Shown here one piece after another: positions 1 to 64,000 of a stretch of 64,000 nt of DNA. Source of the DNA: an uncultured Ignavibacteriota bacterium. GTDB taxonomy: Bacteria > Bacteroidota > Ignavibacteria > UBA10030 > UBA8401. The notes beneath the pieces are model-generated. The model was not told where the DNA came from and searched no databases. It was given only the letters and a program-made list of their open reading frames with translations. The translations under genes and the position numbers were made by a program. The stretch's first letter is position 1; each line of letters opens with the position of its first letter. Location: the NCBI GenBank assembly GCA_903884005.1, contig CAISDA010000044.1, positions 1 through 64,000 on the forward strand, in the 5' to 3' direction.

Positions 1-66
1 GCAGCGATGAGGAAAACGATCGGGATGGAAGAAATTGCAACAATAAGCGAGATGAAGGTGGACTAA
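1..66 (+). CDS. 3' tail of an unidentified gene cut by the left edge
   Basis: The first forward frame is open from the first base to a TAA at 64-66. It encodes 21 residues ending EIATISEMKVD. Too little remains to assign a family. The next open frame begins only about 10 bases later, as expected inside an operon. The tail could also be chance coding, since it is so short. Confidence 0.35.
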   Translation, partial: AAMRKTIGMEEIATISEMKVD

Positions 67-76
67 ATCATGAAAC

Positions 77-931
77 ATGCAGGCGTACGGGAAGGGGAAT
101 TATAATTGTCGTTTAAAGGGAAATATAATTGACGTTGATCAGCAGCTGGGCCTTCAACAAATAAATTTCGGGCCGGCGCAGCTCCTGCGGCCGCTCATGT
201 GGTTCGACAGGGTCGACCCGAGGGACCCGCTCAAGCTGAGCGACGGGGTGTATGGACTCCGCTTCAAATATACTGGTATGGATAATTCCACCGTGTGGCT
301 GTGGGGGCTCTATAAGAACGACGATACCAAAGGGTATGAAGTGTATCGGACCGCGCTCACCACTCCGGAATATGGGGGGCGTATTCAATTGCCCGTTCCA
401 TCAGGCGAGATCGGCGCGACACTCCATACTCGAATAGCGGATGCGGACAGCGTTGAGTACAGGGAAAACCGGTATGCACTGGACGGACGCTGGGATGTCG
501 GGATCGGTCTATGGTTTGAATCCGTCGTGCAGCATAATGGCAGTCCGCAGCCGATGTACGAGTGGAATACCATGACCACCGTCGGCGGTGACTATACGAT
601 CCCAGCCGGGAATGGGATATATATTGCAGCAGAACATATGGTGTCCACTGCGTCGCATGAATTCTCGCATGCCGATACCCGCTCCGAGGTCTCGGCGCTC
701 ATGATGACATACCCGCTTGGTGTGCTCGACAACGTGTCTGTGCAGGAATATATCGGCTGGCAGGATCATTTGCTCTATCAGGTATGCCAGTGGCAGAGAA
801 CATACGATACGGTCATGATCAATGCATCGCTCTTCCATTATCCGGAAAGCGGAAGGCCGCTGTTCGCACAACAGACAACCGCTTCCGCCGCAGGATACGG
901 AGTACGGCTCATGCTGGCCTATACTCATTGA
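77..931 (+). CDS. outer-membrane beta-barrel protein (DUF1302/alginate-export-like), N-terminus missing
   Basis: This 284-residue protein has the alternating polar/aromatic strands and even length of an outer-membrane barrel. It carries the block INFGPAQLLRPLMWFD followed by DPRDPLKLSDGVYGLR, which I recognise from DUF1302-like barrels found beside LolCDE-type transporters. Such proteins start with a signal peptide and about 80-100 residues before this block, but here only about 28 residues precede it and none form a signal peptide. In-frame stops lie just upstream (the nearest TGA is at 71-73), so the reading frame cannot be extended. The gene is therefore probably 5'-truncated or frameshifted and may be a pseudogene. 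The ABC transporter genes follow after 25 bases. The family call is from memory of the motif; the truncation is seen directly. Confidence 0.6.
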   Translation: MQAYGKGNYNCRLKGNIIDVDQQLGLQQINFGPAQLLRPLMWFDRVDPRDPLKLSDGVYGLRFKYTGMDNSTVWLWGLYKNDDTKGYEVYRTALTTPEYGGRIQLPVPSGEIGATLHTRIADADSVEYRENRYALDGRWDVGIGLWFESVVQHNGSPQPMYEWNTMTTVGGDYTIPAGNGIYIAAEHMVSTASHEFSHADTRSEVSALMMTYPLGVLDNVSVQEYIGWQDHLLYQVCQWQRTYDTVMINASLFHYPESGRPLFAQQTTASAAGYGVRLMLAYTH

Positions 932-956
932 ACAGGAAAATTTCTAAGGGCATTCC

Positions 957-1652
957 ATGGCCACTTCTCAGATCATCACCGTCTCCAATCTTGTCAAAGA
1001 CTATTTTATGGGAAGGCAATTTTTCAGGGCGCTGAACGGCATCACGTTCTCTGCCGTGAAAGGCGAGTTTATCGGGTTTGTCGGCCCGAGCGGATCGGGG
1101 AAAACAACGTTATTGAACATCATCGGCGCGCTGGATAACCCCACCAGCGGTGAAGCGATCGTGCTGAATAAGCCCGTATCAACCCTGCATCAGAAGGAAG
1201 CCGCCCGGCTGAGGAATGATTCGATCGGATTTATTTTTCAGACATACAACCTGCTTCCTGTCTACACCGTGTATGAAAATGTTGAATTCCCACTGCTGCT
1301 CCTGAAGAAAGGAAATGCGGAACGGGAACATGCCGTGATGCAGGCCCTGGAGTGGGTCGGCCTTACCGCCAAAGCGCACTCGCGTCCCAACCAATTGTCT
1401 GGCGGGGAAAGTCAGAGAGTTGCCGTGGCGCGGGCCATGGTCAAAGTGCCCGAGATCGTACTGGCCGACGAGCCGACGGCAAATCTTGATGCCGCAAATT
1501 CCCATAACATTTTGACAATGATGCAAAGGCTGAACGACGAACTCAAGACCACGTTTATCTTCGCGACGCACGACGAAAAGGTGATCAGTTACCTGCACCG
1601 AAAAATAGTGCTGAACGACGGACGGGTCGTTGACGATATAATGATGAATTGA
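957..1652 (+). CDS. ABC transporter ATPase, LolD/MacB type
   Basis: A 231-residue cytoplasmic ATPase that should power the two FtsX-type permeases encoded downstream. Walker A GPSGSGKT lies at residues 43-50, the Q-loop Gln at 95, the LSGGE signature at 147-151, Walker B IVLADEP at 167-173 and the switch His at 205, so all catalytic elements are intact. Its length is normal for the LolD/MacB/FtsE group. The start is supported by AAGGG seven bases upstream. With the LolA-like protein at 4264 the locus resembles a lipoprotein or lipid export system, but the exact substrate cannot be read from sequence. The 165-base gap to the first permease contains a dispersed repeat (1681-1711). Confidence 0.93.
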   Translation: MATSQIITVSNLVKDYFMGRQFFRALNGITFSAVKGEFIGFVGPSGSGKTTLLNIIGALDNPTSGEAIVLNKPVSTLHQKEAARLRNDSIGFIFQTYNLLPVYTVYENVEFPLLLLKKGNAEREHAVMQALEWVGLTAKAHSRPNQLSGGESQRVAVARAMVKVPEIVLADEPTANLDAANSHNILTMMQRLNDELKTTFIFATHDEKVISYLHRKIVLNDGRVVDDIMMN

Positions 1653-1680
1653 AGTAATTACTCAACGTACCCCAATCGCT

Positions 1681-1711
1681 GTCATCCTAAGCGAATCGAA
1701 GGATCTAAAAG
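1681..1711. repeat. copy of the GTCATTCTGAG-type intergenic repeat
   Basis: The sequence GTCATCCTAAGCGAATCGAA followed by GGATCTAAAAG matches, with a few substitutions, the two copies at 32004-32040 and 32094-32120. It lies between the ATPase and the first permease gene of the same operon and encodes nothing obvious. Confidence 0.6.
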
Positions 1712-1817
1712 AATAATCGACGATGGGAGCATCGAATCAATGCTTCCTTGTGTAATGATTACTCGGTTCTGACTGCTCCGCTGCAGGCTGAGGGGAAACT
1801 CATATGCAGAGGCTACC

Positions 1818-2999
1818 GTGCTGACATTGAAATTAGCGTTCCGAAATATCACACATGCGGGACTCCGTACGTGGTTGAATGTCGGTGTCCTGTCGTTCGC
1901 CTTCGTCCTGATCGTGCTCATTGAAGGGCTCTATGATGGAGTGCTGCAGCAGGTCAAAGACGACATGATCGATTCGGAGATCGGGGGAGGGCAATTATGG
2001 CAGAAGGAGTATGACCCGTACGACCCCTTCACGCTGGAACAGTCGCATGCGCAGGTGTCGGCCGAATTGACGCAGGAGATCATGAAGAGAAATGCGACGG
2101 CTGTCCTGATCGCCTCGGCTGCGATCTTTCCGAGAGGGCATATACAATCGGCCCTCCTTAAGGGCGTCGATCCGGATCAGAAGATTGTCCGCCTTCCGGC
2201 ATTCGTCCTCAGGCAGCACCGGCAGACGCATGCGATACCCGGACTCATCGGCGCGCGAATGGCGAAAAGCACCGGACTGCAGATCGGGGACGTTGTCGGC
2301 GTCAGATGGAGGAATGCGCACGGAACATTCGATGCCGGAGATATCGAGATCGTGCAGGTCATGACGACGAATGTTCCGTCGATCGACAAGGATCAGCTGT
2401 GGATCCCGCTGGACACGCTGCGTGCAATGCTCCGCATGCCCGGAGAAGCGACTGTGATTACGCTTGCAAAAGACATTGCACGCGTGCCGGCGCACGGCCC
2501 ACAGTGGATCGTGCGGGATCACGCATACCTCCTGAAAGAGCTGATCGAGAACATCAATAAAAAGAAAATATCGTCCTCGTTCATGTTCATCCTGCTCATG
2601 GGAATGGCGCTCCTTGCCGTGTTCGACACGCAGGTGCTTTCGATCTTCAGGCGGCGCAAAGAAATGGGAACCCTGATGGCGCTCGGAATGACGCGATGGG
2701 ATGTGGTCGGCTTGTTCACGCTCGAGGGCTGTTTGCTCGGCATCCTGGCCTTCCTTGCCGGATCCCTCTATGGCATACCGGCACTGGCGTACATCGCAGC
2801 ACGGGGCATCACGCTGCCTCAGATGACGTCGCAGATCGGATGGGCCATCGGATCGACAGTGTATCCTCACTACGGTCTGCGGCTCTATGCGGTAACAAGC
2901 CTGACACTTTTCATCTCGGTGATCGTTGTCAGCTTCCTGCCCACGCGGAGGATCTCGAAACTGAAGCCGACCGATGCCCTCAGGGGGAAATTATCATGA
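1818..2999 (+). CDS. ABC transporter permease, FtsX/LolC-E family
   Basis: A 393-residue inner-membrane permease. A first membrane helix lies at about residues 20-40, followed by a large extracytoplasmic MacB-PCD-like domain. Three C-terminal helices follow at about 253-275, 298-325 and 358-385, the FtsX arrangement. The RRRKEMGTLMALGMTRWDV segment before the second helix is the coupling region typical of this family. The start is GTG with AGAGG upstream; an ATG at 1804 is out of frame. The stop overlaps the next permease start by ATGA, indicating translational coupling and a heterodimeric transporter with the ATPase encoded at 957. Confidence 0.9.
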   Translation: MLTLKLAFRNITHAGLRTWLNVGVLSFAFVLIVLIEGLYDGVLQQVKDDMIDSEIGGGQLWQKEYDPYDPFTLEQSHAQVSAELTQEIMKRNATAVLIASAAIFPRGHIQSALLKGVDPDQKIVRLPAFVLRQHRQTHAIPGLIGARMAKSTGLQIGDVVGVRWRNAHGTFDAGDIEIVQVMTTNVPSIDKDQLWIPLDTLRAMLRMPGEATVITLAKDIARVPAHGPQWIVRDHAYLLKELIENINKKKISSSFMFILLMGMALLAVFDTQVLSIFRRRKEMGTLMALGMTRWDVVGLFTLEGCLLGILAFLAGSLYGIPALAYIAARGITLPQMTSQIGWAIGSTVYPHYGLRLYAVTSLTLFISVIVVSFLPTRRISKLKPTDALRGKLS

Positions 3000-4267
3000 T
3001 CCGATTTTTGCTGAAAGGATTGATCAGGGACCACCATCGCAGCGTTTTTCCCGTCATCATCGTCTCTCTCGGAGTGATGTTGACAACACTGCTGTTTTCC
3101 TTCCTGAGCGGGGTGCTGAGCGACATGATCGACGCCAGTGCCCGGTTCGAAACAGGGCATCTGAAGATCGTCACACGGGCGTATCAGACACTGTCAGACC
3201 AGCTGCCGAACGACCTCGCGCTGACGCATGTGGACACGCTCCTCGCATCCCTTCGCCGCGACTATCCCGGGTACGATTGGACGGCAAGAATAAAATTTGC
3301 CGGCCTCCTGGATGTGCCCGATGAACACGGCGAGACGAAGACTCAAAACCCCGTGTTCGGGCTGGCGGTCGATCTGCTGCGTAGCGGCAGGGAAGCGGAG
3401 CGGCTGAACGTGCGCAAGGCGATCGTCAGCGGCCGCATGCCGCAGCATCCGGGAGAGGTGCTCGTGAGCGACGAGCTTGCCCGAAGGATCGATGTCGGCA
3501 TCGGACACCCCATTACGCTGCTGTCATCGTCTTCCAGCGGCGGCATGGCCATTCAGAATTTCATCATCTGCGGCACGGTGGAGTTCGGCATTGCAGCCAT
3601 GGACCGCGGCGCAATGATCGCCGACCTGTCGGACATTCAATATGCCCTCGACATGCCCGACGGTGCAGCGGAGATCCTGGGATATTCGCCAAACGGATTT
3701 TACGTGTCCGATGAAGCGGCAGCCATGCGGCATGCCTTTAACGATCGGTTCACACGATCGGCCGATCGGTATGCGCCGGTCATGATGACGCTCGAAGAGC
3801 AGAACGGCCTCGGAGAGTACATCAGCTATATCGACACTGTCGGATATATCGTTGTGGGGGTTTTTCTCGCAGCGATGTCCATGGTGTTATTGATTGTTGG
3901 TTTGATGTCGGGCATCAGACGCTATGGTGAAATCGGCGTGCGTCTGGCGCTGGGAGAATCCAAGGACATGATCTATACAATGCTATTGGTTGAATCGGTC
4001 GTGATCGGCATTGCGGGGTCGTGCATCGGGACCGTGCTCGGTGTGGCCATCGCGTATTATTTCCAGGAGATCGGATTGGATATCACCGGAGCGCTGCGGA
4101 ATTCTTCGATCATGATGTCGAATCTCGTCAGGGCCAGAATAGGCGCGGCCAGTTTCTACATCGGATTTATTCCAGGACTCGCGGCAACGCTGCTCGGCAC
4201 CGCGCTCTCGGGAATACAGATATTCAAAAGGCAGACGGCATCATTATTCAAGGAATTGGAAGCATGA
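2996..4267 (+). CDS. ABC transporter permease, FtsX/LolC-E family (second subunit)
   Basis: A 423-residue permease paralogous in layout to the preceding one: N-terminal helix at about 18-40, a periplasmic domain, and three C-terminal helices with the conserved RRYGEIGVRLALGESKDMI segment. The open frame extends upstream inside the previous gene, but the ATG at 2996 overlapping its TGA is the natural start and gives the expected MIRFLLKGLIRDHHRSV N-terminus. It ends in another ATGA overlap with the LolA-like gene. Two permeases plus one ATPase match the LolC-LolE-LolD stoichiometry; whether it moves lipoproteins or another lipid is unknown. Confidence 0.9.
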   Translation: MIRFLLKGLIRDHHRSVFPVIIVSLGVMLTTLLFSFLSGVLSDMIDASARFETGHLKIVTRAYQTLSDQLPNDLALTHVDTLLASLRRDYPGYDWTARIKFAGLLDVPDEHGETKTQNPVFGLAVDLLRSGREAERLNVRKAIVSGRMPQHPGEVLVSDELARRIDVGIGHPITLLSSSSSGGMAIQNFIICGTVEFGIAAMDRGAMIADLSDIQYALDMPDGAAEILGYSPNGFYVSDEAAAMRHAFNDRFTRSADRYAPVMMTLEEQNGLGEYISYIDTVGYIVVGVFLAAMSMVLLIVGLMSGIRRYGEIGVRLALGESKDMIYTMLLVESVVIGIAGSCIGTVLGVAIAYYFQEIGLDITGALRNSSIMMSNLVRARIGAASFYIGFIPGLAATLLGTALSGIQIFKRQTASLFKELEA

Positions 4268-5010
4268 AAAAATATTTTGCGTTCCTGGGTTCTCTCCTGT
4301 TCATCGTCGCCGGCGCCGGTGCGCAGGCGCCGTCGGGAGCGGATGTGCTCAGGCATATCGATAAGAACCTTGTGCTCGACAAGGCCGTCATGTCCACGAC
4401 GATGATCATACACGGCAGGGCAGGCACGCGCACGATCAGGTCTAAAAACTGGATAGAGGGAAAAGACAAGGCCTTCGTGGAATACACGGAGCCTGCGCGG
4501 GAGAAGGGGAAGAAAATGCTGAAGCTGGGAGACCAGCTGTGGAATTATATTCCCGAGCCGACAGACAGGATCATCACCATATCCGGACATTTGCTGCGGC
4601 AATCGGTGATGGGCTCCGATCTTTCGTACGAAGATATCACCGAAAATAAAAAGCTCATCGATCTGTATGATGCGAATGTCACGGGGTCTGAAACAATCGG
4701 CGGCAGGAACTGCTGCATCCTCGAACTCAGATCGAAAGAGGAAGACATCACGTACGACAGCCGAACACTGTGGGTCGATACCGAACGCTGGCTTCCCTTG
4801 AAGGAGGAACGCTGTGCGAAGAGCGGCAAACCCATCAAAAGGAGTGAAATACTCGAAGTCTTTCGTGTCGAAGGCCGATGGTATCCAAAGAGGGTCCTAT
4901 ACCGCGACCTGATGCAAAATGGAGAAGGGACGGAGTATATCATTGATGCCGTGGATCTGCATGCCGCTATCCCCGAGTCTCAATTCACCAAGGCTGCGCT
5001 AAAAAAATAG
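4264..5010 (+). CDS. outer-membrane lipoprotein-sorting protein, LolA-like (PF17131 type)
   Basis: A 248-residue periplasmic protein with a signal peptide (MKKYFAFLGSLLFIVAGAGA, cleavage near AQA). The mature part has the LolA/LolB-like half-barrel pattern, including WNYIPEPTDRIITISG and a VMGSDLSYEDI block typical of proteins annotated as outer membrane lipoprotein-sorting proteins beside ABC transporters. The start overlaps the permease stop by ATGA, so it belongs to the same transcript. It probably shuttles the hydrophobic substrate released by the transporter across the periplasm. The stop is TAG. The following 224 bases (5011-5234) show no gene or clear signal. Confidence 0.85.
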   Translation: MKKYFAFLGSLLFIVAGAGAQAPSGADVLRHIDKNLVLDKAVMSTTMIIHGRAGTRTIRSKNWIEGKDKAFVEYTEPAREKGKKMLKLGDQLWNYIPEPTDRIITISGHLLRQSVMGSDLSYEDITENKKLIDLYDANVTGSETIGGRNCCILELRSKEEDITYDSRTLWVDTERWLPLKEERCAKSGKPIKRSEILEVFRVEGRWYPKRVLYRDLMQNGEGTEYIIDAVDLHAAIPESQFTKAALKK

Positions 5011-5234
5011 GCACGGCCCTCACCGATGGCTGGCTGCAAAATGTTCCGCGACCACGCGCGTCCGGGATCACGGCATGTGCTCATTGTTTTCTTTGGGATT
5101 TGGTTCTATATTCTGATGCACGAAGCCTGTGTGCGCAAGCGCGGGTAATCCCGATCACATATGGTGCTGGCGCACGGATGCACCATCCTTCGGCAGCCGA
5201 AGCACTTTTCACCTCACGCCTCGTGAGGGCGTCA

Positions 5235-7634
5235 ATGCTAAAATTATTTTTTATGCGACATGCAGTCTTTATACAATTAATGCTCTCATTGATGCTTATG
5301 ACACGACCAGGGTCTGCCGAAAGTCAATACACATTATCCAACGCGCGCATCAGGGTCGTTGCCGAACATGTCGATGGCAAATTGTGCGAGCGGTACTATT
5401 CCCGTGAGGGGAACAAATGGGTCCTGATGCTGCAAAGCGGCAGCAGCATGAGGAACGATCCGTCGCTGAAGATCAACGGAACACTCCCCGCGGCGGCATA
5501 TACGAGTGCGGCCGTGGATTCGGACAGCGAGGGAAGATCGTGCATCGTTCTCCAGGGAGCGGTCGCCGGTGTCACGTTCCGGAAATCGATCTGGCTCGAA
5601 GACGATGAGCCCTATGCGCACGTCACCGTTTCGATGGCAGTTCATGGAAGCGTGCAAGTGAGTCGTTTGTTGTCGACCTACTCTTTTACGCCCGACGATC
5701 GCACGTATGCAGAGTACAAACCTCTCGATTTTATTTTCACGCCGCAGCTGCGTCCCGAACCGGATCAAATCATTGCAGACCATGTGTTCAGGTCTCCCGC
5801 TCTCATGATGCAGAAGGGAACATACTTCGCCGCCATCGTTCCCGATCTCGCATCCATCGATCAGCAGCACCGGCCGCTGCGGACAACTGCCGATCTTCAG
5901 ATAGAGACGGCAGAGAGGCCCTTCTTTTCATTCGGATTTCAGAACTGGATCGCCGAGCCGTACGCCCGGCGCCAATCGCACGTATACTACGATGCTCCCG
6001 ATTCTCTCTCGGCGACGATATGCGACACGACACTGACGTATGCCTTTCAGCTCTTCGTGAGCGCAGACGCTCCGGAGAAACGGGGATTTCAATCCATCAC
6101 GCACTTCCATTGGCAGCGATACGGCAGCGTCACGATCCAATCGACACATGGTCCGCAGGACAAACCATTCGCCGACTATATCCGCAAGGCATGGTACGAA
6201 TTCCTCCCGCAGATCGCCCTCGATACAACGTATCACGGGCAGCCGGTCACATTGCTCCGTCAGGGCAGGCTTGCATGGAGCAACACGCTGCCCGCGTCTG
6301 CCGACAACGACTGCTGGTTCAATGTCTGGTTCAACTCGCTGCGCACGGCGTATGGCATGTTCCTCCATGGACGGTCTGATGGCGACCGAAAACTGATGGA
6401 CCAGGCCGAGCGCGTGCTGAACCTCGCGCTGCTTGCGCCTCAACAGGAGGGGATCGCACCGACTATTTTTTACATCGATGCTGCAGGCGGGCACTGGGTC
6501 GCCGATCAGGCATGGGGCGGCATAGGCAAGGGAAACTCCCTGCCGATGTTCGCCAACGCCTGGACCTGCTACTGGCTGCTTCAATGGTCGGACCTGCTGC
6601 CGGAACGAAAAGAGGAAATTTTCGGGTATACAAAACGCTTTGCCGATTTTCTCGTCAGGCATCAGAGCGCGAGCGGGGTCATTCCCTCGTGGTATGCGCC
6701 CGTCACACTTGAACCGGCACCGGAGCTTCGCGATGAGAACGCTGAGACGGCAGGTGCGGCGCTCTTCCTAGCGGAATTCGCGCGGAGGGGCGCAGGACCT
6801 GAGTATCTTCACGCATCGGAACGAGCAATGCAGTACATCGCTGCGTTTGTGCTGCCCGAACAGAAATGGTTCGACAATGAAACATTCTTTTCCTGTTCCC
6901 GCAAGCCGCTCGGCTTCTTCGACGCCTATACGCAGCAGCATCCGCAGAACACGCTTTCCATGCACCAGGCCGCTGAAGCGTGGCTGGCGCTGTTTCGCAT
7001 CACGGGCAACCCCGCATATCGGGACTACGGCATTCTAGTGATGGATTACCTGTGCCTCTATCAGCAAGTGTGGAGCCCCGCGTGGCTGTCGTGCGAACTC
7101 TTCGGAGGGTTCGGCGTGCAGAACACCGATGGGGAATGGAGCGATGCGCGGCAGGGATATTTTTCAGTCACGCTCATGAAGTATTATGAACTGACAGGGA
7201 AGAGGGAATATTTCGAGCGCGGCGTGGCTGCATTGCGCGCGATGTTTTCGCTGTTCGAATCGTCGTCGTCTCCGCGCACAGCCGAAAATTACGCGCACTC
7301 GGCGATCGATCGGCTCGCCGGCGTAACGGGGATCCATTGGGGCACCGGGAGCTCCGTGGTCTCGGTGCACCTTATCGTCGGGACGTACGGCGACGCGTAC
7401 GTGAATGTGAAGGATCAATGGGGCGCGGGCATCGACGGATGCAGAATACCGCATGTGTCCGTTGTCCGATCCCGTATCGAGATCACACTGCTCGATAACG
7501 TGGCGACGCACCGCGTGATCACAGTGAAATTCGACAAGCTGTTGGAACCGTCGTACGCGATAACAATCAACGGCGTGACGCTCGGAACATATACCGCCGC
7601 GCAGCTCACACGCGGCATCGCCGTGAACGTGTAA
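5235..7634 (+). CDS. secreted protein with six-hairpin glycosidase-like (alpha/alpha) domain
   Basis: The frame is open from 5100, but ATG 5235, preceded by GAGGG and followed by a hydrophobic stretch ending TRPGSAES, gives a credible signal peptide; the product is then 799 residues. An N-terminal beta-sandwich-like region (to about residue 300) is followed by a helical region of about 350 residues rich in Trp and acidic residues (DNDCWFNVWFNSLRTAYGM, DQAWGGIGKGNS, EMPY-like WYAPVTLEP), resembling the (alpha/alpha)6 barrels of six-hairpin glycosidases. A beta domain closes the protein. It has no T9SS tail. The substrate and catalytic acid are not identified. The URO-D-family gene follows after 58 bases on the same strand. 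Confidence 0.55.
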   Translation: MLKLFFMRHAVFIQLMLSLMLMTRPGSAESQYTLSNARIRVVAEHVDGKLCERYYSREGNKWVLMLQSGSSMRNDPSLKINGTLPAAAYTSAAVDSDSEGRSCIVLQGAVAGVTFRKSIWLEDDEPYAHVTVSMAVHGSVQVSRLLSTYSFTPDDRTYAEYKPLDFIFTPQLRPEPDQIIADHVFRSPALMMQKGTYFAAIVPDLASIDQQHRPLRTTADLQIETAERPFFSFGFQNWIAEPYARRQSHVYYDAPDSLSATICDTTLTYAFQLFVSADAPEKRGFQSITHFHWQRYGSVTIQSTHGPQDKPFADYIRKAWYEFLPQIALDTTYHGQPVTLLRQGRLAWSNTLPASADNDCWFNVWFNSLRTAYGMFLHGRSDGDRKLMDQAERVLNLALLAPQQEGIAPTIFYIDAAGGHWVADQAWGGIGKGNSLPMFANAWTCYWLLQWSDLLPERKEEIFGYTKRFADFLVRHQSASGVIPSWYAPVTLEPAPELRDENAETAGAALFLAEFARRGAGPEYLHASERAMQYIAAFVLPEQKWFDNETFFSCSRKPLGFFDAYTQQHPQNTLSMHQAAEAWLALFRITGNPAYRDYGILVMDYLCLYQQVWSPAWLSCELFGGFGVQNTDGEWSDARQGYFSVTLMKYYELTGKREYFERGVAALRAMFSLFESSSSPRTAENYAHSAIDRLAGVTGIHWGTGSSVVSVHLIVGTYGDAYVNVKDQWGAGIDGCRIPHVSVVRSRIEITLLDNVATHRVITVKFDKLLEPSYAITINGVTLGTYTAAQLTRGIAVNV

Positions 7635-7692
7635 ACCGTGCCGGCATCGATCGTGCGAAGAATCGTGAAACCACTACGAAAGAGAACACCCT

Positions 7693-8847
7693 ATGAACCG
7701 CAGAGATAATTTTTATAAGACATTGCATCATGAAACACCCGAGAACCTTATTCTGGACCTGGGCGGCAATCCGCTCTCCACGATGGAAGGTAAAAGCATG
7801 TACCGGCTTCTCGATGTTCTCGGCTATCCCGAACAGGAAAAATTTTCGGTTCTTCCATTCGGTAAAACCCGAAGACTCGACGAACGGATACTGACGTATT
7901 TTGATATCGATACGAGATCGGTGGGCGAGATCTTTGTTCCCAGGAAGTCGCAGAAGAAAATACTATCCGACAATTCCTATGTCGACGAATGGGGAATTAC
8001 ACGTGTGTACACGGGTATGTACTGGGAACAGACCGGCTACCCTCTGCGGGATGCATCGATCGATGATCTACGGTCCTTTGCATGGCCGGATCCAGAATCG
8101 ATCGATATGAGTGAAATACAGGACTGTGCGCGCCAGGCACGAACGCTGTTCAAGGAAACCGAGTACGTGATTTGTGCCGAACATCCGGTATACGGAATTT
8201 TCGAACTCGGATGCTGGATGTGCGGATTCGACGATTTTCTGGTCCGCATGGCGATCGATCCCGATTTCGTGCACGCCTTTTTCGAGATCATACTGCGGTA
8301 CCAGAAAACAGTCATCGAGATGTACTACGGCGCACTGGGCGATACGGTGCATTATACCTCGAGCGGCGACGACTTTGCGACACAGGCAAGCCTGTTCATG
8401 TCGCCCGATATGTTTACGTCGCTCATCAAGCCGTATTTCAAGGAGAGGATCAACTACACCAAAAAATTCACCGGCGCCGCGTTCCTTCATCACTCGTGCG
8501 GAAGCGTTTTTCCGATCATCGGCGAACTCATAGACTCCGGTGTCGACATCTTGAACCCGATACAGCCAAAGGCGAACGATATGGAGCCCGAGAGGCTGAA
8601 AAAATATTTTGGAGAGAAAATCGTTTTTCACGGCGGCATCGATACACAGGACATCCTGCCGTATGGAACGAAGGAGAGCATTGATGACACAGTGGGAAGA
8701 ACGATCGCCATCATGAACAAGAACGGCGGTTATATCTTTGCCGCCGCGCACAATATCCAAGAGGATGTGCCGCCCGAGAATCTCGTAACGATGTTTGAAT
8801 CCGCCAGAAAATACGGGAAACACCTGCCAACAACTAATGATGCATAG
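7693..8847 (+). CDS. uroporphyrinogen decarboxylase (URO-D) superfamily protein, MtaA/CmuA-like
   Basis: A 384-residue cytoplasmic TIM-barrel protein. The HHSCGSV segment at about residue 262 resembles the His-x-Cys zinc site of corrinoid-dependent methyltransferases of the URO-D superfamily. FHGGIDTQDILPYGT and the C-terminal NIQEDVPPENL block are conserved in the large group annotated as uroporphyrinogen decarboxylase family protein. It lacks the N-terminal Arg-rich substrate motifs of true HemE, so haem synthesis is unlikely. Members of this group often sit in sugar-degradation loci, and here it follows a glycosidase-like gene. The actual reaction is unknown. Confidence 0.8.
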   Translation: MNRRDNFYKTLHHETPENLILDLGGNPLSTMEGKSMYRLLDVLGYPEQEKFSVLPFGKTRRLDERILTYFDIDTRSVGEIFVPRKSQKKILSDNSYVDEWGITRVYTGMYWEQTGYPLRDASIDDLRSFAWPDPESIDMSEIQDCARQARTLFKETEYVICAEHPVYGIFELGCWMCGFDDFLVRMAIDPDFVHAFFEIILRYQKTVIEMYYGALGDTVHYTSSGDDFATQASLFMSPDMFTSLIKPYFKERINYTKKFTGAAFLHHSCGSVFPIIGELIDSGVDILNPIQPKANDMEPERLKKYFGEKIVFHGGIDTQDILPYGTKESIDDTVGRTIAIMNKNGGYIFAAAHNIQEDVPPENLVTMFESARKYGKHLPTTNDA

Positions 8848-8927
8848 TTCCAGTCATTCGGAGCTTACCATCTCTACTGTGTCAAGGATCTTCATATAAA
8901 TGACATAAAAGCACTGTCGCCCCCCCC

Positions 8928-8963
8928 AAAAAAAAGCCCGGAGGAAGCAGACGCTCTCCGGGC
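8928..8963 (-). terminator. rho-independent terminator of the FG-GAP/T9SS gene
   Basis: Arms GCCCGGAG (8936-8943) and CTCCGGGC (8956-8963) form a perfect 8-bp stem. On the minus strand it is followed directly by eight T (8935-8928). It lies about 50 bases beyond the stop of the minus-strand gene at 9015. A T-run also follows about ten bases later on the plus strand, so it may stop transcription from the convergent URO-D gene too. Confidence 0.85.
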
Positions 8964-9014
8964 CGTGGAACATTTTTTCGCCGCACGTTCCTTGTGGAAC
9001 GGGATGGCTGACGA

Positions 9015-10877
9015 TTATTTCATGAGCACCATCTTCATCGACTTCTCGACATTCTCCGTCTTCAAAGTATAGATGTATGTGCCCGAAGCGACGGCCGCAC
9101 CGCTGTTGTTGCTGCCGTTCCAGGTGATCGTGTGCGAACCGGCTGCGTATTCTTCGTTGTTGATGAGCGTGCGCACTTCTTTGCCGAGCACGTCGTACAC
9201 TTTCAGGCTCATCGATTTCATCGCCGGAAGCGTGAATGTGATCTGCGTCGAAGGATTGAACGGGTTCGGATAGTTCTGGCTCAGCTGATAATCATCGGGT
9301 GTGAGCAGTGGAAGTGAACGCGCTTCGATGACGCCCGTTGCTGAATTGCGTTCGAGAATCTGAAGTGACTGCCGCACCGGGTTGGCAACACCGTACGTCG
9401 TCGAATCGAATGCCTTTTTCGTCGCGCTCCATACCGATTTGGTGACCACGATGCTGTCTGCCGGAGAGACAAGCCAGGGCTGGTATCCCGTCACGATATT
9501 TTCACGTCCAGTGCCGAAGAGGTCGATGCCGCCGATGAATTTTGACGGGAAATTTATATTGGATGTCCGCGAAGTTGTATCGATCCGGCCGAGTGAATCG
9601 CGTATGGAGAGGGCCGAATAGAAATTCAAGTCGCCTTTATACAGGATGCTGGTCTTCCAGTTCGCCGCAAGTTTTTTATCGCCGCCCTGGAATTCTGCCG
9701 ACAGGATCGTCGCTCCGTAGTTGCCGGTCGACACGTAGATGTTGGGTTTACCGTTGCCGTCCAAGTCGCCGCCGCTGATGCCGTAGATCGCTGCTTTGCT
9801 CAACGACGAAAAGTCGATCGTGAACACATTTTTTACCGGATCGATTTCGGCGATACTTTCATTCTTCGTGTACGAAATCACATGGATCGTCGCCCAATTC
9901 GTGGAGTCGGAGGAATACGTCGGGAGGTAGACTTCCTCACATCCGTCTTTGTCGATATCCGTTGTATACCCGCCGAACAGCGCGACTGCATCGGAGTTCG
10001 GAGATAGAATGACGGATGCTTTTGCATTCGACAGATCGGCGAGTGAATATGCATTGGGGCCGGTTGCGCGCATGATGCTGACGGTTTTGTGGTCGTATGC
10101 CTGCAGGATCACCGCCTTATGGGTGGACCCGTTCAGGTTTGCGACCATCATGCCATAGACGCTGCCGTTAGCAAGTCCATAGTCTGCCATGTCTGCACGG
10201 GTTTTCATGAACTCCATGGTGAATCCGCTGAAGCCCGGATCGTCCGTTGTCCAGTCGCCCACCGCGCTGATGATCATGTACTTGTTCTCAGCAGCCGTGG
10301 CTCCCTTGAGACTCATCACCAATTCCTGCTGACCGTCTCCGTCCACATCTGTAACTTCCATATGTTCGGTAGCGGGTGAGCCGCCCAAATTTTTCACGAA
10401 ATCGGGAAGATTGTTCGGGCCGATGAGCTGCGACGGCTTCGTGCCGAAATTATGGCTGCCTTTCACGCCGTCCCACTCGAAAATATACACGCCGTTGTTG
10501 GCGCTCTCAAAAATAATTTCCTTCTTACCGTCATTATCGAGATCGCCGAAAAGAACGTTGCGGGGGCTTGAAGCGCCGCCGCCCATTGTCAATGTTGTAT
10601 CGACATGCGGCGATGTCCACACGAGGTCCAGCGTCGAGCCGGTGGCCGACGGCGTGAACAAAGAGACATGTCCTTTGTCGTTATAATTTGTTGCCGCAAT
10701 CAATATTTTACCGTCGCCTTCAAGATTTTTCGTGACCGCAACACACCGGATGCTTCCTAAACCGCGCATGATCCAATTATTCAATGGATAGGTATACGAC
10801 CGAACAGCACTCACCTGTGCGCCGCCGACGTGCCATATCATTCCTAACAACGCCACCAACAGAATAGACCTTTTCAT
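9015..10877 (-). CDS. secreted FG-GAP/VCBS-repeat protein with T9SS C-terminal sorting domain
   Basis: A 620-residue exported protein. The signal peptide is MKRSILLVALLGMIWHVGGA. At least four calcium-binding-type FG-GAP motifs follow (DLDNDGKKEI, DVDGDGQQEL, DIDKDGCEEV, DLDGNGKPNI), so the body is probably a beta-propeller. The last ~85 residues are a T9SS type A sorting domain: LSQNYPNPFNPSTQITFTLP, then VYDVLGKEVRTL and a final KMVLMK. It should cross the outer membrane by T9SS and be cleaved and anchored at the surface or released. GAGGGAG stands 7 bases before the ATG. The gene is flanked by its own promoter and terminator and is probably monocistronic. Confidence 0.9.
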   Translation of the reverse strand: MKRSILLVALLGMIWHVGGAQVSAVRSYTYPLNNWIMRGLGSIRCVAVTKNLEGDGKILIAATNYNDKGHVSLFTPSATGSTLDLVWTSPHVDTTLTMGGGASSPRNVLFGDLDNDGKKEIIFESANNGVYIFEWDGVKGSHNFGTKPSQLIGPNNLPDFVKNLGGSPATEHMEVTDVDGDGQQELVMSLKGATAAENKYMIISAVGDWTTDDPGFSGFTMEFMKTRADMADYGLANGSVYGMMVANLNGSTHKAVILQAYDHKTVSIMRATGPNAYSLADLSNAKASVILSPNSDAVALFGGYTTDIDKDGCEEVYLPTYSSDSTNWATIHVISYTKNESIAEIDPVKNVFTIDFSSLSKAAIYGISGGDLDGNGKPNIYVSTGNYGATILSAEFQGGDKKLAANWKTSILYKGDLNFYSALSIRDSLGRIDTTSRTSNINFPSKFIGGIDLFGTGRENIVTGYQPWLVSPADSIVVTKSVWSATKKAFDSTTYGVANPVRQSLQILERNSATGVIEARSLPLLTPDDYQLSQNYPNPFNPSTQITFTLPAMKSMSLKVYDVLGKEVRTLINNEEYAAGSHTITWNGSNNSGAAVASGTYIYTLKTENVEKSMKMVLMK

Positions 10878-10935
10878 CGTGCCGCTCCCTCAATAGTGGT
10901 TGAAAATGCTAATATTCATCTAACGCATGTGAAAA

Positions 10936-10964
10936 ATAGTACGTATTTATTCGTTGGAATTCAA
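10936..10964 (-). promoter_or_regulatory. sigma70-like promoter for the FG-GAP/T9SS gene
   Basis: Read on the minus strand, TTGAAT (10964-10959) is followed after 17 bases by TACTAT (10941-10936). This lies about 60 bases before the start codon at 10877. It is a pattern match only. Confidence 0.4.
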
Positions 10965-10995
10965 TGCAAAGGGACATTTATTTTTTATTTCATCA

Positions 10996-11024
10996 TTGGA
11001 AAAGCAGTTTCTTCTCAATATCTT
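10996..11024 (+). promoter_or_regulatory. sigma70-like promoter for the GT9/arylsulfotransferase genes
   Basis: TTGGAA (10996-11001), a 17-base spacer and TATCTT (11019-11024) lie about 90 bases upstream of the GTG start at 11112. A strong AGGAGG (11039-11044) follows but is 67 bases from that start. Confidence 0.35.
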
Positions 11025-11111
11025 TAGGAGATATATACAGGAGGCGGTGTTCATCCTTCGCCGTCTGTACGAGTATCGAACTCGAAATCCGGTGATAATG
11101 AACGTACAATC

Positions 11112-12134
11112 GTGAAAAACGAACAACAAAAAATCCTTGTCATCAAGCTGCGCGCGATCGGCGACGTTGTATTGTCGACGCCTGTGCTCGAAAATTTGCG
11201 CATTTGCCACCCCGATGCGGTGATAGACGTGCTGACCGAAAAATTTGCGGCGGATGTGGTGCGCGAAAATCCGTTCATTACTTCCGTGATCGCATTCGAC
11301 CGGAAGCGTGATTCATCTCTCTCTCTGTTGCGCCGTGTCCGCGCCGGGCACTACACGCTCGTTCTAGATCTGTTTTGCAATCCGCGCACGGCGCTCGTGA
11401 CGTATTGCAGCGGAGCGCGGGTCCGTGTCGGCTTCCCATTTCGCTTCAGGACGTATGCCTATACGCTCAAGGTGACTCCGAGAGGCGGGGAGGTGCATAA
11501 TGTTCACTTTAATTTGGATGCGCTCCGGGCGCTTTTAATTCCCATCGTGACGGACAGGCCGTTCGTTCCGCTTGCCAGCGGCGCGATCGCATTCGCCGAC
11601 GAGTGGAGCCGCACGTTGCCGCCGAAAAAAATCACGATCGGCGTGAACGCAGGCGGCGGGTGGATCTCAAAACGGTGGGGAGTGAAAAATTTTGCCGCGT
11701 TCGCCGACAGGGCGGCTCTGGAACTGGACGCGACGATCGCCGTGTTCTGGGGGCCCGGTGAGGAGCAGGATGCCGCTGAACTGCGCAGGACGATGAAACG
11801 CGATTCCATCCTCTTGCCGAAGACCACGCTGCAGCAGTCCGCAGCCTGCATCAGGAAGTGCTCGTACTTCGTCAGCAACGATTCGGGGCCGATGCATATC
11901 GCCGCAGCGCTTGAGGTGCCCACGCTCGGCATCTTCGGCCCGACCAATGCGCACTTGCAGGGCCCGTTCGGCCCGAAGCACGCCTGGGTGCGCAACGAAT
12001 CGCTCTCGTGCCTTGGCTGCAATCTGACGGCATGTCCCATCGGTACTGTCTGCATGTCCGAACTGACATCCGAGACGGTCTATCGCGCCTTCGAACAATT
12101 GATGGCGAACAACCCTTTCACACCTGACCTATGA
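11112..12134 (+). CDS. glycosyltransferase family 9 (ADP-heptose:LPS heptosyltransferase-like)
   Basis: A 340-residue GT-B enzyme. The N-terminal ILVIKLRAIGDVVLSTPVL and the C-terminal FVSNDSGPMHIAAALEVPT plus LGIFGPTN are the defining GT9 blocks, with IGVNAGGGWISKRW for nucleotide-sugar binding in between. It should add a heptose-like sugar to lipid A-core or a related surface glycolipid on the cytoplasmic side of the inner membrane. The start is GTG at 11112; no ATG, GTG or TTG is available further upstream in frame near the AGGAGG at 11039, so the ribosome site is atypical. Its stop overlaps the next gene's ATG (ATGA). Confidence 0.9.
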   Translation: MKNEQQKILVIKLRAIGDVVLSTPVLENLRICHPDAVIDVLTEKFAADVVRENPFITSVIAFDRKRDSSLSLLRRVRAGHYTLVLDLFCNPRTALVTYCSGARVRVGFPFRFRTYAYTLKVTPRGGEVHNVHFNLDALRALLIPIVTDRPFVPLASGAIAFADEWSRTLPPKKITIGVNAGGGWISKRWGVKNFAAFADRAALELDATIAVFWGPGEEQDAAELRRTMKRDSILLPKTTLQQSAACIRKCSYFVSNDSGPMHIAAALEVPTLGIFGPTNAHLQGPFGPKHAWVRNESLSCLGCNLTACPIGTVCMSELTSETVYRAFEQLMANNPFTPDL

Positions 12135-13249
12135 CCCCACTCATTATTCCCGATTGCAAACACTTCACCGGCTATAAACCGTGCTTTCCCCTGACACTAT
12201 GCTACGAATCGTGCATTCAAGCCGAACCGATGGGTGTTAAAATCCTCATCATTAACCTGGATGCGATGGGGGCGGTGCTGCAGACGACAGCGATGCTGCC
12301 GGCAGTGAAGCGTACCTATCCGCAGAGCCATATCACATGGATCACGGAAAAGAACGCCTTCCGCCTGCTTGAGAACAATCCCTATCTGGATGCCGTCTAC
12401 ACATGGGAGCCTGAAAGTTGGCTGATACTCCAGAACATGGAATTCGACGTTGTCTACAGCACCGACAAAACGAAACGCTCCGCCGCCTTCGCTAAAACGC
12501 TGCGTGCGAAAGAGACGCTCGGGTTCGGAATGAATGACGACGGCAAGATCATTCCATTGAACAAGGAAGCGGAATACAGTTATATGCTGGGACTGAACGA
12601 CGCCATGAAATTTCGGGAGAATACGCTCTTCGGCACGCAGATTCTCCAGGAATCGCTGCGGCTGGAATTCAAACGAGACGACTACGTGCTGACGCTCTGC
12701 GAAAGTGAGCGGGAATTTTGCCGCTCCTATAAATCAGAGATCGGCATTCGCGAGACGGACAAGGTGATCGGATTCAACACCGGGTGTTCATACCTGTACC
12801 CGAATAAGAAAATGACGATCGACCAGCATCTGGACATCATCGCGAAGCTGTCGGGTCGCGACGGAGTGCGGCTCCTGCTCCTCGGCGGCCCGGAAGATAC
12901 CGAACGCAACGCAGAGATCGCACGGCGCGCCGGGAGCACGGTCGTTTCAACGCCGACCACAGAAGGCGTGCGAAGGGGCATCTGTTACGAGAATATCTGC
13001 GATGTTGTGATCACGGGCGATTCATTCGGCATGCATGCGGCCATCGGCCTGAAGAAATTTGTCATCGCGTGGTTCGGCCTGAGCTGCTGGAGTGAGATCG
13101 ATCTCTATGACCGAGGGATCAAACTGGTGCCCGAGGGACTCGCATGCGCGCCATGCTGGAAGAAGCAGTGCCCGTTCAATCTTGAATGCGTGCACATGAT
13201 CGATACCGCCCGCATCGCCGAGGAGGCACGTCGGGCAGTAGGAAGGTAA
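12131..13249 (+). CDS. glycosyltransferase family 9 with Cys-rich N-terminal extension
   Basis: A 372-residue second GT9 enzyme. KILIINLDAMGAVLQTTAML begins the GT-B fold at about residue 37, and VITGDSFGMHAAIGLKKFVI replaces the usual SxDSGPMH block, so the His is kept but the Ser/Gly pattern differs. The first 36 residues contain DCKHFTGYKPC followed by two more Cys, a metal-binding-like head that I recall from other GT9 and radical SAM proteins (DCxxFxGxxPC pattern). This conserved head supports the ATGA-overlap start at 12131 over the Met at about residue 34. A second Cys cluster (CAPCWKKQCPFNLEC) lies near the C-terminus. It is coupled with the upstream GT9. Confidence 0.85.
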   Translation: MTPLIIPDCKHFTGYKPCFPLTLCYESCIQAEPMGVKILIINLDAMGAVLQTTAMLPAVKRTYPQSHITWITEKNAFRLLENNPYLDAVYTWEPESWLILQNMEFDVVYSTDKTKRSAAFAKTLRAKETLGFGMNDDGKIIPLNKEAEYSYMLGLNDAMKFRENTLFGTQILQESLRLEFKRDDYVLTLCESEREFCRSYKSEIGIRETDKVIGFNTGCSYLYPNKKMTIDQHLDIIAKLSGRDGVRLLLLGGPEDTERNAEIARRAGSTVVSTPTTEGVRRGICYENICDVVITGDSFGMHAAIGLKKFVIAWFGLSCWSEIDLYDRGIKLVPEGLACAPCWKKQCPFNLECVHMIDTARIAEEARRAVGR

Positions 13250-13261
13250 TTCAGAGCGCGG

Positions 13262-13375
13262 TTAATGCGCCTTCTGCGCACTATTATCGACGAGAGTAGC
13301 TCTGCCGATATACCACAGAGGCAATAGAGGGCGAGAGGGTATCTTGCCTGCACCGCACAGCGGGGAAAGTTTTTG
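13262..13375 (+). repeat. degenerate copy of the GGGCGAGAT palindromic element
   Basis: Starts with a TGCGC-cttct-GCGCA hairpin (13266-13280) and continues to the degenerate core GGGCGAGAGGGTATCTTGCC (13329-13348). A tail like that of the better copies follows (GCACCGCACAGCGG, then TTTTTGTGAGGTACTT). It fills the gap between the GT9 and arylsulfotransferase genes. Confidence 0.6.
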
Positions 13376-13399
13376 TGAGGTACTTCCGAGGAATGAAGA

Positions 13400-15970
13400 A
13401 TGAATCGTAGTCTGTGCGTGAGTGTATTGTTGCTCTGTTTCACGATGATGGTGAGTGCTGCCGCCCAAATTCAATCACATACGTGGTGCCGCATATCACC
13501 GGAGCGGGACGCGCGTTATGTCCCTGCCGCATCAACGCTTCTTCTCAGATCGGACAAAAAAATCGAGCACGGTATTACTGCTCGCGATGTGCGCATTGTG
13601 GTCAATGGAAAAATAAGCGGCGGCCATCCGGGCCGAACCGTTATTGCGGACGACAGGGAGACGGTGATATTCACACCCGATCTGCCGTTTTCTCCGGACG
13701 AATCGGTTTCGGTACGAGTCGAGGCCGGCGCAGCCTGTATCCCTCCGCTAGACTATCACTTTACGGTCTCCGCATTCGCACACTACGACGAGCGCGTGTG
13801 GGCCGGCACTACGGACATTGCGCCCGGGGCATCCATCGCCGCGGTCCCTGAAGCGCACTCGGCAATGTCTGTGATCAACGGAGTTGCGGTGCCTGCCGAT
13901 TTCCCAAAATTTACCGCCAGTACGCTCAAGGGAACCGCCCCGGGTAAAATATTCATCGGTAATTGGAGCATGTCCGGCGACAGGCACTATATGATGATCC
14001 TCGAGAACGACGGCACTCCGTATTTCTATAAACGCCTTCCCGGCGCCCATGCGCGCGATTTCAAAATACAGCCCACCGGTACATTGACGCGCCGCGTGTA
14101 TGACGATCTGAATTGTTTTGTGGAGATGGATTCGCAGTACGTGAACATCGATACGATACGCTGCGGCAACGGCTATGGCACGGATGAGCACGAACTCCAG
14201 CTGCTGCCGAATCATCATGCGTTGCTCATCGGGTTGGATTATCATCAGGTGGATATGAGCAAGCTGATCAGCGGCGGCGCGACGAACGCCACCGTCATTG
14301 GCAACACGGTCCAGGAACTTGATGAACGTCACCGTGTGGTGTTCGAGTGGCGCTCGTGGGATAACTTCAACATCACGGATGCGGTGCATGAAAATCTGAA
14401 AGGCGGCACGATCGATTACGTGCATATGAATTCGATCGCCGTCGACTACGACAGCAACCTCGTCATCTCCAGTCGTCACCTGAGCGAAGTCACCAAGATC
14501 AACCGGAAAACGGGAAAGATCATCTGGCGTTTGGGTGGTGCGCATAATCAATTCAGGTTCGCCAACGATTTATACCAAAATTCGTACCAGCATGATGTCA
14601 GGCCGGTGCCGGGCAAACCAAACGCGTATACGATGATGGATAATGGAAACTTTCATTCGCCCTCTTTTTCACGGGCGGTCGAATTTCAATTGGATACGGC
14701 GCAAATGGTTGCGATAAAAACATGGGAGTATCGCCATACACCGGCGGATTACTATACGTATTTCATGGGGAATGTGCAGCGGCTTCCGAACGGCAATACA
14801 TTTATCGATTGGGGGGACGCACCCGTTCCGAAAGCGACCGAAGTGACCGCCGCGGGCGAGGTGGTCTATGAGGCGAATTTTGACAAAAGCGGGTACAGCT
14901 ATCGCGATTACCGCTTCAACTGGCAGAGTGTCGTGAAAATCCCGTACCTCGTCGCCGAGCCCTATCCCGATAAAATAACATTGATCTTCAATAAGTTCGG
15001 CGATAAGCGCGTCAAACGATACATCGTGTATTGCGGCACGTCGCCCGCGCCAACAACGCCGATCGACAGCACGGCACAAACCTGGATCGATCTGACGAAC
15101 CTCACCAACAACCGTACGTACTATTTCCGTGTGACAGCGCGCGACAGCAGCGGCGTGGAAAGTCCGTACTCAAACGAGGAAAATTTGTTCGTGAAAATCT
15201 ATCCTCCCAACACGAACCAGGTGATCAACGGCGATTTTTTCCAGGGCCTGAATGGGTGGAGTTTTATTGTTGCCAATGGGGGCGCGGCACTGACGACGAC
15301 CGGCGCCGACGGTATTACAATTGCCATCGGCAGCGGCGGATCGCAAAGCTCGAGCATACAGTTGTTTGAACCCGGGATAGGACTGGTGAACGGAAAGCAG
15401 TACCTGTTCGAATTCGATGCGTTCGCCTCGAACTCCCGGACGATCGATGCCCGCGTTGAACAAAACGGCGGATCAGGCACGAATTACAGCAAGACCGGAA
15501 CATTGGCGCTGACGAAAAATAAAACGCACAAGGCGTACCCCTTTACGATGACTTCTGCGAACGATTTTTCGGCGCGGGTGACGTTCAATGTGGGGGTGGG
15601 TACGGACACGGTGCATCTGAACAATATTTCCGTACAACAAGTCGTCACGACGGCGGTGGCCGCTTCCTCAATAGCGCCGATACTGTTCAGGCTCGAACAG
15701 AATTACCCGAATCCGTTCAATCCCTCGACGACGATCAGTTTTCAATTGCCCAATGGAGAAGCACGATACACGGTCGCGCTGGATATCTTTGATATGCTCG
15801 GCAGAAAGGCGGCCACACTTGTGAACGAAGAGAAAACATCGGGGACATACAGTGTTCAATGGAACGCCGCGGGGTTTGCAAGCGGATTGTACTATTGCAT
15901 GCTGCGCGCTCGGACCGCATCCGGGTCATCATCCATGCAGGCAGTGAAAAAAATTCTTCTCATTAAATGA
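13400..15970 (+). CDS. secreted arylsulfotransferase-like protein with FN3 and T9SS sorting domain (paralogue 1)
   Basis: An 856-residue exported protein: signal peptide MNRSLCVSVLLLCFTMMVSA; an Ig-like domain (to about 135); an arylsulfotransferase propeller (about 170-500) with DEHELQLLPNHHALLI, VFEWRSWD, VHMNSIAVDYD, GKIIWRLGG and QHDVRPVPG; an FN3 domain (about 520-590); a carbohydrate-binding-like beta domain (about 595-750); and a T9SS tail (LEQNYPNPFNPSTTISFQLP, ending KKILLIK). The His residues match the Arylsulfotran_2 pattern (PF14269), which in ASST enzymes includes the sulfo-acceptor His. Whether this one transfers sulfate or is a structural propeller cannot be told from sequence. 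GAGG precedes the ATG. It forms a tandem pair with the next gene. Confidence 0.85.
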   Translation: MNRSLCVSVLLLCFTMMVSAAAQIQSHTWCRISPERDARYVPAASTLLLRSDKKIEHGITARDVRIVVNGKISGGHPGRTVIADDRETVIFTPDLPFSPDESVSVRVEAGAACIPPLDYHFTVSAFAHYDERVWAGTTDIAPGASIAAVPEAHSAMSVINGVAVPADFPKFTASTLKGTAPGKIFIGNWSMSGDRHYMMILENDGTPYFYKRLPGAHARDFKIQPTGTLTRRVYDDLNCFVEMDSQYVNIDTIRCGNGYGTDEHELQLLPNHHALLIGLDYHQVDMSKLISGGATNATVIGNTVQELDERHRVVFEWRSWDNFNITDAVHENLKGGTIDYVHMNSIAVDYDSNLVISSRHLSEVTKINRKTGKIIWRLGGAHNQFRFANDLYQNSYQHDVRPVPGKPNAYTMMDNGNFHSPSFSRAVEFQLDTAQMVAIKTWEYRHTPADYYTYFMGNVQRLPNGNTFIDWGDAPVPKATEVTAAGEVVYEANFDKSGYSYRDYRFNWQSVVKIPYLVAEPYPDKITLIFNKFGDKRVKRYIVYCGTSPAPTTPIDSTAQTWIDLTNLTNNRTYYFRVTARDSSGVESPYSNEENLFVKIYPPNTNQVINGDFFQGLNGWSFIVANGGAALTTTGADGITIAIGSGGSQSSSIQLFEPGIGLVNGKQYLFEFDAFASNSRTIDARVEQNGGSGTNYSKTGTLALTKNKTHKAYPFTMTSANDFSARVTFNVGVGTDTVHLNNISVQQVVTTAVAASSIAPILFRLEQNYPNPFNPSTTISFQLPNGEARYTVALDIFDMLGRKAATLVNEEKTSGTYSVQWNAAGFASGLYYCMLRARTASGSSSMQAVKKILLIK

Positions 15971-16007
15971 TCATACAACTCGCAGTCACCTTCATCGTGT
16001 TAATACC

Positions 16008-18854
16008 ATGCCTATCATGAAAATTAAATTGTTCCTCGTTGTCATGCTTGCGTCGTGCCAGTGTGTCACAGCCCAGCAATCACGGTTCCAATACATATTT
16101 CCGAAACCGCAGTCCATTCTCAATTCCCGCGAAACGAATATCATTATTCGGCAGGGAGGCACGATCGACGGGTCGAGCCTGCAAGAGCACATGCCCGCAG
16201 TGACGGGATCTGTGAGCGGCGTTCATGCGGGGACATTCATGTTGTCCGATGATCATACGTCTCTGCAATTTCATTCCTCCGATGCTTTTTCGCCGAATGA
16301 AACGGTGACAGTCGCACTGCCGGCGGGCGTGAGAACCATCGACGGCAGCGACATCGGGGCGGTGTTGTTTTCCTTTGCGGTTTCACCGCAGACAGAGCAG
16401 ATGGCACTGTCGATGCGCGCACGCTCGGAACATGCCGTGTCCGCCGAAGACATCGGCGCGTCTGCCTCTATTGCACCCGTTCATACGGATTCGCTGCCTT
16501 CGGATCTGCCGAAGTTGACAGTGGGAATGTCGAACAATCCGTGCGACGGAAAGATCTTTCTGGCAAATCAGGCGCAAACTGTCACCAAAACCATCGGCAA
16601 TTATCTGCTCATCTATAACAATGACGGCACCATTAATCAATATAAAAAACTTTCCAAATCGGCAAACGGATTTAAGATCGAGCCGAACGGCGACCCTTCC
16701 TATAATTTGAAAGGAAGCGGTTCACGGGTCATCATGGATACGTCATTGACGGAAATCGACACCATACAGGGTGCCAATGGCTTAAAAACCGCTGGACACG
16801 ATTTCCTCCTGCTTCCGAACGGCCATGCAATACTTATGGCGAACGATCCACAGCCGGTCGATATGAGTCTGGTCGTTACGGGAGGGTACCCGGATGCCGC
16901 TGTGACGGGCTGCATTATCCAGGAACTCGATGCATCGAACAACGTCGTGTTTCAATGGCGGAGTTGGGACTATCTGCCCATAACTGCCTCGTATTTTGAC
17001 CTAACGCTCCCAACGGTTGACCTACTTCATCAAAATGCGTTGGCGCTCGACCGGGATGGCAACATCCTTCTGTCAATACGTCACTATTCCTGTATTGTGA
17101 AAATCAACCGGACGACTGGAGGAGTGGATTGGATCCTGGGAGGGAAACTCAATCAATTCACATTCATCAACGAGCATGCGTCCAATAGTCCGACCTATTT
17201 TTCATATCAGCATAATGTCGACGTCCTCCCGAACGGCAACATAACACTCTTCGACAACGGTACGCAGCACGTTCCGAACTATTCCCGGGGCGTCGAGTAT
17301 ACATTGGATGTGCAGAAAAAAACAGCCGTGATGGTATGGGACTACAGGCACACGCCCGATCTGTATGCCGATGCGATGGGGTCTGTGCAGCGGCTTAATA
17401 ACGGAAACACGCTTATCGGCTGGGGGAATACATCGTCGGCCGGGACCGCCGTGTTGACGGAAGTTCGTCCGGATAATACCATCGCGCTGGAGATGTTCCT
17501 GCCCAAAGGGCAATTTTGTTATCGCGCATACAAATATCCGTGGGCAAGTCAACTTCCGGCGGCGTCCGTGACGGTTCACGAGGTGCTGCAGGGCAACACG
17601 TACGCGTTTAAGACCGCAACGGATTCTACCGGAATAAAAATAAAATTCAAAACGCTGAACGCGTTGACGTATGCAAGCGCCAGCGTTACGAGGTATAATT
17701 ATGCTCCGCTCACGCCGTTATTCCTGGCCGATGCGCCGGTCATGGCCGCTCAATATTTTACATTCCAGGGCCTGGAAATTGCTTCCTTTAGCGGCCAGGG
17801 TGAAGTCGATGTGCGCAGTTTTCCCGCCATCTCGGCCCCCCAAAAAACAGTCGTTTATGTGAGGCCTCAGTACAGCGAACTGTTCATCCCGCTGCCCACG
17901 AGCTATGATTCGACGAAAAATATCCTGGCCTTTACGACGAGCGATTTCGGCGACTTTGCTTTTGCCGTGCCGCAGAGCGTTGCCGCGTTGTCGCCCGCTC
18001 CCATCTCGCCGAAAAACAACGAAACAGTCAATGGCGAATCGCCTATAACGCTGCAATGGGGAACTAGCGGCATTGTCCAGTCGTATCGTCTACAGGTGGC
18101 AGCCGATTCATTGTTCCAGGCTCCTGTGGTCGACAATGCGACGGTGACGTCAACGTCGCTCACGCTGAGCACGCTGATCAATAAGACGGGGTATTATTGG
18201 CGGGTGAACAGCACGAACACCGCCGGTACAAGCGCCTGGTCGGGTGCGGCTGCATTTCGGACGGCATCTCCTTTCGTCACGATGCTGTACCCGAACGGCG
18301 GCGAGCGATTGTCCGTCGATTCCACATACGTTGTCCGCTGGGTGTCCAACGTTCATGAATTGTCGAAAGTAGTGCTGATGAAGGGAAACGCTGTGGTTTC
18401 GGTGGTTGCGGACTCGGTCGTGTCGGGAACGAACGCGCTGCTGTGGCAGGTGCCGTCCGCACTCGCCAGCGATACTTCTTATAAAGTTGTCATAACAAAT
18501 TTGATTCGAACCGGTTTGCTCGATGCCAGTGACAGATCATTTGCGATAGGAAGAGGGCTGACCGGTGTTCCCGAGTCGAAACGCATCATCACCCGATTCC
18601 AACTCTCTCAAAATTTTCCCAATCCTTTCAATCCGTCCACGGTCATCGGCTACACGCTGCCGGTGAACAGTCATGTACTTCTGACGCTGTATGACATTGT
18701 CGGCCGTGAGGTTCGCACTCTCGTCGATGCGGCGAAGGAGGCGGGAATGCACACCGTTCTACTCGATGCGAGTGATCTGCCGGGCGGGGTGTACTTCTAT
18801 CGTCTGCACGCGGGCGATTTTTTTCAATCGAAGAAATTGACACTGCTGAAGTAA
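16008..18854 (+). CDS. secreted arylsulfotransferase-like protein with FN3 and T9SS sorting domain (paralogue 2)
   Basis: A 948-residue paralogue of the preceding protein. Signal peptide near MKIKLFLVVMLASCQCVTA (ATG 16008, or 16017 in the same frame), Ig-like domain, then the same propeller landmarks: HDFLLLPNGHAILM, VFQWRSWDYLP, LLHQNALALDRD, GGVDWILGGKLNQF, YQHNVDVLPNG. An FN3 domain (about 660-750), a PNGGERL-type beta domain (about 755-850) and a T9SS tail (LSQNFPNPFNPSTVIGYTLP, ending KKLTLLK) follow. The two proteins share order of domains but differ in accessory modules, which points to an old duplication. A hairpin at 18858-18889 follows the stop. Confidence 0.85.
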   Translation: MPIMKIKLFLVVMLASCQCVTAQQSRFQYIFPKPQSILNSRETNIIIRQGGTIDGSSLQEHMPAVTGSVSGVHAGTFMLSDDHTSLQFHSSDAFSPNETVTVALPAGVRTIDGSDIGAVLFSFAVSPQTEQMALSMRARSEHAVSAEDIGASASIAPVHTDSLPSDLPKLTVGMSNNPCDGKIFLANQAQTVTKTIGNYLLIYNNDGTINQYKKLSKSANGFKIEPNGDPSYNLKGSGSRVIMDTSLTEIDTIQGANGLKTAGHDFLLLPNGHAILMANDPQPVDMSLVVTGGYPDAAVTGCIIQELDASNNVVFQWRSWDYLPITASYFDLTLPTVDLLHQNALALDRDGNILLSIRHYSCIVKINRTTGGVDWILGGKLNQFTFINEHASNSPTYFSYQHNVDVLPNGNITLFDNGTQHVPNYSRGVEYTLDVQKKTAVMVWDYRHTPDLYADAMGSVQRLNNGNTLIGWGNTSSAGTAVLTEVRPDNTIALEMFLPKGQFCYRAYKYPWASQLPAASVTVHEVLQGNTYAFKTATDSTGIKIKFKTLNALTYASASVTRYNYAPLTPLFLADAPVMAAQYFTFQGLEIASFSGQGEVDVRSFPAISAPQKTVVYVRPQYSELFIPLPTSYDSTKNILAFTTSDFGDFAFAVPQSVAALSPAPISPKNNETVNGESPITLQWGTSGIVQSYRLQVAADSLFQAPVVDNATVTSTSLTLSTLINKTGYYWRVNSTNTAGTSAWSGAAAFRTASPFVTMLYPNGGERLSVDSTYVVRWVSNVHELSKVVLMKGNAVVSVVADSVVSGTNALLWQVPSALASDTSYKVVITNLIRTGLLDASDRSFAIGRGLTGVPESKRIITRFQLSQNFPNPFNPSTVIGYTLPVNSHVLLTLYDIVGREVRTLVDAAKEAGMHTVLLDASDLPGGVYFYRLHAGDFFQSKKLTLLK

Positions 18855-18857
18855 GTT

Positions 18858-18990
18858 AAGTGCACAGTCAGTGGGCCTGCTGCGCACTTCTTTCTCGAAT
18901 TACATCGCTGTCGTTACATCGGTGCGATGTAGGGCGAGATGTTATCTCGCCCGCTCGAGCGAAACGGTGCAGGGTTTTGTGAGTTACTAG
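18858..18990 (+). repeat. GGGCGAGAT palindromic element, full-length copy
   Basis: Begins with a near-perfect hairpin (AAGTGCACAG 18858-18867 / CTGCGCACTT 18880-18889) followed by CTTTCTC. ACATC-ggtgc-GATGT follows at 18916-18930, then the perfect core GGGCGAGAT-gtt-ATCTCGCCC at 18932-18952. GCTCGAGCGAAACGGTGCAG and TTTTGTGAGTTACT close it. It shares about 100 bases with the copy at 36660-36775. It separates the arylsulfotransferase gene from the convergent thioredoxin-fold gene; the first hairpin could act as a weak terminator. Confidence 0.8.
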
Positions 18991-19015
18991 TGAGTTACCA
19001 TTTTCGTGATACTCC

Positions 19016-19498
19016 TTATTGCTTCACGCCTTTCTCTTTTAAATAGTCGTCAAACTTCTGCTTGTCGTATCTGCTCTCGCCGATGTACGTCAGGATGTGC
19101 AGGAACATCGGCGCCTCCGAATAACCCGGAACAAGCGTGATCCCGTCTCCGTTACTCTTCATGAACAATGTTGCAGGATAGCCGGACACGCCCATGCCCT
19201 GTGCGAATTCTGCGGGGCTCATAGACTTGCCCTGGTACATGATGGGCGTCGTTCCTTCGGCGTTCAGCTTGATCATGGTGAAGTTCTTTTTAAGATAGTC
19301 CTTTACTTTGGCATCGGTGTATGTGTTGGCATCCATTTTTTTGCACCAGCTGCACCAGTCGGTATAGATGTCCACCAGTATGGTTTTCTTCGAGGCCTTT
19401 GCCTTTGCCATGCCTGCATTGAATGATTCCCACGTCTGCGCGGGAGCGGATGTAGACAGGAACATGAGAACGGCGATTGCAGCAAAAAATATTTTCAT
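19016..19498 (-). CDS. exported thioredoxin-fold protein
   Basis: A 160-residue protein with signal peptide MKIFFAAIAVLMFLSTSAPA. The thioredoxin-like active site WCSWC puts the Cys pair at residues 49 and 52, and GYPAT holds the cis-Pro at 108. It belongs to the thioredoxin_7/DUF255-like group of periplasmic disulfide reductases. Its start overlaps the stop of the glycosyltransferase gene before it (ATGA at 19498-19495), making it the last gene of the ten-gene surface operon. A role in reducing or folding the exported proteins of the operon is plausible but is inference. Confidence 0.85.
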   Translation of the reverse strand: MKIFFAAIAVLMFLSTSAPAQTWESFNAGMAKAKASKKTILVDIYTDWCSWCKKMDANTYTDAKVKDYLKKNFTMIKLNAEGTTPIMYQGKSMSPAEFAQGMGVSGYPATLFMKSNGDGITLVPGYSEAPMFLHILTYIGESRYDKQKFDDYLKEKGVKQ

Positions 19499-20622
19499 AA
19501 ACGTTGTCCTGAAAGTGGAATAATGTGGACCGAGGTGATGCTTTCACGGAATACCCGTTCGAACTTATCGATCATACCATCGATCGTGAAATTTTGTTCC
19601 ACGATGTGCCGTCCCGCAATTCCCATTGCCTTCGCCATGGCCTCATCCGAAAGGATCGACGTCATAGCGTGCGCAAGAGCCTGGGCGTTCTTGACCGGCA
19701 CAAGCAGGCCGGATGTTCCGTGCGCCACTATTTCGGGAATGCTGCTCGTGGCCGTGGCAATGGTGGGAATGCGCGCGGCCATTGCTTCAACGAGCACGTA
19801 CCCGAATCCTTCCCACAGCGACGGCAGCACAAGCATGGTGCTCTGCTTCAGAATATCCGGAACGTCGTTCCGGAATCCGAGCAACCGGACCCTGGTAGTG
19901 AGATGATGCTCGGCGATAAAGGATTCAAGCATCGACTGCATGGGGCCCACACCCGCCATAAGCAGCATGGCATCGGGAAATCGTGCGTGGATAGTTCTCC
20001 AGGCGTCGAGAAGGTAGCGTATGCCTTTGCGTTCGTCGAGCTGGCCAAGAAATGTGACGAATCGAGTCTGTGCCGGCAGGCCCAGCTCGTCGTGGAGCGA
20101 GCGAGCCAAGGGCGTGTCGAATGGGGCGAGGTCGATGCCCTTGTAGATGATGCGTGTGCGCGCCTTGTCCAGCCACGGCGCACTGTTGAGCACTGTCGTC
20201 TGGGTTGCAATGGAATTTACGACGAGACACGTGGCGAGTACGTTATAGGCGAATCGGTAGCGCAGCGAATTCTTCAGGGGATAATCGATCTCTCGGCTGG
20301 GCACCACGCCCGGTACGCCCGCGAGCTTCGCCGCAATGCCACCGAAGCGGAGTTCCTTGTCCATGTTCGTGCAAATGGCGTCAATGTTTTTTCGTTTCAT
20401 GAGACGCATCGTGTGCCAGATCACCAGCGGATCAAAGTCGCCGCCAATGCGCATCGTCTCCACGTCGAATCCCTTTTCCGCGGCGCGCTCCGCGAGTTCG
20501 GTGCCTGGACGGCAGAGCAGTGTCACAGCGTGGCCCCGCTGCTTCATGCCTGTCATCAGATCCATGAGGAAGACTTCGCCTCCGCCCCACATTTGTATCG
20601 AGCTGATAAAGAGAATGTTCAT
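19495..20622 (-). CDS. glycosyltransferase family 4
   Basis: A 375-residue GT-B enzyme starting MNILFISSIQMWGGGEVFL at 20622; the frame is open to 20712, but the upstream part has no coding character and crosses the palindromic repeat. GGGE near the N-terminus, FLGQLDERKGIRYLL in the linker and PSLWEGFGYVLVEAMA (the E-x7-E donor-binding motif) are typical of GT4. It probably adds a sugar to a lipid-linked glycan at the inner face of the membrane. No strong ribosome site is visible before the ATG. It is separated from the previous GT4 by only 46 bases, which hold a palindrome core. Confidence 0.88.
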   Translation of the reverse strand: MNILFISSIQMWGGGEVFLMDLMTGMKQRGHAVTLLCRPGTELAERAAEKGFDVETMRIGGDFDPLVIWHTMRLMKRKNIDAICTNMDKELRFGGIAAKLAGVPGVVPSREIDYPLKNSLRYRFAYNVLATCLVVNSIATQTTVLNSAPWLDKARTRIIYKGIDLAPFDTPLARSLHDELGLPAQTRFVTFLGQLDERKGIRYLLDAWRTIHARFPDAMLLMAGVGPMQSMLESFIAEHHLTTRVRLLGFRNDVPDILKQSTMLVLPSLWEGFGYVLVEAMAARIPTIATATSSIPEIVAHGTSGLLVPVKNAQALAHAMTSILSDEAMAKAMGIAGRHIVEQNFTIDGMIDKFERVFRESITSVHIIPLSGQRL

Positions 20623-20648
20623 AGGTAGATAATTATGTCTGTACCGGT

Positions 20649-20669
20649 GGGCGAGATAACATCTCGCCT
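20649..20669. repeat. GGGCGAGAT palindrome core within the operon
   Basis: GGGCGAGAT-aac-ATCTCGCCT occupies 20649-20669, touching the stop codon of the GT4 gene at 20669. Only the core is present, without the flanking parts seen in other copies. As RNA it would form a 9-bp hairpin between two cotranscribed genes. Confidence 0.75.
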
Positions 20670-21697
20670 CACAGTATGGTGTTATAGACGGCCAGGGTTT
20701 TTTCGGCGACACGGCTCCACAGAAATTCCCGTTTGATGTGTTCTTTCAATGCCGCGGTCTTCGGGGCGTTCAGCGCCCGTTCGATGCCGTTCCGAATGGA
20801 ATCGGGCGATGATGGATTCACGTACTCCGCCATGGCGTCAAAGTAATCTTTCGTTCCACCCACAGGCGTGATGACGATCTTCGCGCCGGCAAGCGCCGCT
20901 TCGAGCGCCGCAATGCCCGGAGTCTCGAATGTGGACGGCAGCGCGAACACATCGGCGGCTGCGTACGCGGAGGCAAGCATGTCCGAATCGTTCTTCAATC
21001 CGTCGATGATGAGTATGTTGCTGTTTTTTTTCGCCTCGGCGATGCACCGCTCGCCATACGGGCCCGGCGTAATGCGCCCGATGATCACGGCAGGATGATC
21101 CACTGTTTTCAGTGCCCGGATAAGATTCAGCACGTTCTTTCGTTCCGGGCCGATGTGTCCCACATTTAGAATGAATTTGTCGAGGCCGTACTGTTTTTTA
21201 AAGAGCGACGGATCGCCGAATTCAAAGCGCGGTTCCACGCCGTTCGGAACGACGGTGATCTTTGCGCCCGGAACGCCGATTCCTTTTTCAAGGACCAACC
21301 CTTCGTCGAATGTGTTCGGAAGCACTGCGCGCGACCATTCGCATATCTGCCGCGTGAAATAATAATCTGTCCATATCCCGGTGCGCAGGTGTTTCAACGC
21401 GGCGTTCGCAGCCAGCGTCATCCTGATCGAGGCGGGGGAGCGGCGCGTGTAAAAAATTGACGAGGTGGCGATGGGCAGACGGAGATCGTTCAGCACGCGC
21501 GCAAGATGGAATGTACCCAGGTTTGCCGAGAACAGGTGGACGATATCCGCCTGCTTCGCGTCGAAATGGTCCCACGGTTGAAAGAGCGAAACCGTGACGC
21601 CGAGTTTTTCGAGTTCGGATTTCGTCTGCATGATCTGCACACGCGGGCCGCCATGCAGAATCGACACGGCTTGGTAACATGCGATGGTTACGTTCAT
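20669..21697 (-). CDS. glycosyltransferase family 4
   Basis: A 342-residue GT-B enzyme. The N-terminal half has ILHGGPRVQIMQTKSELEKL, and the C-terminal half has FILNVGHIGPERKNVLNLI and PSTFETPGIAALEAALAGA, where the E-x7-E motif begins at the Glu of FETPG. It resembles GT4 enzymes of capsule and O-antigen clusters. Its start overlaps the stop of the deacetylase fusion gene (ATGA at 21697-21694). Its own stop abuts the palindrome core at 20649-20669. Sugar specificity is unknown. Confidence 0.88.
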   Translation of the reverse strand: MNVTIACYQAVSILHGGPRVQIMQTKSELEKLGVTVSLFQPWDHFDAKQADIVHLFSANLGTFHLARVLNDLRLPIATSSIFYTRRSPASIRMTLAANAALKHLRTGIWTDYYFTRQICEWSRAVLPNTFDEGLVLEKGIGVPGAKITVVPNGVEPRFEFGDPSLFKKQYGLDKFILNVGHIGPERKNVLNLIRALKTVDHPAVIIGRITPGPYGERCIAEAKKNSNILIIDGLKNDSDMLASAYAAADVFALPSTFETPGIAALEAALAGAKIVITPVGGTKDYFDAMAEYVNPSSPDSIRNGIERALNAPKTAALKEHIKREFLWSRVAEKTLAVYNTIL

Positions 21698-23241
21698 TGT
21701 GTTGTTTTATACCAGTAGTCTAACATGTTGATCAATGGATGGCGCGGGTCGAATTTTCGCGCGCGCAGTATGTCTTCCGGAATTGCCGCGGTGCCGTGCC
21801 GGTGAACCCGGCGCGCTTCTGTGATGGTGAGCCTGCCGTCGATCTTCGTGATGATCTCCTCATTTCCGGGCAGCGCGATCCGGTACCATACATCGCCGCT
21901 CGCACGTGCCGGGATGGTGATGCTGCCGTTGTCGAGCGTGAACTGCGGCCTCACAGCGATCCTTTTTTTCCACCATGCCGCATAGGCGGAGTACGAGAGC
22001 ATCGGGATCTTCAGCTCATTGATCAGCGAAAAAATTTCATCGAACACTTCCAAATGGTGGTGCGTGGGATGGTGGTAGAAACACATGGGCTCGCGTGAAA
22101 CGATCCGGTTCATGGCGCATGTGCGGAAATAGTCGCGCATCTGCAGGGACGTATAGCGCGAACGTTTCATGCTACCCACGCAGATCGGGTGAATGGGGAG
22201 CTGCATGACGGAGGATGGGCCGCCAGCTGTGACCGGAAAAAACGGGAGATCGTCGTAGTCGAGACTGAATTCCGATGAATACGCCATTTCTAATTCGTTG
22301 TAGACGGAGCCCACGGCGGCATTCCATGTACCGCAGGGCGCCGATGCTCCGTTGACCGTGAATCCTGCTTCGCGTAACAGATGAAGTCCCGTACCGAAAT
22401 TCGCCAGGACGTTTTTCCTGACGGCGGATGTTTCATGCGTATAGCAGTGCAGGCCGATCTCCTGGCCGCTGAAGGACGAAAAAAAATCGAGCCAGCGTTC
22501 ATGGCTCTGAACGTCGACAAACCACGTGCCGGGCACGCCGTGCCTCGCGCAGACGTCGTATAATTCCCGTAGTTCCGTTTCGCTGCCCTTGTCGGTATCC
22601 ACGCGAAACGTGAAGATGGTCGGGTGCCCGTCCGGATAATACCAGGTATGAACGAAGGGGAGCGCGCGCCTGTGGTGGAGGAGTTCAAGGATGTTCGTCA
22701 CCAACTGGCGTATGGACCCTTTGGACACGGCCGCGACACGTTCCGACGGGAGCCTGTCCGGCGGCGCGTAAAAATTTTTTCGCCTGCTCGCTGTCGAAAG
22801 GATGAGCGGTGATACCGCGTATGGCAGCGAGACGACCGTCCCCGCGCCATTTGCAATGATCTGCACCGATGTGCCGCCATCCACGCGGTATCCGCCGCTC
22901 TTCGTGATAACGGTGCCGGTACTGTCGATATCAAGGATCGACGCCGGAGAAAACGGAGCGCAGTCGTTCGGCGCAATGGACGTGAAATGTTTTTTCGAAT
23001 ACGTGCAGTCGAGAAAAAGCCTCGCGGCGCCGTTGTCCGTGAGTATCGAGCCTCCCGATGCGAGATAGGCGGCAAGGTCCCTGTGCTGCATGGTGGTGGG
23101 TGCGGCATTGACGATCATCACGGCAAAGGAGTCCGGGGACATTGTCTGCGAAGCATCGTAGACACCCCACGCCGCGCCGATCTGCGTCAGCAGCAGCTCC
23201 CATCCCGCATCCTGCTTCAATAATCCGATCGTGAGGTTCAC
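21694..23241 (-). CDS. polysaccharide deacetylase-like (CE4) protein with N-terminal amidotransferase-like domain
   Basis: A 515-residue protein. Residues 1-150 look like a class I amidotransferase/ThuA-type alpha-beta domain (WGVYDASQTMSPDSFAVMIV, YLASGGSILTDN) without an evident catalytic Cys. Residues 205-430 carry the NodB-type motifs: RVDTD 213-217 (metal Asp), HCYTH 265-269 (H-x3-H metal ligands), APCG 301-304 in place of RxPY, and HHPTHHH 390-396. A C-terminal beta domain of about 90 residues completes it. No signal peptide is visible, so it may act on a cytoplasmic or membrane-associated glycan intermediate. It is coupled by ATGA to both neighbours (flippase and GT4), which ties it to glycan assembly. 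The replaced Arg motif means the exact reaction may differ from N-deacetylation. Confidence 0.75.
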   Translation of the reverse strand: MNLTIGLLKQDAGWELLLTQIGAAWGVYDASQTMSPDSFAVMIVNAAPTTMQHRDLAAYLASGGSILTDNGAARLFLDCTYSKKHFTSIAPNDCAPFSPASILDIDSTGTVITKSGGYRVDGGTSVQIIANGAGTVVSLPYAVSPLILSTASRRKNFYAPPDRLPSERVAAVSKGSIRQLVTNILELLHHRRALPFVHTWYYPDGHPTIFTFRVDTDKGSETELRELYDVCARHGVPGTWFVDVQSHERWLDFFSSFSGQEIGLHCYTHETSAVRKNVLANFGTGLHLLREAGFTVNGASAPCGTWNAAVGSVYNELEMAYSSEFSLDYDDLPFFPVTAGGPSSVMQLPIHPICVGSMKRSRYTSLQMRDYFRTCAMNRIVSREPMCFYHHPTHHHLEVFDEIFSLINELKIPMLSYSAYAAWWKKRIAVRPQFTLDNGSITIPARASGDVWYRIALPGNEEIITKIDGRLTITEARRVHRHGTAAIPEDILRARKFDPRHPLINMLDYWYKTTQ

Positions 23242-24662
23242 ACTAGTCGTTCCTTTAAAAAAATGACGTCATTCTTCGTGATCGCTTTCATTGCCATTGC
23301 ACTAAGCAAATATACAAGCACCGCTGCCGGGATCAGGAGAAATATGGAAATATACGAAAAGATCACGAGAAAGCACGCCATTGCAAGCGATGAAAGAAGA
23401 GGCTTTACGATATGGGCAAACGAGCGTGCGGGAAAAAGCGGCCCGGCCTTCACGGCCATCGAGCCTGCGAGCGTGATCTCTCCGACGACCAACCCCGCCG
23501 ATGCGCCGATGGACGAGAACATATAAATGAGCGGGAGAAGGAGCACGATGGTGGCCGTTGCAATAACGGTCGTGGCCGTTCCGTAATACCGTTCACGGCC
23601 TGTGGCAATGAGCGGGTACGAGAAGAGGCTGTTGAGTATCGTGAAGAAAAAATACCAGATCTGTATCTGCAGCACCGGAGCCGCGCCGGCGTACTGAGCG
23701 CCGTAGACCGCTTCTAAAATTCGCGGAGCGAGAATGGATCCTCCGATGCAGATGGGAAGACAAAGAAGGAAGATATATTTCGCTATCCTCTCGAGATGCT
23801 GAGGAAGCGACAGCGGGGCATTCGCATAAATCCGGGCGACGAACGGAAAGAACATTGAATACATGACACGATCGATCGCGAGCACAAAAAATACGAGTTT
23901 GGCTGCAGCGCTGTACCGAGCGACCTCAGCGGTCGTCGAAAATATCCCCAGCGCAACGGAAGGGAAATTCAACAGCGCCTGCGCCGCGATCACTGCGGCG
24001 CCCACCGGCAGCGCCTGACGAAAGACCGTCCTCCACGAGTACCGTGCAGCGGCATCGCCCTGCTGTTCATGCTTCTGTGTGCGCCTGGACGGACCGGAGC
24101 GTACGTATGCGGCCCACAGCAGTACGGCCTGAGCAGTCATGCCGGCGCCGTAGCAGAAGGGGACGAACCAGCGATAGTTCAACGGAGTAAGGGCCAGAAG
24201 TATCGCCGCTGCAAAAATGAGCGCCGCCGCAATTTTTCCGATGCCGGCGATGGTGAGCGATTCTCTCCCCTGAAAATACCATTCCAGTTGAAACGACAGG
24301 GGAAGCAGGACGATCGAAAAAAAGAATGCTGCTGCGGCCAGAGCCGACGGAGCGCCGAACACATACACCGCGCCCGATACCAGACAGAATACGCACGCCA
24401 GAAGTGCCCGGAGAGCGGTGATCGTGCGGACGAGCGTTACGGCAGGCACTTTCCGCTCTGCAACGTTGAGGGCGCCGATGATGTGAAGTCCGGGGCTGCT
24501 GAAGAGCACGCCGTAGGAAAGGACCGCCATGCCGAAATTGATCGTTCCGAAAGAGTCGGGATCGAGCGTGCGCGCCATGAACGCCGTGGTCACGAATCCG
24601 AGCAGCCGCACGACGGCATCGCTTCCGAAGATGGCGAGGAAATTTTGAGCGGTCCTTTTCAC
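23238..24662 (-). CDS. oligosaccharide flippase, Wzx/MATE-like
   Basis: A 474-residue integral membrane protein with about 12-14 hydrophobic helices. The N-terminus NFLAIFGSDAVVRLLGFVTT and the region LDPDSFGTINFGMAVLSYG are typical of the Wzx/MVF polysaccharide transporter family. It should flip the lipid-linked glycan made by the neighbouring glycosyltransferases across the inner membrane. It overlaps both the upstream GT4 (24662/24659) and the downstream deacetylase fusion (23241/23238), so the three are translated as a unit. Confidence 0.88.
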   Translation of the reverse strand: MKRTAQNFLAIFGSDAVVRLLGFVTTAFMARTLDPDSFGTINFGMAVLSYGVLFSSPGLHIIGALNVAERKVPAVTLVRTITALRALLACVFCLVSGAVYVFGAPSALAAAAFFFSIVLLPLSFQLEWYFQGRESLTIAGIGKIAAALIFAAAILLALTPLNYRWFVPFCYGAGMTAQAVLLWAAYVRSGPSRRTQKHEQQGDAAARYSWRTVFRQALPVGAAVIAAQALLNFPSVALGIFSTTAEVARYSAAAKLVFFVLAIDRVMYSMFFPFVARIYANAPLSLPQHLERIAKYIFLLCLPICIGGSILAPRILEAVYGAQYAGAAPVLQIQIWYFFFTILNSLFSYPLIATGRERYYGTATTVIATATIVLLLPLIYMFSSIGASAGLVVGEITLAGSMAVKAGPLFPARSFAHIVKPLLSSLAMACFLVIFSYISIFLLIPAAVLVYLLSAMAMKAITKNDVIFLKERLV

Positions 24663-25642
24663 GTGGACAGTGTTCCCATCAGTTCAGTGAGCGCCACGTG
24701 CCGCCGTTCGAGGCTGAAATTTTCGACGATGCGCCGGCGCGCTGCCGCGCCGCGCTCAATCGGTGCATGCAGGGCCGCTTTGACCTGGCGCTGCGCGTCA
24801 GCGATGTTCCCATGGTCGCACAGGTATCCCGCATCGCCGATCGCAGTGGGGATGCCGCCGTTGTGAGTACCGACAGGCACGCACTCGCATAACATTGCTT
24901 CGCAGAGTGAATTGGGCAGTCCCTCGCGCATCGACAGTTGTGCATAGACTTTCGCCTCCTGATACAACAACAGCAGTTCGTGCGGCGGGAGGTACGAAGA
25001 AATGCGTACATTTTCAGGCACGCGCAGTGTTGTAATGATCTCCTCGGTCGGTCCGATCAGCACGAAGCGGATATCGGGGAGCGTGCGCGCAATGCCGAGG
25101 AAGAAATCCACGCCTTTGATCTTCACGCGCGCCCGATCGGGAGCCGATGCCACCATCAGGACCATCGGGCGTTTCACGCCGGCAGGCTTCCATGCTTCTG
25201 CGTCGTATCCCGTCGGGAGAACCGAAATATTCCTGCCGTCGTAGTTGGCAAGCCGCATGGCTTCGATTTTCAGGAACATGTCCACGGCGAGCACCGCATC
25301 CGCGTGCATGATACCATAGCGCACAATGGGGGCACGCCACCAGCTGTTCCAAATGCCGTACTTGAGTTCGCGAATGTCGGCGACATCGATGCCGCCGAGC
25401 ACGATGACGGATCGTTTGCCGAATATTTTTGTGAGGAGAACAAGAACGGATGAATAGACGGATGCAAACCAGGAATACGTGATGGAGACGTTCTTCAAGG
25501 CGGCAAGGTAGCGGATGATGGCGCGCATCCCGGATGCGACGACGACGGTCAGCGAATAGGATTTTCCCAGCAGGACGATGTCCTGTTGAACGAACGATGC
25601 GCGGAATGTCGATGTAAAGAGTATGTGCGGTGCGCGGTTCAC
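24659..25642 (-). CDS. glycosyltransferase family 4
   Basis: A 327-residue GT-B enzyme, slightly short for GT4. RPMVLMVASAPDRARVKIKG begins the donor domain and REGLPNSLCEAMLCECVPVG is the E-x7-E motif. The N-terminal acceptor domain is compact (FTSTFRASFVQQDIVLLGKS). It follows the PorV-like gene by only 11 bases and overlaps the flippase start, linking the secretion-type genes and the glycan genes in one transcript. Confidence 0.86.
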   Translation of the reverse strand: MNRAPHILFTSTFRASFVQQDIVLLGKSYSLTVVVASGMRAIIRYLAALKNVSITYSWFASVYSSVLVLLTKIFGKRSVIVLGGIDVADIRELKYGIWNSWWRAPIVRYGIMHADAVLAVDMFLKIEAMRLANYDGRNISVLPTGYDAEAWKPAGVKRPMVLMVASAPDRARVKIKGVDFFLGIARTLPDIRFVLIGPTEEIITTLRVPENVRISSYLPPHELLLLYQEAKVYAQLSMREGLPNSLCEAMLCECVPVGTHNGGIPTAIGDAGYLCDHGNIADAQRQVKAALHAPIERGAAARRRIVENFSLERRHVALTELMGTLST

Positions 25643-25653
25643 GTGTGCCCGGT

Positions 25654-26547
25654 TTATATTCGGAACGAGAGCGAAAAAATATGAGCTGTGCCGAGGCCCG
25701 ATTGGAACGGCACGAATGCGTAATCCACCCTCATCATGCCGTAGGCAACACCCAGGCCGCCGGAGAGTACCTTTGCCTCATACCCCGTCTGATACCCGGC
25801 GCGAAGTGCGAAGGTGTCGTCGAAACTGAGTTCGCCGCCCATGTGGATGTGAGCCGTTGATGCCGTGAATGGTTTCACCACATCGCCGTTCACCGTATAG
25901 GTGAAGTGTTCGGTGAGCGCGCCGTTATAGGAGACCCCTGCACGGATCAGTGCCGGCAGTTCGATCGGGTCATTGTTCATCTGGTTGACCGAACCGAGAT
26001 TGCTCAACGATAGTCCCAGGGCAAGCGCCGGCGACACCCGATACACGCTGCCGATATCGAATGCGTAGCCGCTTGCTTCGTCCACGTAAATTTTTTCGTA
26101 GAGAAATTTTGCGCTGATGCCGATCGAGAGTGCGTCAGCCGCTTTCATGCTTGCCGATCCGGTGATAGCCAGATCGTGGGCGTTGAATGTCCCTTCGGGA
26201 TCTCCGGGCTGCGTTCTGACCTCGATGTTGTTCACGCTGGTGGTGTTGAACGAAAAGCCCAGGGCGACGGTCTCGCCGTGAACGGCCGCTCCAACATATT
26301 CCGTGGAGACGTCCGTGATCCAGCTTTTATGCATCACGGTGAAGTCCGTACGATCGACGAAGGAGAGGGCTGCCGGATTATAATACGTCGCCGTGCCGTC
26401 CATCGCCGATGCCGCCGCCGCTTCGCCCATTGCCACAGACCGTGCGCCGACGCCGAGTTTGAGGAATGTCATGCCCGTCGTCGCCGGGCCGCCGTAGAGG
26501 ACTGCCGAGGCGGCAACAAAGAACATAATGTGTAGGATGGTTTTCAT
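25654..26547 (-). CDS. PorV/PorQ-family outer-membrane protein (copy 2 of a tandem pair)
   Basis: A 297-residue barrel protein with signal peptide MKTILHIMFFVAASAVLYGG. The stretch FLKLGVGARSVAMGEAAAAS and YYNPAALSF are the hallmark start of PorV/PorQ (UPF0164-like) proteins; the remainder shows amphipathic strands ending SFRI. PorV in Porphyromonas is the FadL-like shuttle that binds T9SS cargo tails and hands them to the attachment complex. This copy overlaps the preceding PorV-like gene by one base and sits between a T9SS cargo gene and glycan genes. It is probably an accessory or cargo-specific PorV relative. Confidence 0.8.
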   Translation of the reverse strand: MKTILHIMFFVAASAVLYGGPATTGMTFLKLGVGARSVAMGEAAAASAMDGTATYYNPAALSFVDRTDFTVMHKSWITDVSTEYVGAAVHGETVALGFSFNTTSVNNIEVRTQPGDPEGTFNAHDLAITGSASMKAADALSIGISAKFLYEKIYVDEASGYAFDIGSVYRVSPALALGLSLSNLGSVNQMNNDPIELPALIRAGVSYNGALTEHFTYTVNGDVVKPFTASTAHIHMGGELSFDDTFALRAGYQTGYEAKVLSGGLGVAYGMMRVDYAFVPFQSGLGTAHIFSLSFRI

Positions 26548-27497
26548 CAGAAGCCTGTCGATAAGGAAATTATATGCATCGCAAAATAGTTGTACGGCTC
26601 GATGACGTACGCGTAATGAATCGCCGGTTTCATGCCGGCGATTGACGTGCGCAGCGTGAAGCCGAATGTCGGTGCAGCTTGTTTCGCATCATCCAGGTTC
26701 CAATGATCGATGCCGGTGCGGAGCGAAAATTCTTCGCTCAGGTTGACCTCCGCACCCATGCGGACGATCGTCGTCGACTTGTTGCTGGATTCGATCTCCG
26801 CCGAAACGATGCCCAGTTTGTCTCCGACTGCATACGAGAGCCCGAGGATATTGAGTGTCGGAAATTTATCGATCGTCGTGTTTCCCTGCTGTCCGTAGAG
26901 CGTGGATGTGTCCCATTTGTATTTCGACATGACGTCGCGCACTGCTGCGCCGAGCGTGAACCGTTCCGAGAGAAGGATCATGACCCCGAAATCGAGACCG
27001 AAGGAAGAGGTGGTCACATCCGTGTACAGCCGTGAATAATAAATTTTCGGCGTGACGCCGATGGACACGTATTTTGACGGCCTCATCCCGAATGACAGTG
27101 CAAACTGATTTTCAGATACCGTGAGGTTGCCGGTTGGAAAACCGTCCCCGTCGCGTCCGTCGATATTTTTTGTGCCTGCGTTGATCACGCGCAGCGATAC
27201 GCCTGCAGCGGGCCCGATGGCCTGCGTGTAGGCAAGCATGTTAAACGACCGGTCCAGGCTCAACGCGCCGTACGACACCATTGCCGTGCGGGCCGTCTGG
27301 AACGGGATCGATGCGGGATTGTAATATCCGGCGAGTTCCGATGCCGTCACGGCAGTCATGGCATTGCTCATGCCCATGCCTCGGGCGCCGAATCCCATGC
27401 GTGCAAAAGTTCCGGCTGTTCCGGCGAGCTGCGCCTCCGCGCTCGCGCAGAGACACAGCGCGAAGACAAGCGACACGATAACACTTCGATTGATCAT
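26547..27497 (-). CDS. PorV/PorQ-family outer-membrane protein (copy 1 of a tandem pair)
   Basis: A 316-residue barrel protein, signal peptide MINRSVIVSLVFALCLCASA. It carries FARMGFGARGMGMSNAMTAV and GYYNPASIPF, the same PorV/PorQ opening as the next gene, and ends in a Phe (IISLSTGF), as many outer-membrane barrels do. It lies 13 bases after the Asp-box T9SS cargo. The pair differ widely in sequence, so they are not a recent duplicate. A role in moving or anchoring the cargo encoded upstream is inferred from PorV biology and proximity. Confidence 0.8.
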   Translation of the reverse strand: MINRSVIVSLVFALCLCASAEAQLAGTAGTFARMGFGARGMGMSNAMTAVTASELAGYYNPASIPFQTARTAMVSYGALSLDRSFNMLAYTQAIGPAAGVSLRVINAGTKNIDGRDGDGFPTGNLTVSENQFALSFGMRPSKYVSIGVTPKIYYSRLYTDVTTSSFGLDFGVMILLSERFTLGAAVRDVMSKYKWDTSTLYGQQGNTTIDKFPTLNILGLSYAVGDKLGIVSAEIESSNKSTTIVRMGAEVNLSEEFSLRTGIDHWNLDDAKQAAPTFGFTLRTSIAGMKPAIHYAYVIEPYNYFAMHIISLSTGF

Positions 27498-27510
27498 GAG
27501 AAAATAATAA

Positions 27511-29103
27511 TTATTGAAGTACGAGAATTTTGCCCCAGACGGGGTCGCCGTTGCCTATGATCACCTGGTAAAAATAGACGCCGTTGGCAACTTGATGCTG
27601 AGTGTCGTCCCTGCCGTTCCAGATCTCGTCCATCTCACGCGCCGCAGACCGTGGCGCATTTTGTATGAGCGTACGGACCAGGTTCATGCCGAAATCGAAG
27701 ATCCGTATCGTCGCGCCGATGCTGCTGGAGGAGATGGTCGCTCCCGAACCCGCGGTTGAATAATGAATGCGCACGACTTCGTCATCCGGTGAAAACGGAT
27801 TCGGGTATGCGTATGTGTCGGTCTTCGATGCCAGAGCCTGCGCGGCGCGAAGGATGGTCCATTTGCTTCCAAACGGCATGCTGCCATTGTCCACGGTCGT
27901 CGCCGTGCCGTCACTGCCTCCGAACCAAGCCGTGGTGCCGAGCGAGGCGGCGGAGTAGAACTTGGTCGATGTGATGCGCTGTTTCGACGTTTCATCGTAG
28001 ATCGTACCGGTGGAGCTCCACGACACGCCGAGATCCGCGGAGCGGAAGATCCCGTTGTCTGTCACTGCATAGACGATGCTGCCGTTGATGCCGACGTTGT
28101 GGACGAATTCGCCGAGCAGCGCCGTCTTCCATGTCTGACCGCCGTCGGCCGTCCAGCTGATGCCGCGCTTTTCATTCTGGTCGGTGGTGTTCACCGAGCC
28201 GGCCCACAGGATGCTCTGCGTGCCGATCGTTTGTTTTGCCATTCCCACAACGAAGTTTCCGGAAATTGGGGACGACTGATTTTGGTGACTGTATTTTGTC
28301 CACGACGTGCCGCCATCGGTCGATTTGTTGATGCCGCCGGCGGTGCCGATCCAGATCGTGTTGTTATCAACGGCAAGCACTGAAAATGCTCGATGGTTCA
28401 TGCTTCCATCGAGTCCTACCGCGCCGCTGGTGGGGGAGAGATCGAATTTCAGCGTGTCCGTCAGTTTGATCTCGTCACGCGTGTCCGGCGGCAGGATAAC
28501 ACGCTGCCATGTGGCGCCTTTGTTTGTGGACTTGCGCGCTTCGCCTGCAAACGATGTGATCCACACGGCGCTGTCGGTGACGGCGATGTCGTATGTGATG
28601 TTATTGATCGCGGTCGTGATGCCGAGCGCGCGAATCGTGCTGAACGCGTTGTAGTAGAGCGTGTCCACATTGTTCTTGTCGAGCGGCTGGGGGAACGAAC
28701 GCCACGTGTCGCCGCCGTCGGCCGAATAATGGAGTCCGCTTCCTTCGGGGAGCGGATTGCCGTCTTTCACGACAGTGTGCGCGGTGGCGACCCAGACGTC
28801 ATTGCCGTGCACGGCGATCGCTGACACATCTTCGGTGCCGAATTCTGCCGAGTTAAAATAATGCGTCCATGTCGCGCCGCCGTCCGTCGACCGGCTGAGT
28901 CCTTTTCCGGTGCCAAGCCAGATCGTTGAACCGTTGATGAGCATATCCGAGACGCTGTTGCTGTTGAGCATGGATGATCCGGCAATGGACTTCGCCCTGG
29001 CAGGCTCGAATGATCCTTCACTCAGAATGATCTGCGCCGTCCCGGCATCGGTCAGAAACAGCACGAGCGAGGCAAGAGCAGTAATGTACGATCGATATGT
29101 CAT
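27511..29103 (-). CDS. secreted Asp-box (BNR/VPS10-like) repeat protein with divergent T9SS tail
   Basis: A 530-residue exported protein (signal peptide ending near LTDAGTA). It has about six Asp-box repeats of the form S-x-D-G-G-x-T-W (STDGGATW, SADGGDTW, STNKGATW, STDGGTSW, TADGGQTW, SADLGVSW), so a beta-propeller of the sialidase/Ycf48 shape is likely; sialidase catalytic residues are not evident. The C-terminus has YPNPFSPDDEVVRIHY, then a FlgD-like beta domain with IWNGRDDTQHQVANGVYFYQ, a variant of the T9SS sorting domain. It overlaps the lipoprotein gene before it (29103/29100) and is followed by two PorV-like genes. Confidence 0.82.
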   Translation of the reverse strand: MTYRSYITALASLVLFLTDAGTAQIILSEGSFEPARAKSIAGSSMLNSNSVSDMLINGSTIWLGTGKGLSRSTDGGATWTHYFNSAEFGTEDVSAIAVHGNDVWVATAHTVVKDGNPLPEGSGLHYSADGGDTWRSFPQPLDKNNVDTLYYNAFSTIRALGITTAINNITYDIAVTDSAVWITSFAGEARKSTNKGATWQRVILPPDTRDEIKLTDTLKFDLSPTSGAVGLDGSMNHRAFSVLAVDNNTIWIGTAGGINKSTDGGTSWTKYSHQNQSSPISGNFVVGMAKQTIGTQSILWAGSVNTTDQNEKRGISWTADGGQTWKTALLGEFVHNVGINGSIVYAVTDNGIFRSADLGVSWSSTGTIYDETSKQRITSTKFYSAASLGTTAWFGGSDGTATTVDNGSMPFGSKWTILRAAQALASKTDTYAYPNPFSPDDEVVRIHYSTAGSGATISSSSIGATIRIFDFGMNLVRTLIQNAPRSAAREMDEIWNGRDDTQHQVANGVYFYQVIIGNGDPVWGKILVLQ

Positions 29104-29906
29104 TTGATGTAAATTCGTTTGGTCAGTGAATTCGAGATCGCTCCCGATTTATCCTTTGCCGAAAAAACAAAATCATAATACGCGGTCACCGCCGTGGTCA
29201 CCGGTATGCGAAGCGTATAGCGGCCGTCGCCGGCGATGTCGTCTCCGCTGGGCATACCGAATAACGGCAGCACGGCAGCGCTGCCGTCGTCGTACAGCGG
29301 AAGCATCACGACATAGCCGCCGTCCGGACGATAGGACGTCAGTGTCACAGCGTCGATCGAGGCAAGGCCGTCCGAATCGGCTACCATCACCGATACCTTG
29401 ATATAATTCGGCGTGCTGCCTGTCGGCAGGAACACCGTGTCCGGCGCGATCAGTTGCGAGATACGCGGAGGACGGTTGTTCGATGAAATGATAGAGACGG
29501 GGAGTGACAGGATGTTGCTCACCAATCCCTCATCGCCCGATGCCTGGATCTGTATGCTGTACTTGCCCACGGCCGATGTTGTGAGATGCAGGGGAATATT
29601 GCCGGAATAAATACCGTCGTTGGCCTTCAGATCTGCCCCCGTGCCGGTATCCAGCAGCGAATACACCGCCGTGGCCCCATCCGGAGCCGTTATGACGGCG
29701 GTCACCGAGGTCACATTCGTGCCTCGCGCCGTTGCCGCGACCGCGATCATTGTATCGACTGCGGCAGGCAGCCGTCCGACATCGATGACGCTCAGCGATG
29801 CCGTGGCAAAGGAGAGGAATGGGGGAGCCGGACTATCGACCGTTGTCGTGGGCAGACTGCATCCCGCCAGTACAACAATCATGATGACGGATAGAAAGTG
29901 GTTCAT
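29100..29906 (-). CDS. predicted lipoprotein with Ig-like/choice-of-anchor beta domains
   Basis: A 268-residue protein with a type II signal peptide: MNHFLSVIMIVVLAGC puts the lipidated Cys at residue 16 (lipobox LAGC). Two beta-rich domains follow; NDGIYSGNIPLHL and GDGRYTLRIPV are repeats of a pattern seen in bacterial Ig-like domains. Function is unknown. It is the first gene of the surface operon, about 165 bases downstream of a good sigma70-like promoter, and its stop overlaps the Asp-box T9SS gene start by ATGA. A surface-exposed partner of the cargo is a reasonable guess. Confidence 0.75.
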   Translation of the reverse strand: MNHFLSVIMIVVLAGCSLPTTTVDSPAPPFLSFATASLSVIDVGRLPAAVDTMIAVAATARGTNVTSVTAVITAPDGATAVYSLLDTGTGADLKANDGIYSGNIPLHLTTSAVGKYSIQIQASGDEGLVSNILSLPVSIISSNNRPPRISQLIAPDTVFLPTGSTPNYIKVSVMVADSDGLASIDAVTLTSYRPDGGYVVMLPLYDDGSAAVLPLFGMPSGDDIAGDGRYTLRIPVTTAVTAYYDFVFSAKDKSGAISNSLTKRIYIK

Positions 29907-29981
29907 TGGGATTTGAAATAAAAATACCGAGAGACTGCGATCGCCGCCCGGCTAAGAAGAGGCAATCTGCTACGATTTAAA

Positions 29982-30037
29982 ATATAGTTTGAGTGAACAT
30001 GCCGCGCTGACGAGCCGTATATTGTATCAAACTATAT
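29982..30037. promoter_or_regulatory. perfect inverted repeat in the leader of the ten-gene surface operon
   Basis: ATATAGTTTGA (29982-29992) and TCAAACTATAT (30027-30037) are perfect 11-base inverted repeats separated by 34 bases. They lie between the predicted promoter and the lipoprotein start. Similarity continues outward (GCTACGAT versus the complement of ATCGATAGC). This could be a paired operator or an mRNA hairpin. Confidence 0.45.
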
Positions 30038-30076
30038 CGATAGCAGACCGTGTATGTGTGAGGAGCGTATTGCTAA

Positions 30077-30105
30077 AAATTACAGAAATATTTCGCATTT
30101 GTCAA
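30077..30105 (-). promoter_or_regulatory. sigma70-like promoter of the ten-gene surface operon
   Basis: On the minus strand a perfect TTGACA (30105-30100), a 17-base spacer and TAATTT (30082-30077) form the best promoter match seen in the window. It lies just downstream of the site-2 protease gene's stop at 30111 and would give a leader of about 165 bases to the lipoprotein gene at 29906. Confidence 0.55.
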
Positions 30106-30110
30106 GGAAT

Positions 30111-31046
30111 TTAAAATAAAATTGAAAACGGGGACGGCGAGAACGACAGTGCAAAGATGCCCCACGCGAGCCAGCCGATTTTCATGCGCAGCGGATCGAG
30201 CCCTTCCTCGTTGGACACGGGCGGATGAATGAGCTTCACGACGAAAAACAACACCGCTCCCCAGAAGAGCCAGCCGGTCCAGCCGAAATGAATTTCCACT
30301 CCGATCGCCGGTAAAAATCCCATGAGCCCAATGGCCACCAACAACCCGAAGGCGGTCCGGGAGATCGTTTTGTGCGCATCGCCGAACATTGCATACGAGA
30401 CATGCCCTCCGTCCAATTGACCGATGGGAAAAAGATTCATCGCCGTCACGAACAATCCGAACCATCCCGTGCAGAGAAACGGATAGTGATACATTTCGCT
30501 CATCGGCGGCACAAATTGATCCATCGGGTGCGTCAGCAGCAGCGACAGCGATTCGTACATGATGGATGTGCCAAAACGCAATTCCAGTCCGCCGCCGCTG
30601 TGTTTCAAAAAATAATCCGGGTGTATCGAAAGAATGAATTCCTTTCCAGGAAGATGCGTGAAGCCGTAAATGAGCACGGCAAGGCTGGCAATGAATCCTG
30701 CGATCGGGCCGGCCACGCCAATGTCGAACATTGCCCGCTTGGACGGAACGGGCGTTCGTGTCTTAATGACTGCGCCGAGCGTGCCAAAATTCAGAAATCC
30801 GGGCATCGTGGGGAAGGGAATGAAAAAGGGCAGCGTGGCATCGACGCCGTGCAGGCGCGATGCGAAGTAATGGCCGAATTCGTGCGTTCCGAGTATGAAC
30901 AGGAGCGCCGCCGCGTACGGGAGCCCGGCGGCGATGTTCGCCACGTCAAACGGATCGACGTTCAGCCAGGCAGCCCCGGCGACAGCGGTCGTGAAAAATG
31001 TTGCGGCAAATAACGCCGTATGCAATAAGATTTTTGGTGCGGACAT
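30111..31046 (-). CDS. site-2 protease family (M50) intramembrane metalloprotease
   Basis: A 311-residue polytopic inner-membrane protease. The zinc-binding HEFGH motif lies at residues 55-59 and the third ligand motif LDGGH at about 217-221, both within hydrophobic segments. PFFIPFPTMPGFLNFGTLGA between them is typical of the S2P subgroup without a PDZ domain. About six membrane helices are visible. It may cleave membrane-bound anti-sigma factors or signal peptides, but no such partner is encoded nearby. It follows the DUF1207-like gene by 63 bases on the same strand. Confidence 0.9.
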   Translation of the reverse strand: MSAPKILLHTALFAATFFTTAVAGAAWLNVDPFDVANIAAGLPYAAALLFILGTHEFGHYFASRLHGVDATLPFFIPFPTMPGFLNFGTLGAVIKTRTPVPSKRAMFDIGVAGPIAGFIASLAVLIYGFTHLPGKEFILSIHPDYFLKHSGGGLELRFGTSIMYESLSLLLTHPMDQFVPPMSEMYHYPFLCTGWFGLFVTAMNLFPIGQLDGGHVSYAMFGDAHKTISRTAFGLLVAIGLMGFLPAIGVEIHFGWTGWLFWGAVLFFVVKLIHPPVSNEEGLDPLRMKIGWLAWGIFALSFSPSPFSILF

Positions 31047-31109
31047 AGACGATGCGAAGTTTGGTACACAATGGAAAAAAAGACTCAGTAATAAACTACG
31101 AACAAAAAA

Positions 31110-31961
31110 CTAAAAATCAACATTCATTCCGAATCCCGTATACTTTTCCTTCTGGTCGTAATATTCGCCGTGAATATTGTATCCGTTAAAATAGACGGCA
31201 AAAAATTTCACACCGTGTCCGCCCCATGCACCCACTTTGATCCCGGCCTGCATATCGTGGCGCGTCTCCGCATCGATGATCTTCATGTATGTCGCCTGAT
31301 ACGCGATGTAGGGGTTCACATTGTGTGTGAGCTCAAGGTGATATTCCGCCCCGACCACTCCGGATATTCTTGATAATCCGCGCGGATCAACATGGAAAAG
31401 GTATGCGCCCCCCACGTATGCGCGCGTGCTGCCCTTGAGCAGGGAAGGTTCGAACGCGAGCGTGAGCTCCACAAATTCGCGGCTGTAGACCTGCGGCGGG
31501 TGGTTGTCCTTCCACTGGCCGATCGTATTATTGTAATGGCCGTCCACAAAATGCGCGCTGATATGGCTTACACGCAGCCGCGCGGCCATTGTGCCCGAGT
31601 GATGCAGGCGGAACATATTGACATTGAACCCGAATAGATAATCCGACGCGTCCACCGGGAAGTGAAAATCGTTTTCCCCGCGCAGCAATGTATACGTGAA
31701 GAAATCGGTTCCGAACGTGAATGCGAGACTGTCCGTTGCGTATTGGATCAGGTCGATGGAATTGCCGATGTCCAGATCGAGTTTGTTCTCTCCGGACTGC
31801 ACGACGAATCCGACACGCGGTTCGAACGCGTTTGCAACGAGGGGACGAAAGAGCAACCCGGACGGCACGAACGAAAAGTCCCCCGCCTGCGCTGCGGTGA
31901 ACGAGAGGATGATGACAATGGATAGCTTGCGTGCAAGAGAAAATAAAGAATGCTGTGTCAT
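31110..31961 (-). CDS. DUF1207-like outer-membrane protein
   Basis: A 283-residue exported protein with a signal peptide ending near SFTAAQAG. The mature N-terminus FSFVPSGLLFRPLVANAFEP and the SHISAHFVDGHY block resemble DUF1207 (PF06727), a family of predicted lipid-binding or barrel proteins of unknown function. Alternating aromatic strands and a C-terminal Phe (GFGMNVDF) indicate insertion in the outer membrane. The upstream 242 bases contain an inverted pair of dispersed repeats. Confidence 0.75.
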   Translation of the reverse strand: MTQHSLFSLARKLSIVIILSFTAAQAGDFSFVPSGLLFRPLVANAFEPRVGFVVQSGENKLDLDIGNSIDLIQYATDSLAFTFGTDFFTYTLLRGENDFHFPVDASDYLFGFNVNMFRLHHSGTMAARLRVSHISAHFVDGHYNNTIGQWKDNHPPQVYSREFVELTLAFEPSLLKGSTRAYVGGAYLFHVDPRGLSRISGVVGAEYHLELTHNVNPYIAYQATYMKIIDAETRHDMQAGIKVGAWGGHGVKFFAVYFNGYNIHGEYYDQKEKYTGFGMNVDF

Positions 31962-32003
31962 AGGTATATTTTTCGTACCTGCTCACCCTGATCAATAGTC
32001 CCT

Positions 32004-32120
32004 GTCATTCTGAGGGAGCTCGAGCGACCGAAGAATCTAAAAAGTATAAATTACAGGTACCAATGATTCATTGATACCGTCATCGATCGCGTGTAGATTC
32101 TTCGCTTCGTTCAGAATGAC
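32004..32120. repeat. inverted pair of GTCATTCTGAG-type repeats
   Basis: Left arm 32004-32040 begins GTCATTCTGAGGGAGCTCGA and ends GAAGAATCTAA. Right arm 32094-32120 is the reverse complement type (TAGATTCTTCGCTTCGTTCA then GAATGAC). About 53 bases separate them. The arms match the single copy at 1681-1711. They occupy the gap between the PHP hydrolase and the DUF1207-like gene and could fold into a long hairpin. Confidence 0.75.
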
Positions 32121-32203
32121 ATTGATTTGGATGCAGACTGAGTATTTACGTAGTATTATTATTGGTAGAATGTGTTCTTCAATCAATGTTGAATGGCATA
32201 TAA

Positions 32204-33829
32204 TTACTGTATAATGAACCAGATCGGATTCGTGTAACAGTATCCGATCTCATCGTATCCGGTACCGTTCTCGGTCTCGGCTTCGATGCGCATGTAGCCC
32301 CGTCCCGATGGAAAGGGAATATCGAGTGTTTCTTCGAACTCATACAGTCCCGTGCAATGAAACGCATGGGCTGTGTATTCGTGATCTGTGGTCTCGGTTG
32401 TGCCGAGTATCCTGATCGAGGTGAACGAGCCGAATTCTTCCGTCGATCGCGCATGAACGCGAACAGTTGCATGAGTGCATTCGATCGATCCGCCGAGGCC
32501 GGCGATCGCACCGTTGTCACCGGCGATCTCGGCAATGACGGCGGGACCGCTCGTGACGAAGCTCTCTCCGCGACGCAGGGCGTCCAGGATCTGCTCCTCG
32601 CCGATCACCGGAACATGGACGCCGGTCCTGATCTTTCCGAAGAGCTGTTGATCCCATTCCCTGATGGTGAAGAAGGGAATGCCGATCTGCCTGAAGCTGT
32701 TGAAATTCCCGTGCGCGTCGTTGCCGCCCGCAATGAAGATGTGTCGTCCTCCAAGGAGCAGCGCTTTCCACGTTTCGAGGCCGCGTGTGAACGCCCGGTT
32801 GAAGACGCCGTTTAATATTTGTATACCGGTGAGCCGCGCATGATTCATATCGTGTGTGGACCATGAACCGCGCCGGATGAGCAGCCATTGGAGCAGTGGT
32901 GCCGGTTCCGATGGATGGCCGGCATACGCTACCGTATACTCGTCCATATCTTCCAGCACTTCGGGAATGTTGTGCTCCGGCTGCGTATGAAACCAGTGCT
33001 CGGCGCCATCGCCCGTGCCGTGAAAAAATTTTCGTGCCCCATACAGCAGCAGGTGCACGTTACGGCCGAGGCTGTTGCCGCACGACACCTCTTCACCGCG
33101 TATGACGGCGAATGACGTGTCGCGCGAATTCACAGTGTCGACTTCATCCTGAAACTGATGCCACTTGGGAAGCGCCGGATCGTTCTTTAAATAATTGTCC
33201 ACCGCGTCGTCGAGGTCGTACGAATGGTCGGTCACGCAAAAAAACGACTGTCCCATTGCTTTGCATAATGCTACGCCGGCTTCAACGGGCGAGCCGTATT
33301 CCACCTGATCGTCCGTGTACGACGAATGCGTGTGGGCGTCGCCTTGTCTCCAGTCCGGAAACGAGGGCATCGGATGCCGCGCGCGATAGACGCGAAAATT
33401 CCGGTGCGAGGCCGAGCGGTAATTGTCGTTCGTGCACTCGCGCACGGTGCCGTCGATCGAGTACCGGATGACTATTTGTATGTCGAAGAATCCGAAGAGG
33501 CCGCTGAGTTCTCCGGAGAAGGGAATGGACGCGATGGTCCACCAGAATTTTGTCCGGGCCCTGCGCTGCCCGGCACTGTCTTCACCGCACAGCACGATGC
33601 GCGCGCGCGCGCGCCCGTCGTGATGCACGTGCGCGATGACGGTGATGATGTCAGCGGGATACGCGTCCGCATCCTTCACGAGCAGGAGCACCGGCAGCGC
33701 CGTTGATGGTTCGAGCCGATGCGGGAGATCGGCGAGGATCTCCGGCTCCGACTTCTTCAGCCAGCTGAAAAAATATTTGAATCGATAATGCGTTTCGGCG
33801 TACGCAAACACGGGTAAGAATGGTATCAT
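32204..33829 (-). CDS. PHP-domain metallohydrolase (CehA/McbA-like)
   Basis: A 541-residue protein. GDAHTHSSYTDD at about residue 166 gives the first metal-binding HxH pair of the PHP fold. TDHSYDLDD, RGEEVSCG, AGHPSEPAP and GGNDAHGNF supply further His/Asp/Glu ligands expected for a trinuclear site. The first 150 residues are a beta-rich extension and the last 100 a beta-sandwich. CehA/McbA members hydrolyse phosphoesters or carbamates; the substrate here is unknown. It overlaps the MurG-like glycosyltransferase gene by ATGA (33829-33826), so it is the last gene of the second glycan locus. A GC dinucleotide run at about 33599-33613 lies inside it. Confidence 0.82.
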   Translation of the reverse strand: MIPFLPVFAYAETHYRFKYFFSWLKKSEPEILADLPHRLEPSTALPVLLLVKDADAYPADIITVIAHVHHDGRARARIVLCGEDSAGQRRARTKFWWTIASIPFSGELSGLFGFFDIQIVIRYSIDGTVRECTNDNYRSASHRNFRVYRARHPMPSFPDWRQGDAHTHSSYTDDQVEYGSPVEAGVALCKAMGQSFFCVTDHSYDLDDAVDNYLKNDPALPKWHQFQDEVDTVNSRDTSFAVIRGEEVSCGNSLGRNVHLLLYGARKFFHGTGDGAEHWFHTQPEHNIPEVLEDMDEYTVAYAGHPSEPAPLLQWLLIRRGSWSTHDMNHARLTGIQILNGVFNRAFTRGLETWKALLLGGRHIFIAGGNDAHGNFNSFRQIGIPFFTIREWDQQLFGKIRTGVHVPVIGEEQILDALRRGESFVTSGPAVIAEIAGDNGAIAGLGGSIECTHATVRVHARSTEEFGSFTSIRILGTTETTDHEYTAHAFHCTGLYEFEETLDIPFPSGRGYMRIEAETENGTGYDEIGYCYTNPIWFIIQ

Positions 33830-34920
33830 GGGCGGATAATCGATAAAAAATGGCCGATCCGCTCTTCAAGCAGATCGTCGTGCTGCGTGTGATCCTTCCA
33901 ACCGGCATAGGTGCGGGATCGTTCCAGGGCCCGGTTCAGATCGAAGCCCGATTGGCTTTCCGAATACACGATCTTCATCTCGCGCAGGCGTGTCGCCACA
34001 TATTCCTGTTCGGTTTGTCCGGGTGTCGGCACGAGGACCGCATTTTTTCCGAGCGCTGCCAGGTCCATCACGGAGCTGTACCCCGAGCGCGAGATGACGC
34101 ACTGTGACCCCATCAGCACGCTGTTCAACTGGTCTGCGGTGAGGTTAGACACGATCTCCACTGTCTCCGCGTCGCGGCTCGTGTCGTGCCTCTCGGGGAT
34201 GCCCTGCACAATGATCACGCGAAGCGTTGTGCCGCGCAATTGCTTGCGCACAATAGTTTCGAACATCGTCCGCTGCGGTTCGGGGCCCGAAAGGACCACC
34301 GCCAGGTCGTATGTATTGTCCGCGGAGGCTGTGCGTGTGAAGCGCGACAGGGGCCCGATAAAAAATGCATTGCGCGGAAGCGGCATGCCGTGCGACAGGT
34401 CTCCGGACAAATTCACCTCGCCCTCACTGTCGGGGATCCAGCATTCGGTGAATCGGCCGATGACCGATGCATGTGCCCGGCGAAGCAGCCCCTGCAGCCG
34501 AGTAAAGGGAGGAGGCGCCATGATGTTGAGCTGATGCGTCATATAGACGCATGGCAGCGACGACGAATACAATCCGAACCGGTTATCCGAAATGATGCCG
34601 TCGATGCGCCAGTCGCGAATCATTCGCTTCATCTGCATGCGCTCTCTGGCGAACGACGAGAGGATGTGCGGCATTTGCAGGAGCATGGAAAGGAGCAACG
34701 ACGACGTGTGGCCATAGCGTATGTCGAGATCGCGAAGGCGGTGCAGTTCCAGGTCCGGAAATTCGTTCTTTAAAAAATCATACGGCCGTCCGTCGGCTGC
34801 AAGCACCACTTCGGCTGAGCGGTCGCGTAATGTTCGAATGATCGGAATGCAGCGGCTCGCATGGCCCAATCCCCAGTTCAAGGGAGCGACGAGTATTCGT
34901 TTTTTTCGCGCTACGGCCAT
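33826..34920 (-). CDS. MurG-like (GT28-type) glycosyltransferase
   Basis: A 364-residue GT-B enzyme starting MAVARKKRILVAPLNWGLGH; the frame is open to 34968, but ATG 34920 falls one base after the previous gene's stop. The N-terminal NWGLGHASRCIPII and the C-terminal SRSGYSSVMDLAALGKNAVL plus PTPGQTEQEYVA are the acceptor- and UDP-sugar-binding blocks of the MurG/GT28 group. The third of these holds the conserved GQxEQ. It may glycosylate a lipid acceptor. It is coupled to the GT2 upstream and the PHP hydrolase downstream. Confidence 0.85.
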   Translation of the reverse strand: MAVARKKRILVAPLNWGLGHASRCIPIIRTLRDRSAEVVLAADGRPYDFLKNEFPDLELHRLRDLDIRYGHTSSLLLSMLLQMPHILSSFARERMQMKRMIRDWRIDGIISDNRFGLYSSSLPCVYMTHQLNIMAPPPFTRLQGLLRRAHASVIGRFTECWIPDSEGEVNLSGDLSHGMPLPRNAFFIGPLSRFTRTASADNTYDLAVVLSGPEPQRTMFETIVRKQLRGTTLRVIIVQGIPERHDTSRDAETVEIVSNLTADQLNSVLMGSQCVISRSGYSSVMDLAALGKNAVLVPTPGQTEQEYVATRLREMKIVYSESQSGFDLNRALERSRTYAGWKDHTQHDDLLEERIGHFLSIIRP

Positions 34921-34921
34921 G

Positions 34922-36031
34922 CTAGAATTTTCTCTCTTTCCAGACGACTTTTCCGCCAAGGTAGACAACGAACGGAATCAGAACAACGTACGCGAGGAAA
35001 TACAGTTCGAACACGAGAAAATGACGCAGGTGTGAGCGTTGTCCGGTGCGGCGCAGAAGCGCAAAGAGGAATCCGAAATCGGCGGCGGCTTTGAGTGCCA
35101 TCCCGCCGATGAACACCGGCGCGCTGAAAGACGAGGGGAACAGCACTTCGGCAATGATGCCGCAATGCACAGCAAGTCCGACGATCAGCAGCAGAATTCC
35201 CTGAGGCTGTATTTTTTTCCCTCCCACCGCCCACCGCCGCTTTTGACGGTAGAGGTCGATCCAGCGTTCGCATGCGCCGCTCGTGATGAGCGTTGCGGGC
35301 TCGACGGGAAACCGGTAGTTCCAGCGCCCAGTGGACACGATCGCTTTGAAGAGCGCAAAATCTTCGGTCACACTGAACGGAATTCCCCGGTATCCTCCGA
35401 CCTCATTATAGGCGCTCCGGCGGAATGAAAAATTATTGCCGATGCAGCTCATCGGCATCTTCAGGCCGATCGCCGCCGCTCCGATGCCCAGAATGTACGC
35501 GAGGTCGAGCGACTGCATGCCGCTGAACCATCCTTTCACGTTCAAGAGCGTGAACCCGGCGACAATACCGATATCCTGTGAAAAATAACGGACGGTCTGC
35601 CGTACCCATAACGGGTTTGCCGTGCAGTCTGCGTCCGTCATCATCACGATGTCGCCGTGCGCCGTGTCGATGCCCTGCGCAAGGGCGTTGGCTTTGCCGT
35701 GTATCGCCCCCTGCGACGGGAGCGCGTTGACGAGACGGATGCAGGCATTGCTGCGGGCAGCCTCTTCGACGATGTCGGCGGTGCGGTCCGATGACTGGTC
35801 GTTCACCACAATGATTTCGAGTTTGTCTTTGGGATAGTCGAGCTCGGTGAGCGATGCCAGGCAGGCGCCGATGGACTGTTCTTCATCCCGAGCGGCAACA
35901 ACGACGGAGACGATGGGTTCGTTCTCCGTCACGAGCGGGTACCGCGTTCGCGCAAGGCCGATGAGGAGCACGATGCCCTGTAAAAAGTATGCGGATGTTG
36001 CCGCAAGAAATATGAACTCTATCGTCGTCAT
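34922..36031 (-). CDS. membrane glycosyltransferase family 2
   Basis: A 369-residue processive-type GT2. The start MTTIEFIFLAATSAYFL at 36031 overlaps the deacetylase stop by ATGA; the longer upstream frame is antisense to that gene's coding. An N-terminal helix is followed by a GT-A domain with VNDQSSDRT, TDADC (DxD metal motif), VTEDF and QKRRWA (QxxRW), then three C-terminal helices. The architecture is that of hyaluronan- or PgaC-like synthases and of ceramide/diacylglycerol glucosyltransferases. Pairing with a CE4 deacetylase recalls PNAG-type systems, but the polymer is not known. Confidence 0.88.
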   Translation of the reverse strand: MTTIEFIFLAATSAYFLQGIVLLIGLARTRYPLVTENEPIVSVVVAARDEEQSIGACLASLTELDYPKDKLEIIVVNDQSSDRTADIVEEAARSNACIRLVNALPSQGAIHGKANALAQGIDTAHGDIVMMTDADCTANPLWVRQTVRYFSQDIGIVAGFTLLNVKGWFSGMQSLDLAYILGIGAAAIGLKMPMSCIGNNFSFRRSAYNEVGGYRGIPFSVTEDFALFKAIVSTGRWNYRFPVEPATLITSGACERWIDLYRQKRRWAVGGKKIQPQGILLLIVGLAVHCGIIAEVLFPSSFSAPVFIGGMALKAAADFGFLFALLRRTGQRSHLRHFLVFELYFLAYVVLIPFVVYLGGKVVWKERKF

Positions 36032-36648
36032 TGTAATCGTTGGAATGTGAAACCGGAATCCTTCATCCGATGGAGTGTCCGATCGAGCAGCGGAGCGATG
36101 CGCCCCTCGGTCAATCCGTTGTCGTGGAAAACGACGATCGCGCCGGGGGCGAGGCCCTTCATGGTGCGCGAAAGTATCGTCCCGTCCGTCCGCTTCGAAA
36201 AATCGCCCGTCATGATGCTCCACATGACGATGGTGCAGCCAAGCTCGCGAGCGGCCGCGATGGTGTTCCACGAGAACATGCCGAACGGCGGCCGGAACCA
36301 GCGCGTCGTGATGCCCGTGCACGATTCGATCATGCCGGATGTCGTGCGTATCTCGTCGATCGTCCGCTGTTTCGAGACGGCAAGCATGCGGGTATGCGAA
36401 TACGCATGAATGCCGAGCGTGTGTCCGCGGTCGGCTGTTTCGCGCACCAGCGCTTCGCGCCCGGCAATGTTGCAGCCGCTCAAAAAAAATGTCGCGCTCA
36501 CCTCATGCGACCTCAGCACATCGAGCACCGCCGGAGTGGCGCGCGGATGCGGGCCGTCGTCGAATGTCAGGAATATTCCGGGTGCATCCACACGCCAGAG
36601 CAGCGATGGAAAGATACGTGAATGCAAAGTTGTTGTCCGAAGAAACAT
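36028..36648 (-). CDS. polysaccharide deacetylase (CE4, NodB domain)
   Basis: A 206-residue single-domain enzyme with all NodB motifs: TFDDGP at about residue 28, HAYSHTRM (metal HxxxH) at about 81, RPPFG (RxPxG), and VFHDNG in the last third. It should remove N-acetyl groups from a surface or peptidoglycan sugar. No clear signal peptide precedes the domain, so an uncleaved N-terminal anchor or cytoplasmic action is possible. It is coupled to the GT2 gene downstream by ATGA, and a full-length palindromic repeat lies upstream. Confidence 0.9.
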   Translation of the reverse strand: MFLRTTTLHSRIFPSLLWRVDAPGIFLTFDDGPHPRATPAVLDVLRSHEVSATFFLSGCNIAGREALVRETADRGHTLGIHAYSHTRMLAVSKQRTIDEIRTTSGMIESCTGITTRWFRPPFGMFSWNTIAAARELGCTIVMWSIMTGDFSKRTDGTILSRTMKGLAPGAIVVFHDNGLTEGRIAPLLDRTLHRMKDSGFTFQRLQ

Positions 36649-36659
36649 AAGACCGCAGT

Positions 36660-36775
36660 CTGTTCGCCTGCGGCGAACTTTTTTCTCTGAAGGACCTCGC
36701 TGCCGTTACATCGGTGCGATGCAGGGCGAGATGGTATCTCGCCCGCTCGAGCGAAGCGGTGCAAGTTTTGGTGTT
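36660..36775 (+). repeat. GGGCGAGAT palindromic element, full-length copy
   Basis: Begins with a perfect hairpin GTTCGCC-tgc-GGCGAAC (36662-36678) followed by TTTTTT (36679-36684). ACATC-ggtgc-GATGC follows, then the core GGGCGAGAT-ggt-ATCTCGCCC (36724-36744) and GCTCGAGCGAAGCGGTGCAA. The terminator-like hairpin points to the plus strand although both neighbouring genes are on the minus strand, so it is better seen as part of the element than as a gene terminator. Confidence 0.82.
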
Positions 36776-36794
36776 AGTTGCTTAAGATGAACAG

Positions 36795-37832
36795 TTATGC
36801 CGGCGTTTTCATGTCGCGAATTTTCGGCAGCCGTTCGATCGATGTCCGCGGTTTGGGAACGCCGCCGAGCAGTTCGGCGAAGTACGGCTGGATGGTGCCG
36901 AACGCATCCTGCATCGACGTGTATGAGGATGTTGCAAAATACTGATACCAGCCGCAGTGCTTGTCGCATGCCGTCATGACGTTGCGCAGCTGCTGCGCGT
37001 GCTGCGTGCGCACAAAATCCATCAGCGGCGTTTCGAGCAGGTTCATGCCGCGATACGGCAGCACGCGGCAGGGATAATAGAGCGCCCCGTCCGTGTCGAT
37101 GATGATCGACGACGACGAGCACGTGCCGCGCTCCACGTTGCCGTAAAAAGTATCGGGCGTGATGATGACGTTCGGAAACTGTTTTTTGAGCGAAAGGACC
37201 TTGTCCCGGAATGCGAAAAATTCCGGATAGTAGTCCTTCGTGCCCTCAAGATGCACCGCCGGCATGATCACGATCTTGGCACCCGCCTCCCAGCAGCGCC
37301 GCACTTTATAATCGAGCCTGTCGATGTCTTTGTTCGTCACAACGGTCTGCACGCAGACGCTCGACCCGAACGCCACGTACTCTTCAAGTTCGTCGAACAT
37401 TTCGAGATTGACATGCCCTTCATCGATCGAAATGTGAAGGAAGTCGATGTACTTGCAAAAGTCGCGCATCGGATAATTCGTCGTGAGGCCTCGCTCGCTC
37501 GTGGTGATCATCAGATAAAACGGCTGTCGGCGGGCATACTGCAGCACCTCAAGAAAATCGGGGCGCAGCAGCGGATCGCCGCCTTCCATGCTTAACAGGA
37601 AAATGCTGGACTTGCCGATGTTATCGAGCACTTTGAACACATCGGATGTCGGAAGGCCCGGCTGCTGATCCTGCCACAAATTGCAGAAGCGGCACTTGAA
37701 ATTGCACGTCAGGTTGATCTTGTAGGAAGCGTAAAACGGATAGGTGACGCCCTGCTCCTGGTGACGATAATTGTGCCATAAATACTTCATTGTCTCTGCA
37801 TACTTTGCCGCGGGAAGATAACGCATAGCCAT
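36795..37832 (-). CDS. radical SAM protein with SPASM-like C-terminus
   Basis: A 345-residue enzyme. CNFKCRFC at about residue 41 is the CxxxCxxC site for the 4Fe-4S cluster that cleaves S-adenosylmethionine. The C-terminal Cys set (CSSSS, YPCRVLPY, CDKHCGW) looks like a SPASM auxiliary-cluster domain. The frame is open to 37895, but ATG 37832 with GAAAGA just upstream fits better. The substrate is unknown; its place among GT2, flippase-like and deacetylase genes suggests modification of a glycolipid or glycan. The gap of 82 bases to the GT2 pseudogene still allows cotranscription. Confidence 0.82.
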   Translation of the reverse strand: MAMRYLPAAKYAETMKYLWHNYRHQEQGVTYPFYASYKINLTCNFKCRFCNLWQDQQPGLPTSDVFKVLDNIGKSSIFLLSMEGGDPLLRPDFLEVLQYARRQPFYLMITTSERGLTTNYPMRDFCKYIDFLHISIDEGHVNLEMFDELEEYVAFGSSVCVQTVVTNKDIDRLDYKVRRCWEAGAKIVIMPAVHLEGTKDYYPEFFAFRDKVLSLKKQFPNVIITPDTFYGNVERGTCSSSSIIIDTDGALYYPCRVLPYRGMNLLETPLMDFVRTQHAQQLRNVMTACDKHCGWYQYFATSSYTSMQDAFGTIQPYFAELLGGVPKPRTSIERLPKIRDMKTPA

Positions 37833-37914
37833 TCTTTCACGTAAAATGAATTCGAGGATGTTCCTCTGCCTGCCGGATGGACATAAAAATACCAATAATG
37901 TCGACGTGTTGCAA

Positions 37915-39078
37915 TCAATTCTTCGCGTCCGGCGAATTTGCCCGTTCCAGGATCCTTCCCTTCCATTCGAATTTTCCGAAATAGCCGCCGGCGACGGCCA
38001 TGAAGATCACGGGTATGTGCACGACGGCTGCGGGGATAAAATATTTCATCAATCGGCGTGTCTGTGTGAGTCCGGTGAATTTATGGAGGATGAGATAATC
38101 GACAACCAACTTGGGAATATATCCTGCGGCGAAGAGCGTGAAATACCCGCTCTAAAAAAACGACATGATACCGGTTCCCAGCAGCAGCAGGTAATAGACG
38201 AATGTGGAGATGAGGAAGAGCAACGTATCGGATCGATAATCGGATGTCTGCGCAGCCCACCGCATGCGCTGCAGCATGAATCCCTTCCACGTGGCGACGG
38301 GGTATGTGGTGACCTGAGCCGCGGCATCGAGCACGAACCGTACGGTGTACGATGTTTCAGAGGCGATGCGCTGCGCAAGAAGCGAGTCGTCGCCCGTGTT
38401 CAAATGCGCCAGCGCGGTGTATCCTCCGGCCTGGTCATAGGCCGATCTCCGGTACGCCATGTTCGATCCGTTGCAATTATTCACCGATGCATTGCCGATG
38501 GCGCCGGCGGCGCACGCCGTGTGCGAAAGGAAGTCGAGAAATTGAATGCCGAAGAGGAGCGGCGGGACGCGCTGTTTGTTCATGAAAACGGTTGTGCCGG
38601 TGACAACGCCGACAGAGTCGTCGAATGAGCCGACGCACGCAGAGAGCCAGGACGGCGGTACGAAGCAATCGGCATCGGTCGTGAAGATGATCTCGCCCGT
38701 GCTTTCGTTGATGCCGTACTGCAGCGCGTTGATCTTCGGCGAGACTCCTGCCGGCCGGTCCAGCACACGCAGCAATCTGAGCGAGGGGTGGCCGCCGCAG
38801 AGCGCTGTGACGATCGCCGCTGTTGCGTCTGTGGACTGGTCATCGATGACAATGATCTCGAATTTATCGGACGGGTAATCCTGAGCTAGAAGGGAGGCGA
38901 CACAGCCGCCGATCGCGTCTTCTTCGTTGCGCGCGGGGACCAGCACCGTGAGGTGCGGCTGAGAGGTATTGGTTCCCCTTCGGTGCCGGGACAAGCCTGT
39001 GTAAAAGGACAGGATCTCTCGGACATAGACGGCACAGGAGGCGGCAAGAATGACGGCAAGCAGCAGAGTAACGGTCAT
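37915..39078 (-). pseudogene. membrane glycosyltransferase family 2, split by an in-frame TAG
   Basis: The GT2 frame runs from 39078 to a TAG at 38154-38152 (308 codons). It then continues in the very same frame for another 78 codons to 37915. The first part has IDDQSTDAT, TDADC, TGDDS and QRMRWA. The second part (SGYFTLFAAGYIPKLVVDYL onward) supplies the missing C-terminal helices and ends GGYFGKFEWKGR, matching GYLGQFEWKG at the end of the GT2 encoded at 40058. Without the TAG the product is 387 residues, like its paralogues. TAG serves as a normal stop elsewhere in the window (5010, 42668, 53132), so this is most simply a recent nonsense change or a base error next to a T7 run. Confidence 0.8.
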
Positions 39079-39087
39079 GACGATAAC

Positions 39088-40056
39088 TTATCGTTTATGT
39101 GATGTGAAGAGTGCCGAGATCCCCAGCAGGGCCGGAACAACAATGTTGACGGTGAAAACGCACAGCGACGCATTGAGCGAAGCCGCCGCCGTAACACCGG
39201 CGCGCGTGTAAAAAAAAACGGATGCGCTCTCGCGGATGCCAAGGTCGCCGATCGAGATGGGCAGAATTATGGACTTCACGAACAGCACGATCGGAACGCA
39301 GAGCGCAGACGCTGTCAACGGCGCGTCGGTAAATGCGTTGACGAAGCAGTGGTACTGAAGAATGATGACGCCGAAGAGCGCGGCAGTCAGGAGCGTCAGT
39401 GTTTGTCCGCTCGCATTCGTGAAATCGGTTTCAAATACTGTTACCGCCCCGAACAAACGATGGCTCCGTATCCGTTGCGGAAGGCGCTCCAGAAGCGATT
39501 TGGTCAACGACGGAAACAGGAACCCGGCCGCGACCGCTCCAAGAAGTCCATAGGAAGCCACGGTCAATCCAATGCCCCAGACCGCAGGAAGAAAGAGCGG
39601 GAAGAACATGAGCGCGCTCAGCGTGCCCGACGCGATCGTTGCACCCAGGACGTACAGCTTATCGACCGCGGACATTGACAGGACCGACGCGCGGTACCGG
39701 GCGTCGAGTCCGAAGAGGCGTCCGCCGATCTCTCCGATCTGTCCCGGTGTGAAGAATCCAGCCGTGAATCCTGCACTCAGCGATGCGAAAACGGATGCAT
39801 TACTTGCCGGAACGCGAATGAGGCGCAATAAAAATTTCCACCGTGCAAATTGAAGGCCGACATTGACCGCGGCAAGGCCCGCACCGGCAGCGAGAAAATC
39901 AATCCGGGCTGTTCGCACGGATGCGATCAATGCGTGGATGTCGACGTACCACACCAGTCCCGCCAGCAGCGCGGCGCCGGCAGCGGCTTTCAGCATGAAC
40001 ACAAACACGGGATGCCTGTTGCTCCAATGCAGGAGAGGGTGCGGAGTTGGGCTCAT
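39088..40056 (-). CDS. flippase-like integral membrane protein (LPG synthase TM / UPF0104 family)
   Basis: A 322-residue polytopic protein with seven to eight helices. FARWKFLLRL near residue 75, GFTAGFFTPGQIGEIGGRLF and ISIGDLGIRESASVFFYTRAG are the conserved blocks of the lysylphosphatidylglycerol synthase transmembrane family; no synthase domain follows. The start MSPTPHPLLHW at 40056 lies one base after the previous stop. Stand-alone members of this family are often found with glycosyltransferases and are thought to move lipids or lipid-linked sugars. It is tightly packed between two GT2 genes. Confidence 0.87.
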   Translation of the reverse strand: MSPTPHPLLHWSNRHPVFVFMLKAAAGAALLAGLVWYVDIHALIASVRTARIDFLAAGAGLAAVNVGLQFARWKFLLRLIRVPASNASVFASLSAGFTAGFFTPGQIGEIGGRLFGLDARYRASVLSMSAVDKLYVLGATIASGTLSALMFFPLFLPAVWGIGLTVASYGLLGAVAAGFLFPSLTKSLLERLPQRIRSHRLFGAVTVFETDFTNASGQTLTLLTAALFGVIILQYHCFVNAFTDAPLTASALCVPIVLFVKSIILPISIGDLGIRESASVFFYTRAGVTAAASLNASLCVFTVNIVVPALLGISALFTSHKR

Positions 40057-40057
40057 G

Positions 40058-41179
40058 TTACGAGCGTGTGCCTTTCCACTCGAACTGGCCGAGATACCCC
40101 ACTGGACCGATAATGAGATTATAGAGGACAAACATCACTTCGAGCGGCACCATCTTCCGCACCAGTTCTTTGTTCCCGAACAGCCGGGTTCCCTGGTTGA
40201 GGACGTACCAATCGATGAGCAGTTTTAAGGCACAAAGGACAATGCCGTAGAGCGGAAAAATGATGAGCGTTAAGAGCGCAAGCGCATTGAATCCGTGGGC
40301 GCACGCAAAAATGACCTTCATGCGGCGGGGATAATATTTGCCGGCAGAAAAATGGCGCTTCCGCTGATTCACGAATTCTTCGAGTGCCACGGGAGGCTCG
40401 GTGACCACAACGCTGTCGACCGACGTCATATACCGGATCTGCCACGATGTCTCGCGCTGCACCAATTGTATGAACAGGTCGTCGTCGCCGCTGAGCGATT
40501 GTTTGATCTTCCCGAATCCGCCCACTTCGTTGAACACCGCGCGGCGGTAAGCAAAATTTCTGCCCGTGCACATGTAGGCGCTGCGCAGACCGATGCCTGC
40601 TGCCGTTCCGATCGTATTTTTCAATTCTTCGTACCGAAGAAAGCGGTCGCCCCACCGGTGCTCGAAGGAGTCCGTGGCGCGCCATTCAAAGGGGGAATAT
40701 CCGGCAACCACGCCAACCTCGGGCGTGAACGCTTTTACCACCTCGCGCAGCCATTGCTGCGGGGGATAAGAATCCGCATCGGTGAAAAGCAGCAGGTCAT
40801 GTGTTGCGTTGCGAATGCCTTCGTCGAGCGCGAATTTTTTTGGAGGGAGATCCGCGGAGGGGCGCTCGATGTCGATCAATTTGATGAACGGAAATTTTTT
40901 GCGCATGCTCATCACGATCTCTGCCGTGTCGTCCGTGGAACGGTCGTTCACAACGATGATCTCGTAGAGGTCCTTCGGATAATTCTGTTTCACCAGCGCA
41001 TGAAGGCAGCGGCCGATGTACTTCTGTTCGTTGCGCGCGGCGACAATGATCGAAACGGAGAGCAGCTCGGAATTCGTCGGATAGGAGAGACGGCGCAATC
41101 CTCTGATGATGAGGAAATGGATTGCGGCGTATGCGGCAAAAAAGAACGCAGCGAGAATATACCAGAAGGATGTCAACAT
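40058..41179 (-). CDS. membrane glycosyltransferase family 2
   Basis: A 373-residue enzyme if started at MLTSFWYILAAFFFAAY (41179); the frame is open to 41236. The N-terminal helix is followed by a GT-A domain with VNDRSTDDT, TDADS, SGDDD and QRKRHFSAG (QxxRW-like position with His), then C-terminal helices ending GYLGQFEWKG. It is probably the first gene of the second glycan locus, whose divergent neighbour is der. It is closely related in layout to the GT2 genes at 34922 and 37915. Confidence 0.87.
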   Translation of the reverse strand: MLTSFWYILAAFFFAAYAAIHFLIIRGLRRLSYPTNSELLSVSIIVAARNEQKYIGRCLHALVKQNYPKDLYEIIVVNDRSTDDTAEIVMSMRKKFPFIKLIDIERPSADLPPKKFALDEGIRNATHDLLLFTDADSYPPQQWLREVVKAFTPEVGVVAGYSPFEWRATDSFEHRWGDRFLRYEELKNTIGTAAGIGLRSAYMCTGRNFAYRRAVFNEVGGFGKIKQSLSGDDDLFIQLVQRETSWQIRYMTSVDSVVVTEPPVALEEFVNQRKRHFSAGKYYPRRMKVIFACAHGFNALALLTLIIFPLYGIVLCALKLLIDWYVLNQGTRLFGNKELVRKMVPLEVMFVLYNLIIGPVGYLGQFEWKGTRS

Positions 41180-41284
41180 AATATAAGAAAATACTGAAAA
41201 TGCCTGTTGGAAGCAACGAAGAACATCGAAGAACATGCAAAAGATCGGGAGATATATACGCGCGTGAAAAATCCGCCTGCATTG

Positions 41285-41307
41285 ATAGTCACCCGCTTTT
41301 TGACTAT
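41285..41307. promoter_or_regulatory. inverted repeat between the divergent glycan locus and der
   Basis: ATAGTCA (41285-41291) and TGACTAT (41301-41307) are perfect 7-base inverted repeats around a 9-base spacer in the 169-base divergent intergenic region. It could be an operator or a small hairpin. No convincing promoter pair was found for either gene. Confidence 0.3.
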
Positions 41308-41348
41308 TTTAGATATATCCATTTTTCCTTCACATCTGATCTTGGAGC

Positions 41349-42668
41349 ATGTCAAATAAACTCATAGCAATTGTTGGAAGGCCAAACGTAGGTAAATCTA
41401 CGCTTTTTAATCGCCTCATCGGCGCACGCGAGGCAATCGTGCACGATGCTCCCGGAGTGACGCGCGATCGTCATTACGGCACGGCAACCTGGTGCGGCAA
41501 ATCGTTTACGCTCATCGACACGGGAGGCTATGTTCCGGCCTCCGATGACGTGTTCGAACGTGCCATACGCGAACAATCAGAAATTGCCATGGCCGAGGCC
41601 GATAAGATCATTTTTGTGGTCGACGGCCAGGAAGGTGCGACGCATATCGACAAGGATATCGCAGACATCCTCCGCAAATCGCACAAGAAGGTCATGCTGG
41701 TGGTCAATAAGATCGACGGACCGAAGCAGGAAGTTGCCGTCTCCGAATTTCACCGCTTCGGACTCGGCGAACCGATCTCGCTGGCCGCGCTTGGCGGACG
41801 ACGGATCGGCGATTTTTTGGACGACCTCACCGCGGAATTTCCGCTCGATGAAGAGGAGCCGCAGGAAGATACGCTGTTGAAGCTTGCCGTCATCGGAAAG
41901 CCGAACGTCGGCAAGTCGTCGCTTGTCAATGCGCTTCTGGGCAAAGAGCGGTCCATTGTGACGCCGATCGCCGGCACAACGCGCGATTCGGTCGATTCAA
42001 TGATGACGTACGAAGGCGAAGACATACTGTTCATCGACACGGCCGGCCTGATACGCAAGGCGAAAATACGCGAAAGCGTCGATTTCTTTTCAGCGATCAG
42101 AACGCTTAAAAGCATTGACCGCTGCAATATTGCGCTCGTATTGTTCGATGCGAAAGTGGGTGTCGACAAACAAGACCTCCGTATCGTGCAGACGGTCATC
42201 GAAAAAAACCGCGGCGTGGTGCTCGCGGTCAACAAATGGGATCTCATCGAAAAGGATACCAACACGGCAAAGGAATACGAAAAAGATGTCCGGGATAAAC
42301 TGCGGACATTCGATTTTGTCCCGATCATCTTTGTTTCGGTGCTCACGCGGCAGCGCATTTTCAAGCTGCTGGACCTCGCGAAGGCGACGCATGCCGAACG
42401 GTGCAAACGCATCCCGACCGCGGAACTGAATGATAAACTGCTCGCCGATATCGCACATTATCCGCCGTCGACAAAAACGGGAAGGGATGTGAAGATCAAT
42501 TTCATCACGCAGGTGCGCCAATCGCCGCCGGTGATCGCCTTTTTCGCCAACGAGCCGCAGCTTGTCACCGATAATTACAAGCGGTATCTCGAGCACCGCG
42601 TCCGGGACCACTGGGGCTTCACGGGCGTGCCCATCACGATCGCGCTCAAAAATAAAAATAAAGATTAG
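41349..42668 (+). CDS. der: ribosome biogenesis GTPase Der (EngA)
   Basis: A 439-residue tandem GTPase needed for 50S subunit assembly. The first G domain has GRPNVGKS at 10-17, DTGG at 57-60 and NKID at 120-123. The second has GKPNVGKS at 183-190, an IDTAG G3 motif and NKWD near 297. The C-terminal KH-like domain (about 350-439) includes GRDVKINFITQVRQSPPVIA and ends in the usual lysine-rich tail. Length and order match Der exactly. The stop is TAG. It opens the housekeeping block on the plus strand and is followed by upp after 69 bases. Confidence 0.97.
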   Translation: MSNKLIAIVGRPNVGKSTLFNRLIGAREAIVHDAPGVTRDRHYGTATWCGKSFTLIDTGGYVPASDDVFERAIREQSEIAMAEADKIIFVVDGQEGATHIDKDIADILRKSHKKVMLVVNKIDGPKQEVAVSEFHRFGLGEPISLAALGGRRIGDFLDDLTAEFPLDEEEPQEDTLLKLAVIGKPNVGKSSLVNALLGKERSIVTPIAGTTRDSVDSMMTYEGEDILFIDTAGLIRKAKIRESVDFFSAIRTLKSIDRCNIALVLFDAKVGVDKQDLRIVQTVIEKNRGVVLAVNKWDLIEKDTNTAKEYEKDVRDKLRTFDFVPIIFVSVLTRQRIFKLLDLAKATHAERCKRIPTAELNDKLLADIAHYPPSTKTGRDVKINFITQVRQSPPVIAFFANEPQLVTDNYKRYLEHRVRDHWGFTGVPITIALKNKNKD

Positions 42669-42737
42669 CAGCGTCATCCGGGTGCAAGGAACGACCCGGA
42701 TCGCACGATCACAATCATATTCATCATCGGGGTTATC

Positions 42738-43376
42738 ATGAAAAAAATTAATAATTTATTCATCATCGACCATCCGCTTGTGAAACGAGATGTGTCCATT
42801 CTGCGCGACAAAAGAACACCGAACCATCTGTTCCGGACCGTGATGTCGCGCATTGCCGGAATGATGGCGTTCGAGGTGACGAAAAATTTTTCGGTGGATA
42901 CGTTCGACCTCAACACGCCGCTTGAAAAAACGACAGGCTACAAACTGCACGATGAGATCGTCATTGTGCCGATCCTTCGGGCCGGCCTGGGAATGGTGGA
43001 GGGCTTTTTGAACGTGCTGCCGGAAGCGCGCGTCGGCCACGTCGGGCTCTACCGCGACGAGGAAACCCTGGAACCGGTCGACTATTATTCGAAATTTCCA
43101 AGCACGCTCTCCAAGAGTCTTGTGCTCCTGATCGACCCGATGCTCGCCACCGGCGGAAGCGCCAAGGCGGCACTGTCGTTCATGAAGAGCAAAGGCGCCA
43201 ATAATATCCGCATGGTGAGCCTTGTCGCGTCGCCGGCGGGCGTGCAGATCGTCGCAAAAAATCATCCCGATGTGCCGATCTATTGCGCGGTGGTCGACCG
43301 CGGTTTGAATTCAAAAGGGTATATTCTTCCCGGCCTCGGCGATGCGGGCGACAGAGTGTTCGGAACCGAGTCATGA
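42738..43376 (+). CDS. upp: uracil phosphoribosyltransferase
   Basis: A 212-residue cytoplasmic salvage enzyme that makes UMP from uracil and PRPP. VPILRAGLGMVEGFLNVLP, the PRPP loop LLIDPMLATGGSAKAAL and the C-terminal PGLGDAGDRVFGTES are diagnostic. GGGG stands just upstream of the ATG. The stop overlaps the ATG of the TPR-protein gene by ATGA, so they are cotranslated. Confidence 0.97.
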   Translation: MKKINNLFIIDHPLVKRDVSILRDKRTPNHLFRTVMSRIAGMMAFEVTKNFSVDTFDLNTPLEKTTGYKLHDEIVIVPILRAGLGMVEGFLNVLPEARVGHVGLYRDEETLEPVDYYSKFPSTLSKSLVLLIDPMLATGGSAKAALSFMKSKGANNIRMVSLVASPAGVQIVAKNHPDVPIYCAVVDRGLNSKGYILPGLGDAGDRVFGTES

Positions 43377-44395
43377 GATTGTTCATCCTGGGGCTGCTGT
43401 TCCTTCTCTGTGCAACAGGAAGCGCGCCTGCTCAAAAAATTCCGGACGAGCAGCTGCACCAGAAAATAAGTGCCGGTATAGACTGCACCGTGAAACAGGA
43501 TTATGCGGGAGCCCTTCGTTTTTTTTCGGCTGCCGCGGCCGCCTCTCCGTCCCATCCGGCACCGTATATTTATTGGGCGGGAGCGCTGCAGGCACAAAGC
43601 ACCGATAATGGCAGAGAGTTCCCTCGGGAAGTGTACGATTCGCTTCTTGATAGGGGAGAAGCGAATGCCGAAGCGATGATCCGGCGCGAACCCGGCACTC
43701 CCGATGGGTACTACTATGCCGGAACCGTGCTTGCATACCGGGCGTATTCCTCGTCTGAGAACGGAAACTGGGCGGGAAGCATCTACCAGGGCGTGAATGC
43801 TGCAAAACAATTTGAGAAAGCCCTCGAGCTCAATCCCCGGTATTTTGACGCCATGAACGGGCTCGGCACCTATTACTATTGGCGGAGCAAACTGGCATGG
43901 GTGCCGTTCATCGCCGACAGACGCGCCGAAGGCATTTCCATGGTGATGTCGGCTGCCCGGCGAAGCCTTTATGAACGGGGTGTGGCCTTGAACAGTCTGA
44001 TGCTGATCCTGATCGAGGAGAAGCGATACAGCGAGGCCGAAGACGCCGCTAATGACATGCTCGGGGAGATCCCGAACCAGCGGTCGTTCCTTTGGGCCTT
44101 GATGACCCTCTATGAAGCGACCGGGAATGCGGCGCAGCTGAAAAAAATTGTTCCGCGCCTGCTTGAGAGCATCGTCTCGGCGCCGGTGGTGAATTATTAT
44201 AACGAAGCGGCCTGCCGCGTGAAGCTGGCGCAATACGCATTCGACGAAGGCAATTACGTGCGTGTGCTGGAGGAATGCGATACGGTGCTGGCGCTGAAAA
44301 AAGTCGATGCACTGTCCCGAAAATCGCTGCGCAAAAAATATGCCATGGCCGAGAATTTGATGAAGGATGCCAAAATACAATTGGCCCGGAAATAA
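43373..44395 (+). CDS. exported TPR-repeat protein
   Basis: A 340-residue protein starting MRLFILGLLFLLCATGSAPA (signal peptide) at the ATGA overlap with upp. The longer frame back to 43283 is antisense-type read of upp and is discarded. Helical repeats such as QFEKALELNPRYFDAMNGLG are tetratricopeptide-like, with further weaker repeats toward the C-terminus. It is probably a periplasmic scaffold; no specific partner can be named. The rel/spoT homologue starts 21 bases downstream. Confidence 0.75.
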   Translation: MRLFILGLLFLLCATGSAPAQKIPDEQLHQKISAGIDCTVKQDYAGALRFFSAAAAASPSHPAPYIYWAGALQAQSTDNGREFPREVYDSLLDRGEANAEAMIRREPGTPDGYYYAGTVLAYRAYSSSENGNWAGSIYQGVNAAKQFEKALELNPRYFDAMNGLGTYYYWRSKLAWVPFIADRRAEGISMVMSAARRSLYERGVALNSLMLILIEEKRYSEAEDAANDMLGEIPNQRSFLWALMTLYEATGNAAQLKKIVPRLLESIVSAPVVNYYNEAACRVKLAQYAFDEGNYVRVLEECDTVLALKKVDALSRKSLRKKYAMAENLMKDAKIQLARK

Positions 44396-44416
44396 TGATA
44401 TCATACTGATGAACGC

Positions 44417-46606
44417 ATGATTCAACCGATCTATCAAAAAAAGCTCGATGATCTGCTGGCTGTCTGCCGTATCAACCTTCGCACCGTCAACGAAGATTTG
44501 ATCGCGCGCGCATTCGAGTTCAGTCTCGAAGCGCACAAGCACGACATACGCGATTCCGGCGAACCGTACTTCAATCATCCGTACGAAGTCGCCATGGTCG
44601 TCGCCAAAGAGATCGCGCTGGACGACATCTCCGTTGCCTGCGCTCTGCTGCACGATGTCGCCGAAGATACCGAGTTCACCATCAAGGACATCCGCGCCGA
44701 GTTCGGCGATACGATCGCCGGGATCGTCGACGGCGCGACGAAAATCAGCGATATCTTCCGCAGCCATGAAATAACGCAGGCCGAGAATTACCGCAAACTG
44801 CTCCTGTCCATGGTGAACGACATCCGCGTCATGATCATGAAATTTGCGGACCGTCTGCACAATATGCGCACGCTCGAATATCTGCCGCCCGACCGGCAGC
44901 AGCGCATCGCCAAGGAAACATTCGACATCTATGCGCCGTTCGCCCACCGCTTCGGGCTGGCGAAGATCAAATGGGAACTGGAAGACCTCGCGTTCAAATA
45001 CCTTCAGCGAAAGGAATATGAAGAGATCGCCCACGCCCTGAATTCGAAACGGCGCGAACGCGAACAGTATATCAGGCGGTTCATCGTTCCGATCGAGCAT
45101 CGTCTCGGCGCCGAAAAGATCAAGTTCGAGATCGAAGGCAGGCCGAAGCACATCTTCAGTATTTACAATAAAATGGTGAAGCGCGGCAAGCCGCTCGATG
45201 AAATTTACGATATGTTCGCCGTCCGCATCATCCTGCTCACCGAGGATAACAACGAATGCTTCACCGTCTACGGCATCATTTCGGAGATCTATAAGCCGAT
45301 CCCGGAACGCTTCAAGAATTACATCTCCATTCCTAAAAAGAACGGATACCAATCCCTGCACACGACGGTCGTGGGCCCCGAAGGCAAAATGGTGGAAGTG
45401 CAGATCCGCACGCGCGGCATGCACGACGTGGCCGAGCGCGGCGTTGCGGCGCACTGGCTCTATAAGGAGGACGATTCGGCGCCGACGGTGGACTCCGATA
45501 TCGAAAGCTGGGTGAATTGGGTCCGTGAGATCTTCGAACAAAAATCGGGCGATGAAGCGGCCAAGGAACTCACGGAGAGTTTCAAAGTCGCGCTCTATCA
45601 GGATGAGATTTACGTCTTCACGCCGAAGGGGGACCTGAAGATCCTGCCGAAAGGGGCGACGCCGATCGATTTCGCATTCGAGATCCATTCGAATGTCGGA
45701 CAGCATACGATCGGCGCCAAAGTGAACGGCCGCATCACGCCGCTCAATACGATCCTGCAAAGCGGCGACCAGGTCGAGGTTCTGACGTCGAAAAAACAAA
45801 CCCCCAATCTCGACTGGGAAAAAATTGCGATCACGCACAAGGCCAAAGCGCACATTCGGCGATGGGCCAAAGAAGAAATGCGCGAGAAGATCGACCAGGG
45901 CCATGAACTCTGGGACAAGAAAATCAAAAAAGCGAAGATCCACATCAACGACGATGAACTGACAAAGTTCGTGCACGGCCAGAAGATCGATAACACGCAG
46001 ATGTTTTACCTCGCCATCGCCAACGAGGAGATCAATCCCGACAAAATGATCGACCTCATGACGAGGGCCATCAATCCGTCCGAACCGCCAAGGGAAGCGC
46101 CGGATGCCCCCGCGAAAATGTTCACGAAATTCGTGGAAACGGCCCGCGGCATCACCAGCGGCATCACGCTCTTCGGTTCGAACGACAATTTCATGCATAA
46201 GTACGCAAAGTGCTGCAATCCCATACCGGGCGACGAGATCACGGGATTCATCACGGTGGGCGAGGGCATTAAGATACACAGGAAAAATTGCCACAACATA
46301 CAGGCGATGCGGGCGCACGGCGATGCGCGAATTGTCGAAGTGCAGTGGCCGTCCACCGGCACCGCCGACTTCATCGCCGGGGTCAAACTCTCGGGGCACG
46401 ACAGGTCGGGGCTCCTGAACGACATCACGCAGACCATTTCGGGATTCAATAATACGAATATCCGCAGCGTCTCCATCAACACGAAGGATACGATGTTCGA
46501 CGGCAATTTCATTCTCTGGGTGAAGGATATCGCACACCTCAACGCGATCATGGACAAATTGAAGAAAGTCAAAGGGATCACCAAAATTGAACGATTCGAA
46601 GAGTGA
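44417..46606 (+). CDS. bifunctional (p)ppGpp synthetase/hydrolase (Rel/SpoT family)
   Basis: A 729-residue stringent-response enzyme. The HD hydrolase domain is intact (FNHPYEVAMVV, then HDVAEDT at 79-85). The synthetase domain contains HIFSIYNKM, DEIYDMFAVRII and GYQSLHTTV at about 240-320. TGS (about 395-455, YVFTPKGDLKILPKGATPID), a Cys-rich CC domain (KCCNPIPGDEI near 597) and a C-terminal ACT domain (about 650-729) complete the long-RSH layout. Both activities should be present, so it is probably the main ppGpp enzyme of the cell. It overlaps the ruvX gene by 20 bases. Confidence 0.95.
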   Translation: MIQPIYQKKLDDLLAVCRINLRTVNEDLIARAFEFSLEAHKHDIRDSGEPYFNHPYEVAMVVAKEIALDDISVACALLHDVAEDTEFTIKDIRAEFGDTIAGIVDGATKISDIFRSHEITQAENYRKLLLSMVNDIRVMIMKFADRLHNMRTLEYLPPDRQQRIAKETFDIYAPFAHRFGLAKIKWELEDLAFKYLQRKEYEEIAHALNSKRREREQYIRRFIVPIEHRLGAEKIKFEIEGRPKHIFSIYNKMVKRGKPLDEIYDMFAVRIILLTEDNNECFTVYGIISEIYKPIPERFKNYISIPKKNGYQSLHTTVVGPEGKMVEVQIRTRGMHDVAERGVAAHWLYKEDDSAPTVDSDIESWVNWVREIFEQKSGDEAAKELTESFKVALYQDEIYVFTPKGDLKILPKGATPIDFAFEIHSNVGQHTIGAKVNGRITPLNTILQSGDQVEVLTSKKQTPNLDWEKIAITHKAKAHIRRWAKEEMREKIDQGHELWDKKIKKAKIHINDDELTKFVHGQKIDNTQMFYLAIANEEINPDKMIDLMTRAINPSEPPREAPDAPAKMFTKFVETARGITSGITLFGSNDNFMHKYAKCCNPIPGDEITGFITVGEGIKIHRKNCHNIQAMRAHGDARIVEVQWPSTGTADFIAGVKLSGHDRSGLLNDITQTISGFNNTNIRSVSINTKDTMFDGNFILWVKDIAHLNAIMDKLKKVKGITKIERFEE

Positions 46607-47039
46607 CGTTCTCACGCGTGTGCTGGGCCTTGATTATGGAAGCGTCCGTATCGGCGTCGCACTGAGCGATCCGTTGAAAATCATCGCACAGGGATACACG
46701 ACAATAGACAACACGTCTCGGTTCTTCGAGCAGCTTGTGAAGATCATCGCGGAGAAAAATGTGACACTCATCGTCGTCGGGCTCCCGCTGACGCTGAAAG
46801 GGGAGCGGGGAATCAAGAGCGATGAGGTCGATGATTTTATCGTGAAGCTGAAAATGAACACCCCGCTTGATGTCGTGCAATGGGACGAGCGGTTCACATC
46901 CAAGAGCGCCCAGCAATCCATCATCGCCATGGGCACGAAGAAAATGAAGCGCCGCGATAAGGGGAAGATCGACGAAGTTGCCGCAGCGATCATGCTGCAG
47001 GGATTTTTAGACCAGACGAAACGTTCACTCTGCTGCTGA
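46587..47039 (+). CDS. ruvX: Holliday junction resolvase-like / pre-16S rRNA nuclease YqgF
   Basis: A 150-residue RNase H-fold protein. LGLDYGSVRIGVALSD carries the first catalytic Asp, VVGLPLTLKGERG the conserved loop, WDERFTSKSAQ the second acidic site and DEVAAAIMLQGFL the third. In E. coli this family trims the 5' end of 16S rRNA. The start lies inside the 3' end of the rel/spoT gene (20-base overlap), and mtgA follows after one base, so the three genes form a compact unit. Confidence 0.92.
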   Translation: MNDSKSDVLTRVLGLDYGSVRIGVALSDPLKIIAQGYTTIDNTSRFFEQLVKIIAEKNVTLIVVGLPLTLKGERGIKSDEVDDFIVKLKMNTPLDVVQWDERFTSKSAQQSIIAMGTKKMKRRDKGKIDEVAAAIMLQGFLDQTKRSLCC

Positions 47040-47040
47040 T

Positions 47041-47769
47041 ATGGAATCCACATTGATCGTTCATCGCGCAACCGCCTGGGTGCGGTCACATAAGGCCGCA
47101 TCGGTCGGGTACGCCTTCCTCCTGCTGTTCCTGTCTCAATACGTGATGCTTCCCAACAACAGCCTGCAGGACCTCCGGAAAGAGAATCCCGGTGTGACGG
47201 CGTTGATGAAACAGCGCATCGATGAAGCCGATGAGGCGGGAAAAAAATTCTCGCTCTCGCAGTCATGGGTGCCGCTGTCGAAAATCTCGCCGCACCTCGT
47301 GCACGCGGTGATCACGTCGGAGGACGGCACGTTTTACGAACATGCGGGGATCGACTGGTATGAACTCGAAGAGTCGATAGAAAAAAATATGGAGAAGGGC
47401 AAGCCTGCCCGGGGCGGCAGCACCATCACGCAGCAGCTTTCGAAGAATCTGTTCTTTTCGACATCCAAGAGCTACGGGCGCAAGGCGAAGGAACTGATCG
47501 TGGCGCTCCGTATGGAGCGCCAGCTCTCGAAGAAGCGCATCCTTGAAATTTACCTGAACATCATCGAATGGGGCGATGGAGTCTTCGGGGCCGAAGCGGC
47601 AGCGCGCAAATATTTCGGCAAGCCGGCATCGCTCCTGTCGCGCGAAGAGGCGGCGCGCATGGCTGCCGTCATCCCCAGTCCGCTCAAACATGCACCCAAC
47701 GCCGGATCGCCGTACGTCCTTCGACGGTCCTCGCTCATTCTCAACCGCATGGGCTCTCGCGGGTACTGA
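47041..47769 (+). CDS. mtgA: monofunctional biosynthetic peptidoglycan transglycosylase (GT51)
   Basis: A 242-residue inner-membrane-anchored enzyme that polymerises lipid II into glycan strands. A single N-terminal helix (about 24-40) is followed by the GT51 domain. ITSEDGTFYEHAG holds the catalytic Glu, GGSTITQQLSKNLF is the second signature and ILEIYLNIIEWGDGVFG the third. No transpeptidase domain is present, and the length fits MtgA. It starts one base after ruvX. Confidence 0.93.
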   Translation: MESTLIVHRATAWVRSHKAASVGYAFLLLFLSQYVMLPNNSLQDLRKENPGVTALMKQRIDEADEAGKKFSLSQSWVPLSKISPHLVHAVITSEDGTFYEHAGIDWYELEESIEKNMEKGKPARGGSTITQQLSKNLFFSTSKSYGRKAKELIVALRMERQLSKKRILEIYLNIIEWGDGVFGAEAAARKYFGKPASLLSREEAARMAAVIPSPLKHAPNAGSPYVLRRSSLILNRMGSRGY

Positions 47770-47943
47770 GAGGCCGGGGGCCCGATGCAGATTTCGAAAA
47801 AGGCCCGACATAGTAATACCTTAGCATATATAACTTTAATTGTCGTATATTCCATCCTCGTTGCACGTATCGGTTGGTTGCAGATGCTCGACGATACCCC
47901 TCAATGAAGAGAAAAAGAACGCTCGTCGGATCAGGAGACTATC

Positions 47944-50643
47944 ATGACAGCAAGAAAAATTACCCCATCGAAAGCCGCCGCAATAACTCACGCCGCAAAG
48001 CCCGACCCGAAAAAGCATCGTGCGGTGCAAATACCTGCAGCGAAAACATCTTCAGCGAAGGCGCCCGCGGCAAAGGCGGCCCGCGTTCCACACGGTCAAG
48101 ATTTCCCCATCGTCGGCATCGGCGCTTCGGCAGGCGGGCTTGAGGCATTGGAGCTGTTCTTTTCACATATGCCAAAAGGCAACGGCATGGCATTCGTTGT
48201 CATTCAACACCTCGATCCGAACCACGCCGGCATTATGCCCGAACTGTTGCAGCGGATCACGAGCATGAAGGTGAATCAGGCGACAGACCGGCTTCAGGTG
48301 CTGCCGGACTGCGTGTATGTGATACCGCCCAACAAAAGCCTGTCGCTTCTAAATGGCGCACTGCACTTGTTCGACCCCGTCGAGTCGCGCGGCCTGCGCC
48401 TGCCTATCGATATTTTTTTCCGTTCATTGGCCGACGACAGACAGGAAAAAAGCATCGGCATCATCCTCTCGGGCATGGGCTCCGATGGCAGTTTGGGTAT
48501 CAAAGCCATCAAAGAAAAGAATGGCGTGGTCGTAGTGCAGGATCCCGCCACTGCCAAATACGACGGCATGCCGCGCAGCGCCGCCGCCGCCGTCATTGCG
48601 GACATCGTGGCGCCTGCAGAGGAATTGCCCGCCCAACTGATCGCCTTCATGAAGTATAGCCCGGTGATGAAGCCGGATCCGTACAACGATGAAAAAAATA
48701 AAAGCAACCTCGACAAGATCATCATACTCTTGCGCGAACATTCGGGCCACGATTTTTCCTTGTATAAAAAGAAAATATTGTTCCGCCGCATCGAACGGCG
48801 GAAGGGGATTCACCAAATAGACAAGATACAAAGTTATGTCCGTTTGCTGCAGGAAAATCCGCAGGAGATAGAGATACTCTACAAAGAACTGCTGATCGGC
48901 GTGACGAGCTTTTTCCGCGATGGGGCCGTGTGGGAAAAACTCAAGGAGCACGTGTTCCCGGCATTGATGGAGCAATTGCCCGATGGATATATACTGCGCG
49001 CATGGGTGACCGGCTGCTCGACCGGCGAGGAAGCGTATTCGCTGGCCATCGTGTTCAGAGAAGTGCTCGAAAAAATCGACCAGTACAAAAAATTATCGAT
49101 GCAAATATTCGGCACCGATCTCGACAAGGATGCCATAGACAAGGCGCGCAAAGGTTCTTTTCTCGCAAACATTGCCGCCGATATCTCGCCCCAGCGGTTG
49201 AACCGCTTTTTTACCCCTGAAGGAGATGGCTACCGGGTGAATAGCACCATCCGCGAAATGGTGGTGTTCGCTCCGCAGAATCTCATTAAAGACCCCCCCT
49301 TCACTAAGCTCGACATTCTGTCGTGCCGCAATATGCTGATTTACATGGAGCCAGAATTACAAAAAAATTTGATGACGCTGTTTCATTACAGTCTTAATCC
49401 CGGCGGTGTCATGTTCCTTGGCACCGCAGAAACTCTGGGGTCGCAAAAAGAAGGGTTCGATGAGGTTGATGGCAAACTAAAAATATTTAAACGATCGCGA
49501 ACAACAATGGCGGCCGATCTCATTAATTTTCCAAGTTCCTTTTATCACAAGGGAGAGCCTAAAACAATAAAGACTCCGCTTCAGACTGTTGAAAACATAC
49601 AGACCCTTGCCGATCAGGTGTTGCTCCAGCGCTTCGCCCCCGCGAGCGTACTTGTCAACGACAAAGGCGACATCCTCTACATTACAGGCCGCACCGGAAA
49701 ATACATTGAGCCTGCTGCCGGCAAAGCGAACTGGAACATCTATGCCATGGCGCGCGAAGAATTGCGGCACGAACTCCCGGGCGCATTCCGCAAGGCGATG
49801 CAAAACTTCGATCCTGTCATCGTTCACAATGTGAAAGTTGAAACCAACGAGGGCATTCAGTATGTGGATGTTACCGTTCAACGCATCGACAGCCCCGCTT
49901 CGATCAGAAACACGGTGATGATCGTCTTTGCCGCGGTCCCGGAAGTGAGTGACCAGGATCGGGGCGGCCCGAACACAGAAAAACAGCGTGTCGCCGGCCA
50001 CCATAAAAAATTGGAGGCCGAACTGCAGCGAAGCTATGAAGACCTGCAAAGCACAAGGGAGGAAATGCAGACATCGCAGGAAGAGCTCAAATCGACGAAC
50101 GAGGAACTGCAATCGACCAACGAAGAACTGCAATCGACCAACGAGGAACTCACAACATCCAAGGAGGAGATGCAGAGCCTGAATGAGGAACTGCAAACGG
50201 TGAACGTCGAATTGCAAAGCAAGGTGAGCGATTACGTCCGGGCGAATGACGACATGAAAAACCTGCTCAACAGCACCGAGATCGCCACGCTGTTCCTCGA
50301 CAAGGATTTGAACATCCGCAGATTCACAGACGAGTTGACGAAATTATTTAAATTACGCACCGCCGATATCGGCAGGCCGTTTACCGACCTGGTTTCGGAA
50401 TTGGAGTATCCCGACATTGAAAACCATGCACGGCAGGTGATCAAGACCCTGATATCGCAGGAAAATGCGATTACAACATACGACGCCAAGTGGTATACCG
50501 TGAGGATCATGCCGTATCGAACGCTCGACGACCGCATCGACGGATTGGTCATTACGTTTACTGATATATCGATAGCCAAGAATTTAGAGTCGGAATTGAA
50601 AAGGGCCAATGAGGCGCTTCGGATGAATAAGAGCGATCTCTGA
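47944..50643 (+). CDS. CheB-CheR-PAS fusion protein without a kinase domain
   Basis: An 899-residue cytoplasmic signalling protein. A basic, Ala/Lys-rich N-terminal tail (1-50) is followed by a CheB methylesterase domain (about 54-232) with its catalytic set (GIGASAGG Ser, QHLDPNH His, GMGSDG Asp). CheR methyltransferase follows (about 258-519) with VTGCSTGEEAYSLA and SCRNMLIYM, then a linker/PAS-like region. A coiled coil (about 688-770) contains three exact STNEELQ-type heptads, and a final PAS domain lies at about 772-880. The related proteins I know often continue into a histidine kinase; here the protein stops, and a separate hybrid kinase gene follows after 53 bases. Substrate receptors are not encoded nearby. 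Confidence 0.92.
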   Translation: MTARKITPSKAAAITHAAKPDPKKHRAVQIPAAKTSSAKAPAAKAARVPHGQDFPIVGIGASAGGLEALELFFSHMPKGNGMAFVVIQHLDPNHAGIMPELLQRITSMKVNQATDRLQVLPDCVYVIPPNKSLSLLNGALHLFDPVESRGLRLPIDIFFRSLADDRQEKSIGIILSGMGSDGSLGIKAIKEKNGVVVVQDPATAKYDGMPRSAAAAVIADIVAPAEELPAQLIAFMKYSPVMKPDPYNDEKNKSNLDKIIILLREHSGHDFSLYKKKILFRRIERRKGIHQIDKIQSYVRLLQENPQEIEILYKELLIGVTSFFRDGAVWEKLKEHVFPALMEQLPDGYILRAWVTGCSTGEEAYSLAIVFREVLEKIDQYKKLSMQIFGTDLDKDAIDKARKGSFLANIAADISPQRLNRFFTPEGDGYRVNSTIREMVVFAPQNLIKDPPFTKLDILSCRNMLIYMEPELQKNLMTLFHYSLNPGGVMFLGTAETLGSQKEGFDEVDGKLKIFKRSRTTMAADLINFPSSFYHKGEPKTIKTPLQTVENIQTLADQVLLQRFAPASVLVNDKGDILYITGRTGKYIEPAAGKANWNIYAMAREELRHELPGAFRKAMQNFDPVIVHNVKVETNEGIQYVDVTVQRIDSPASIRNTVMIVFAAVPEVSDQDRGGPNTEKQRVAGHHKKLEAELQRSYEDLQSTREEMQTSQEELKSTNEELQSTNEELQSTNEELTTSKEEMQSLNEELQTVNVELQSKVSDYVRANDDMKNLLNSTEIATLFLDKDLNIRRFTDELTKLFKLRTADIGRPFTDLVSELEYPDIENHARQVIKTLISQENAITTYDAKWYTVRIMPYRTLDDRIDGLVITFTDISIAKNLESELKRANEALRMNKSDL
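50092..50151 (+). repeat. tandem 21-base repeats encoding STNEELQ heptads
   Basis: Three near-identical 21-base units begin at 50092, 50113 and 50134 and encode the coiled coil of the CheB-CheR-PAS protein. The units differ only at third codon positions, so they could change number by slippage, lengthening or shortening the coil by one heptad. Confidence 0.85.
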
Positions 50644-50696
50644 CGCACCTCAATAATTCATGCCGGTCTCACATGGATGCATAACAAAATGCAATT

Positions 50697-53132
50697 ATGA
50701 AAACCACTGATAACGCATCAGTACCGATGATTCTTCGACATCAGGCGGAAAGCTTGTTGGAAAAAAAATTATCAAAGACCGCTTCACACCTCTCGGAAAC
50801 CGAGACGATGAAATTTATGCACGAACTCGAGGTGCACCAGATCGAGCTCGTCTTGCAGAATGAAGAACTCATGCTGGAAAAAATCTCCACACAGGCTGCC
50901 ATTGACTTGTTCGATTATGCGCCTTCAGGGTATTTTGCACTGTCAAGAAACGGTGAGATCATTCGGTTGAACATTGGCGGGTCGCACCTGCTTGGCAAGG
51001 AACGTTCGCGTTTGCTGAACAGCCTGTTCGGTTTTTTTGTTGCCGAAAATTCAAAGCCGGTCTTCAATCTCTTCCTGGAGCGTGTATTTACCGGCAAAGT
51101 CAAAGAGACCTCTGAGGTTGCCATAACTGCGGAGGGCAACGCTCCGAAATTTGTTCACCTGGCCGGTATCGTTTCCGAAAACAGCGGCCAGTGTCTCATC
51201 GCGGCAACTGATATCACCGAGCGCAAACAGATGGAGATGGAGGTACAGGATGCCAGGGAATATGCGGAAAGCATTGTGGAAACAATGCGTGAACCCCTCG
51301 TGGTGCTGAGCGCTGACCTGACAATTCTTACGGTCAATCGCAGTTTCTATGAAACATTCGCCGTAACACCCGCGGAAACGATCGGGAAATTTATTTACGA
51401 TCTCGGTAACGGGCAATGGAACATTCCCAGGCTGCGAGTGCTTTTAGAAGAGATACTTCCTCACGACACCATGCTCAACGGCTATGAAGTCGAACATGAT
51501 TTTCTCCATATCGGCCGAAAGGTGCTTCTGCTCAACGCTCGGGAGATCTTCAGAAAAAAAATCGGCTCGCACATTATCCTCTTGTCCATTGAGGACATTA
51601 CGGAACGGAAGCGGTCTGAGCGACTTCAGGCGCAGGAAAGCGAACGCATTTCTGTCACGCTCCGGAGTATCGGCGACGGCGTGATCACGACCGATATTAA
51701 CGGCACGATCGTGATGCTTAATAGATCGGCCGAGAAAATGACGGAATGGAAAACAGCCGATGCTGCCGGACGGCCTCTTTCGGACGTTTTTGTTATTATC
51801 AACGATCTCACACGCGAGACATGTAAAAATCCCGTTGAAGACGTGCTGACCTCCCGGGGTATCATCGAATTGGCCAACAACACATGTTTGATTTCAAAAA
51901 ACGGGCTCGAGACCCTCATCGCCGACTCTGCCGCACCCATTTATGACATCCAGAGCCGGATCATCGGCGTTGTTCTTGTGTTCCGGGACATTACGAAGGA
52001 AAAAAAAATAAGTGATTCCATGCAGCAAATGCAGAAGCTGGAATCGCTCGGGGTCTTGGCAGGAGGCATCGCTCATGATTTCAACAATATGTTCGCCGGG
52101 ATATTCGGGTATTTGGACCTGGCAAAAGAAAGCGCCGCTCTGCACAAAACGGATAAGATAGTGAATTACCTGGACAAAGCCTTTGGTGTATTCGATCGTG
52201 CTAAAGGGCTCACACATCAACTGCTCACATTCTCAAAAGGCGGTGCTCCGGTCCGTAAAACGATCCTGATGGCGCCGCTCATTCAGCATAGTGCGATCTT
52301 CGCCCTGAGCGGGTCTAATGCGTCCTGTCGCTTTGACCTGGCAGACAATTTGTGGCTATGCAATTGCGACGAAAACCAGATCGGTCAGGCCATAGACAAT
52401 ATTGTCATCAACGCGAAACAGGCGATGCCGATGGGCGGGAAAATTGTCATCACCGCCATCAACGTCAGGGAAGTCCTTGGCCATGCGGGAAGGTTTGTCC
52501 GAATATCGATAAAAGACGAGGGTATGGGCATGACCCAAGAAGTCCTCTCAAAAATATTTGACCCGTTCTTCACCGCCAAACCAACAGGTCATGGACTCGG
52601 ACTCGCCACGGTCTTTTCGATCATACAACGGCATGACGGCTGGGTCGATGTGGAATCAACACCCGGCATCGGTACGATGTTCCATATGTTTATTCCCGCA
52701 TCAGAGAAAGAAGAAATTCAGGGAACTGCTTACCAAGCGGCGCACCATGAAGGGACCGGGTCAATACTCGTTATGGATGATGAAGAATTTTTGCGGGACA
52801 TCGTTGGCAGCATGTTGGAAAGCATGGGATATACCGTTGCCTGTGCGAAAGACGGACAGGAAGCTCTCGCGCTTTTCATCGATGCGGCGCGGCTGGGGCA
52901 GCCGTTCGTTGCTTCCATACTTGATCTGACGATTCCCGGTGGGATCGGCGGTAAGGAAATTGCAGCAGCAATGAAGAAAATAAATCCGAATTCCACCATC
53001 ATCGCCTCCAGCGGTTATTCCGAAGATCCGGTGATATCGAATCCAACTCAGTATGGATTTACCGACAGGATCATCAAGCCGTATCGGAAAGAAGAGTTGG
53101 CGGAGCTCATGGAGCGGATCATGCAGAGATAG
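50697..53132 (+). CDS. multi-PAS hybrid histidine kinase with C-terminal receiver
   Basis: An 811-residue soluble sensor with no membrane helix. The N-terminal ~65 residues match the helical lead-in common to such kinases (MHELEVHQIELVLQNEEL). Three PAS domains (about 66-180, 185-300, 310-435) carry repeated DITERK-type exits. The HisKA phospho-acceptor lies in GGIAHDFNNMFAGIFGYLDL (near 458), the ATP-binding N-box is DNIVINAKQAM and the G-boxes DEGMGM and GHGLGLATV. A receiver domain (about 690-808) has the phospho-Asp in SILDLTIPGG. It lies 53 bases after the CheB-CheR-PAS gene and is probably its cotranscribed kinase. Confidence 0.92.
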   Translation: MKTTDNASVPMILRHQAESLLEKKLSKTASHLSETETMKFMHELEVHQIELVLQNEELMLEKISTQAAIDLFDYAPSGYFALSRNGEIIRLNIGGSHLLGKERSRLLNSLFGFFVAENSKPVFNLFLERVFTGKVKETSEVAITAEGNAPKFVHLAGIVSENSGQCLIAATDITERKQMEMEVQDAREYAESIVETMREPLVVLSADLTILTVNRSFYETFAVTPAETIGKFIYDLGNGQWNIPRLRVLLEEILPHDTMLNGYEVEHDFLHIGRKVLLLNAREIFRKKIGSHIILLSIEDITERKRSERLQAQESERISVTLRSIGDGVITTDINGTIVMLNRSAEKMTEWKTADAAGRPLSDVFVIINDLTRETCKNPVEDVLTSRGIIELANNTCLISKNGLETLIADSAAPIYDIQSRIIGVVLVFRDITKEKKISDSMQQMQKLESLGVLAGGIAHDFNNMFAGIFGYLDLAKESAALHKTDKIVNYLDKAFGVFDRAKGLTHQLLTFSKGGAPVRKTILMAPLIQHSAIFALSGSNASCRFDLADNLWLCNCDENQIGQAIDNIVINAKQAMPMGGKIVITAINVREVLGHAGRFVRISIKDEGMGMTQEVLSKIFDPFFTAKPTGHGLGLATVFSIIQRHDGWVDVESTPGIGTMFHMFIPASEKEEIQGTAYQAAHHEGTGSILVMDDEEFLRDIVGSMLESMGYTVACAKDGQEALALFIDAARLGQPFVASILDLTIPGGIGGKEIAAAMKKINPNSTIIASSGYSEDPVISNPTQYGFTDRIIKPYRKEELAELMERIMQR

Positions 53133-53240
53133 CTCACGCCGCATCTGTTGCTTTTCACCGCACCAATGGGTAACTTTTCGACTAAGGTTTTGTGCTGTCC
53201 AGGCGAGTGTGCGCGGGCGTGCGGAGCATGAACAATTTTC

Positions 53241-53978
53241 ATGCAGCAAATTACAGGTCATTACCCTATGGGCGACGAACAGATACGGCCCGGTACGTTG
53301 TATATCGTGCCGACTCCGATCGGGAATCTTGAGGATATCACGCTCCGGGCGCTGAAGGTGCTCGGCGGCGTCGACCTTATCGCTGCCGAAGACACACGGA
53401 CAACGAAGATACTGCTCGATCATTATGCGATACAGAAGCCGATGATCAGTTATTTTTCGCATAACGAAACGGTGCGCACGCCGCAGATCATAGACAAGCT
53501 CCTGCAGAACCTGTCGGTCGCCGTTGTCACAGACGCCGGCACGCCCGGTATTTCGGATCCTGCCCATGCCATTATCGCCGCGGCGATCGAGTGCCATATT
53601 CCGATCATTCCGCTGCCCGGCGCGACAGCGTTCATCCCCGCCCTCATTGCCAGCGGGCTGCCCACCCACGCATTCGTCTTCGAAGGGTTCCTTCCGCACA
53701 AAAAAGGAAGACGCACGCGCCTGGCGCTCTTGCGCGATGAATACCGCACCATCGTGCTGTACGAATCGCCGCACAGGATCATCCGCACGCTCGCCGAATT
53801 GGAAGAGGCGCTGGGAGATCGCCGTGCCGTCATCGGGCGGGAACTCACGAAAAAATTCGAGGAATTTCTGCGCGGGACTCTCTCGTCGATACGCTCGACG
53901 CTCGAAGGCCGGGCCATTAAAGGCGAGTTCGTGCTCGTCATAGAAGGCGCCGACCCACGAGCAAAATCCGAAAAATAA
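53241..53978 (+). CDS. rsmI: 16S rRNA (cytidine(1402)-2'-O)-methyltransferase
   Basis: A 245-residue SAM-dependent enzyme of the tetrapyrrole methylase fold. GTLYIVPTPIGNLEDITLRA, AAEDTRTTKILLDHY and TDAGTPGISDP are the RsmI signature blocks. GATAFIPALIASGLP and the region VLYESPHRI follow in the expected order. The start may be ATG 53241 or the Met nine codons later; neither has a clear ribosome site. Confidence 0.95.
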   Translation: MQQITGHYPMGDEQIRPGTLYIVPTPIGNLEDITLRALKVLGGVDLIAAEDTRTTKILLDHYAIQKPMISYFSHNETVRTPQIIDKLLQNLSVAVVTDAGTPGISDPAHAIIAAAIECHIPIIPLPGATAFIPALIASGLPTHAFVFEGFLPHKKGRRTRLALLRDEYRTIVLYESPHRIIRTLAELEEALGDRRAVIGRELTKKFEEFLRGTLSSIRSTLEGRAIKGEFVLVIEGADPRAKSEK

Positions 53979-54053
53979 TGTGTTCCCGAGGGGCATGTAC
54001 GCTCTGTCGCTTCCTGCCGGCGGGAGCCTGCAAGCATGCCTTGTTCGTTCCCG

Positions 54054-54296
54054 TTAAAATTCCGCCGAGTATTTCAGGCCCAGAACCCACGAAAGCTGCA
54101 CAGTCTGCGCCGCAAGTTCGCCCTTGGGCGTTACAAGATACGACAGATCAAGATACGCGCTCCTGGACTGTGTGCATTCAATAAAGATGCCCCTTGCCCC
54201 CGGCAATCGCAAGTTGGCTCGCCTTTTAAATCGAACGCCTGCGCTGCATGCCGCAACTTTTTTGCAGAAGGCAGCGTATGAAGCTGTAACTGCACA
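54054..54296 (-). pseudogene. C-terminal remnant of an outer-membrane barrel protein
   Basis: This is the main content of the 347-base gap between rsmI and the next gene. On the minus strand a frame with no start codon is open for 80 codons and ends at a TAA (54056-54054). Its end, TVQLSWVLGLKYSAEF, alternates polar and apolar residues and finishes in Phe, as the last strand of an outer-membrane barrel does. SRSAYLDLSYLVTPKGELAA before it reads as another strand and loop. The upstream side is lost where the TPR gene begins on the other strand. The rest of the gap (53979-54053) holds only a short GC-rich palindrome near 54013-54030. Family unknown. Confidence 0.4.
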
Positions 54297-54325
54297 TCAA
54301 CGATCGTCACTCACGAAGGTGGATA

Positions 54326-55279
54326 ATGAAAACGTTCGCATGCTCTTTGATCTGCTATACCGTATTTGCGTTCAGTGCTTTCGCCGCTGTCGACAGCACC
54401 GGCATCAAACTTCTTGGCGAGCGAGAGAATGAAAAAGCGCAGGCGTTCTTCGAAGCGGCGCTGAAAAACAATCCCAATGATGCCGAATTGCACTACTGGC
54501 TGGCGGCGTCGCTGCTGAGGCAGCATAAGATCGACGAAGCGCAGGATGCGGTAGAAGCGGCGCTGGAGAATAATGACGCGGTCTCCAAGTACCACTATCT
54601 GCGGGGTGCGATCCTCGGCGAGAAGGCGATGAATGCGAATGTGATCTCCCAGGGATTCCTGGCGCCGAAGATCAAAAAGGCGTTCCTGCGGGCGGCAGAA
54701 CTCGATCCGAAAAATGTCGACGCGCACATCGGACTATTCAATTATTATTTGCAGGCCCCGGGCATTATGGGAGGCAGCGAAGAAAAGGCGTTCGACGAAG
54801 CGAAGATCGTGACCGGCATCGATCCGTACCGCGGTCATGTGATGCTGGCCGCATATTACGCAAAAAAGAACGACGCGTCACATGCGGAACGCGAATACAA
54901 AAAGGCTGTCGAAGCGAACCCCGACAACCTGAATACGTACTATCAATACGGCATGTTCCTGGAGAAACAGAAAAAGACGGATGAAGCGGTCGCCCAATTC
55001 AAAAAAATGACAGAGGTCGATCCGAAGGATCGCGAAGCGTATTTCTTGTACGGCCGCGCGATGTTCAATCTTGAACGATGGGACCAGGCCATTGAAAAAT
55101 TCCAATACGCGCTTTTTCTCGAGAATAACCACTCGGCGTCCATCTGGTTGCTTGCCAACTGTTACGAGAAAAAAGGGATGACCGCCAAAGCACGAGAGAC
55201 GTATCAATGGCTGCTGAAGGCCGATCCGAACGGCAGGCGCGCGGACGCAGCAAATAAAAAAATAAAAGAGCTACAGTGA
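54326..55279 (+). CDS. exported TPR-repeat protein
   Basis: A 317-residue protein, signal peptide MKTFACSLICYTVFAFSAFA. At least five tetratricopeptide repeats are visible, for example FFEAALKNNPNDAELHYWLA, AFLRAAELDPKNVDAHIGLF and AREYKKAVEANPDN-like units, with the usual Pro at the end of each second helix. It is probably a periplasmic adaptor. Its last bases overlap the convergent trmO gene (55271-55279). Confidence 0.8.
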   Translation: MKTFACSLICYTVFAFSAFAAVDSTGIKLLGERENEKAQAFFEAALKNNPNDAELHYWLAASLLRQHKIDEAQDAVEAALENNDAVSKYHYLRGAILGEKAMNANVISQGFLAPKIKKAFLRAAELDPKNVDAHIGLFNYYLQAPGIMGGSEEKAFDEAKIVTGIDPYRGHVMLAAYYAKKNDASHAEREYKKAVEANPDNLNTYYQYGMFLEKQKKTDEAVAQFKKMTEVDPKDREAYFLYGRAMFNLERWDQAIEKFQYALFLENNHSASIWLLANCYEKKGMTAKARETYQWLLKADPNGRRADAANKKIKELQ

Positions 55280-56095
55280 GGCGCGGATATAGCGGAGGTG
55301 AAGTTCTTTGTCGTGATAGTTGTCGTGTGCAGCATCCGCAATTTCCTCGGAACTGTACCCTGATCTGATCTCCCTGACGGTTACTTTTTTTCCTTCGACA
55401 CAAACGCTATATGCAATTCTCCACGTCCTGTATGCCAGCACGAACCCATCCTCCGTGACCGAGATCCTTTTTCTCGATGCATCGGTCGGCTCGAACTCGA
55501 GCTGCAGACGGGCAAAATTCTGCAGGCTCATCTGCGCATTGTCCTTGAGCCAACCGCACTGCTTTGCCGCCTCAGGCGCAAATTCCACCTCATACATATG
55601 TTCAACACCGCTTTGTACCCACCCTGTCTCTGCATTCGGAAACGAATCCGAATAGGGAAGATACGGTTTAATGTCGATGACGGGAGAGCCGTCCAGTATG
55701 TCTGACTCTGCGATATAGATCTTCAACTTCGCGATCTCGATGAGTTTGACGCAGCTCATGCCGATCTGGTTCGGACGGTAGGGTGCTCGTGTCGCAAAGA
55801 CGCCGACTTTCTTTCGTGTGTGTCTCGGCGGACTCACCAGCGGCTTCCAATTATGGTTCAAATGAAATTGGTAGAGCACCCAGATCCTCCCGAATCCGTT
55901 CAAGTGCCTCAACGCCTGGTCGAAATTTGAATTTGGCAGCAGTTCAATGACCGACACGCGGTCGCCGGCCAAAATCCCCTGACGCGGTGTTTCGTATCTG
56001 TACACAAGATCGGAGTGAACGATACCGATCGGTTGAATAATGAAATCTTCGGTTTTCATGGTTGTATTCTGAGTTCCCTTATACTTCGTTATCAT
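55271..56095 (-). CDS. trmO: tRNA (N6-threonylcarbamoyladenosine37-N6)-methyltransferase TrmO
   Basis: A 274-residue enzyme of the UPF0066/YaeB family that methylates t6A37 in tRNA-Thr. IGIVHSDLVYRYETPRQG begins the beta-barrel, LNGFGRIWVLYQFHLN follows, and GVFATRAPYRPNQIGMS is the SAM-site signature. SDILDGSPVIDIKPYLPYSD closes the catalytic domain. The C-terminal ~110 residues form the second domain seen in TrmO. It overlaps the LRR gene by ATGA (56095-56092), so they are cotranslated. Confidence 0.92.
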   Translation of the reverse strand: MITKYKGTQNTTMKTEDFIIQPIGIVHSDLVYRYETPRQGILAGDRVSVIELLPNSNFDQALRHLNGFGRIWVLYQFHLNHNWKPLVSPPRHTRKKVGVFATRAPYRPNQIGMSCVKLIEIAKLKIYIAESDILDGSPVIDIKPYLPYSDSFPNAETGWVQSGVEHMYEVEFAPEAAKQCGWLKDNAQMSLQNFARLQLEFEPTDASRKRISVTEDGFVLAYRTWRIAYSVCVEGKKVTVREIRSGYSSEEIADAAHDNYHDKELHLRYIRASL

Positions 56096-56991
56096 CGTAT
56101 GACCATCACGCCGTTTCGGACCAGCACCGCGATGTGCGCCTCGGGTATTGTATTGCCGACGATGTTCACGTATTCAAGCCGTTCCAGTTCGAACAGCGGC
56201 GACAGATCGCTGATTGTGTTGTTCGAGAGATCGACGATGCGAAGGTGCTTCAAATAGCTCAGTGCGTCGATATAGCCGATGTGGTTGTCCGAACAATACA
56301 GTTCGGTTAATCGATCGAGATGTGCGAGTTCGGAAATATCGATGATGGCATTGTTCGAAAGATCGAGCGTAAGAAGATCTTTGCAGTAGCGAATGCCGTC
56401 GAGATCGGTGATTTCGTATCCCGAAAGCTCGAGAGTGTCTATATCTTCCAGGTAGTGGACGGGCAATTCTATTATTTCCGGCCCATAGATGATGCGCTTG
56501 AACACGGAAAAGAAATCGGTATCCGCCGCCGCATTCCCAAACTCGTCAGGTTCCGTTTCATCGGCACCGATATCCGATTCACCGTCTTCATTCCGATACG
56601 TGAAACCATCCGCAGTCGAGTCCCATGCGTATTGTTCGGTGCTTGCCGTGTCCGCCGTCGGTCTGACGACAAGTGTTGGTACGAATTCCAAAACAGGGAC
56701 GATGTGCATGTACCGGTTCAGCCGATTGGCATCATGCGCCGCGTACAATTTTTCGATCTCGGCGAGGTGGTGGTTGATCCTGTCGGGATGGTAGATCATC
56801 ATCAATGTATAAAAGGCCTTCGTCGACGTTTCCTCTTTCTCATGCGTATACCCGGCCACTATGTTCATGATCTCATGAATGGCAGCGTATTGCTTGTTCT
56901 GATGCAAATGTATGATCTTCGCGGTGATCGTGTGAAGGTGATCGAGCGTATAGCAGGATCGTAATTTTTTATGGAGCTGCGTGATGGTCAT
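56092..56991 (-). CDS. leucine-rich repeat protein with an N-terminal HPD (J-domain-like) motif
   Basis: A 299-residue protein without signal peptide. Residues 1-100 are helical, and FYTLMMIYHPDRINHHLAEI places an HPD tripeptide (68-70) in a context like helix II-loop-helix III of DnaJ J-domains. An acidic, low-complexity linker follows (GEDESDIGADETEPDEF-like, about 130-155). Four to five leucine-rich repeats of the LxxLxLSxNxIxDI type then run from about 190 to 285. The combination suggests a Hsp70-recruiting module on an LRR binding surface, but the J-domain call rests on one motif. It is coupled to trmO. Confidence 0.7.
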   Translation of the reverse strand: MTITQLHKKLRSCYTLDHLHTITAKIIHLHQNKQYAAIHEIMNIVAGYTHEKEETSTKAFYTLMMIYHPDRINHHLAEIEKLYAAHDANRLNRYMHIVPVLEFVPTLVVRPTADTASTEQYAWDSTADGFTYRNEDGESDIGADETEPDEFGNAAADTDFFSVFKRIIYGPEIIELPVHYLEDIDTLELSGYEITDLDGIRYCKDLLTLDLSNNAIIDISELAHLDRLTELYCSDNHIGYIDALSYLKHLRIVDLSNNTISDLSPLFELERLEYVNIVGNTIPEAHIAVLVRNGVMVIR

Positions 56992-57164
56992 GCGGGTTGG
57001 AGTGCATCTCTCATATGAAAAAAATGTGATTGACCTGCCATGAAAGTTAGAAAAGGGGACTCATAAAGTCAACGCGGTGCGATGGTCTTGGGTTCTTCGA
57101 AAGCGGAAAAGCGAACGCCGGCTCCGTCCATGCCGTCTAATCCCGGGCAAGCGGCGGATTGCAG

Positions 57165-58238
57165 TCAGTTCGTCCCTTCGAATGAAGGCCACAATGTTTG
57201 CACAGAATGAATTTCATCCTCGCAAAAATATATGGTAATGTCTTGTTCCTCCTGCACTGTCCACACGTTGGTGAGCCGGGAGATCGGTGTGATCCTACGC
57301 CAATTTTTTTTGAGATCGCTGTCTCAAAAGCCGATAGTGAGGGCGCCCATACCAGGCAAAGTGCCGGGACCGAAAAACCATTATGTTCCGCTGAGGCATA
57401 AGGTATGGGGCAGGCGGAGCGTGCCTCCGGTGTTTGTTGTCACTGCAGCTGTGATGCCGAGCGCCTGGCTGTAGCGTTCCATCACTGGCGGACGAAGTAT
57501 CGGCAGGCCGATGGGGACACTGATGAGTCCGCCTGTAACGATTACGCCCGTGACAACGGCGCGAAACACTGTGCGCACGCGGCCGGTGCCGATGGATTCA
57601 AGCACCACTGCGCCGGCACCGATCATCGCGGGATACATGGGGCCGAGGTAATAGGCTTTGCCATGCAAAAGAAACAACACGGTGAATGCACCGACGAATG
57701 TCCATCCGAGTATGCGATACTGTGAATACCGTCGCCAAGACAGCAAGGCAATGATGCCGGTGAGTGCAACTACGCAGGAGACGCCAAGAATGAAAAATTG
57801 GCCGGTCACAAAACCGAGCCACGAGACATGCACGAGCTGCACCGATTGAAGATTTTCAATCTGCGCGGTGACCGGAAAACCCAAACTGATCTGTCCGACA
57901 ATGCTCGGCAGACCGATGAGCAGCGTGAGCGCCAGTGCGATCCACGGCCATCGGGTCATGAGGAGCCAGCGTTCAGCCGTTGCGAGCAAACCGATGAAGA
58001 CACCGAAACCGAAGAAGAGTATGCTGAACTTTGTCAGCAGGCCGAACCCCATGACAATTCCGATGGCGATCCACCATCGATTCTCACTGCCCTGACGCCA
58101 CCGAAGAAGACACCACATACCACATGTCCACCAGAGTTGGTCGAATAGAACAGGATGGAAAAAGGTGCCGGGGCGCAGAAAGATGACAGGCAGCAGCATG
58201 GCAAGAGCTGCAAGGATATTCGCGGTCGCTGACTCGTC
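57165..58238 (-). pseudogene. decayed glycosyltransferase family 39 (PMT/ArnT-like) membrane protein
   Basis: One reading frame, with codons from 58238 down to 57165, contains all recognisable parts. ILAALAMLLPVIFLRPGTFF and eight or so membrane helices correspond to the middle of a GT39 protein. TAA (57383-57381) and TGA (57326-57324) then interrupt it. WFFGPG and QEEQDITIYFCEDE with SVQTLWPSF match the usual C-terminal end (HNxYWxWGPG, then MPYENxxPIxVC and ELWPxxKH) as I remember it. The N-terminal ~130 residues with the catalytic acidic motif are absent: the frame stops 6 bases from a palindromic repeat core at 58247. About 75 codons seem deleted in frame near RLP at the 3' side. It is not functional. 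Confidence 0.75.
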
Positions 58239-58244
58239 TCATTG

Positions 58245-58300
58245 TAGGGCGAGATGTTATCTCGCCCGCTCGAGCGAAGCGGTGCGAGGTGCTCGGGAGT
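58245..58300 (+). repeat. GGGCGAGAT palindromic element at the pseudogene breakpoint
   Basis: Core GGGCGAGAT-gtt-ATCTCGCCC at 58247-58267, identical to the core at 18932-18952, followed by GCTCGAGCGAAGCGGTGCGA. The left-hand hairpin and ACATC/GATGT parts are missing and are replaced by the truncated end of the GT39 pseudogene. Confidence 0.8.
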
Positions 58301-58371
58301 TGTCGCCATTTTCATTATATTGGATAACACATGACTGCAATGCCTCTATCACAGAATGCGGGACGAAAACG

Positions 58372-59037
58372 ATGACCATAAAAGCCATTATTACAGGATC
58401 CACCGGCATGGTGGGCGAGGGAGTGCTTCACGAATGTCTGCAGCATAAGGACGTAGAGTCTGTCCTGGTGATCAACCGTCGGCCGTGCGGCGTGCAACAC
58501 GCGAAACTCAGGGAGATCATACTCAGGGATTTTTCATCATTCACCGGCATCGAACAGGAACTCATAGGATATAATGCCGCATTTTTCTGCATGGGAGTGT
58601 CGTCTATCGGATTGAAGGAGGAGGAATATCGCCGCCTCACATACGACCTGACGATGGCGCTGGCGCGCCCGTTGTCGCGCGTGAATCCGGGAATGTCGAT
58701 CTGTTACGTATCGGGGGTCGGCACGGACGGCACAGAGCAAGGCCGCAGCATGTGGGCACGCGTCAAAGGGAAAACGGAAAATGATCTGATGAAGCTGCCG
58801 TTCAGGCAGGCGTTCATGTTCCGTCCCGGATATATTCAGCCGACGCCGGGCCTGAAGCACACCTATAGTTTGTACAAAGTGTTGAGTCCGCTCTATCCAA
58901 TGTTTAAGATGGTTTTCCCCAACTATGTCTGCACATTGAATGAACTTGGGACTGCGATGATCAATGCTGTCGGTACGGGATACGAAAAGCAGGCCATAGA
59001 GGTGCGGGATATCATACAACTCGCGCATCGGCCATAA
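58372..59037 (+). CDS. NAD(P)-binding Rossmann-fold protein, short SDR/epimerase-like
   Basis: A 221-residue cytoplasmic protein starting MTIKAIITGSTGMVGEGVLH. The dinucleotide-binding GSTGMVGEG lies at residues 9-17 and VINRRP follows the second strand. YVSGVGTDGTEQGRSMWARV stands where atypical SDRs keep the catalytic Ser, and K of RVKGKTE may replace the YxxxK lysine. The frame is open from 58165, but that part crosses the repeat element. No substrate can be named; it is short relative to sugar epimerases. Confidence 0.75.
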   Translation: MTIKAIITGSTGMVGEGVLHECLQHKDVESVLVINRRPCGVQHAKLREIILRDFSSFTGIEQELIGYNAAFFCMGVSSIGLKEEEYRRLTYDLTMALARPLSRVNPGMSICYVSGVGTDGTEQGRSMWARVKGKTENDLMKLPFRQAFMFRPGYIQPTPGLKHTYSLYKVLSPLYPMFKMVFPNYVCTLNELGTAMINAVGTGYEKQAIEVRDIIQLAHRP

Positions 59038-59094
59038 AGCCGGAAGCCGCCGGGAAGCGGCTCAGGCACGGTTCCCCAAAACATGATACCACAC

Positions 59095-61347
59095 TTACAT
59101 CCGCACCTGCTTCAGCCGTAATGAATTCGACACGACGGAGACTGAGCTGAACGCCATTGCCGCCGCAGCAAACATCGGGTTCAGGAGACCGAACGCCGCC
59201 AGTGGAATGCCGATGATATTGTAGATGAACGCCCAGAAGAGATTCTGCTGTATCGTGCGCATGGTCATCTTGGACAAATGGATCGCTGAAGCCACGCCGT
59301 GCAGATCGCTGTGCATCAATGTGATGCCCGCGGCCGCCATGGCGACATCAGTGCCGCTCCCCATGGCGATGCCGACATCCGCCTGCGCGAGCGCAGGGGC
59401 GTCGTTAATGCCGTCTCCCGCCATTGTCACGATCTTCCCCTCAGCCTGAAGGGCCTTCACATGCATCGCCTTATCCTGCGGCAGGACGCCGGCGATCACC
59501 CGGTCGATCCCGACCGTCTGCGCGATCGCGCGTGCTGTGAGCATCGTGTCTCCCGTGATCATCACTACTTCCAATCCCATCGCCTTCATCTGCTCCACGG
59601 CGTGCTTCGACGACGGCTTTATCGTATCGGCCAGGGCAAGGACCCCCGCAAGGGCATTGTCGACGGCAATGAAGATGGCTGTCTTGCCTTCGGATGCGAG
59701 GCGCCCGGCTGTCTCTTCGCCGCCGTTTGCCTCGACTCCATATTCGCGCATCAGCGCAAGGCTGCCTGCAGCGATCGTTTTCCCGCCGATCATTCCTGTG
59801 ACTCCAAGTCCGGTGGAGGAATGGAATTGTTCAACCTCGCCTGGCGAGGCTCCCTGCGTACGGGCGTATGCAACGATCGCCTGCGCCAACGGATGTTCGG
59901 ACTTATGCTCAATCGATGCCGCATACCCAAGCAGCATCGCTTCATTCATTTCTCCGAACGGATGACAATCCGTTACGGCTGGCTTTCCTTCTGTGATCGT
60001 TCCCGTCTTGTCGAGGACGATGGTCGTTGTTCTTTGCGCGAGTTCCAGGCTCTCGGCATTCCTGATGAGAATCCCTCTGGATGCACCCAAACCCGTGCCG
60101 ACCACGATCGCTGTCGGTGTCGCAAGTCCCAGGGCGCAGGGGCAGGCGATGATGAGCACGGCAATGAAATTGATCATGGATGCGGAGAAGGCGAGCCCGC
60201 CGAGCACGTACCATCCGGCGAATGTCATCACTGCAATGCCGATGACGACAGGCACAAAGACGCCGGCGATCGAATCGGCGAGTGTTTGAATGGCTGCTTT
60301 GGAGCCCTGCGCATCCTCGACCAGTTTGATGATCTGGGCGATCACGGTTTCGCTTCCCACCGCTGTTGCCCGGTATTCGATGCTTCCGTTCATGTTGATC
60401 GTGCCGCCGATGACATTCGCTCCGGCGGATTTATCGACAGGCATGCTTTCGCCGGTGATCATCGATTCATCGATGGATGTTTGTCCTGATGTTACGATTC
60501 CGTCGACGGGAATCTTCTCTCCGGGCCTGACGGTGAGCATGTCCTCGTGGAGAACCTGTGAAATAGCAATGACAAGTTCCTTTCCACCTCGTACGACGTG
60601 CGCCGTCTTTGGCTGAAGGCCCATTAATTTCTTGATCGCATTGCCCGTGCTCATCTTCGCTTTGGCCTCGAGCATGCGTCCGAGCAGGATGAGCGTGACG
60701 ATCGTGACTGACGTATCGAAATACATATGGGACGATGGATCGGACACCTGGAGCGCTTCGGGAAACAGCACGACGACAGCACTGAAGAGATAGGCTGTGC
60801 CGGTGCCGATGGCCACTAATGTGTTCATATCGGCTGATCCGTGCAGGCCGATCTTCCATGACGCAGCATAGAAACGCCTGCCCGACACAGCAAGGACGAG
60901 CGTTGCCGCCAGGAAAAGAAGTGTGTTGATGCTGTGCATGGACAGAGGCGATGCGGTCATGAACCAGTCCGTCATGCTCGTCATGCTGAGCGCCATGACG
61001 GGCACGGTGATACTCAGGGCAAAAATAAATTCCTTCTTCAGGCGGAGATACGCAACTTCCTGCGCCGACAGCGCGGGTTCGCCGGCGTCGGCGGCATCAT
61101 GGCCGATTGCCGCCGGGGGTGGGACGACGAGCGTGTATCCCGCTTCATCGACCGCGGTTGTCAATGCCGCCAGGCTTGTCTTCGACGTGTCGAATGTGAG
61201 GGCAACATGCTCTGTGGCAAAATTGACGTTTGCGATCTCGACTCCGTCGATTTTTTTTAATGTCTTCTCGACGCGCGCCACGCAGCTTGCGCATGTCATG
61301 CCCTCGACGGGAAGTGTCACTGTTTGTATCGTGTCGTTTACAGCCAT
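59095..61347 (-). CDS. copA: copper-exporting P1B-type ATPase
   Basis: A 750-residue inner-membrane pump that exports Cu(I) using ATP. One N-terminal HMA domain has GMTCASC with the Cys pair at 19 and 22. The membrane CPC motif lies in [14 protein letters not shown], the phosphorylation motif is DKTGTITEG (near 446), the P1B-specific HP dipeptide is in SEHPLAQA, and the hinge is [23 protein letters not shown] 61347 with AAGGGA upstream is preferred over the GTG at 61365. A CusB-like adaptor gene lies 1.7 kb upstream on the same strand, hinting at a copper-handling region. Confidence 0.94.
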
Positions 61348-61405
61348 TGTATCCCTTCGCTTCACTCACTAGTAACGTACAGAAACTCGCACCGCTTCGC
61401 GGTAC

Positions 61406-61426
61406 AGGCGAGATAACATCTCGCCC
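61406..61426 (-). repeat. GGGCGAGAT palindromic element, minus orientation
   Basis: Core AGGCGAGAT-aac-ATCTCGCCC at 61406-61426; on the minus strand it is followed by GTACCGCGAAGCGGTGCGAG (61405-61386), the same right-hand flank as the copy at 58247. It lies in the copA to phoH gap and includes the stop codon of the 59-codon ORF. Confidence 0.75.
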
Positions 61427-61605
61427 TACAATGCTGCGTCTGCGAAATGGGCATTTTCATGCTGGGTGGTGAATCCCACATTCATGAACGCTACAAAAAA
61501 TCTTCGCGTACCGACGTCGTTTGGATCAAAATTCGTGACGGCGTCGGAATGATAACCTTGGAATGCTGACCGGAATACACTGAACAACGCGTTCCAATCG
61601 AGCAT
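61426..61605 (-). CDS. short ORF of 59 codons coupled to the phoH gene
   Basis: The phoH stop TAA and this ORF's ATG share a base (TAATG at 61607-61603), the classic coupling arrangement. The frame [20 protein letters not shown] runs 59 codons to a TAG that lies at the edge of the palindromic repeat core. It contains FDPNDVGTRRFFVAFMNVGF and ends HFADAAL. No family is recognised. It may be a small protein, or the front of a longer gene whose 3' part was replaced by the repeat, or chance. Confidence 0.35.
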   Translation of the reverse strand: MLDWNALFSVFRSAFQGYHSDAVTNFDPNDVGTRRFFVAFMNVGFTTQHENAHFADAAL

Positions 61606-62936
61606 TACAAAAGATTGCTCGCGAGTTCCGCCAGTTTGGACCGCTCTCCTTTTTCCAGCGTGATGTGCGCGTAGAGCGGCTGGCCCTTCATTTTTTCGAT
61701 GAGGTAGCTCATGCCGTTCGACGAGCTGTCGAGATAGGGATGATCGATCTGGAAGATATCGCCGGTGAACACGACCTTCGTTCCTTCACCCGCGCGCGTG
61801 ATGATCGTCTTCACTTCGTGCGGCGTAAGGTTCTGTGCTTCGTCCACGATGAAGAAGACTTTCACGAGGCTGCGGCCGCGAATGTAGGTGAGCGGCTCGA
61901 CCACGAGCTTTTCCTCTTCGATGAACTTGGCTACCGTCGGCGCTTTCGAGTCGATCTCGACATACTGGTGCTGTATCACTCCCAAATTATCGAAGAGCGG
62001 CTGCATATACGGATTGAGCTTCGCCTGCACGTCGCCCGGAAGAAATCCGATGTCCTTGTTGCTCAGCGGAACGATCGGGCGTGCGACAAATATCTGCCTG
62101 TATGCCTTGCGGCGTTCAAGCGCTGCAGCAAGCGCCAGGAGCGTCTTGCCCGTTCCCGCTTTTCCCGAGATGGTGACAAGCTGCGCGTCGTTGTTCATGA
62201 GCGCGTGAAGGGCGAAGATCTGCTCGGCGTTCCGCGGTGTGATGCCGTATGCGGTCGACTTGTCCACGCGCATGAGTTTTTTTCGCGCCGCATTATAGGT
62301 GACGAGCACGGACTGCTGCCGGTTGCGAAGGATGAAGTACTCGTTGGGTATGAGCGGCGAACCGGATTCGAGCGCTGAGGCGTCTATCTCGAACGGCGCA
62401 TGGTGGAATCTGTCGATCAGGTCGGAGGAAATATTTTCAAGGATCTCGTGGCCGGTGTAGAGCGAGGTGATATCCTTCACCTGATCGCTCAGGTAGTCCT
62501 GCGCGAGCAGGCCGACCGACTTGGCTTTCATGCGCAGGTTCACGTCCTTCGAGACGAGTATGACCTGCTTCGCCTTCTGATCTTTGAACACCTGATAGGC
62601 AATGTTGAGTATGTGATGGTCGGGCTTTTCGCGCGAAAAATTGAGCCTGAGGTCGGCATGAAATTCACGTTCGAGCTTGATGCTGATCCTGCCGAGCCCC
62701 GCGCCGATCTGTACTCCGGCCGTGAAGAGCGAGTCTCCGCTCAACAGGTCGAGCGAACGCGTGAATTCGCGCGCATGATAATTGAGTACTTCCTTGCCTT
62801 TTTTGAATTGATCGAGCTCTTCCAGCACCGTCACCGGAATGACGATATCGTTCTCTTCAAATTGATAGATGCAGGAACTGTCGTGAAGAATTACATTGGT
62901 GTCGAGGACGAAAATTTTCTTTCGTTTGCTTCTCAT
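61605..62936 (-). CDS. PIN-domain/PhoH-family ATPase (PhoH2-type)
   Basis: A 443-residue cytoplasmic protein. An N-terminal PIN ribonuclease domain (about 1-135) begins [13 protein letters not shown] and includes [13 protein letters not shown]-like acidic and basic residues. A PhoH P-loop ATPase (about 235-443) follows, with GKAGTGKT near 258-265 and [20 protein letters not shown] as Walker B. This PIN-PhoH fusion is the PhoH2 architecture, which in actinobacteria unwinds and cleaves RNA. A strong AGGAGGAG stands 5-8 bases upstream of the ATG. Confidence 0.92.
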
Positions 62937-63037
62937 CGTGTCTCCTCCTGTCGTGTATGAATCACGCCTGATGCTATGAGCAATATAGAGTCCATGCCGC
63001 CCAAAAGCAATGATAGCGTCTGAAATCGTTCTTCCGC

Positions 63038-64000
63038 TTAGATCCCGCCGTGGCGGGACGTCAGTTGGCTCTCTGAATCGATCAGGTATCCGCCGTCGCT
63101 GACCACGATATCGCCCTGCCGCAGGCCGTGAGTGATCTCGTACTTTCCATCGAAACGCATTCCTAAGCCCACATCCCGCGATTCAAACCGGTTCACGCTT
63201 GTCTCCACATATACGATGTTGCGCTTGCCTGTGACAAGCACTGCACTCACCGGCACTGTCAACCCCATGCCGCGTGCCTGCCTGAAGATCGTCTCGGTGT
63301 ATGTATTTGGCTTCAGTGCACCAGAATTGTTATTGACCGTCATGCGCACTTGTACCGTCCGCGATTGCGGATTCACAACGGGAGAGATGAACGAGATCAT
63401 AACGGGCAATGCGCTGCTGGGAGTGTTCTGCAGTTGCACGGATGCCTTGTCGCCGACTCTGAGCCTGCCGGCGTCAGTTTCGGATACTTCGGCAACATTC
63501 CATAATGAAGATATATCCGAAATTTCAAAAAGCGGAAGGCCTTCGGAGATATAGATGCCCTCCACGATTTTTTTCTCGACGACAGTGCCCGAAGCGGGGG
63601 AATGATACGTAAACAAAAGCGCTCCGTGTTCGGTCTTTTCAAGCGTCCGGATCTGGTCGTCTGTGAAGCCGAAGAGCTGCAGCTTCGATCGGGCGGCGGA
63701 TACAAACGTCATCGATTCTTGAGATGCTGCGCGATCGGCCTGGAGTTTCGATTGTGCGGCAGACAATAGCGTCGACTGAGCATCTGCGTTGGAGAGATCC
63801 GGCCGGTTGTCCGATCGTGCGCTGCCAATACTGCCGGCGCCGTCGTTACGATATGCCTGCAGGTATTCATTCTCCGCCTGCACGATGTCGGGACAGTAGA
63901 CATCGAACAGCGCCTGGCCCTTTCGCACCGCCGTGCCGACTGCCGTCACATGCAACTTCTCGATGCGGCCGCTGAAACGCGCGCTGATGATTATTTTATT
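63038..64000 (-). CDS. efflux RND transporter periplasmic adaptor, CusB-like (5' end outside window)
   Basis: The minus-strand frame is open from the right edge (64000) to 63038, at least 320 residues, so the signal peptide is off the window. [12 protein letters not shown] near the edge is the typical CusB membrane-fusion start (lipoyl-like domain), with [20 protein letters not shown] leading into a helical hairpin. The beta-barrel domain holds [20 protein letters not shown] and [11 protein letters not shown], and the C-terminus [20 protein letters not shown] is the adaptor end. It should join an inner-membrane RND pump to an outer-membrane channel, probably for Cu/Ag given copA nearby. Confidence 0.88.

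Follow-up and report, generated by a model that had tools for sequence, protein, structure and literature searches.

Why should the genes for a secreted beta-propeller and two outer membrane barrels lie in one run with the genes for building a glycan, and does the surface protein encoded there receive that glycan or handle it? We addressed this question for a locus in the window, the 64,000-nucleotide stretch of an uncultured Ignavibacteriota genome analyzed here. Searches of open-license PubMed Central listed no description of this gene neighborhood. The Ignavibacteria in our analysis are almost solely metagenome-assembled records.

Layout of the gene run

All ten open reading frames (A to J) lie on the minus strand, as do all features below, and are read from 29906 to 19016. 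Checking every frame and junction confirmed the initial annotation's ten-gene run with overlaps or gaps of at most 46 bases. A/B, E/F, F/G, G/H, and I/J overlap by 4 bases each and C/D by 1, and gaps of 13 and 11 bases separate B/C and D/E. The largest gap, 46 bases between H and I, applies if I starts at ATG 20622; we adopted this start, although the open reading frame listing gives an upstream GTG at 20712.

A promoter had also been proposed upstream of A. The string in question, TTGACA-17-TAATTT, is present at 30105 to 30077, between A and a peptidase gene (K), but it was not among the promoters listed by a sigma-70 scan, which showed no excess over shuffled sequence (9 promoters versus a shuffled mean of 7.8). 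A loose pattern that we take to be of the Bacteroidota type occurred upstream of A in 6 of 14 sequences, namely the window and 13 relatives (shuffled mean 2.8, maximum 6). With counts this near to shuffled values, we dropped the promoter as a strong feature and regard the string as weakly promoter-like. K itself (30111 to 31046), a membrane peptidase that we presume from its motif to be of the M50 (site-2-protease-like) type, precedes B in 59 of the 65 named loci and is possibly part of the operon unit.

The surface proteins A to D and the T9SS

A (29100 to 29906) is a lipoprotein with Ig-like "choice-of-anchor X" stretches, based on family models and an alignment in which Cys16 is invariant across 26 rows. 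B (27511 to 29103) is a secreted Asp-box protein, predicted from family models and structure modeling to fold as a beta-propeller with a C-terminal beta domain resembling a sorting domain (about residues 425 to 530). The earlier description of B as T9SS cargo stood in part: this tail is homologous to T9SS cargo tails (profile-profile E of 1.9e-18), but B has no match to the type A cargo model TIGR04183 (cut-off 23 bits). Two neighboring cargo proteins, at 13400 and 16008, served as positive controls and scored 23.4 and 32.3 bits, whereas a B ortholog (19.0 bits) and PorZ (18.3 bits) both fell below the cut-off. No type B sorting model appeared among the matches of B at E values up to 0.01.

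The resemblance of B to PorZ is unspecific. The PorZ model NF052228, which spans two propellers and a C-terminal domain (CTD), gave 21.7 bits against a cut-off of 260, in the CTD part only. By profile, the tails of cargo proteins are closer to that of B than PorZ tails are; the PorU tail set in this comparison comprised 21 rows (20 loci), one of them from another large protein. The end of the PorU model also matched a neighboring cargo protein, and that of the PorZ model matched other proteins, so a PorZ-specific tail is unsupported. The top Foldseek match was the glycan sensor BT4663; PorZ (5m11) came eighth, with an E value of 2e-12 and a TM-score of just 0.33. In structure comparison the top Z scores belonged to GH74 enzymes, with many unrelated propellers within 2 to 3 units. 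PorZ was absent among the best 50 VIA-align matches listed, which speaks neither for nor against the likeness.

Of 296 genomes sampled from the phylum, 126 carry B, nearly all of them in single copy, and its relatives are 37 to 61% identical to B of the window. This strong conservation and the single copy suit a resident component more than they suit ordinary cargo.

C (26547 to 27497) and D (25654 to 26547) had been called PorV-like. D clearly belongs to the PorV/PorQ family of outer membrane barrels (NF033709, 171.4 bits, cut-off 90); C falls just short at 84.2 bits, yet both match the PorV structure 6h3i by profile (E of 5e-24 for D and 5e-7 for C). Neither reached the specific models for PorV (NF033710, cut-off 250; C 35.9 and D 79.8 bits) or PorQ (NF033711, cut-off 220; C 44.5 and D 87.7 bits). 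Profile searches of the genome located true PorV at C6:225050 (254.6 bits), PorQ at C20:178983 (271.6 bits), and PorZ at C72:207137 (364 bits). SprA (1,099 bits) and PorU (968 bits) are encoded as well, so the genome has the secretion system that a T9SS client requires. The PorV, PorQ, PorU, and PorZ proteins above cut-off are all on contigs other than that of the operon. Thus, C and D are paralogues, which argues against the proposed role as T9SS carriers and rules out either as the PorV shuttle or PorQ; the 364-bit PorZ likewise rules out B as the PorZ of this genome. One other genome (G199) has B and SprA but no PorU above cut-off.

Glycan genes beside a constant core

Family-model searches confirmed three GT4 glycosyltransferases, E (24659 to 25642), which opens the glycan cassette, H (20669 to 21697), and I (19495 to 20622), as well as the Wzx-type flippase F (Polysacc_synt; 23238 to 24662) and the thioredoxin-fold protein J (19016 to 19498). 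J has a CSWC motif and a signal-peptide-like start, and it ends the conserved slot. As a disulfide helper for A to D it is unlikely given their cysteines: in the window, B and D lack cysteine altogether, the two of C lie in its signal region, and the lipid Cys is the sole one in A (other rows, 0 to 4).

G (21694 to 23241) had been annotated as an amidotransferase/CE4 fusion, of which the CE4 half held up. Its model (pLDDT 93) matched 3rxz, ArnD (8t0j), and WbmS (3hft) in Foldseek, and D215, D217, H265, and H269, which we take to be the CE4 metal site, are invariant in 29 rows. Pfam PF01522 gave 19.5 bits, below its cut-off of 23.1; the predicted fold and Asp/His site nevertheless place G in carbohydrate esterase family 4. 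The amidotransferase half went unconfirmed, as Pfam yielded just the sub-threshold CE4 match and no amidotransferase was among the best 50 Foldseek matches listed.

The A-D core recurs across Ignavibacteria and other classes. In the family of the window, a glycosyltransferase follows D in all 19 readable relatives. In a family of another class (f32), all 19 sampled genomes that carry CE4 have it 4.4 to 4.7 kb beyond B, and 4 of 8 loci fetched have the complete E-F-G-H. Gene order is thus kept beyond close strains, and the proposed joining of cargo-like and PorV-like genes to glycan genes is borne out. The first gene after D is of glycan type in 43 of 62 named loci, compared with 0 of 20 after true PorV, 0 of 19 after PorZ, and 1 of 385 in the background, where the "glycan" HMMs were seeded from the cassette genes themselves and could miss other sugar genes in control loci. 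The 62 loci, from named public genomes, are what remained of 80 after setting aside 18 with no D within four genes after B or with fewer than 1,100 bases following D; control loci came from families f1 to f6. This conservation is far above chance. The propeller and PorV-like genes are genuinely linked to glycan genes, and the link is old and seen repeatedly.

The cassette itself varies. Of 17 readable family members, 7 have F and 10 lack it, and the slot of I holds a GT9 in most relatives instead of a GT4. In the sister family, the core locus was read in 17 genomes; none has E-F-G-H after D, and 12 have the thioredoxin gene directly after it. In other genomes, different glycan genes or no glycan genes occupy the position after D, and many families (f23, f24, f28, f29, f33, f39, f40, and f44) have A-B or A-D without labeled glycan genes. 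The idea of a surface protein anchored to "its own glycan" is therefore too strict.

Such variation would also arise if the site after D were simply prone to insertion, collecting glycan genes through envelope co-regulation or tolerance with no contact, physical or functional, with A to D. Differing cassettes, the frequent absence of the flippase, and the cores that stand alone agree with this reading, but we consider it rather unlikely. At 43 of 62 named loci D is followed by a glycan gene, as against none of the 39 control T9SS loci, and the spacing of core and CE4 is kept in two classes. Moreover, the slot GT9 proteins form one clade (21 of 21), which marks the association as old and maintained. 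Cassette exchange is indicated by L202/L214, in which B and the slot GT9 cluster with a FemAB-type clade, whereas CE4 clusters with a genome of the window's family. Unlinked CE4 genes fall into one clade (97/95), which fits a single later detachment, although the tree has a midpoint root only and independent gains may account for it. We replaced an earlier idea of a young insertion in the window's family, as f32 shows the same order in another class and the unlinked CE4 genes are one clade.

Receiver, acceptor, or exporter

The operon could make its own surface glycoprotein, with the E-I oligosaccharide put on B (or A) by C-terminal anchoring, as the initial annotation proposed, or by general O-glycosylation. 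We hold this to be the less likely case, though a serious one. Operon order and the cargo-like tail of B argue for it; P. gingivalis T9SS cargo is linked to A-LPS after cleavage (PMC8545088); and unlinked E-H genes lie near a TMEM260-like gene (PF11028, protein O-mannosyltransferase-like) in 8 of 15 loci, hinting at protein glycosylation. However, B misses the type A model and stays conserved beside very different cassettes or none, and the family-model search recognized no oligosaccharyltransferase in the operon.

Alternatively, A to D might export or present the glycan itself, as a lipid-linked polysaccharide without a protein acceptor. PorV-family barrels, a propeller whose best Foldseek match is a glycan sensor, and the flippase of the window are consistent with this, but the same search recognized no polymerase or capsule-export family in the operon and 10 of 17 relatives lack F. 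We judge this reading quite improbable.

Our best explanation, with a probability of about 0.38, is that the operon specifies a second surface complex of T9SS type, akin to PorZ/PorQ, and also the lipid-linked glycan pathway that this complex serves. It draws on the glycosyltransferase after D throughout the family, the CE4 at constant spacing in f32, the excess over control loci, the exchanged cassettes, the Foldseek ranks of BT4663 and PorZ, and the shared failure of B and PorZ at a cut-off that neighboring cargo passes. It also draws on P. gingivalis, where PorQ anchors PorZ and PorZ binds A-LPS, a glycan meeting its protein partner at a T9SS surface (PMC5562754 and PMC8545088), and on the suggestion in PMC10202324 that cognate PorV-like barrels protect such C-terminal tails. 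B would be exported by the T9SS via its C-terminal domain and retain that domain, and C and/or D, as its own barrels, would tether it to the outer membrane beside A. E, H, and I would assemble a short oligosaccharide on an inner membrane lipid carrier, G would deacetylate it, and F would flip it. At the surface, the propeller may bind the glycan or its carrier for display or transfer to an acceptor. The core would stay constant, and the interior glycosyltransferases, exchanged between lineages, would set the glycan.

Against this complex stand the cores without labeled glycan genes and the thioredoxin gene after D in the sister family, the unspecific likeness of B to PorZ (TM-score, GH74 Z scores, and a tail nearer cargo), the presence of B in G199, and the operon's lack of any initiating transferase, polymerase, or ligase recognized by family models.

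Known systems offer partial parallels. Like the operon, PorZ-PorQ pairs a secreted beta-propeller and C-terminal beta domain with a PorV/PorQ-family barrel and a surface-glycan link; in contrast, B has one propeller where PorZ has two, and the operon is gene-linked to glycan synthesis, adds a lipoprotein and a second barrel, and coexists with true PorZ and PorQ. Type B CTD proteins with PorP/SprF barrels (SprB-SprF, PG1035-PorP) likewise have their own anchor barrel, and sprB and sprF are adjacent (PMC9143113), but the operon's barrels are of the PorV/PorQ rather than the PorP family and B lacks a type B match. The Bacteroides LFG O-glycosylation locus, as described in PMC12871550, has conserved outer genes around species-specific glycosyltransferases and a wzx flippase, similar to the constant and variable parts here. 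In the operon, however, the conserved part is an outer membrane/surface module, and F scored 22.9 bits against an O-glycosylation flippase model with a cut-off of 720.

Conserved surface genes beside exchanged sugar genes suggest an undescribed bacterial surface system for handling a sugar coat that can change. More tentatively, and with the odds against it, this could be a phylum-wide glycoconjugate system with A-B-C-D as a constant T9SS-type receiver and an exchangeable cassette. It would run in parallel with PorU-PorZ and could attach or display glycans specific to each lineage, even in the lineage that has a T9SS but no PorU above cut-off. Such a system would give the Ignavibacteria a surface apparatus with a definite prediction and would suggest a role for B, an uncharacterized protein that 126 of the 296 genomes sampled from the phylum encode. 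The conserved propeller/barrel module and block-swapped glycan genes amount to natural replicates for finding which part reads the glycan.

Operon make-up and gene order in relatives

All ten open reading frames of the operon proposed in the initial annotation are present on the minus strand, from A (29906) to J (19016), and neighboring genes overlap or stand at most 46 bases apart. With families checked against Pfam and NCBIfam, we label A as a lipoprotein, B as an Asp-box propeller, C and D as PorV/PorQ-family barrels, E, H, and I as GT4, F as a flippase, G as carbohydrate esterase family 4 (CE4), and J as a thioredoxin-fold protein; an M50-type peptidase gene, K, lies upstream of A. We refer to A-B-C-D as the core and to the glycan genes after D as the cassette, which fills a slot ending at J. 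The predicted model of G (pLDDT 93) has a CE4 fold, with relatives including ArnD and WbmS, and four of its Asp/His residues are invariant.

A 19-base palindrome, GGCGAGATRWYATCTCGCC, occurs five times in the window against zero expected, allowing two mismatches or fewer (18933-18951, 20650-20668, 36725-36743, 58248-58266, and 61407-61425); one copy falls within the H-I gap and another past J. The genome holds 47 exact sites, and the reversed control has none. Past the operon end, two tandem large secreted proteins, which we take to be arylsulfotransferase-like, are encoded convergently on the plus strand (13400-15970 and 16008-18854), and each passes the T9SS type A sorting model. In this place many relatives (L063, L066, L075, and others) have a GT9 gene pair after J, on the opposite strand and facing the operon end.

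The gene after D was readable in 19 of 21 same-family relatives and was E in 18; in G002 it was a contig-cut ORF matching the same-position glycosyltransferase of loci L202 and L214 (37% identity, 5e-59). In G001 and G018, either the contig broke off or the locus was not recovered. Of the 17 relatives with a readable E-to-G stretch, 7 carry F and 10 lack it; position I was mostly GT9, with GT4 in a few genomes. One relative has an extra ORF between C and D (L071, 12297-13040), presumably methyltransferase-like.

Linkage and exchange of the glycan cassette

Scanning public genomes with the B alignment gave 245 relatives, of which the best 80 were used. By label, nearly all of these 80 are Ignavibacteria, Ignavibacteriae, Ignavibacteriales, Melioribacter(aceae), Stygiobacter, or unspecified Bacteroidetes/Bacteroidota; the others are Chlorobiaceae, uncultured Chlorobi, uncultured bacterium, and Ectothiorhodospiraceae (one each). 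Among loci with enough flanking sequence, A was directly upstream of B in 70/72, C at most two genes downstream in 70/72, D at most four genes downstream in 65/67, and K at most three genes upstream in 59/65. The gene after D, classifiable in 62 of the best 80 loci, was FemAB type in 23, GT4 in 16, Trx in 13, none in 5, GT2 in 3, and GT39-like in 2. Strictly counted, 43/62 loci have a glycan-type gene as the nearest one on the same strand past D, and in 49/62 one of the next three genes is of that type. The matches of FemAB-type proteins are to FemAB/acetyltransferase families rather than to glycosyltransferases; these genes were included as glycan-type because a GT4 or GT39-like gene comes next in 23/23. 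At control loci, a glycan-type gene followed true PorV in 0/20 and PorZ in 0/19, and the figure for any gene was 1/385. The linkage of core and glycan genes is established.

Across the phylum, B (E up to 1e-40) was found in 126 of 296 sampled genomes, as a single copy in all but two. CE4 occurred in 28/198 genomes; in 22 of the 28 (19 from f32, a family in another class, and 3 from the window's family) it lay on the same strand 2.8-4.7 kb past B, in five it lay elsewhere, and one lacked B. We fetched 40 B loci phylum-wide and recognized B in 39; 12 had no recognized D, and a glycan-type gene directly followed D in 15 of the 39. The eight f32 loci among them were mixed, with GT4-Wzx-CE4-GT4 in four, part of it in two, and none in two. 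Thus, the linkage is frequent, not universal. In one f32 genome (L293, 9429-15521), the A-B pair is tandemly duplicated upstream of C-D.

In sister families f2-f6, E-F-G-H followed D in none of the 17 genomes whose core locus was read; the next gene was J in 12, GT2 in 2, and FemAB, GT39-like, or an unlabelled ORF in one each. Where found in these families, the E-F-G-H genes lay away from the core, at 15 loci. A TMEM260-like (PF11028) gene of the protein O-mannosyltransferase-like kind lay near eight of these 15 (L084, L090, L092, L096, L098, L100, L113, and L121) and near none of 30 linked loci, a count with some genomes entered twice and some loci short.

On the B tree, slot states required 9 changes, and none of 200 shuffles was as low. 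Although loci L202 and L214 sit inside a FemAB-type clade, their slot holds GT4-Wzx-CE4-GT4-GT9. Here the CE4 clusters with that of window-family G002 (support 100/99) and the GT9 with the FemAB-type clade, which argues that the cassette interior was swapped and its flanks kept. Slot GT9s form a single clade (21/21), separate from the 47 convergent GT9s (FastTree).

Secretion parts and the propeller protein

Five T9SS parts were sought and found outside the operon: SprA (1099 bits), PorU (968 bits), PorV (255 bits, its gene adjoining that of PorU), PorQ (272 bits), and PorZ (364 bits). PorV-family proteins number about twenty in this genome; the PorV model search gave 27 matching stretches and the PorQ model search 23. 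Since true PorV and the other parts are encoded elsewhere, C and D, two of these twenty or so, are ruled out as the PorV shuttle; B is likewise ruled out as PorZ. PorU was present in 10/10 B-less genomes of the class tested and in 19/20 B-bearing genomes tested. G199 (f42) has SprA and B, with no PorU scoring above the model's cut-off, and its T9SS possibly lacks the sortase.

The predicted model of B (pLDDT 85) is a single propeller (about 44-410) followed by a C-terminal beta domain. Foldseek placed BT4663 first and PorZ (5m11) eighth (E 2e-12, though with a TM-score of 0.33). VIA-align scored GH74 at Z 27 and numerous unrelated propellers at about 25, so the modeled fold by itself says little about function.

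The proposal that B is T9SS cargo stands in part. Against tails from these genomes, its tail aligns nearest to cargo (E 1.9e-18), then PorU (2e-15) and PorZ (2e-11); B does not match the cargo sorting model TIGR04183, which two neighboring cargo proteins pass and which PorZ likewise misses. Among the curated models, those for PorU and PorZ are matched by B at their ends. Together with the TIGR04183 miss, these matches are a weak pointer, because the PorU end is also matched by one neighboring cargo protein and the PorZ end by proteins other than B.

A possible PorZ/PorQ-like arrangement

In Porphyromonas gingivalis, PorZ is described as held on the surface by PorQ (PMC5562754), and as binding A-LPS with its C-terminal domain uncleaved (PMC8545088). 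As one review proposes, such tails may be shielded by cognate PorV-like barrels (PMC10202324). B together with C/D matches this scheme. Added to it are A and the glycan pathway linked to the core. SprB-SprF, a client beside its own barrel, is a second precedent (PMC9143113), and the Bacteroides O-glycosylation locus likewise varies in its interior between constant ends (PMC12871550).

The limited specificity of the tail evidence takes weight from the PorZ/PorQ-like reading and lends it to the alternative that B (or A) itself receives the glycan; we still hold that alternative to be the less likely of the two. How B would bind the glycan, be anchored, or meet an acceptor, we infer. At a probability of roughly 40%, the core and its cassette may form a PorZ/PorQ-like, glycan-handling system.
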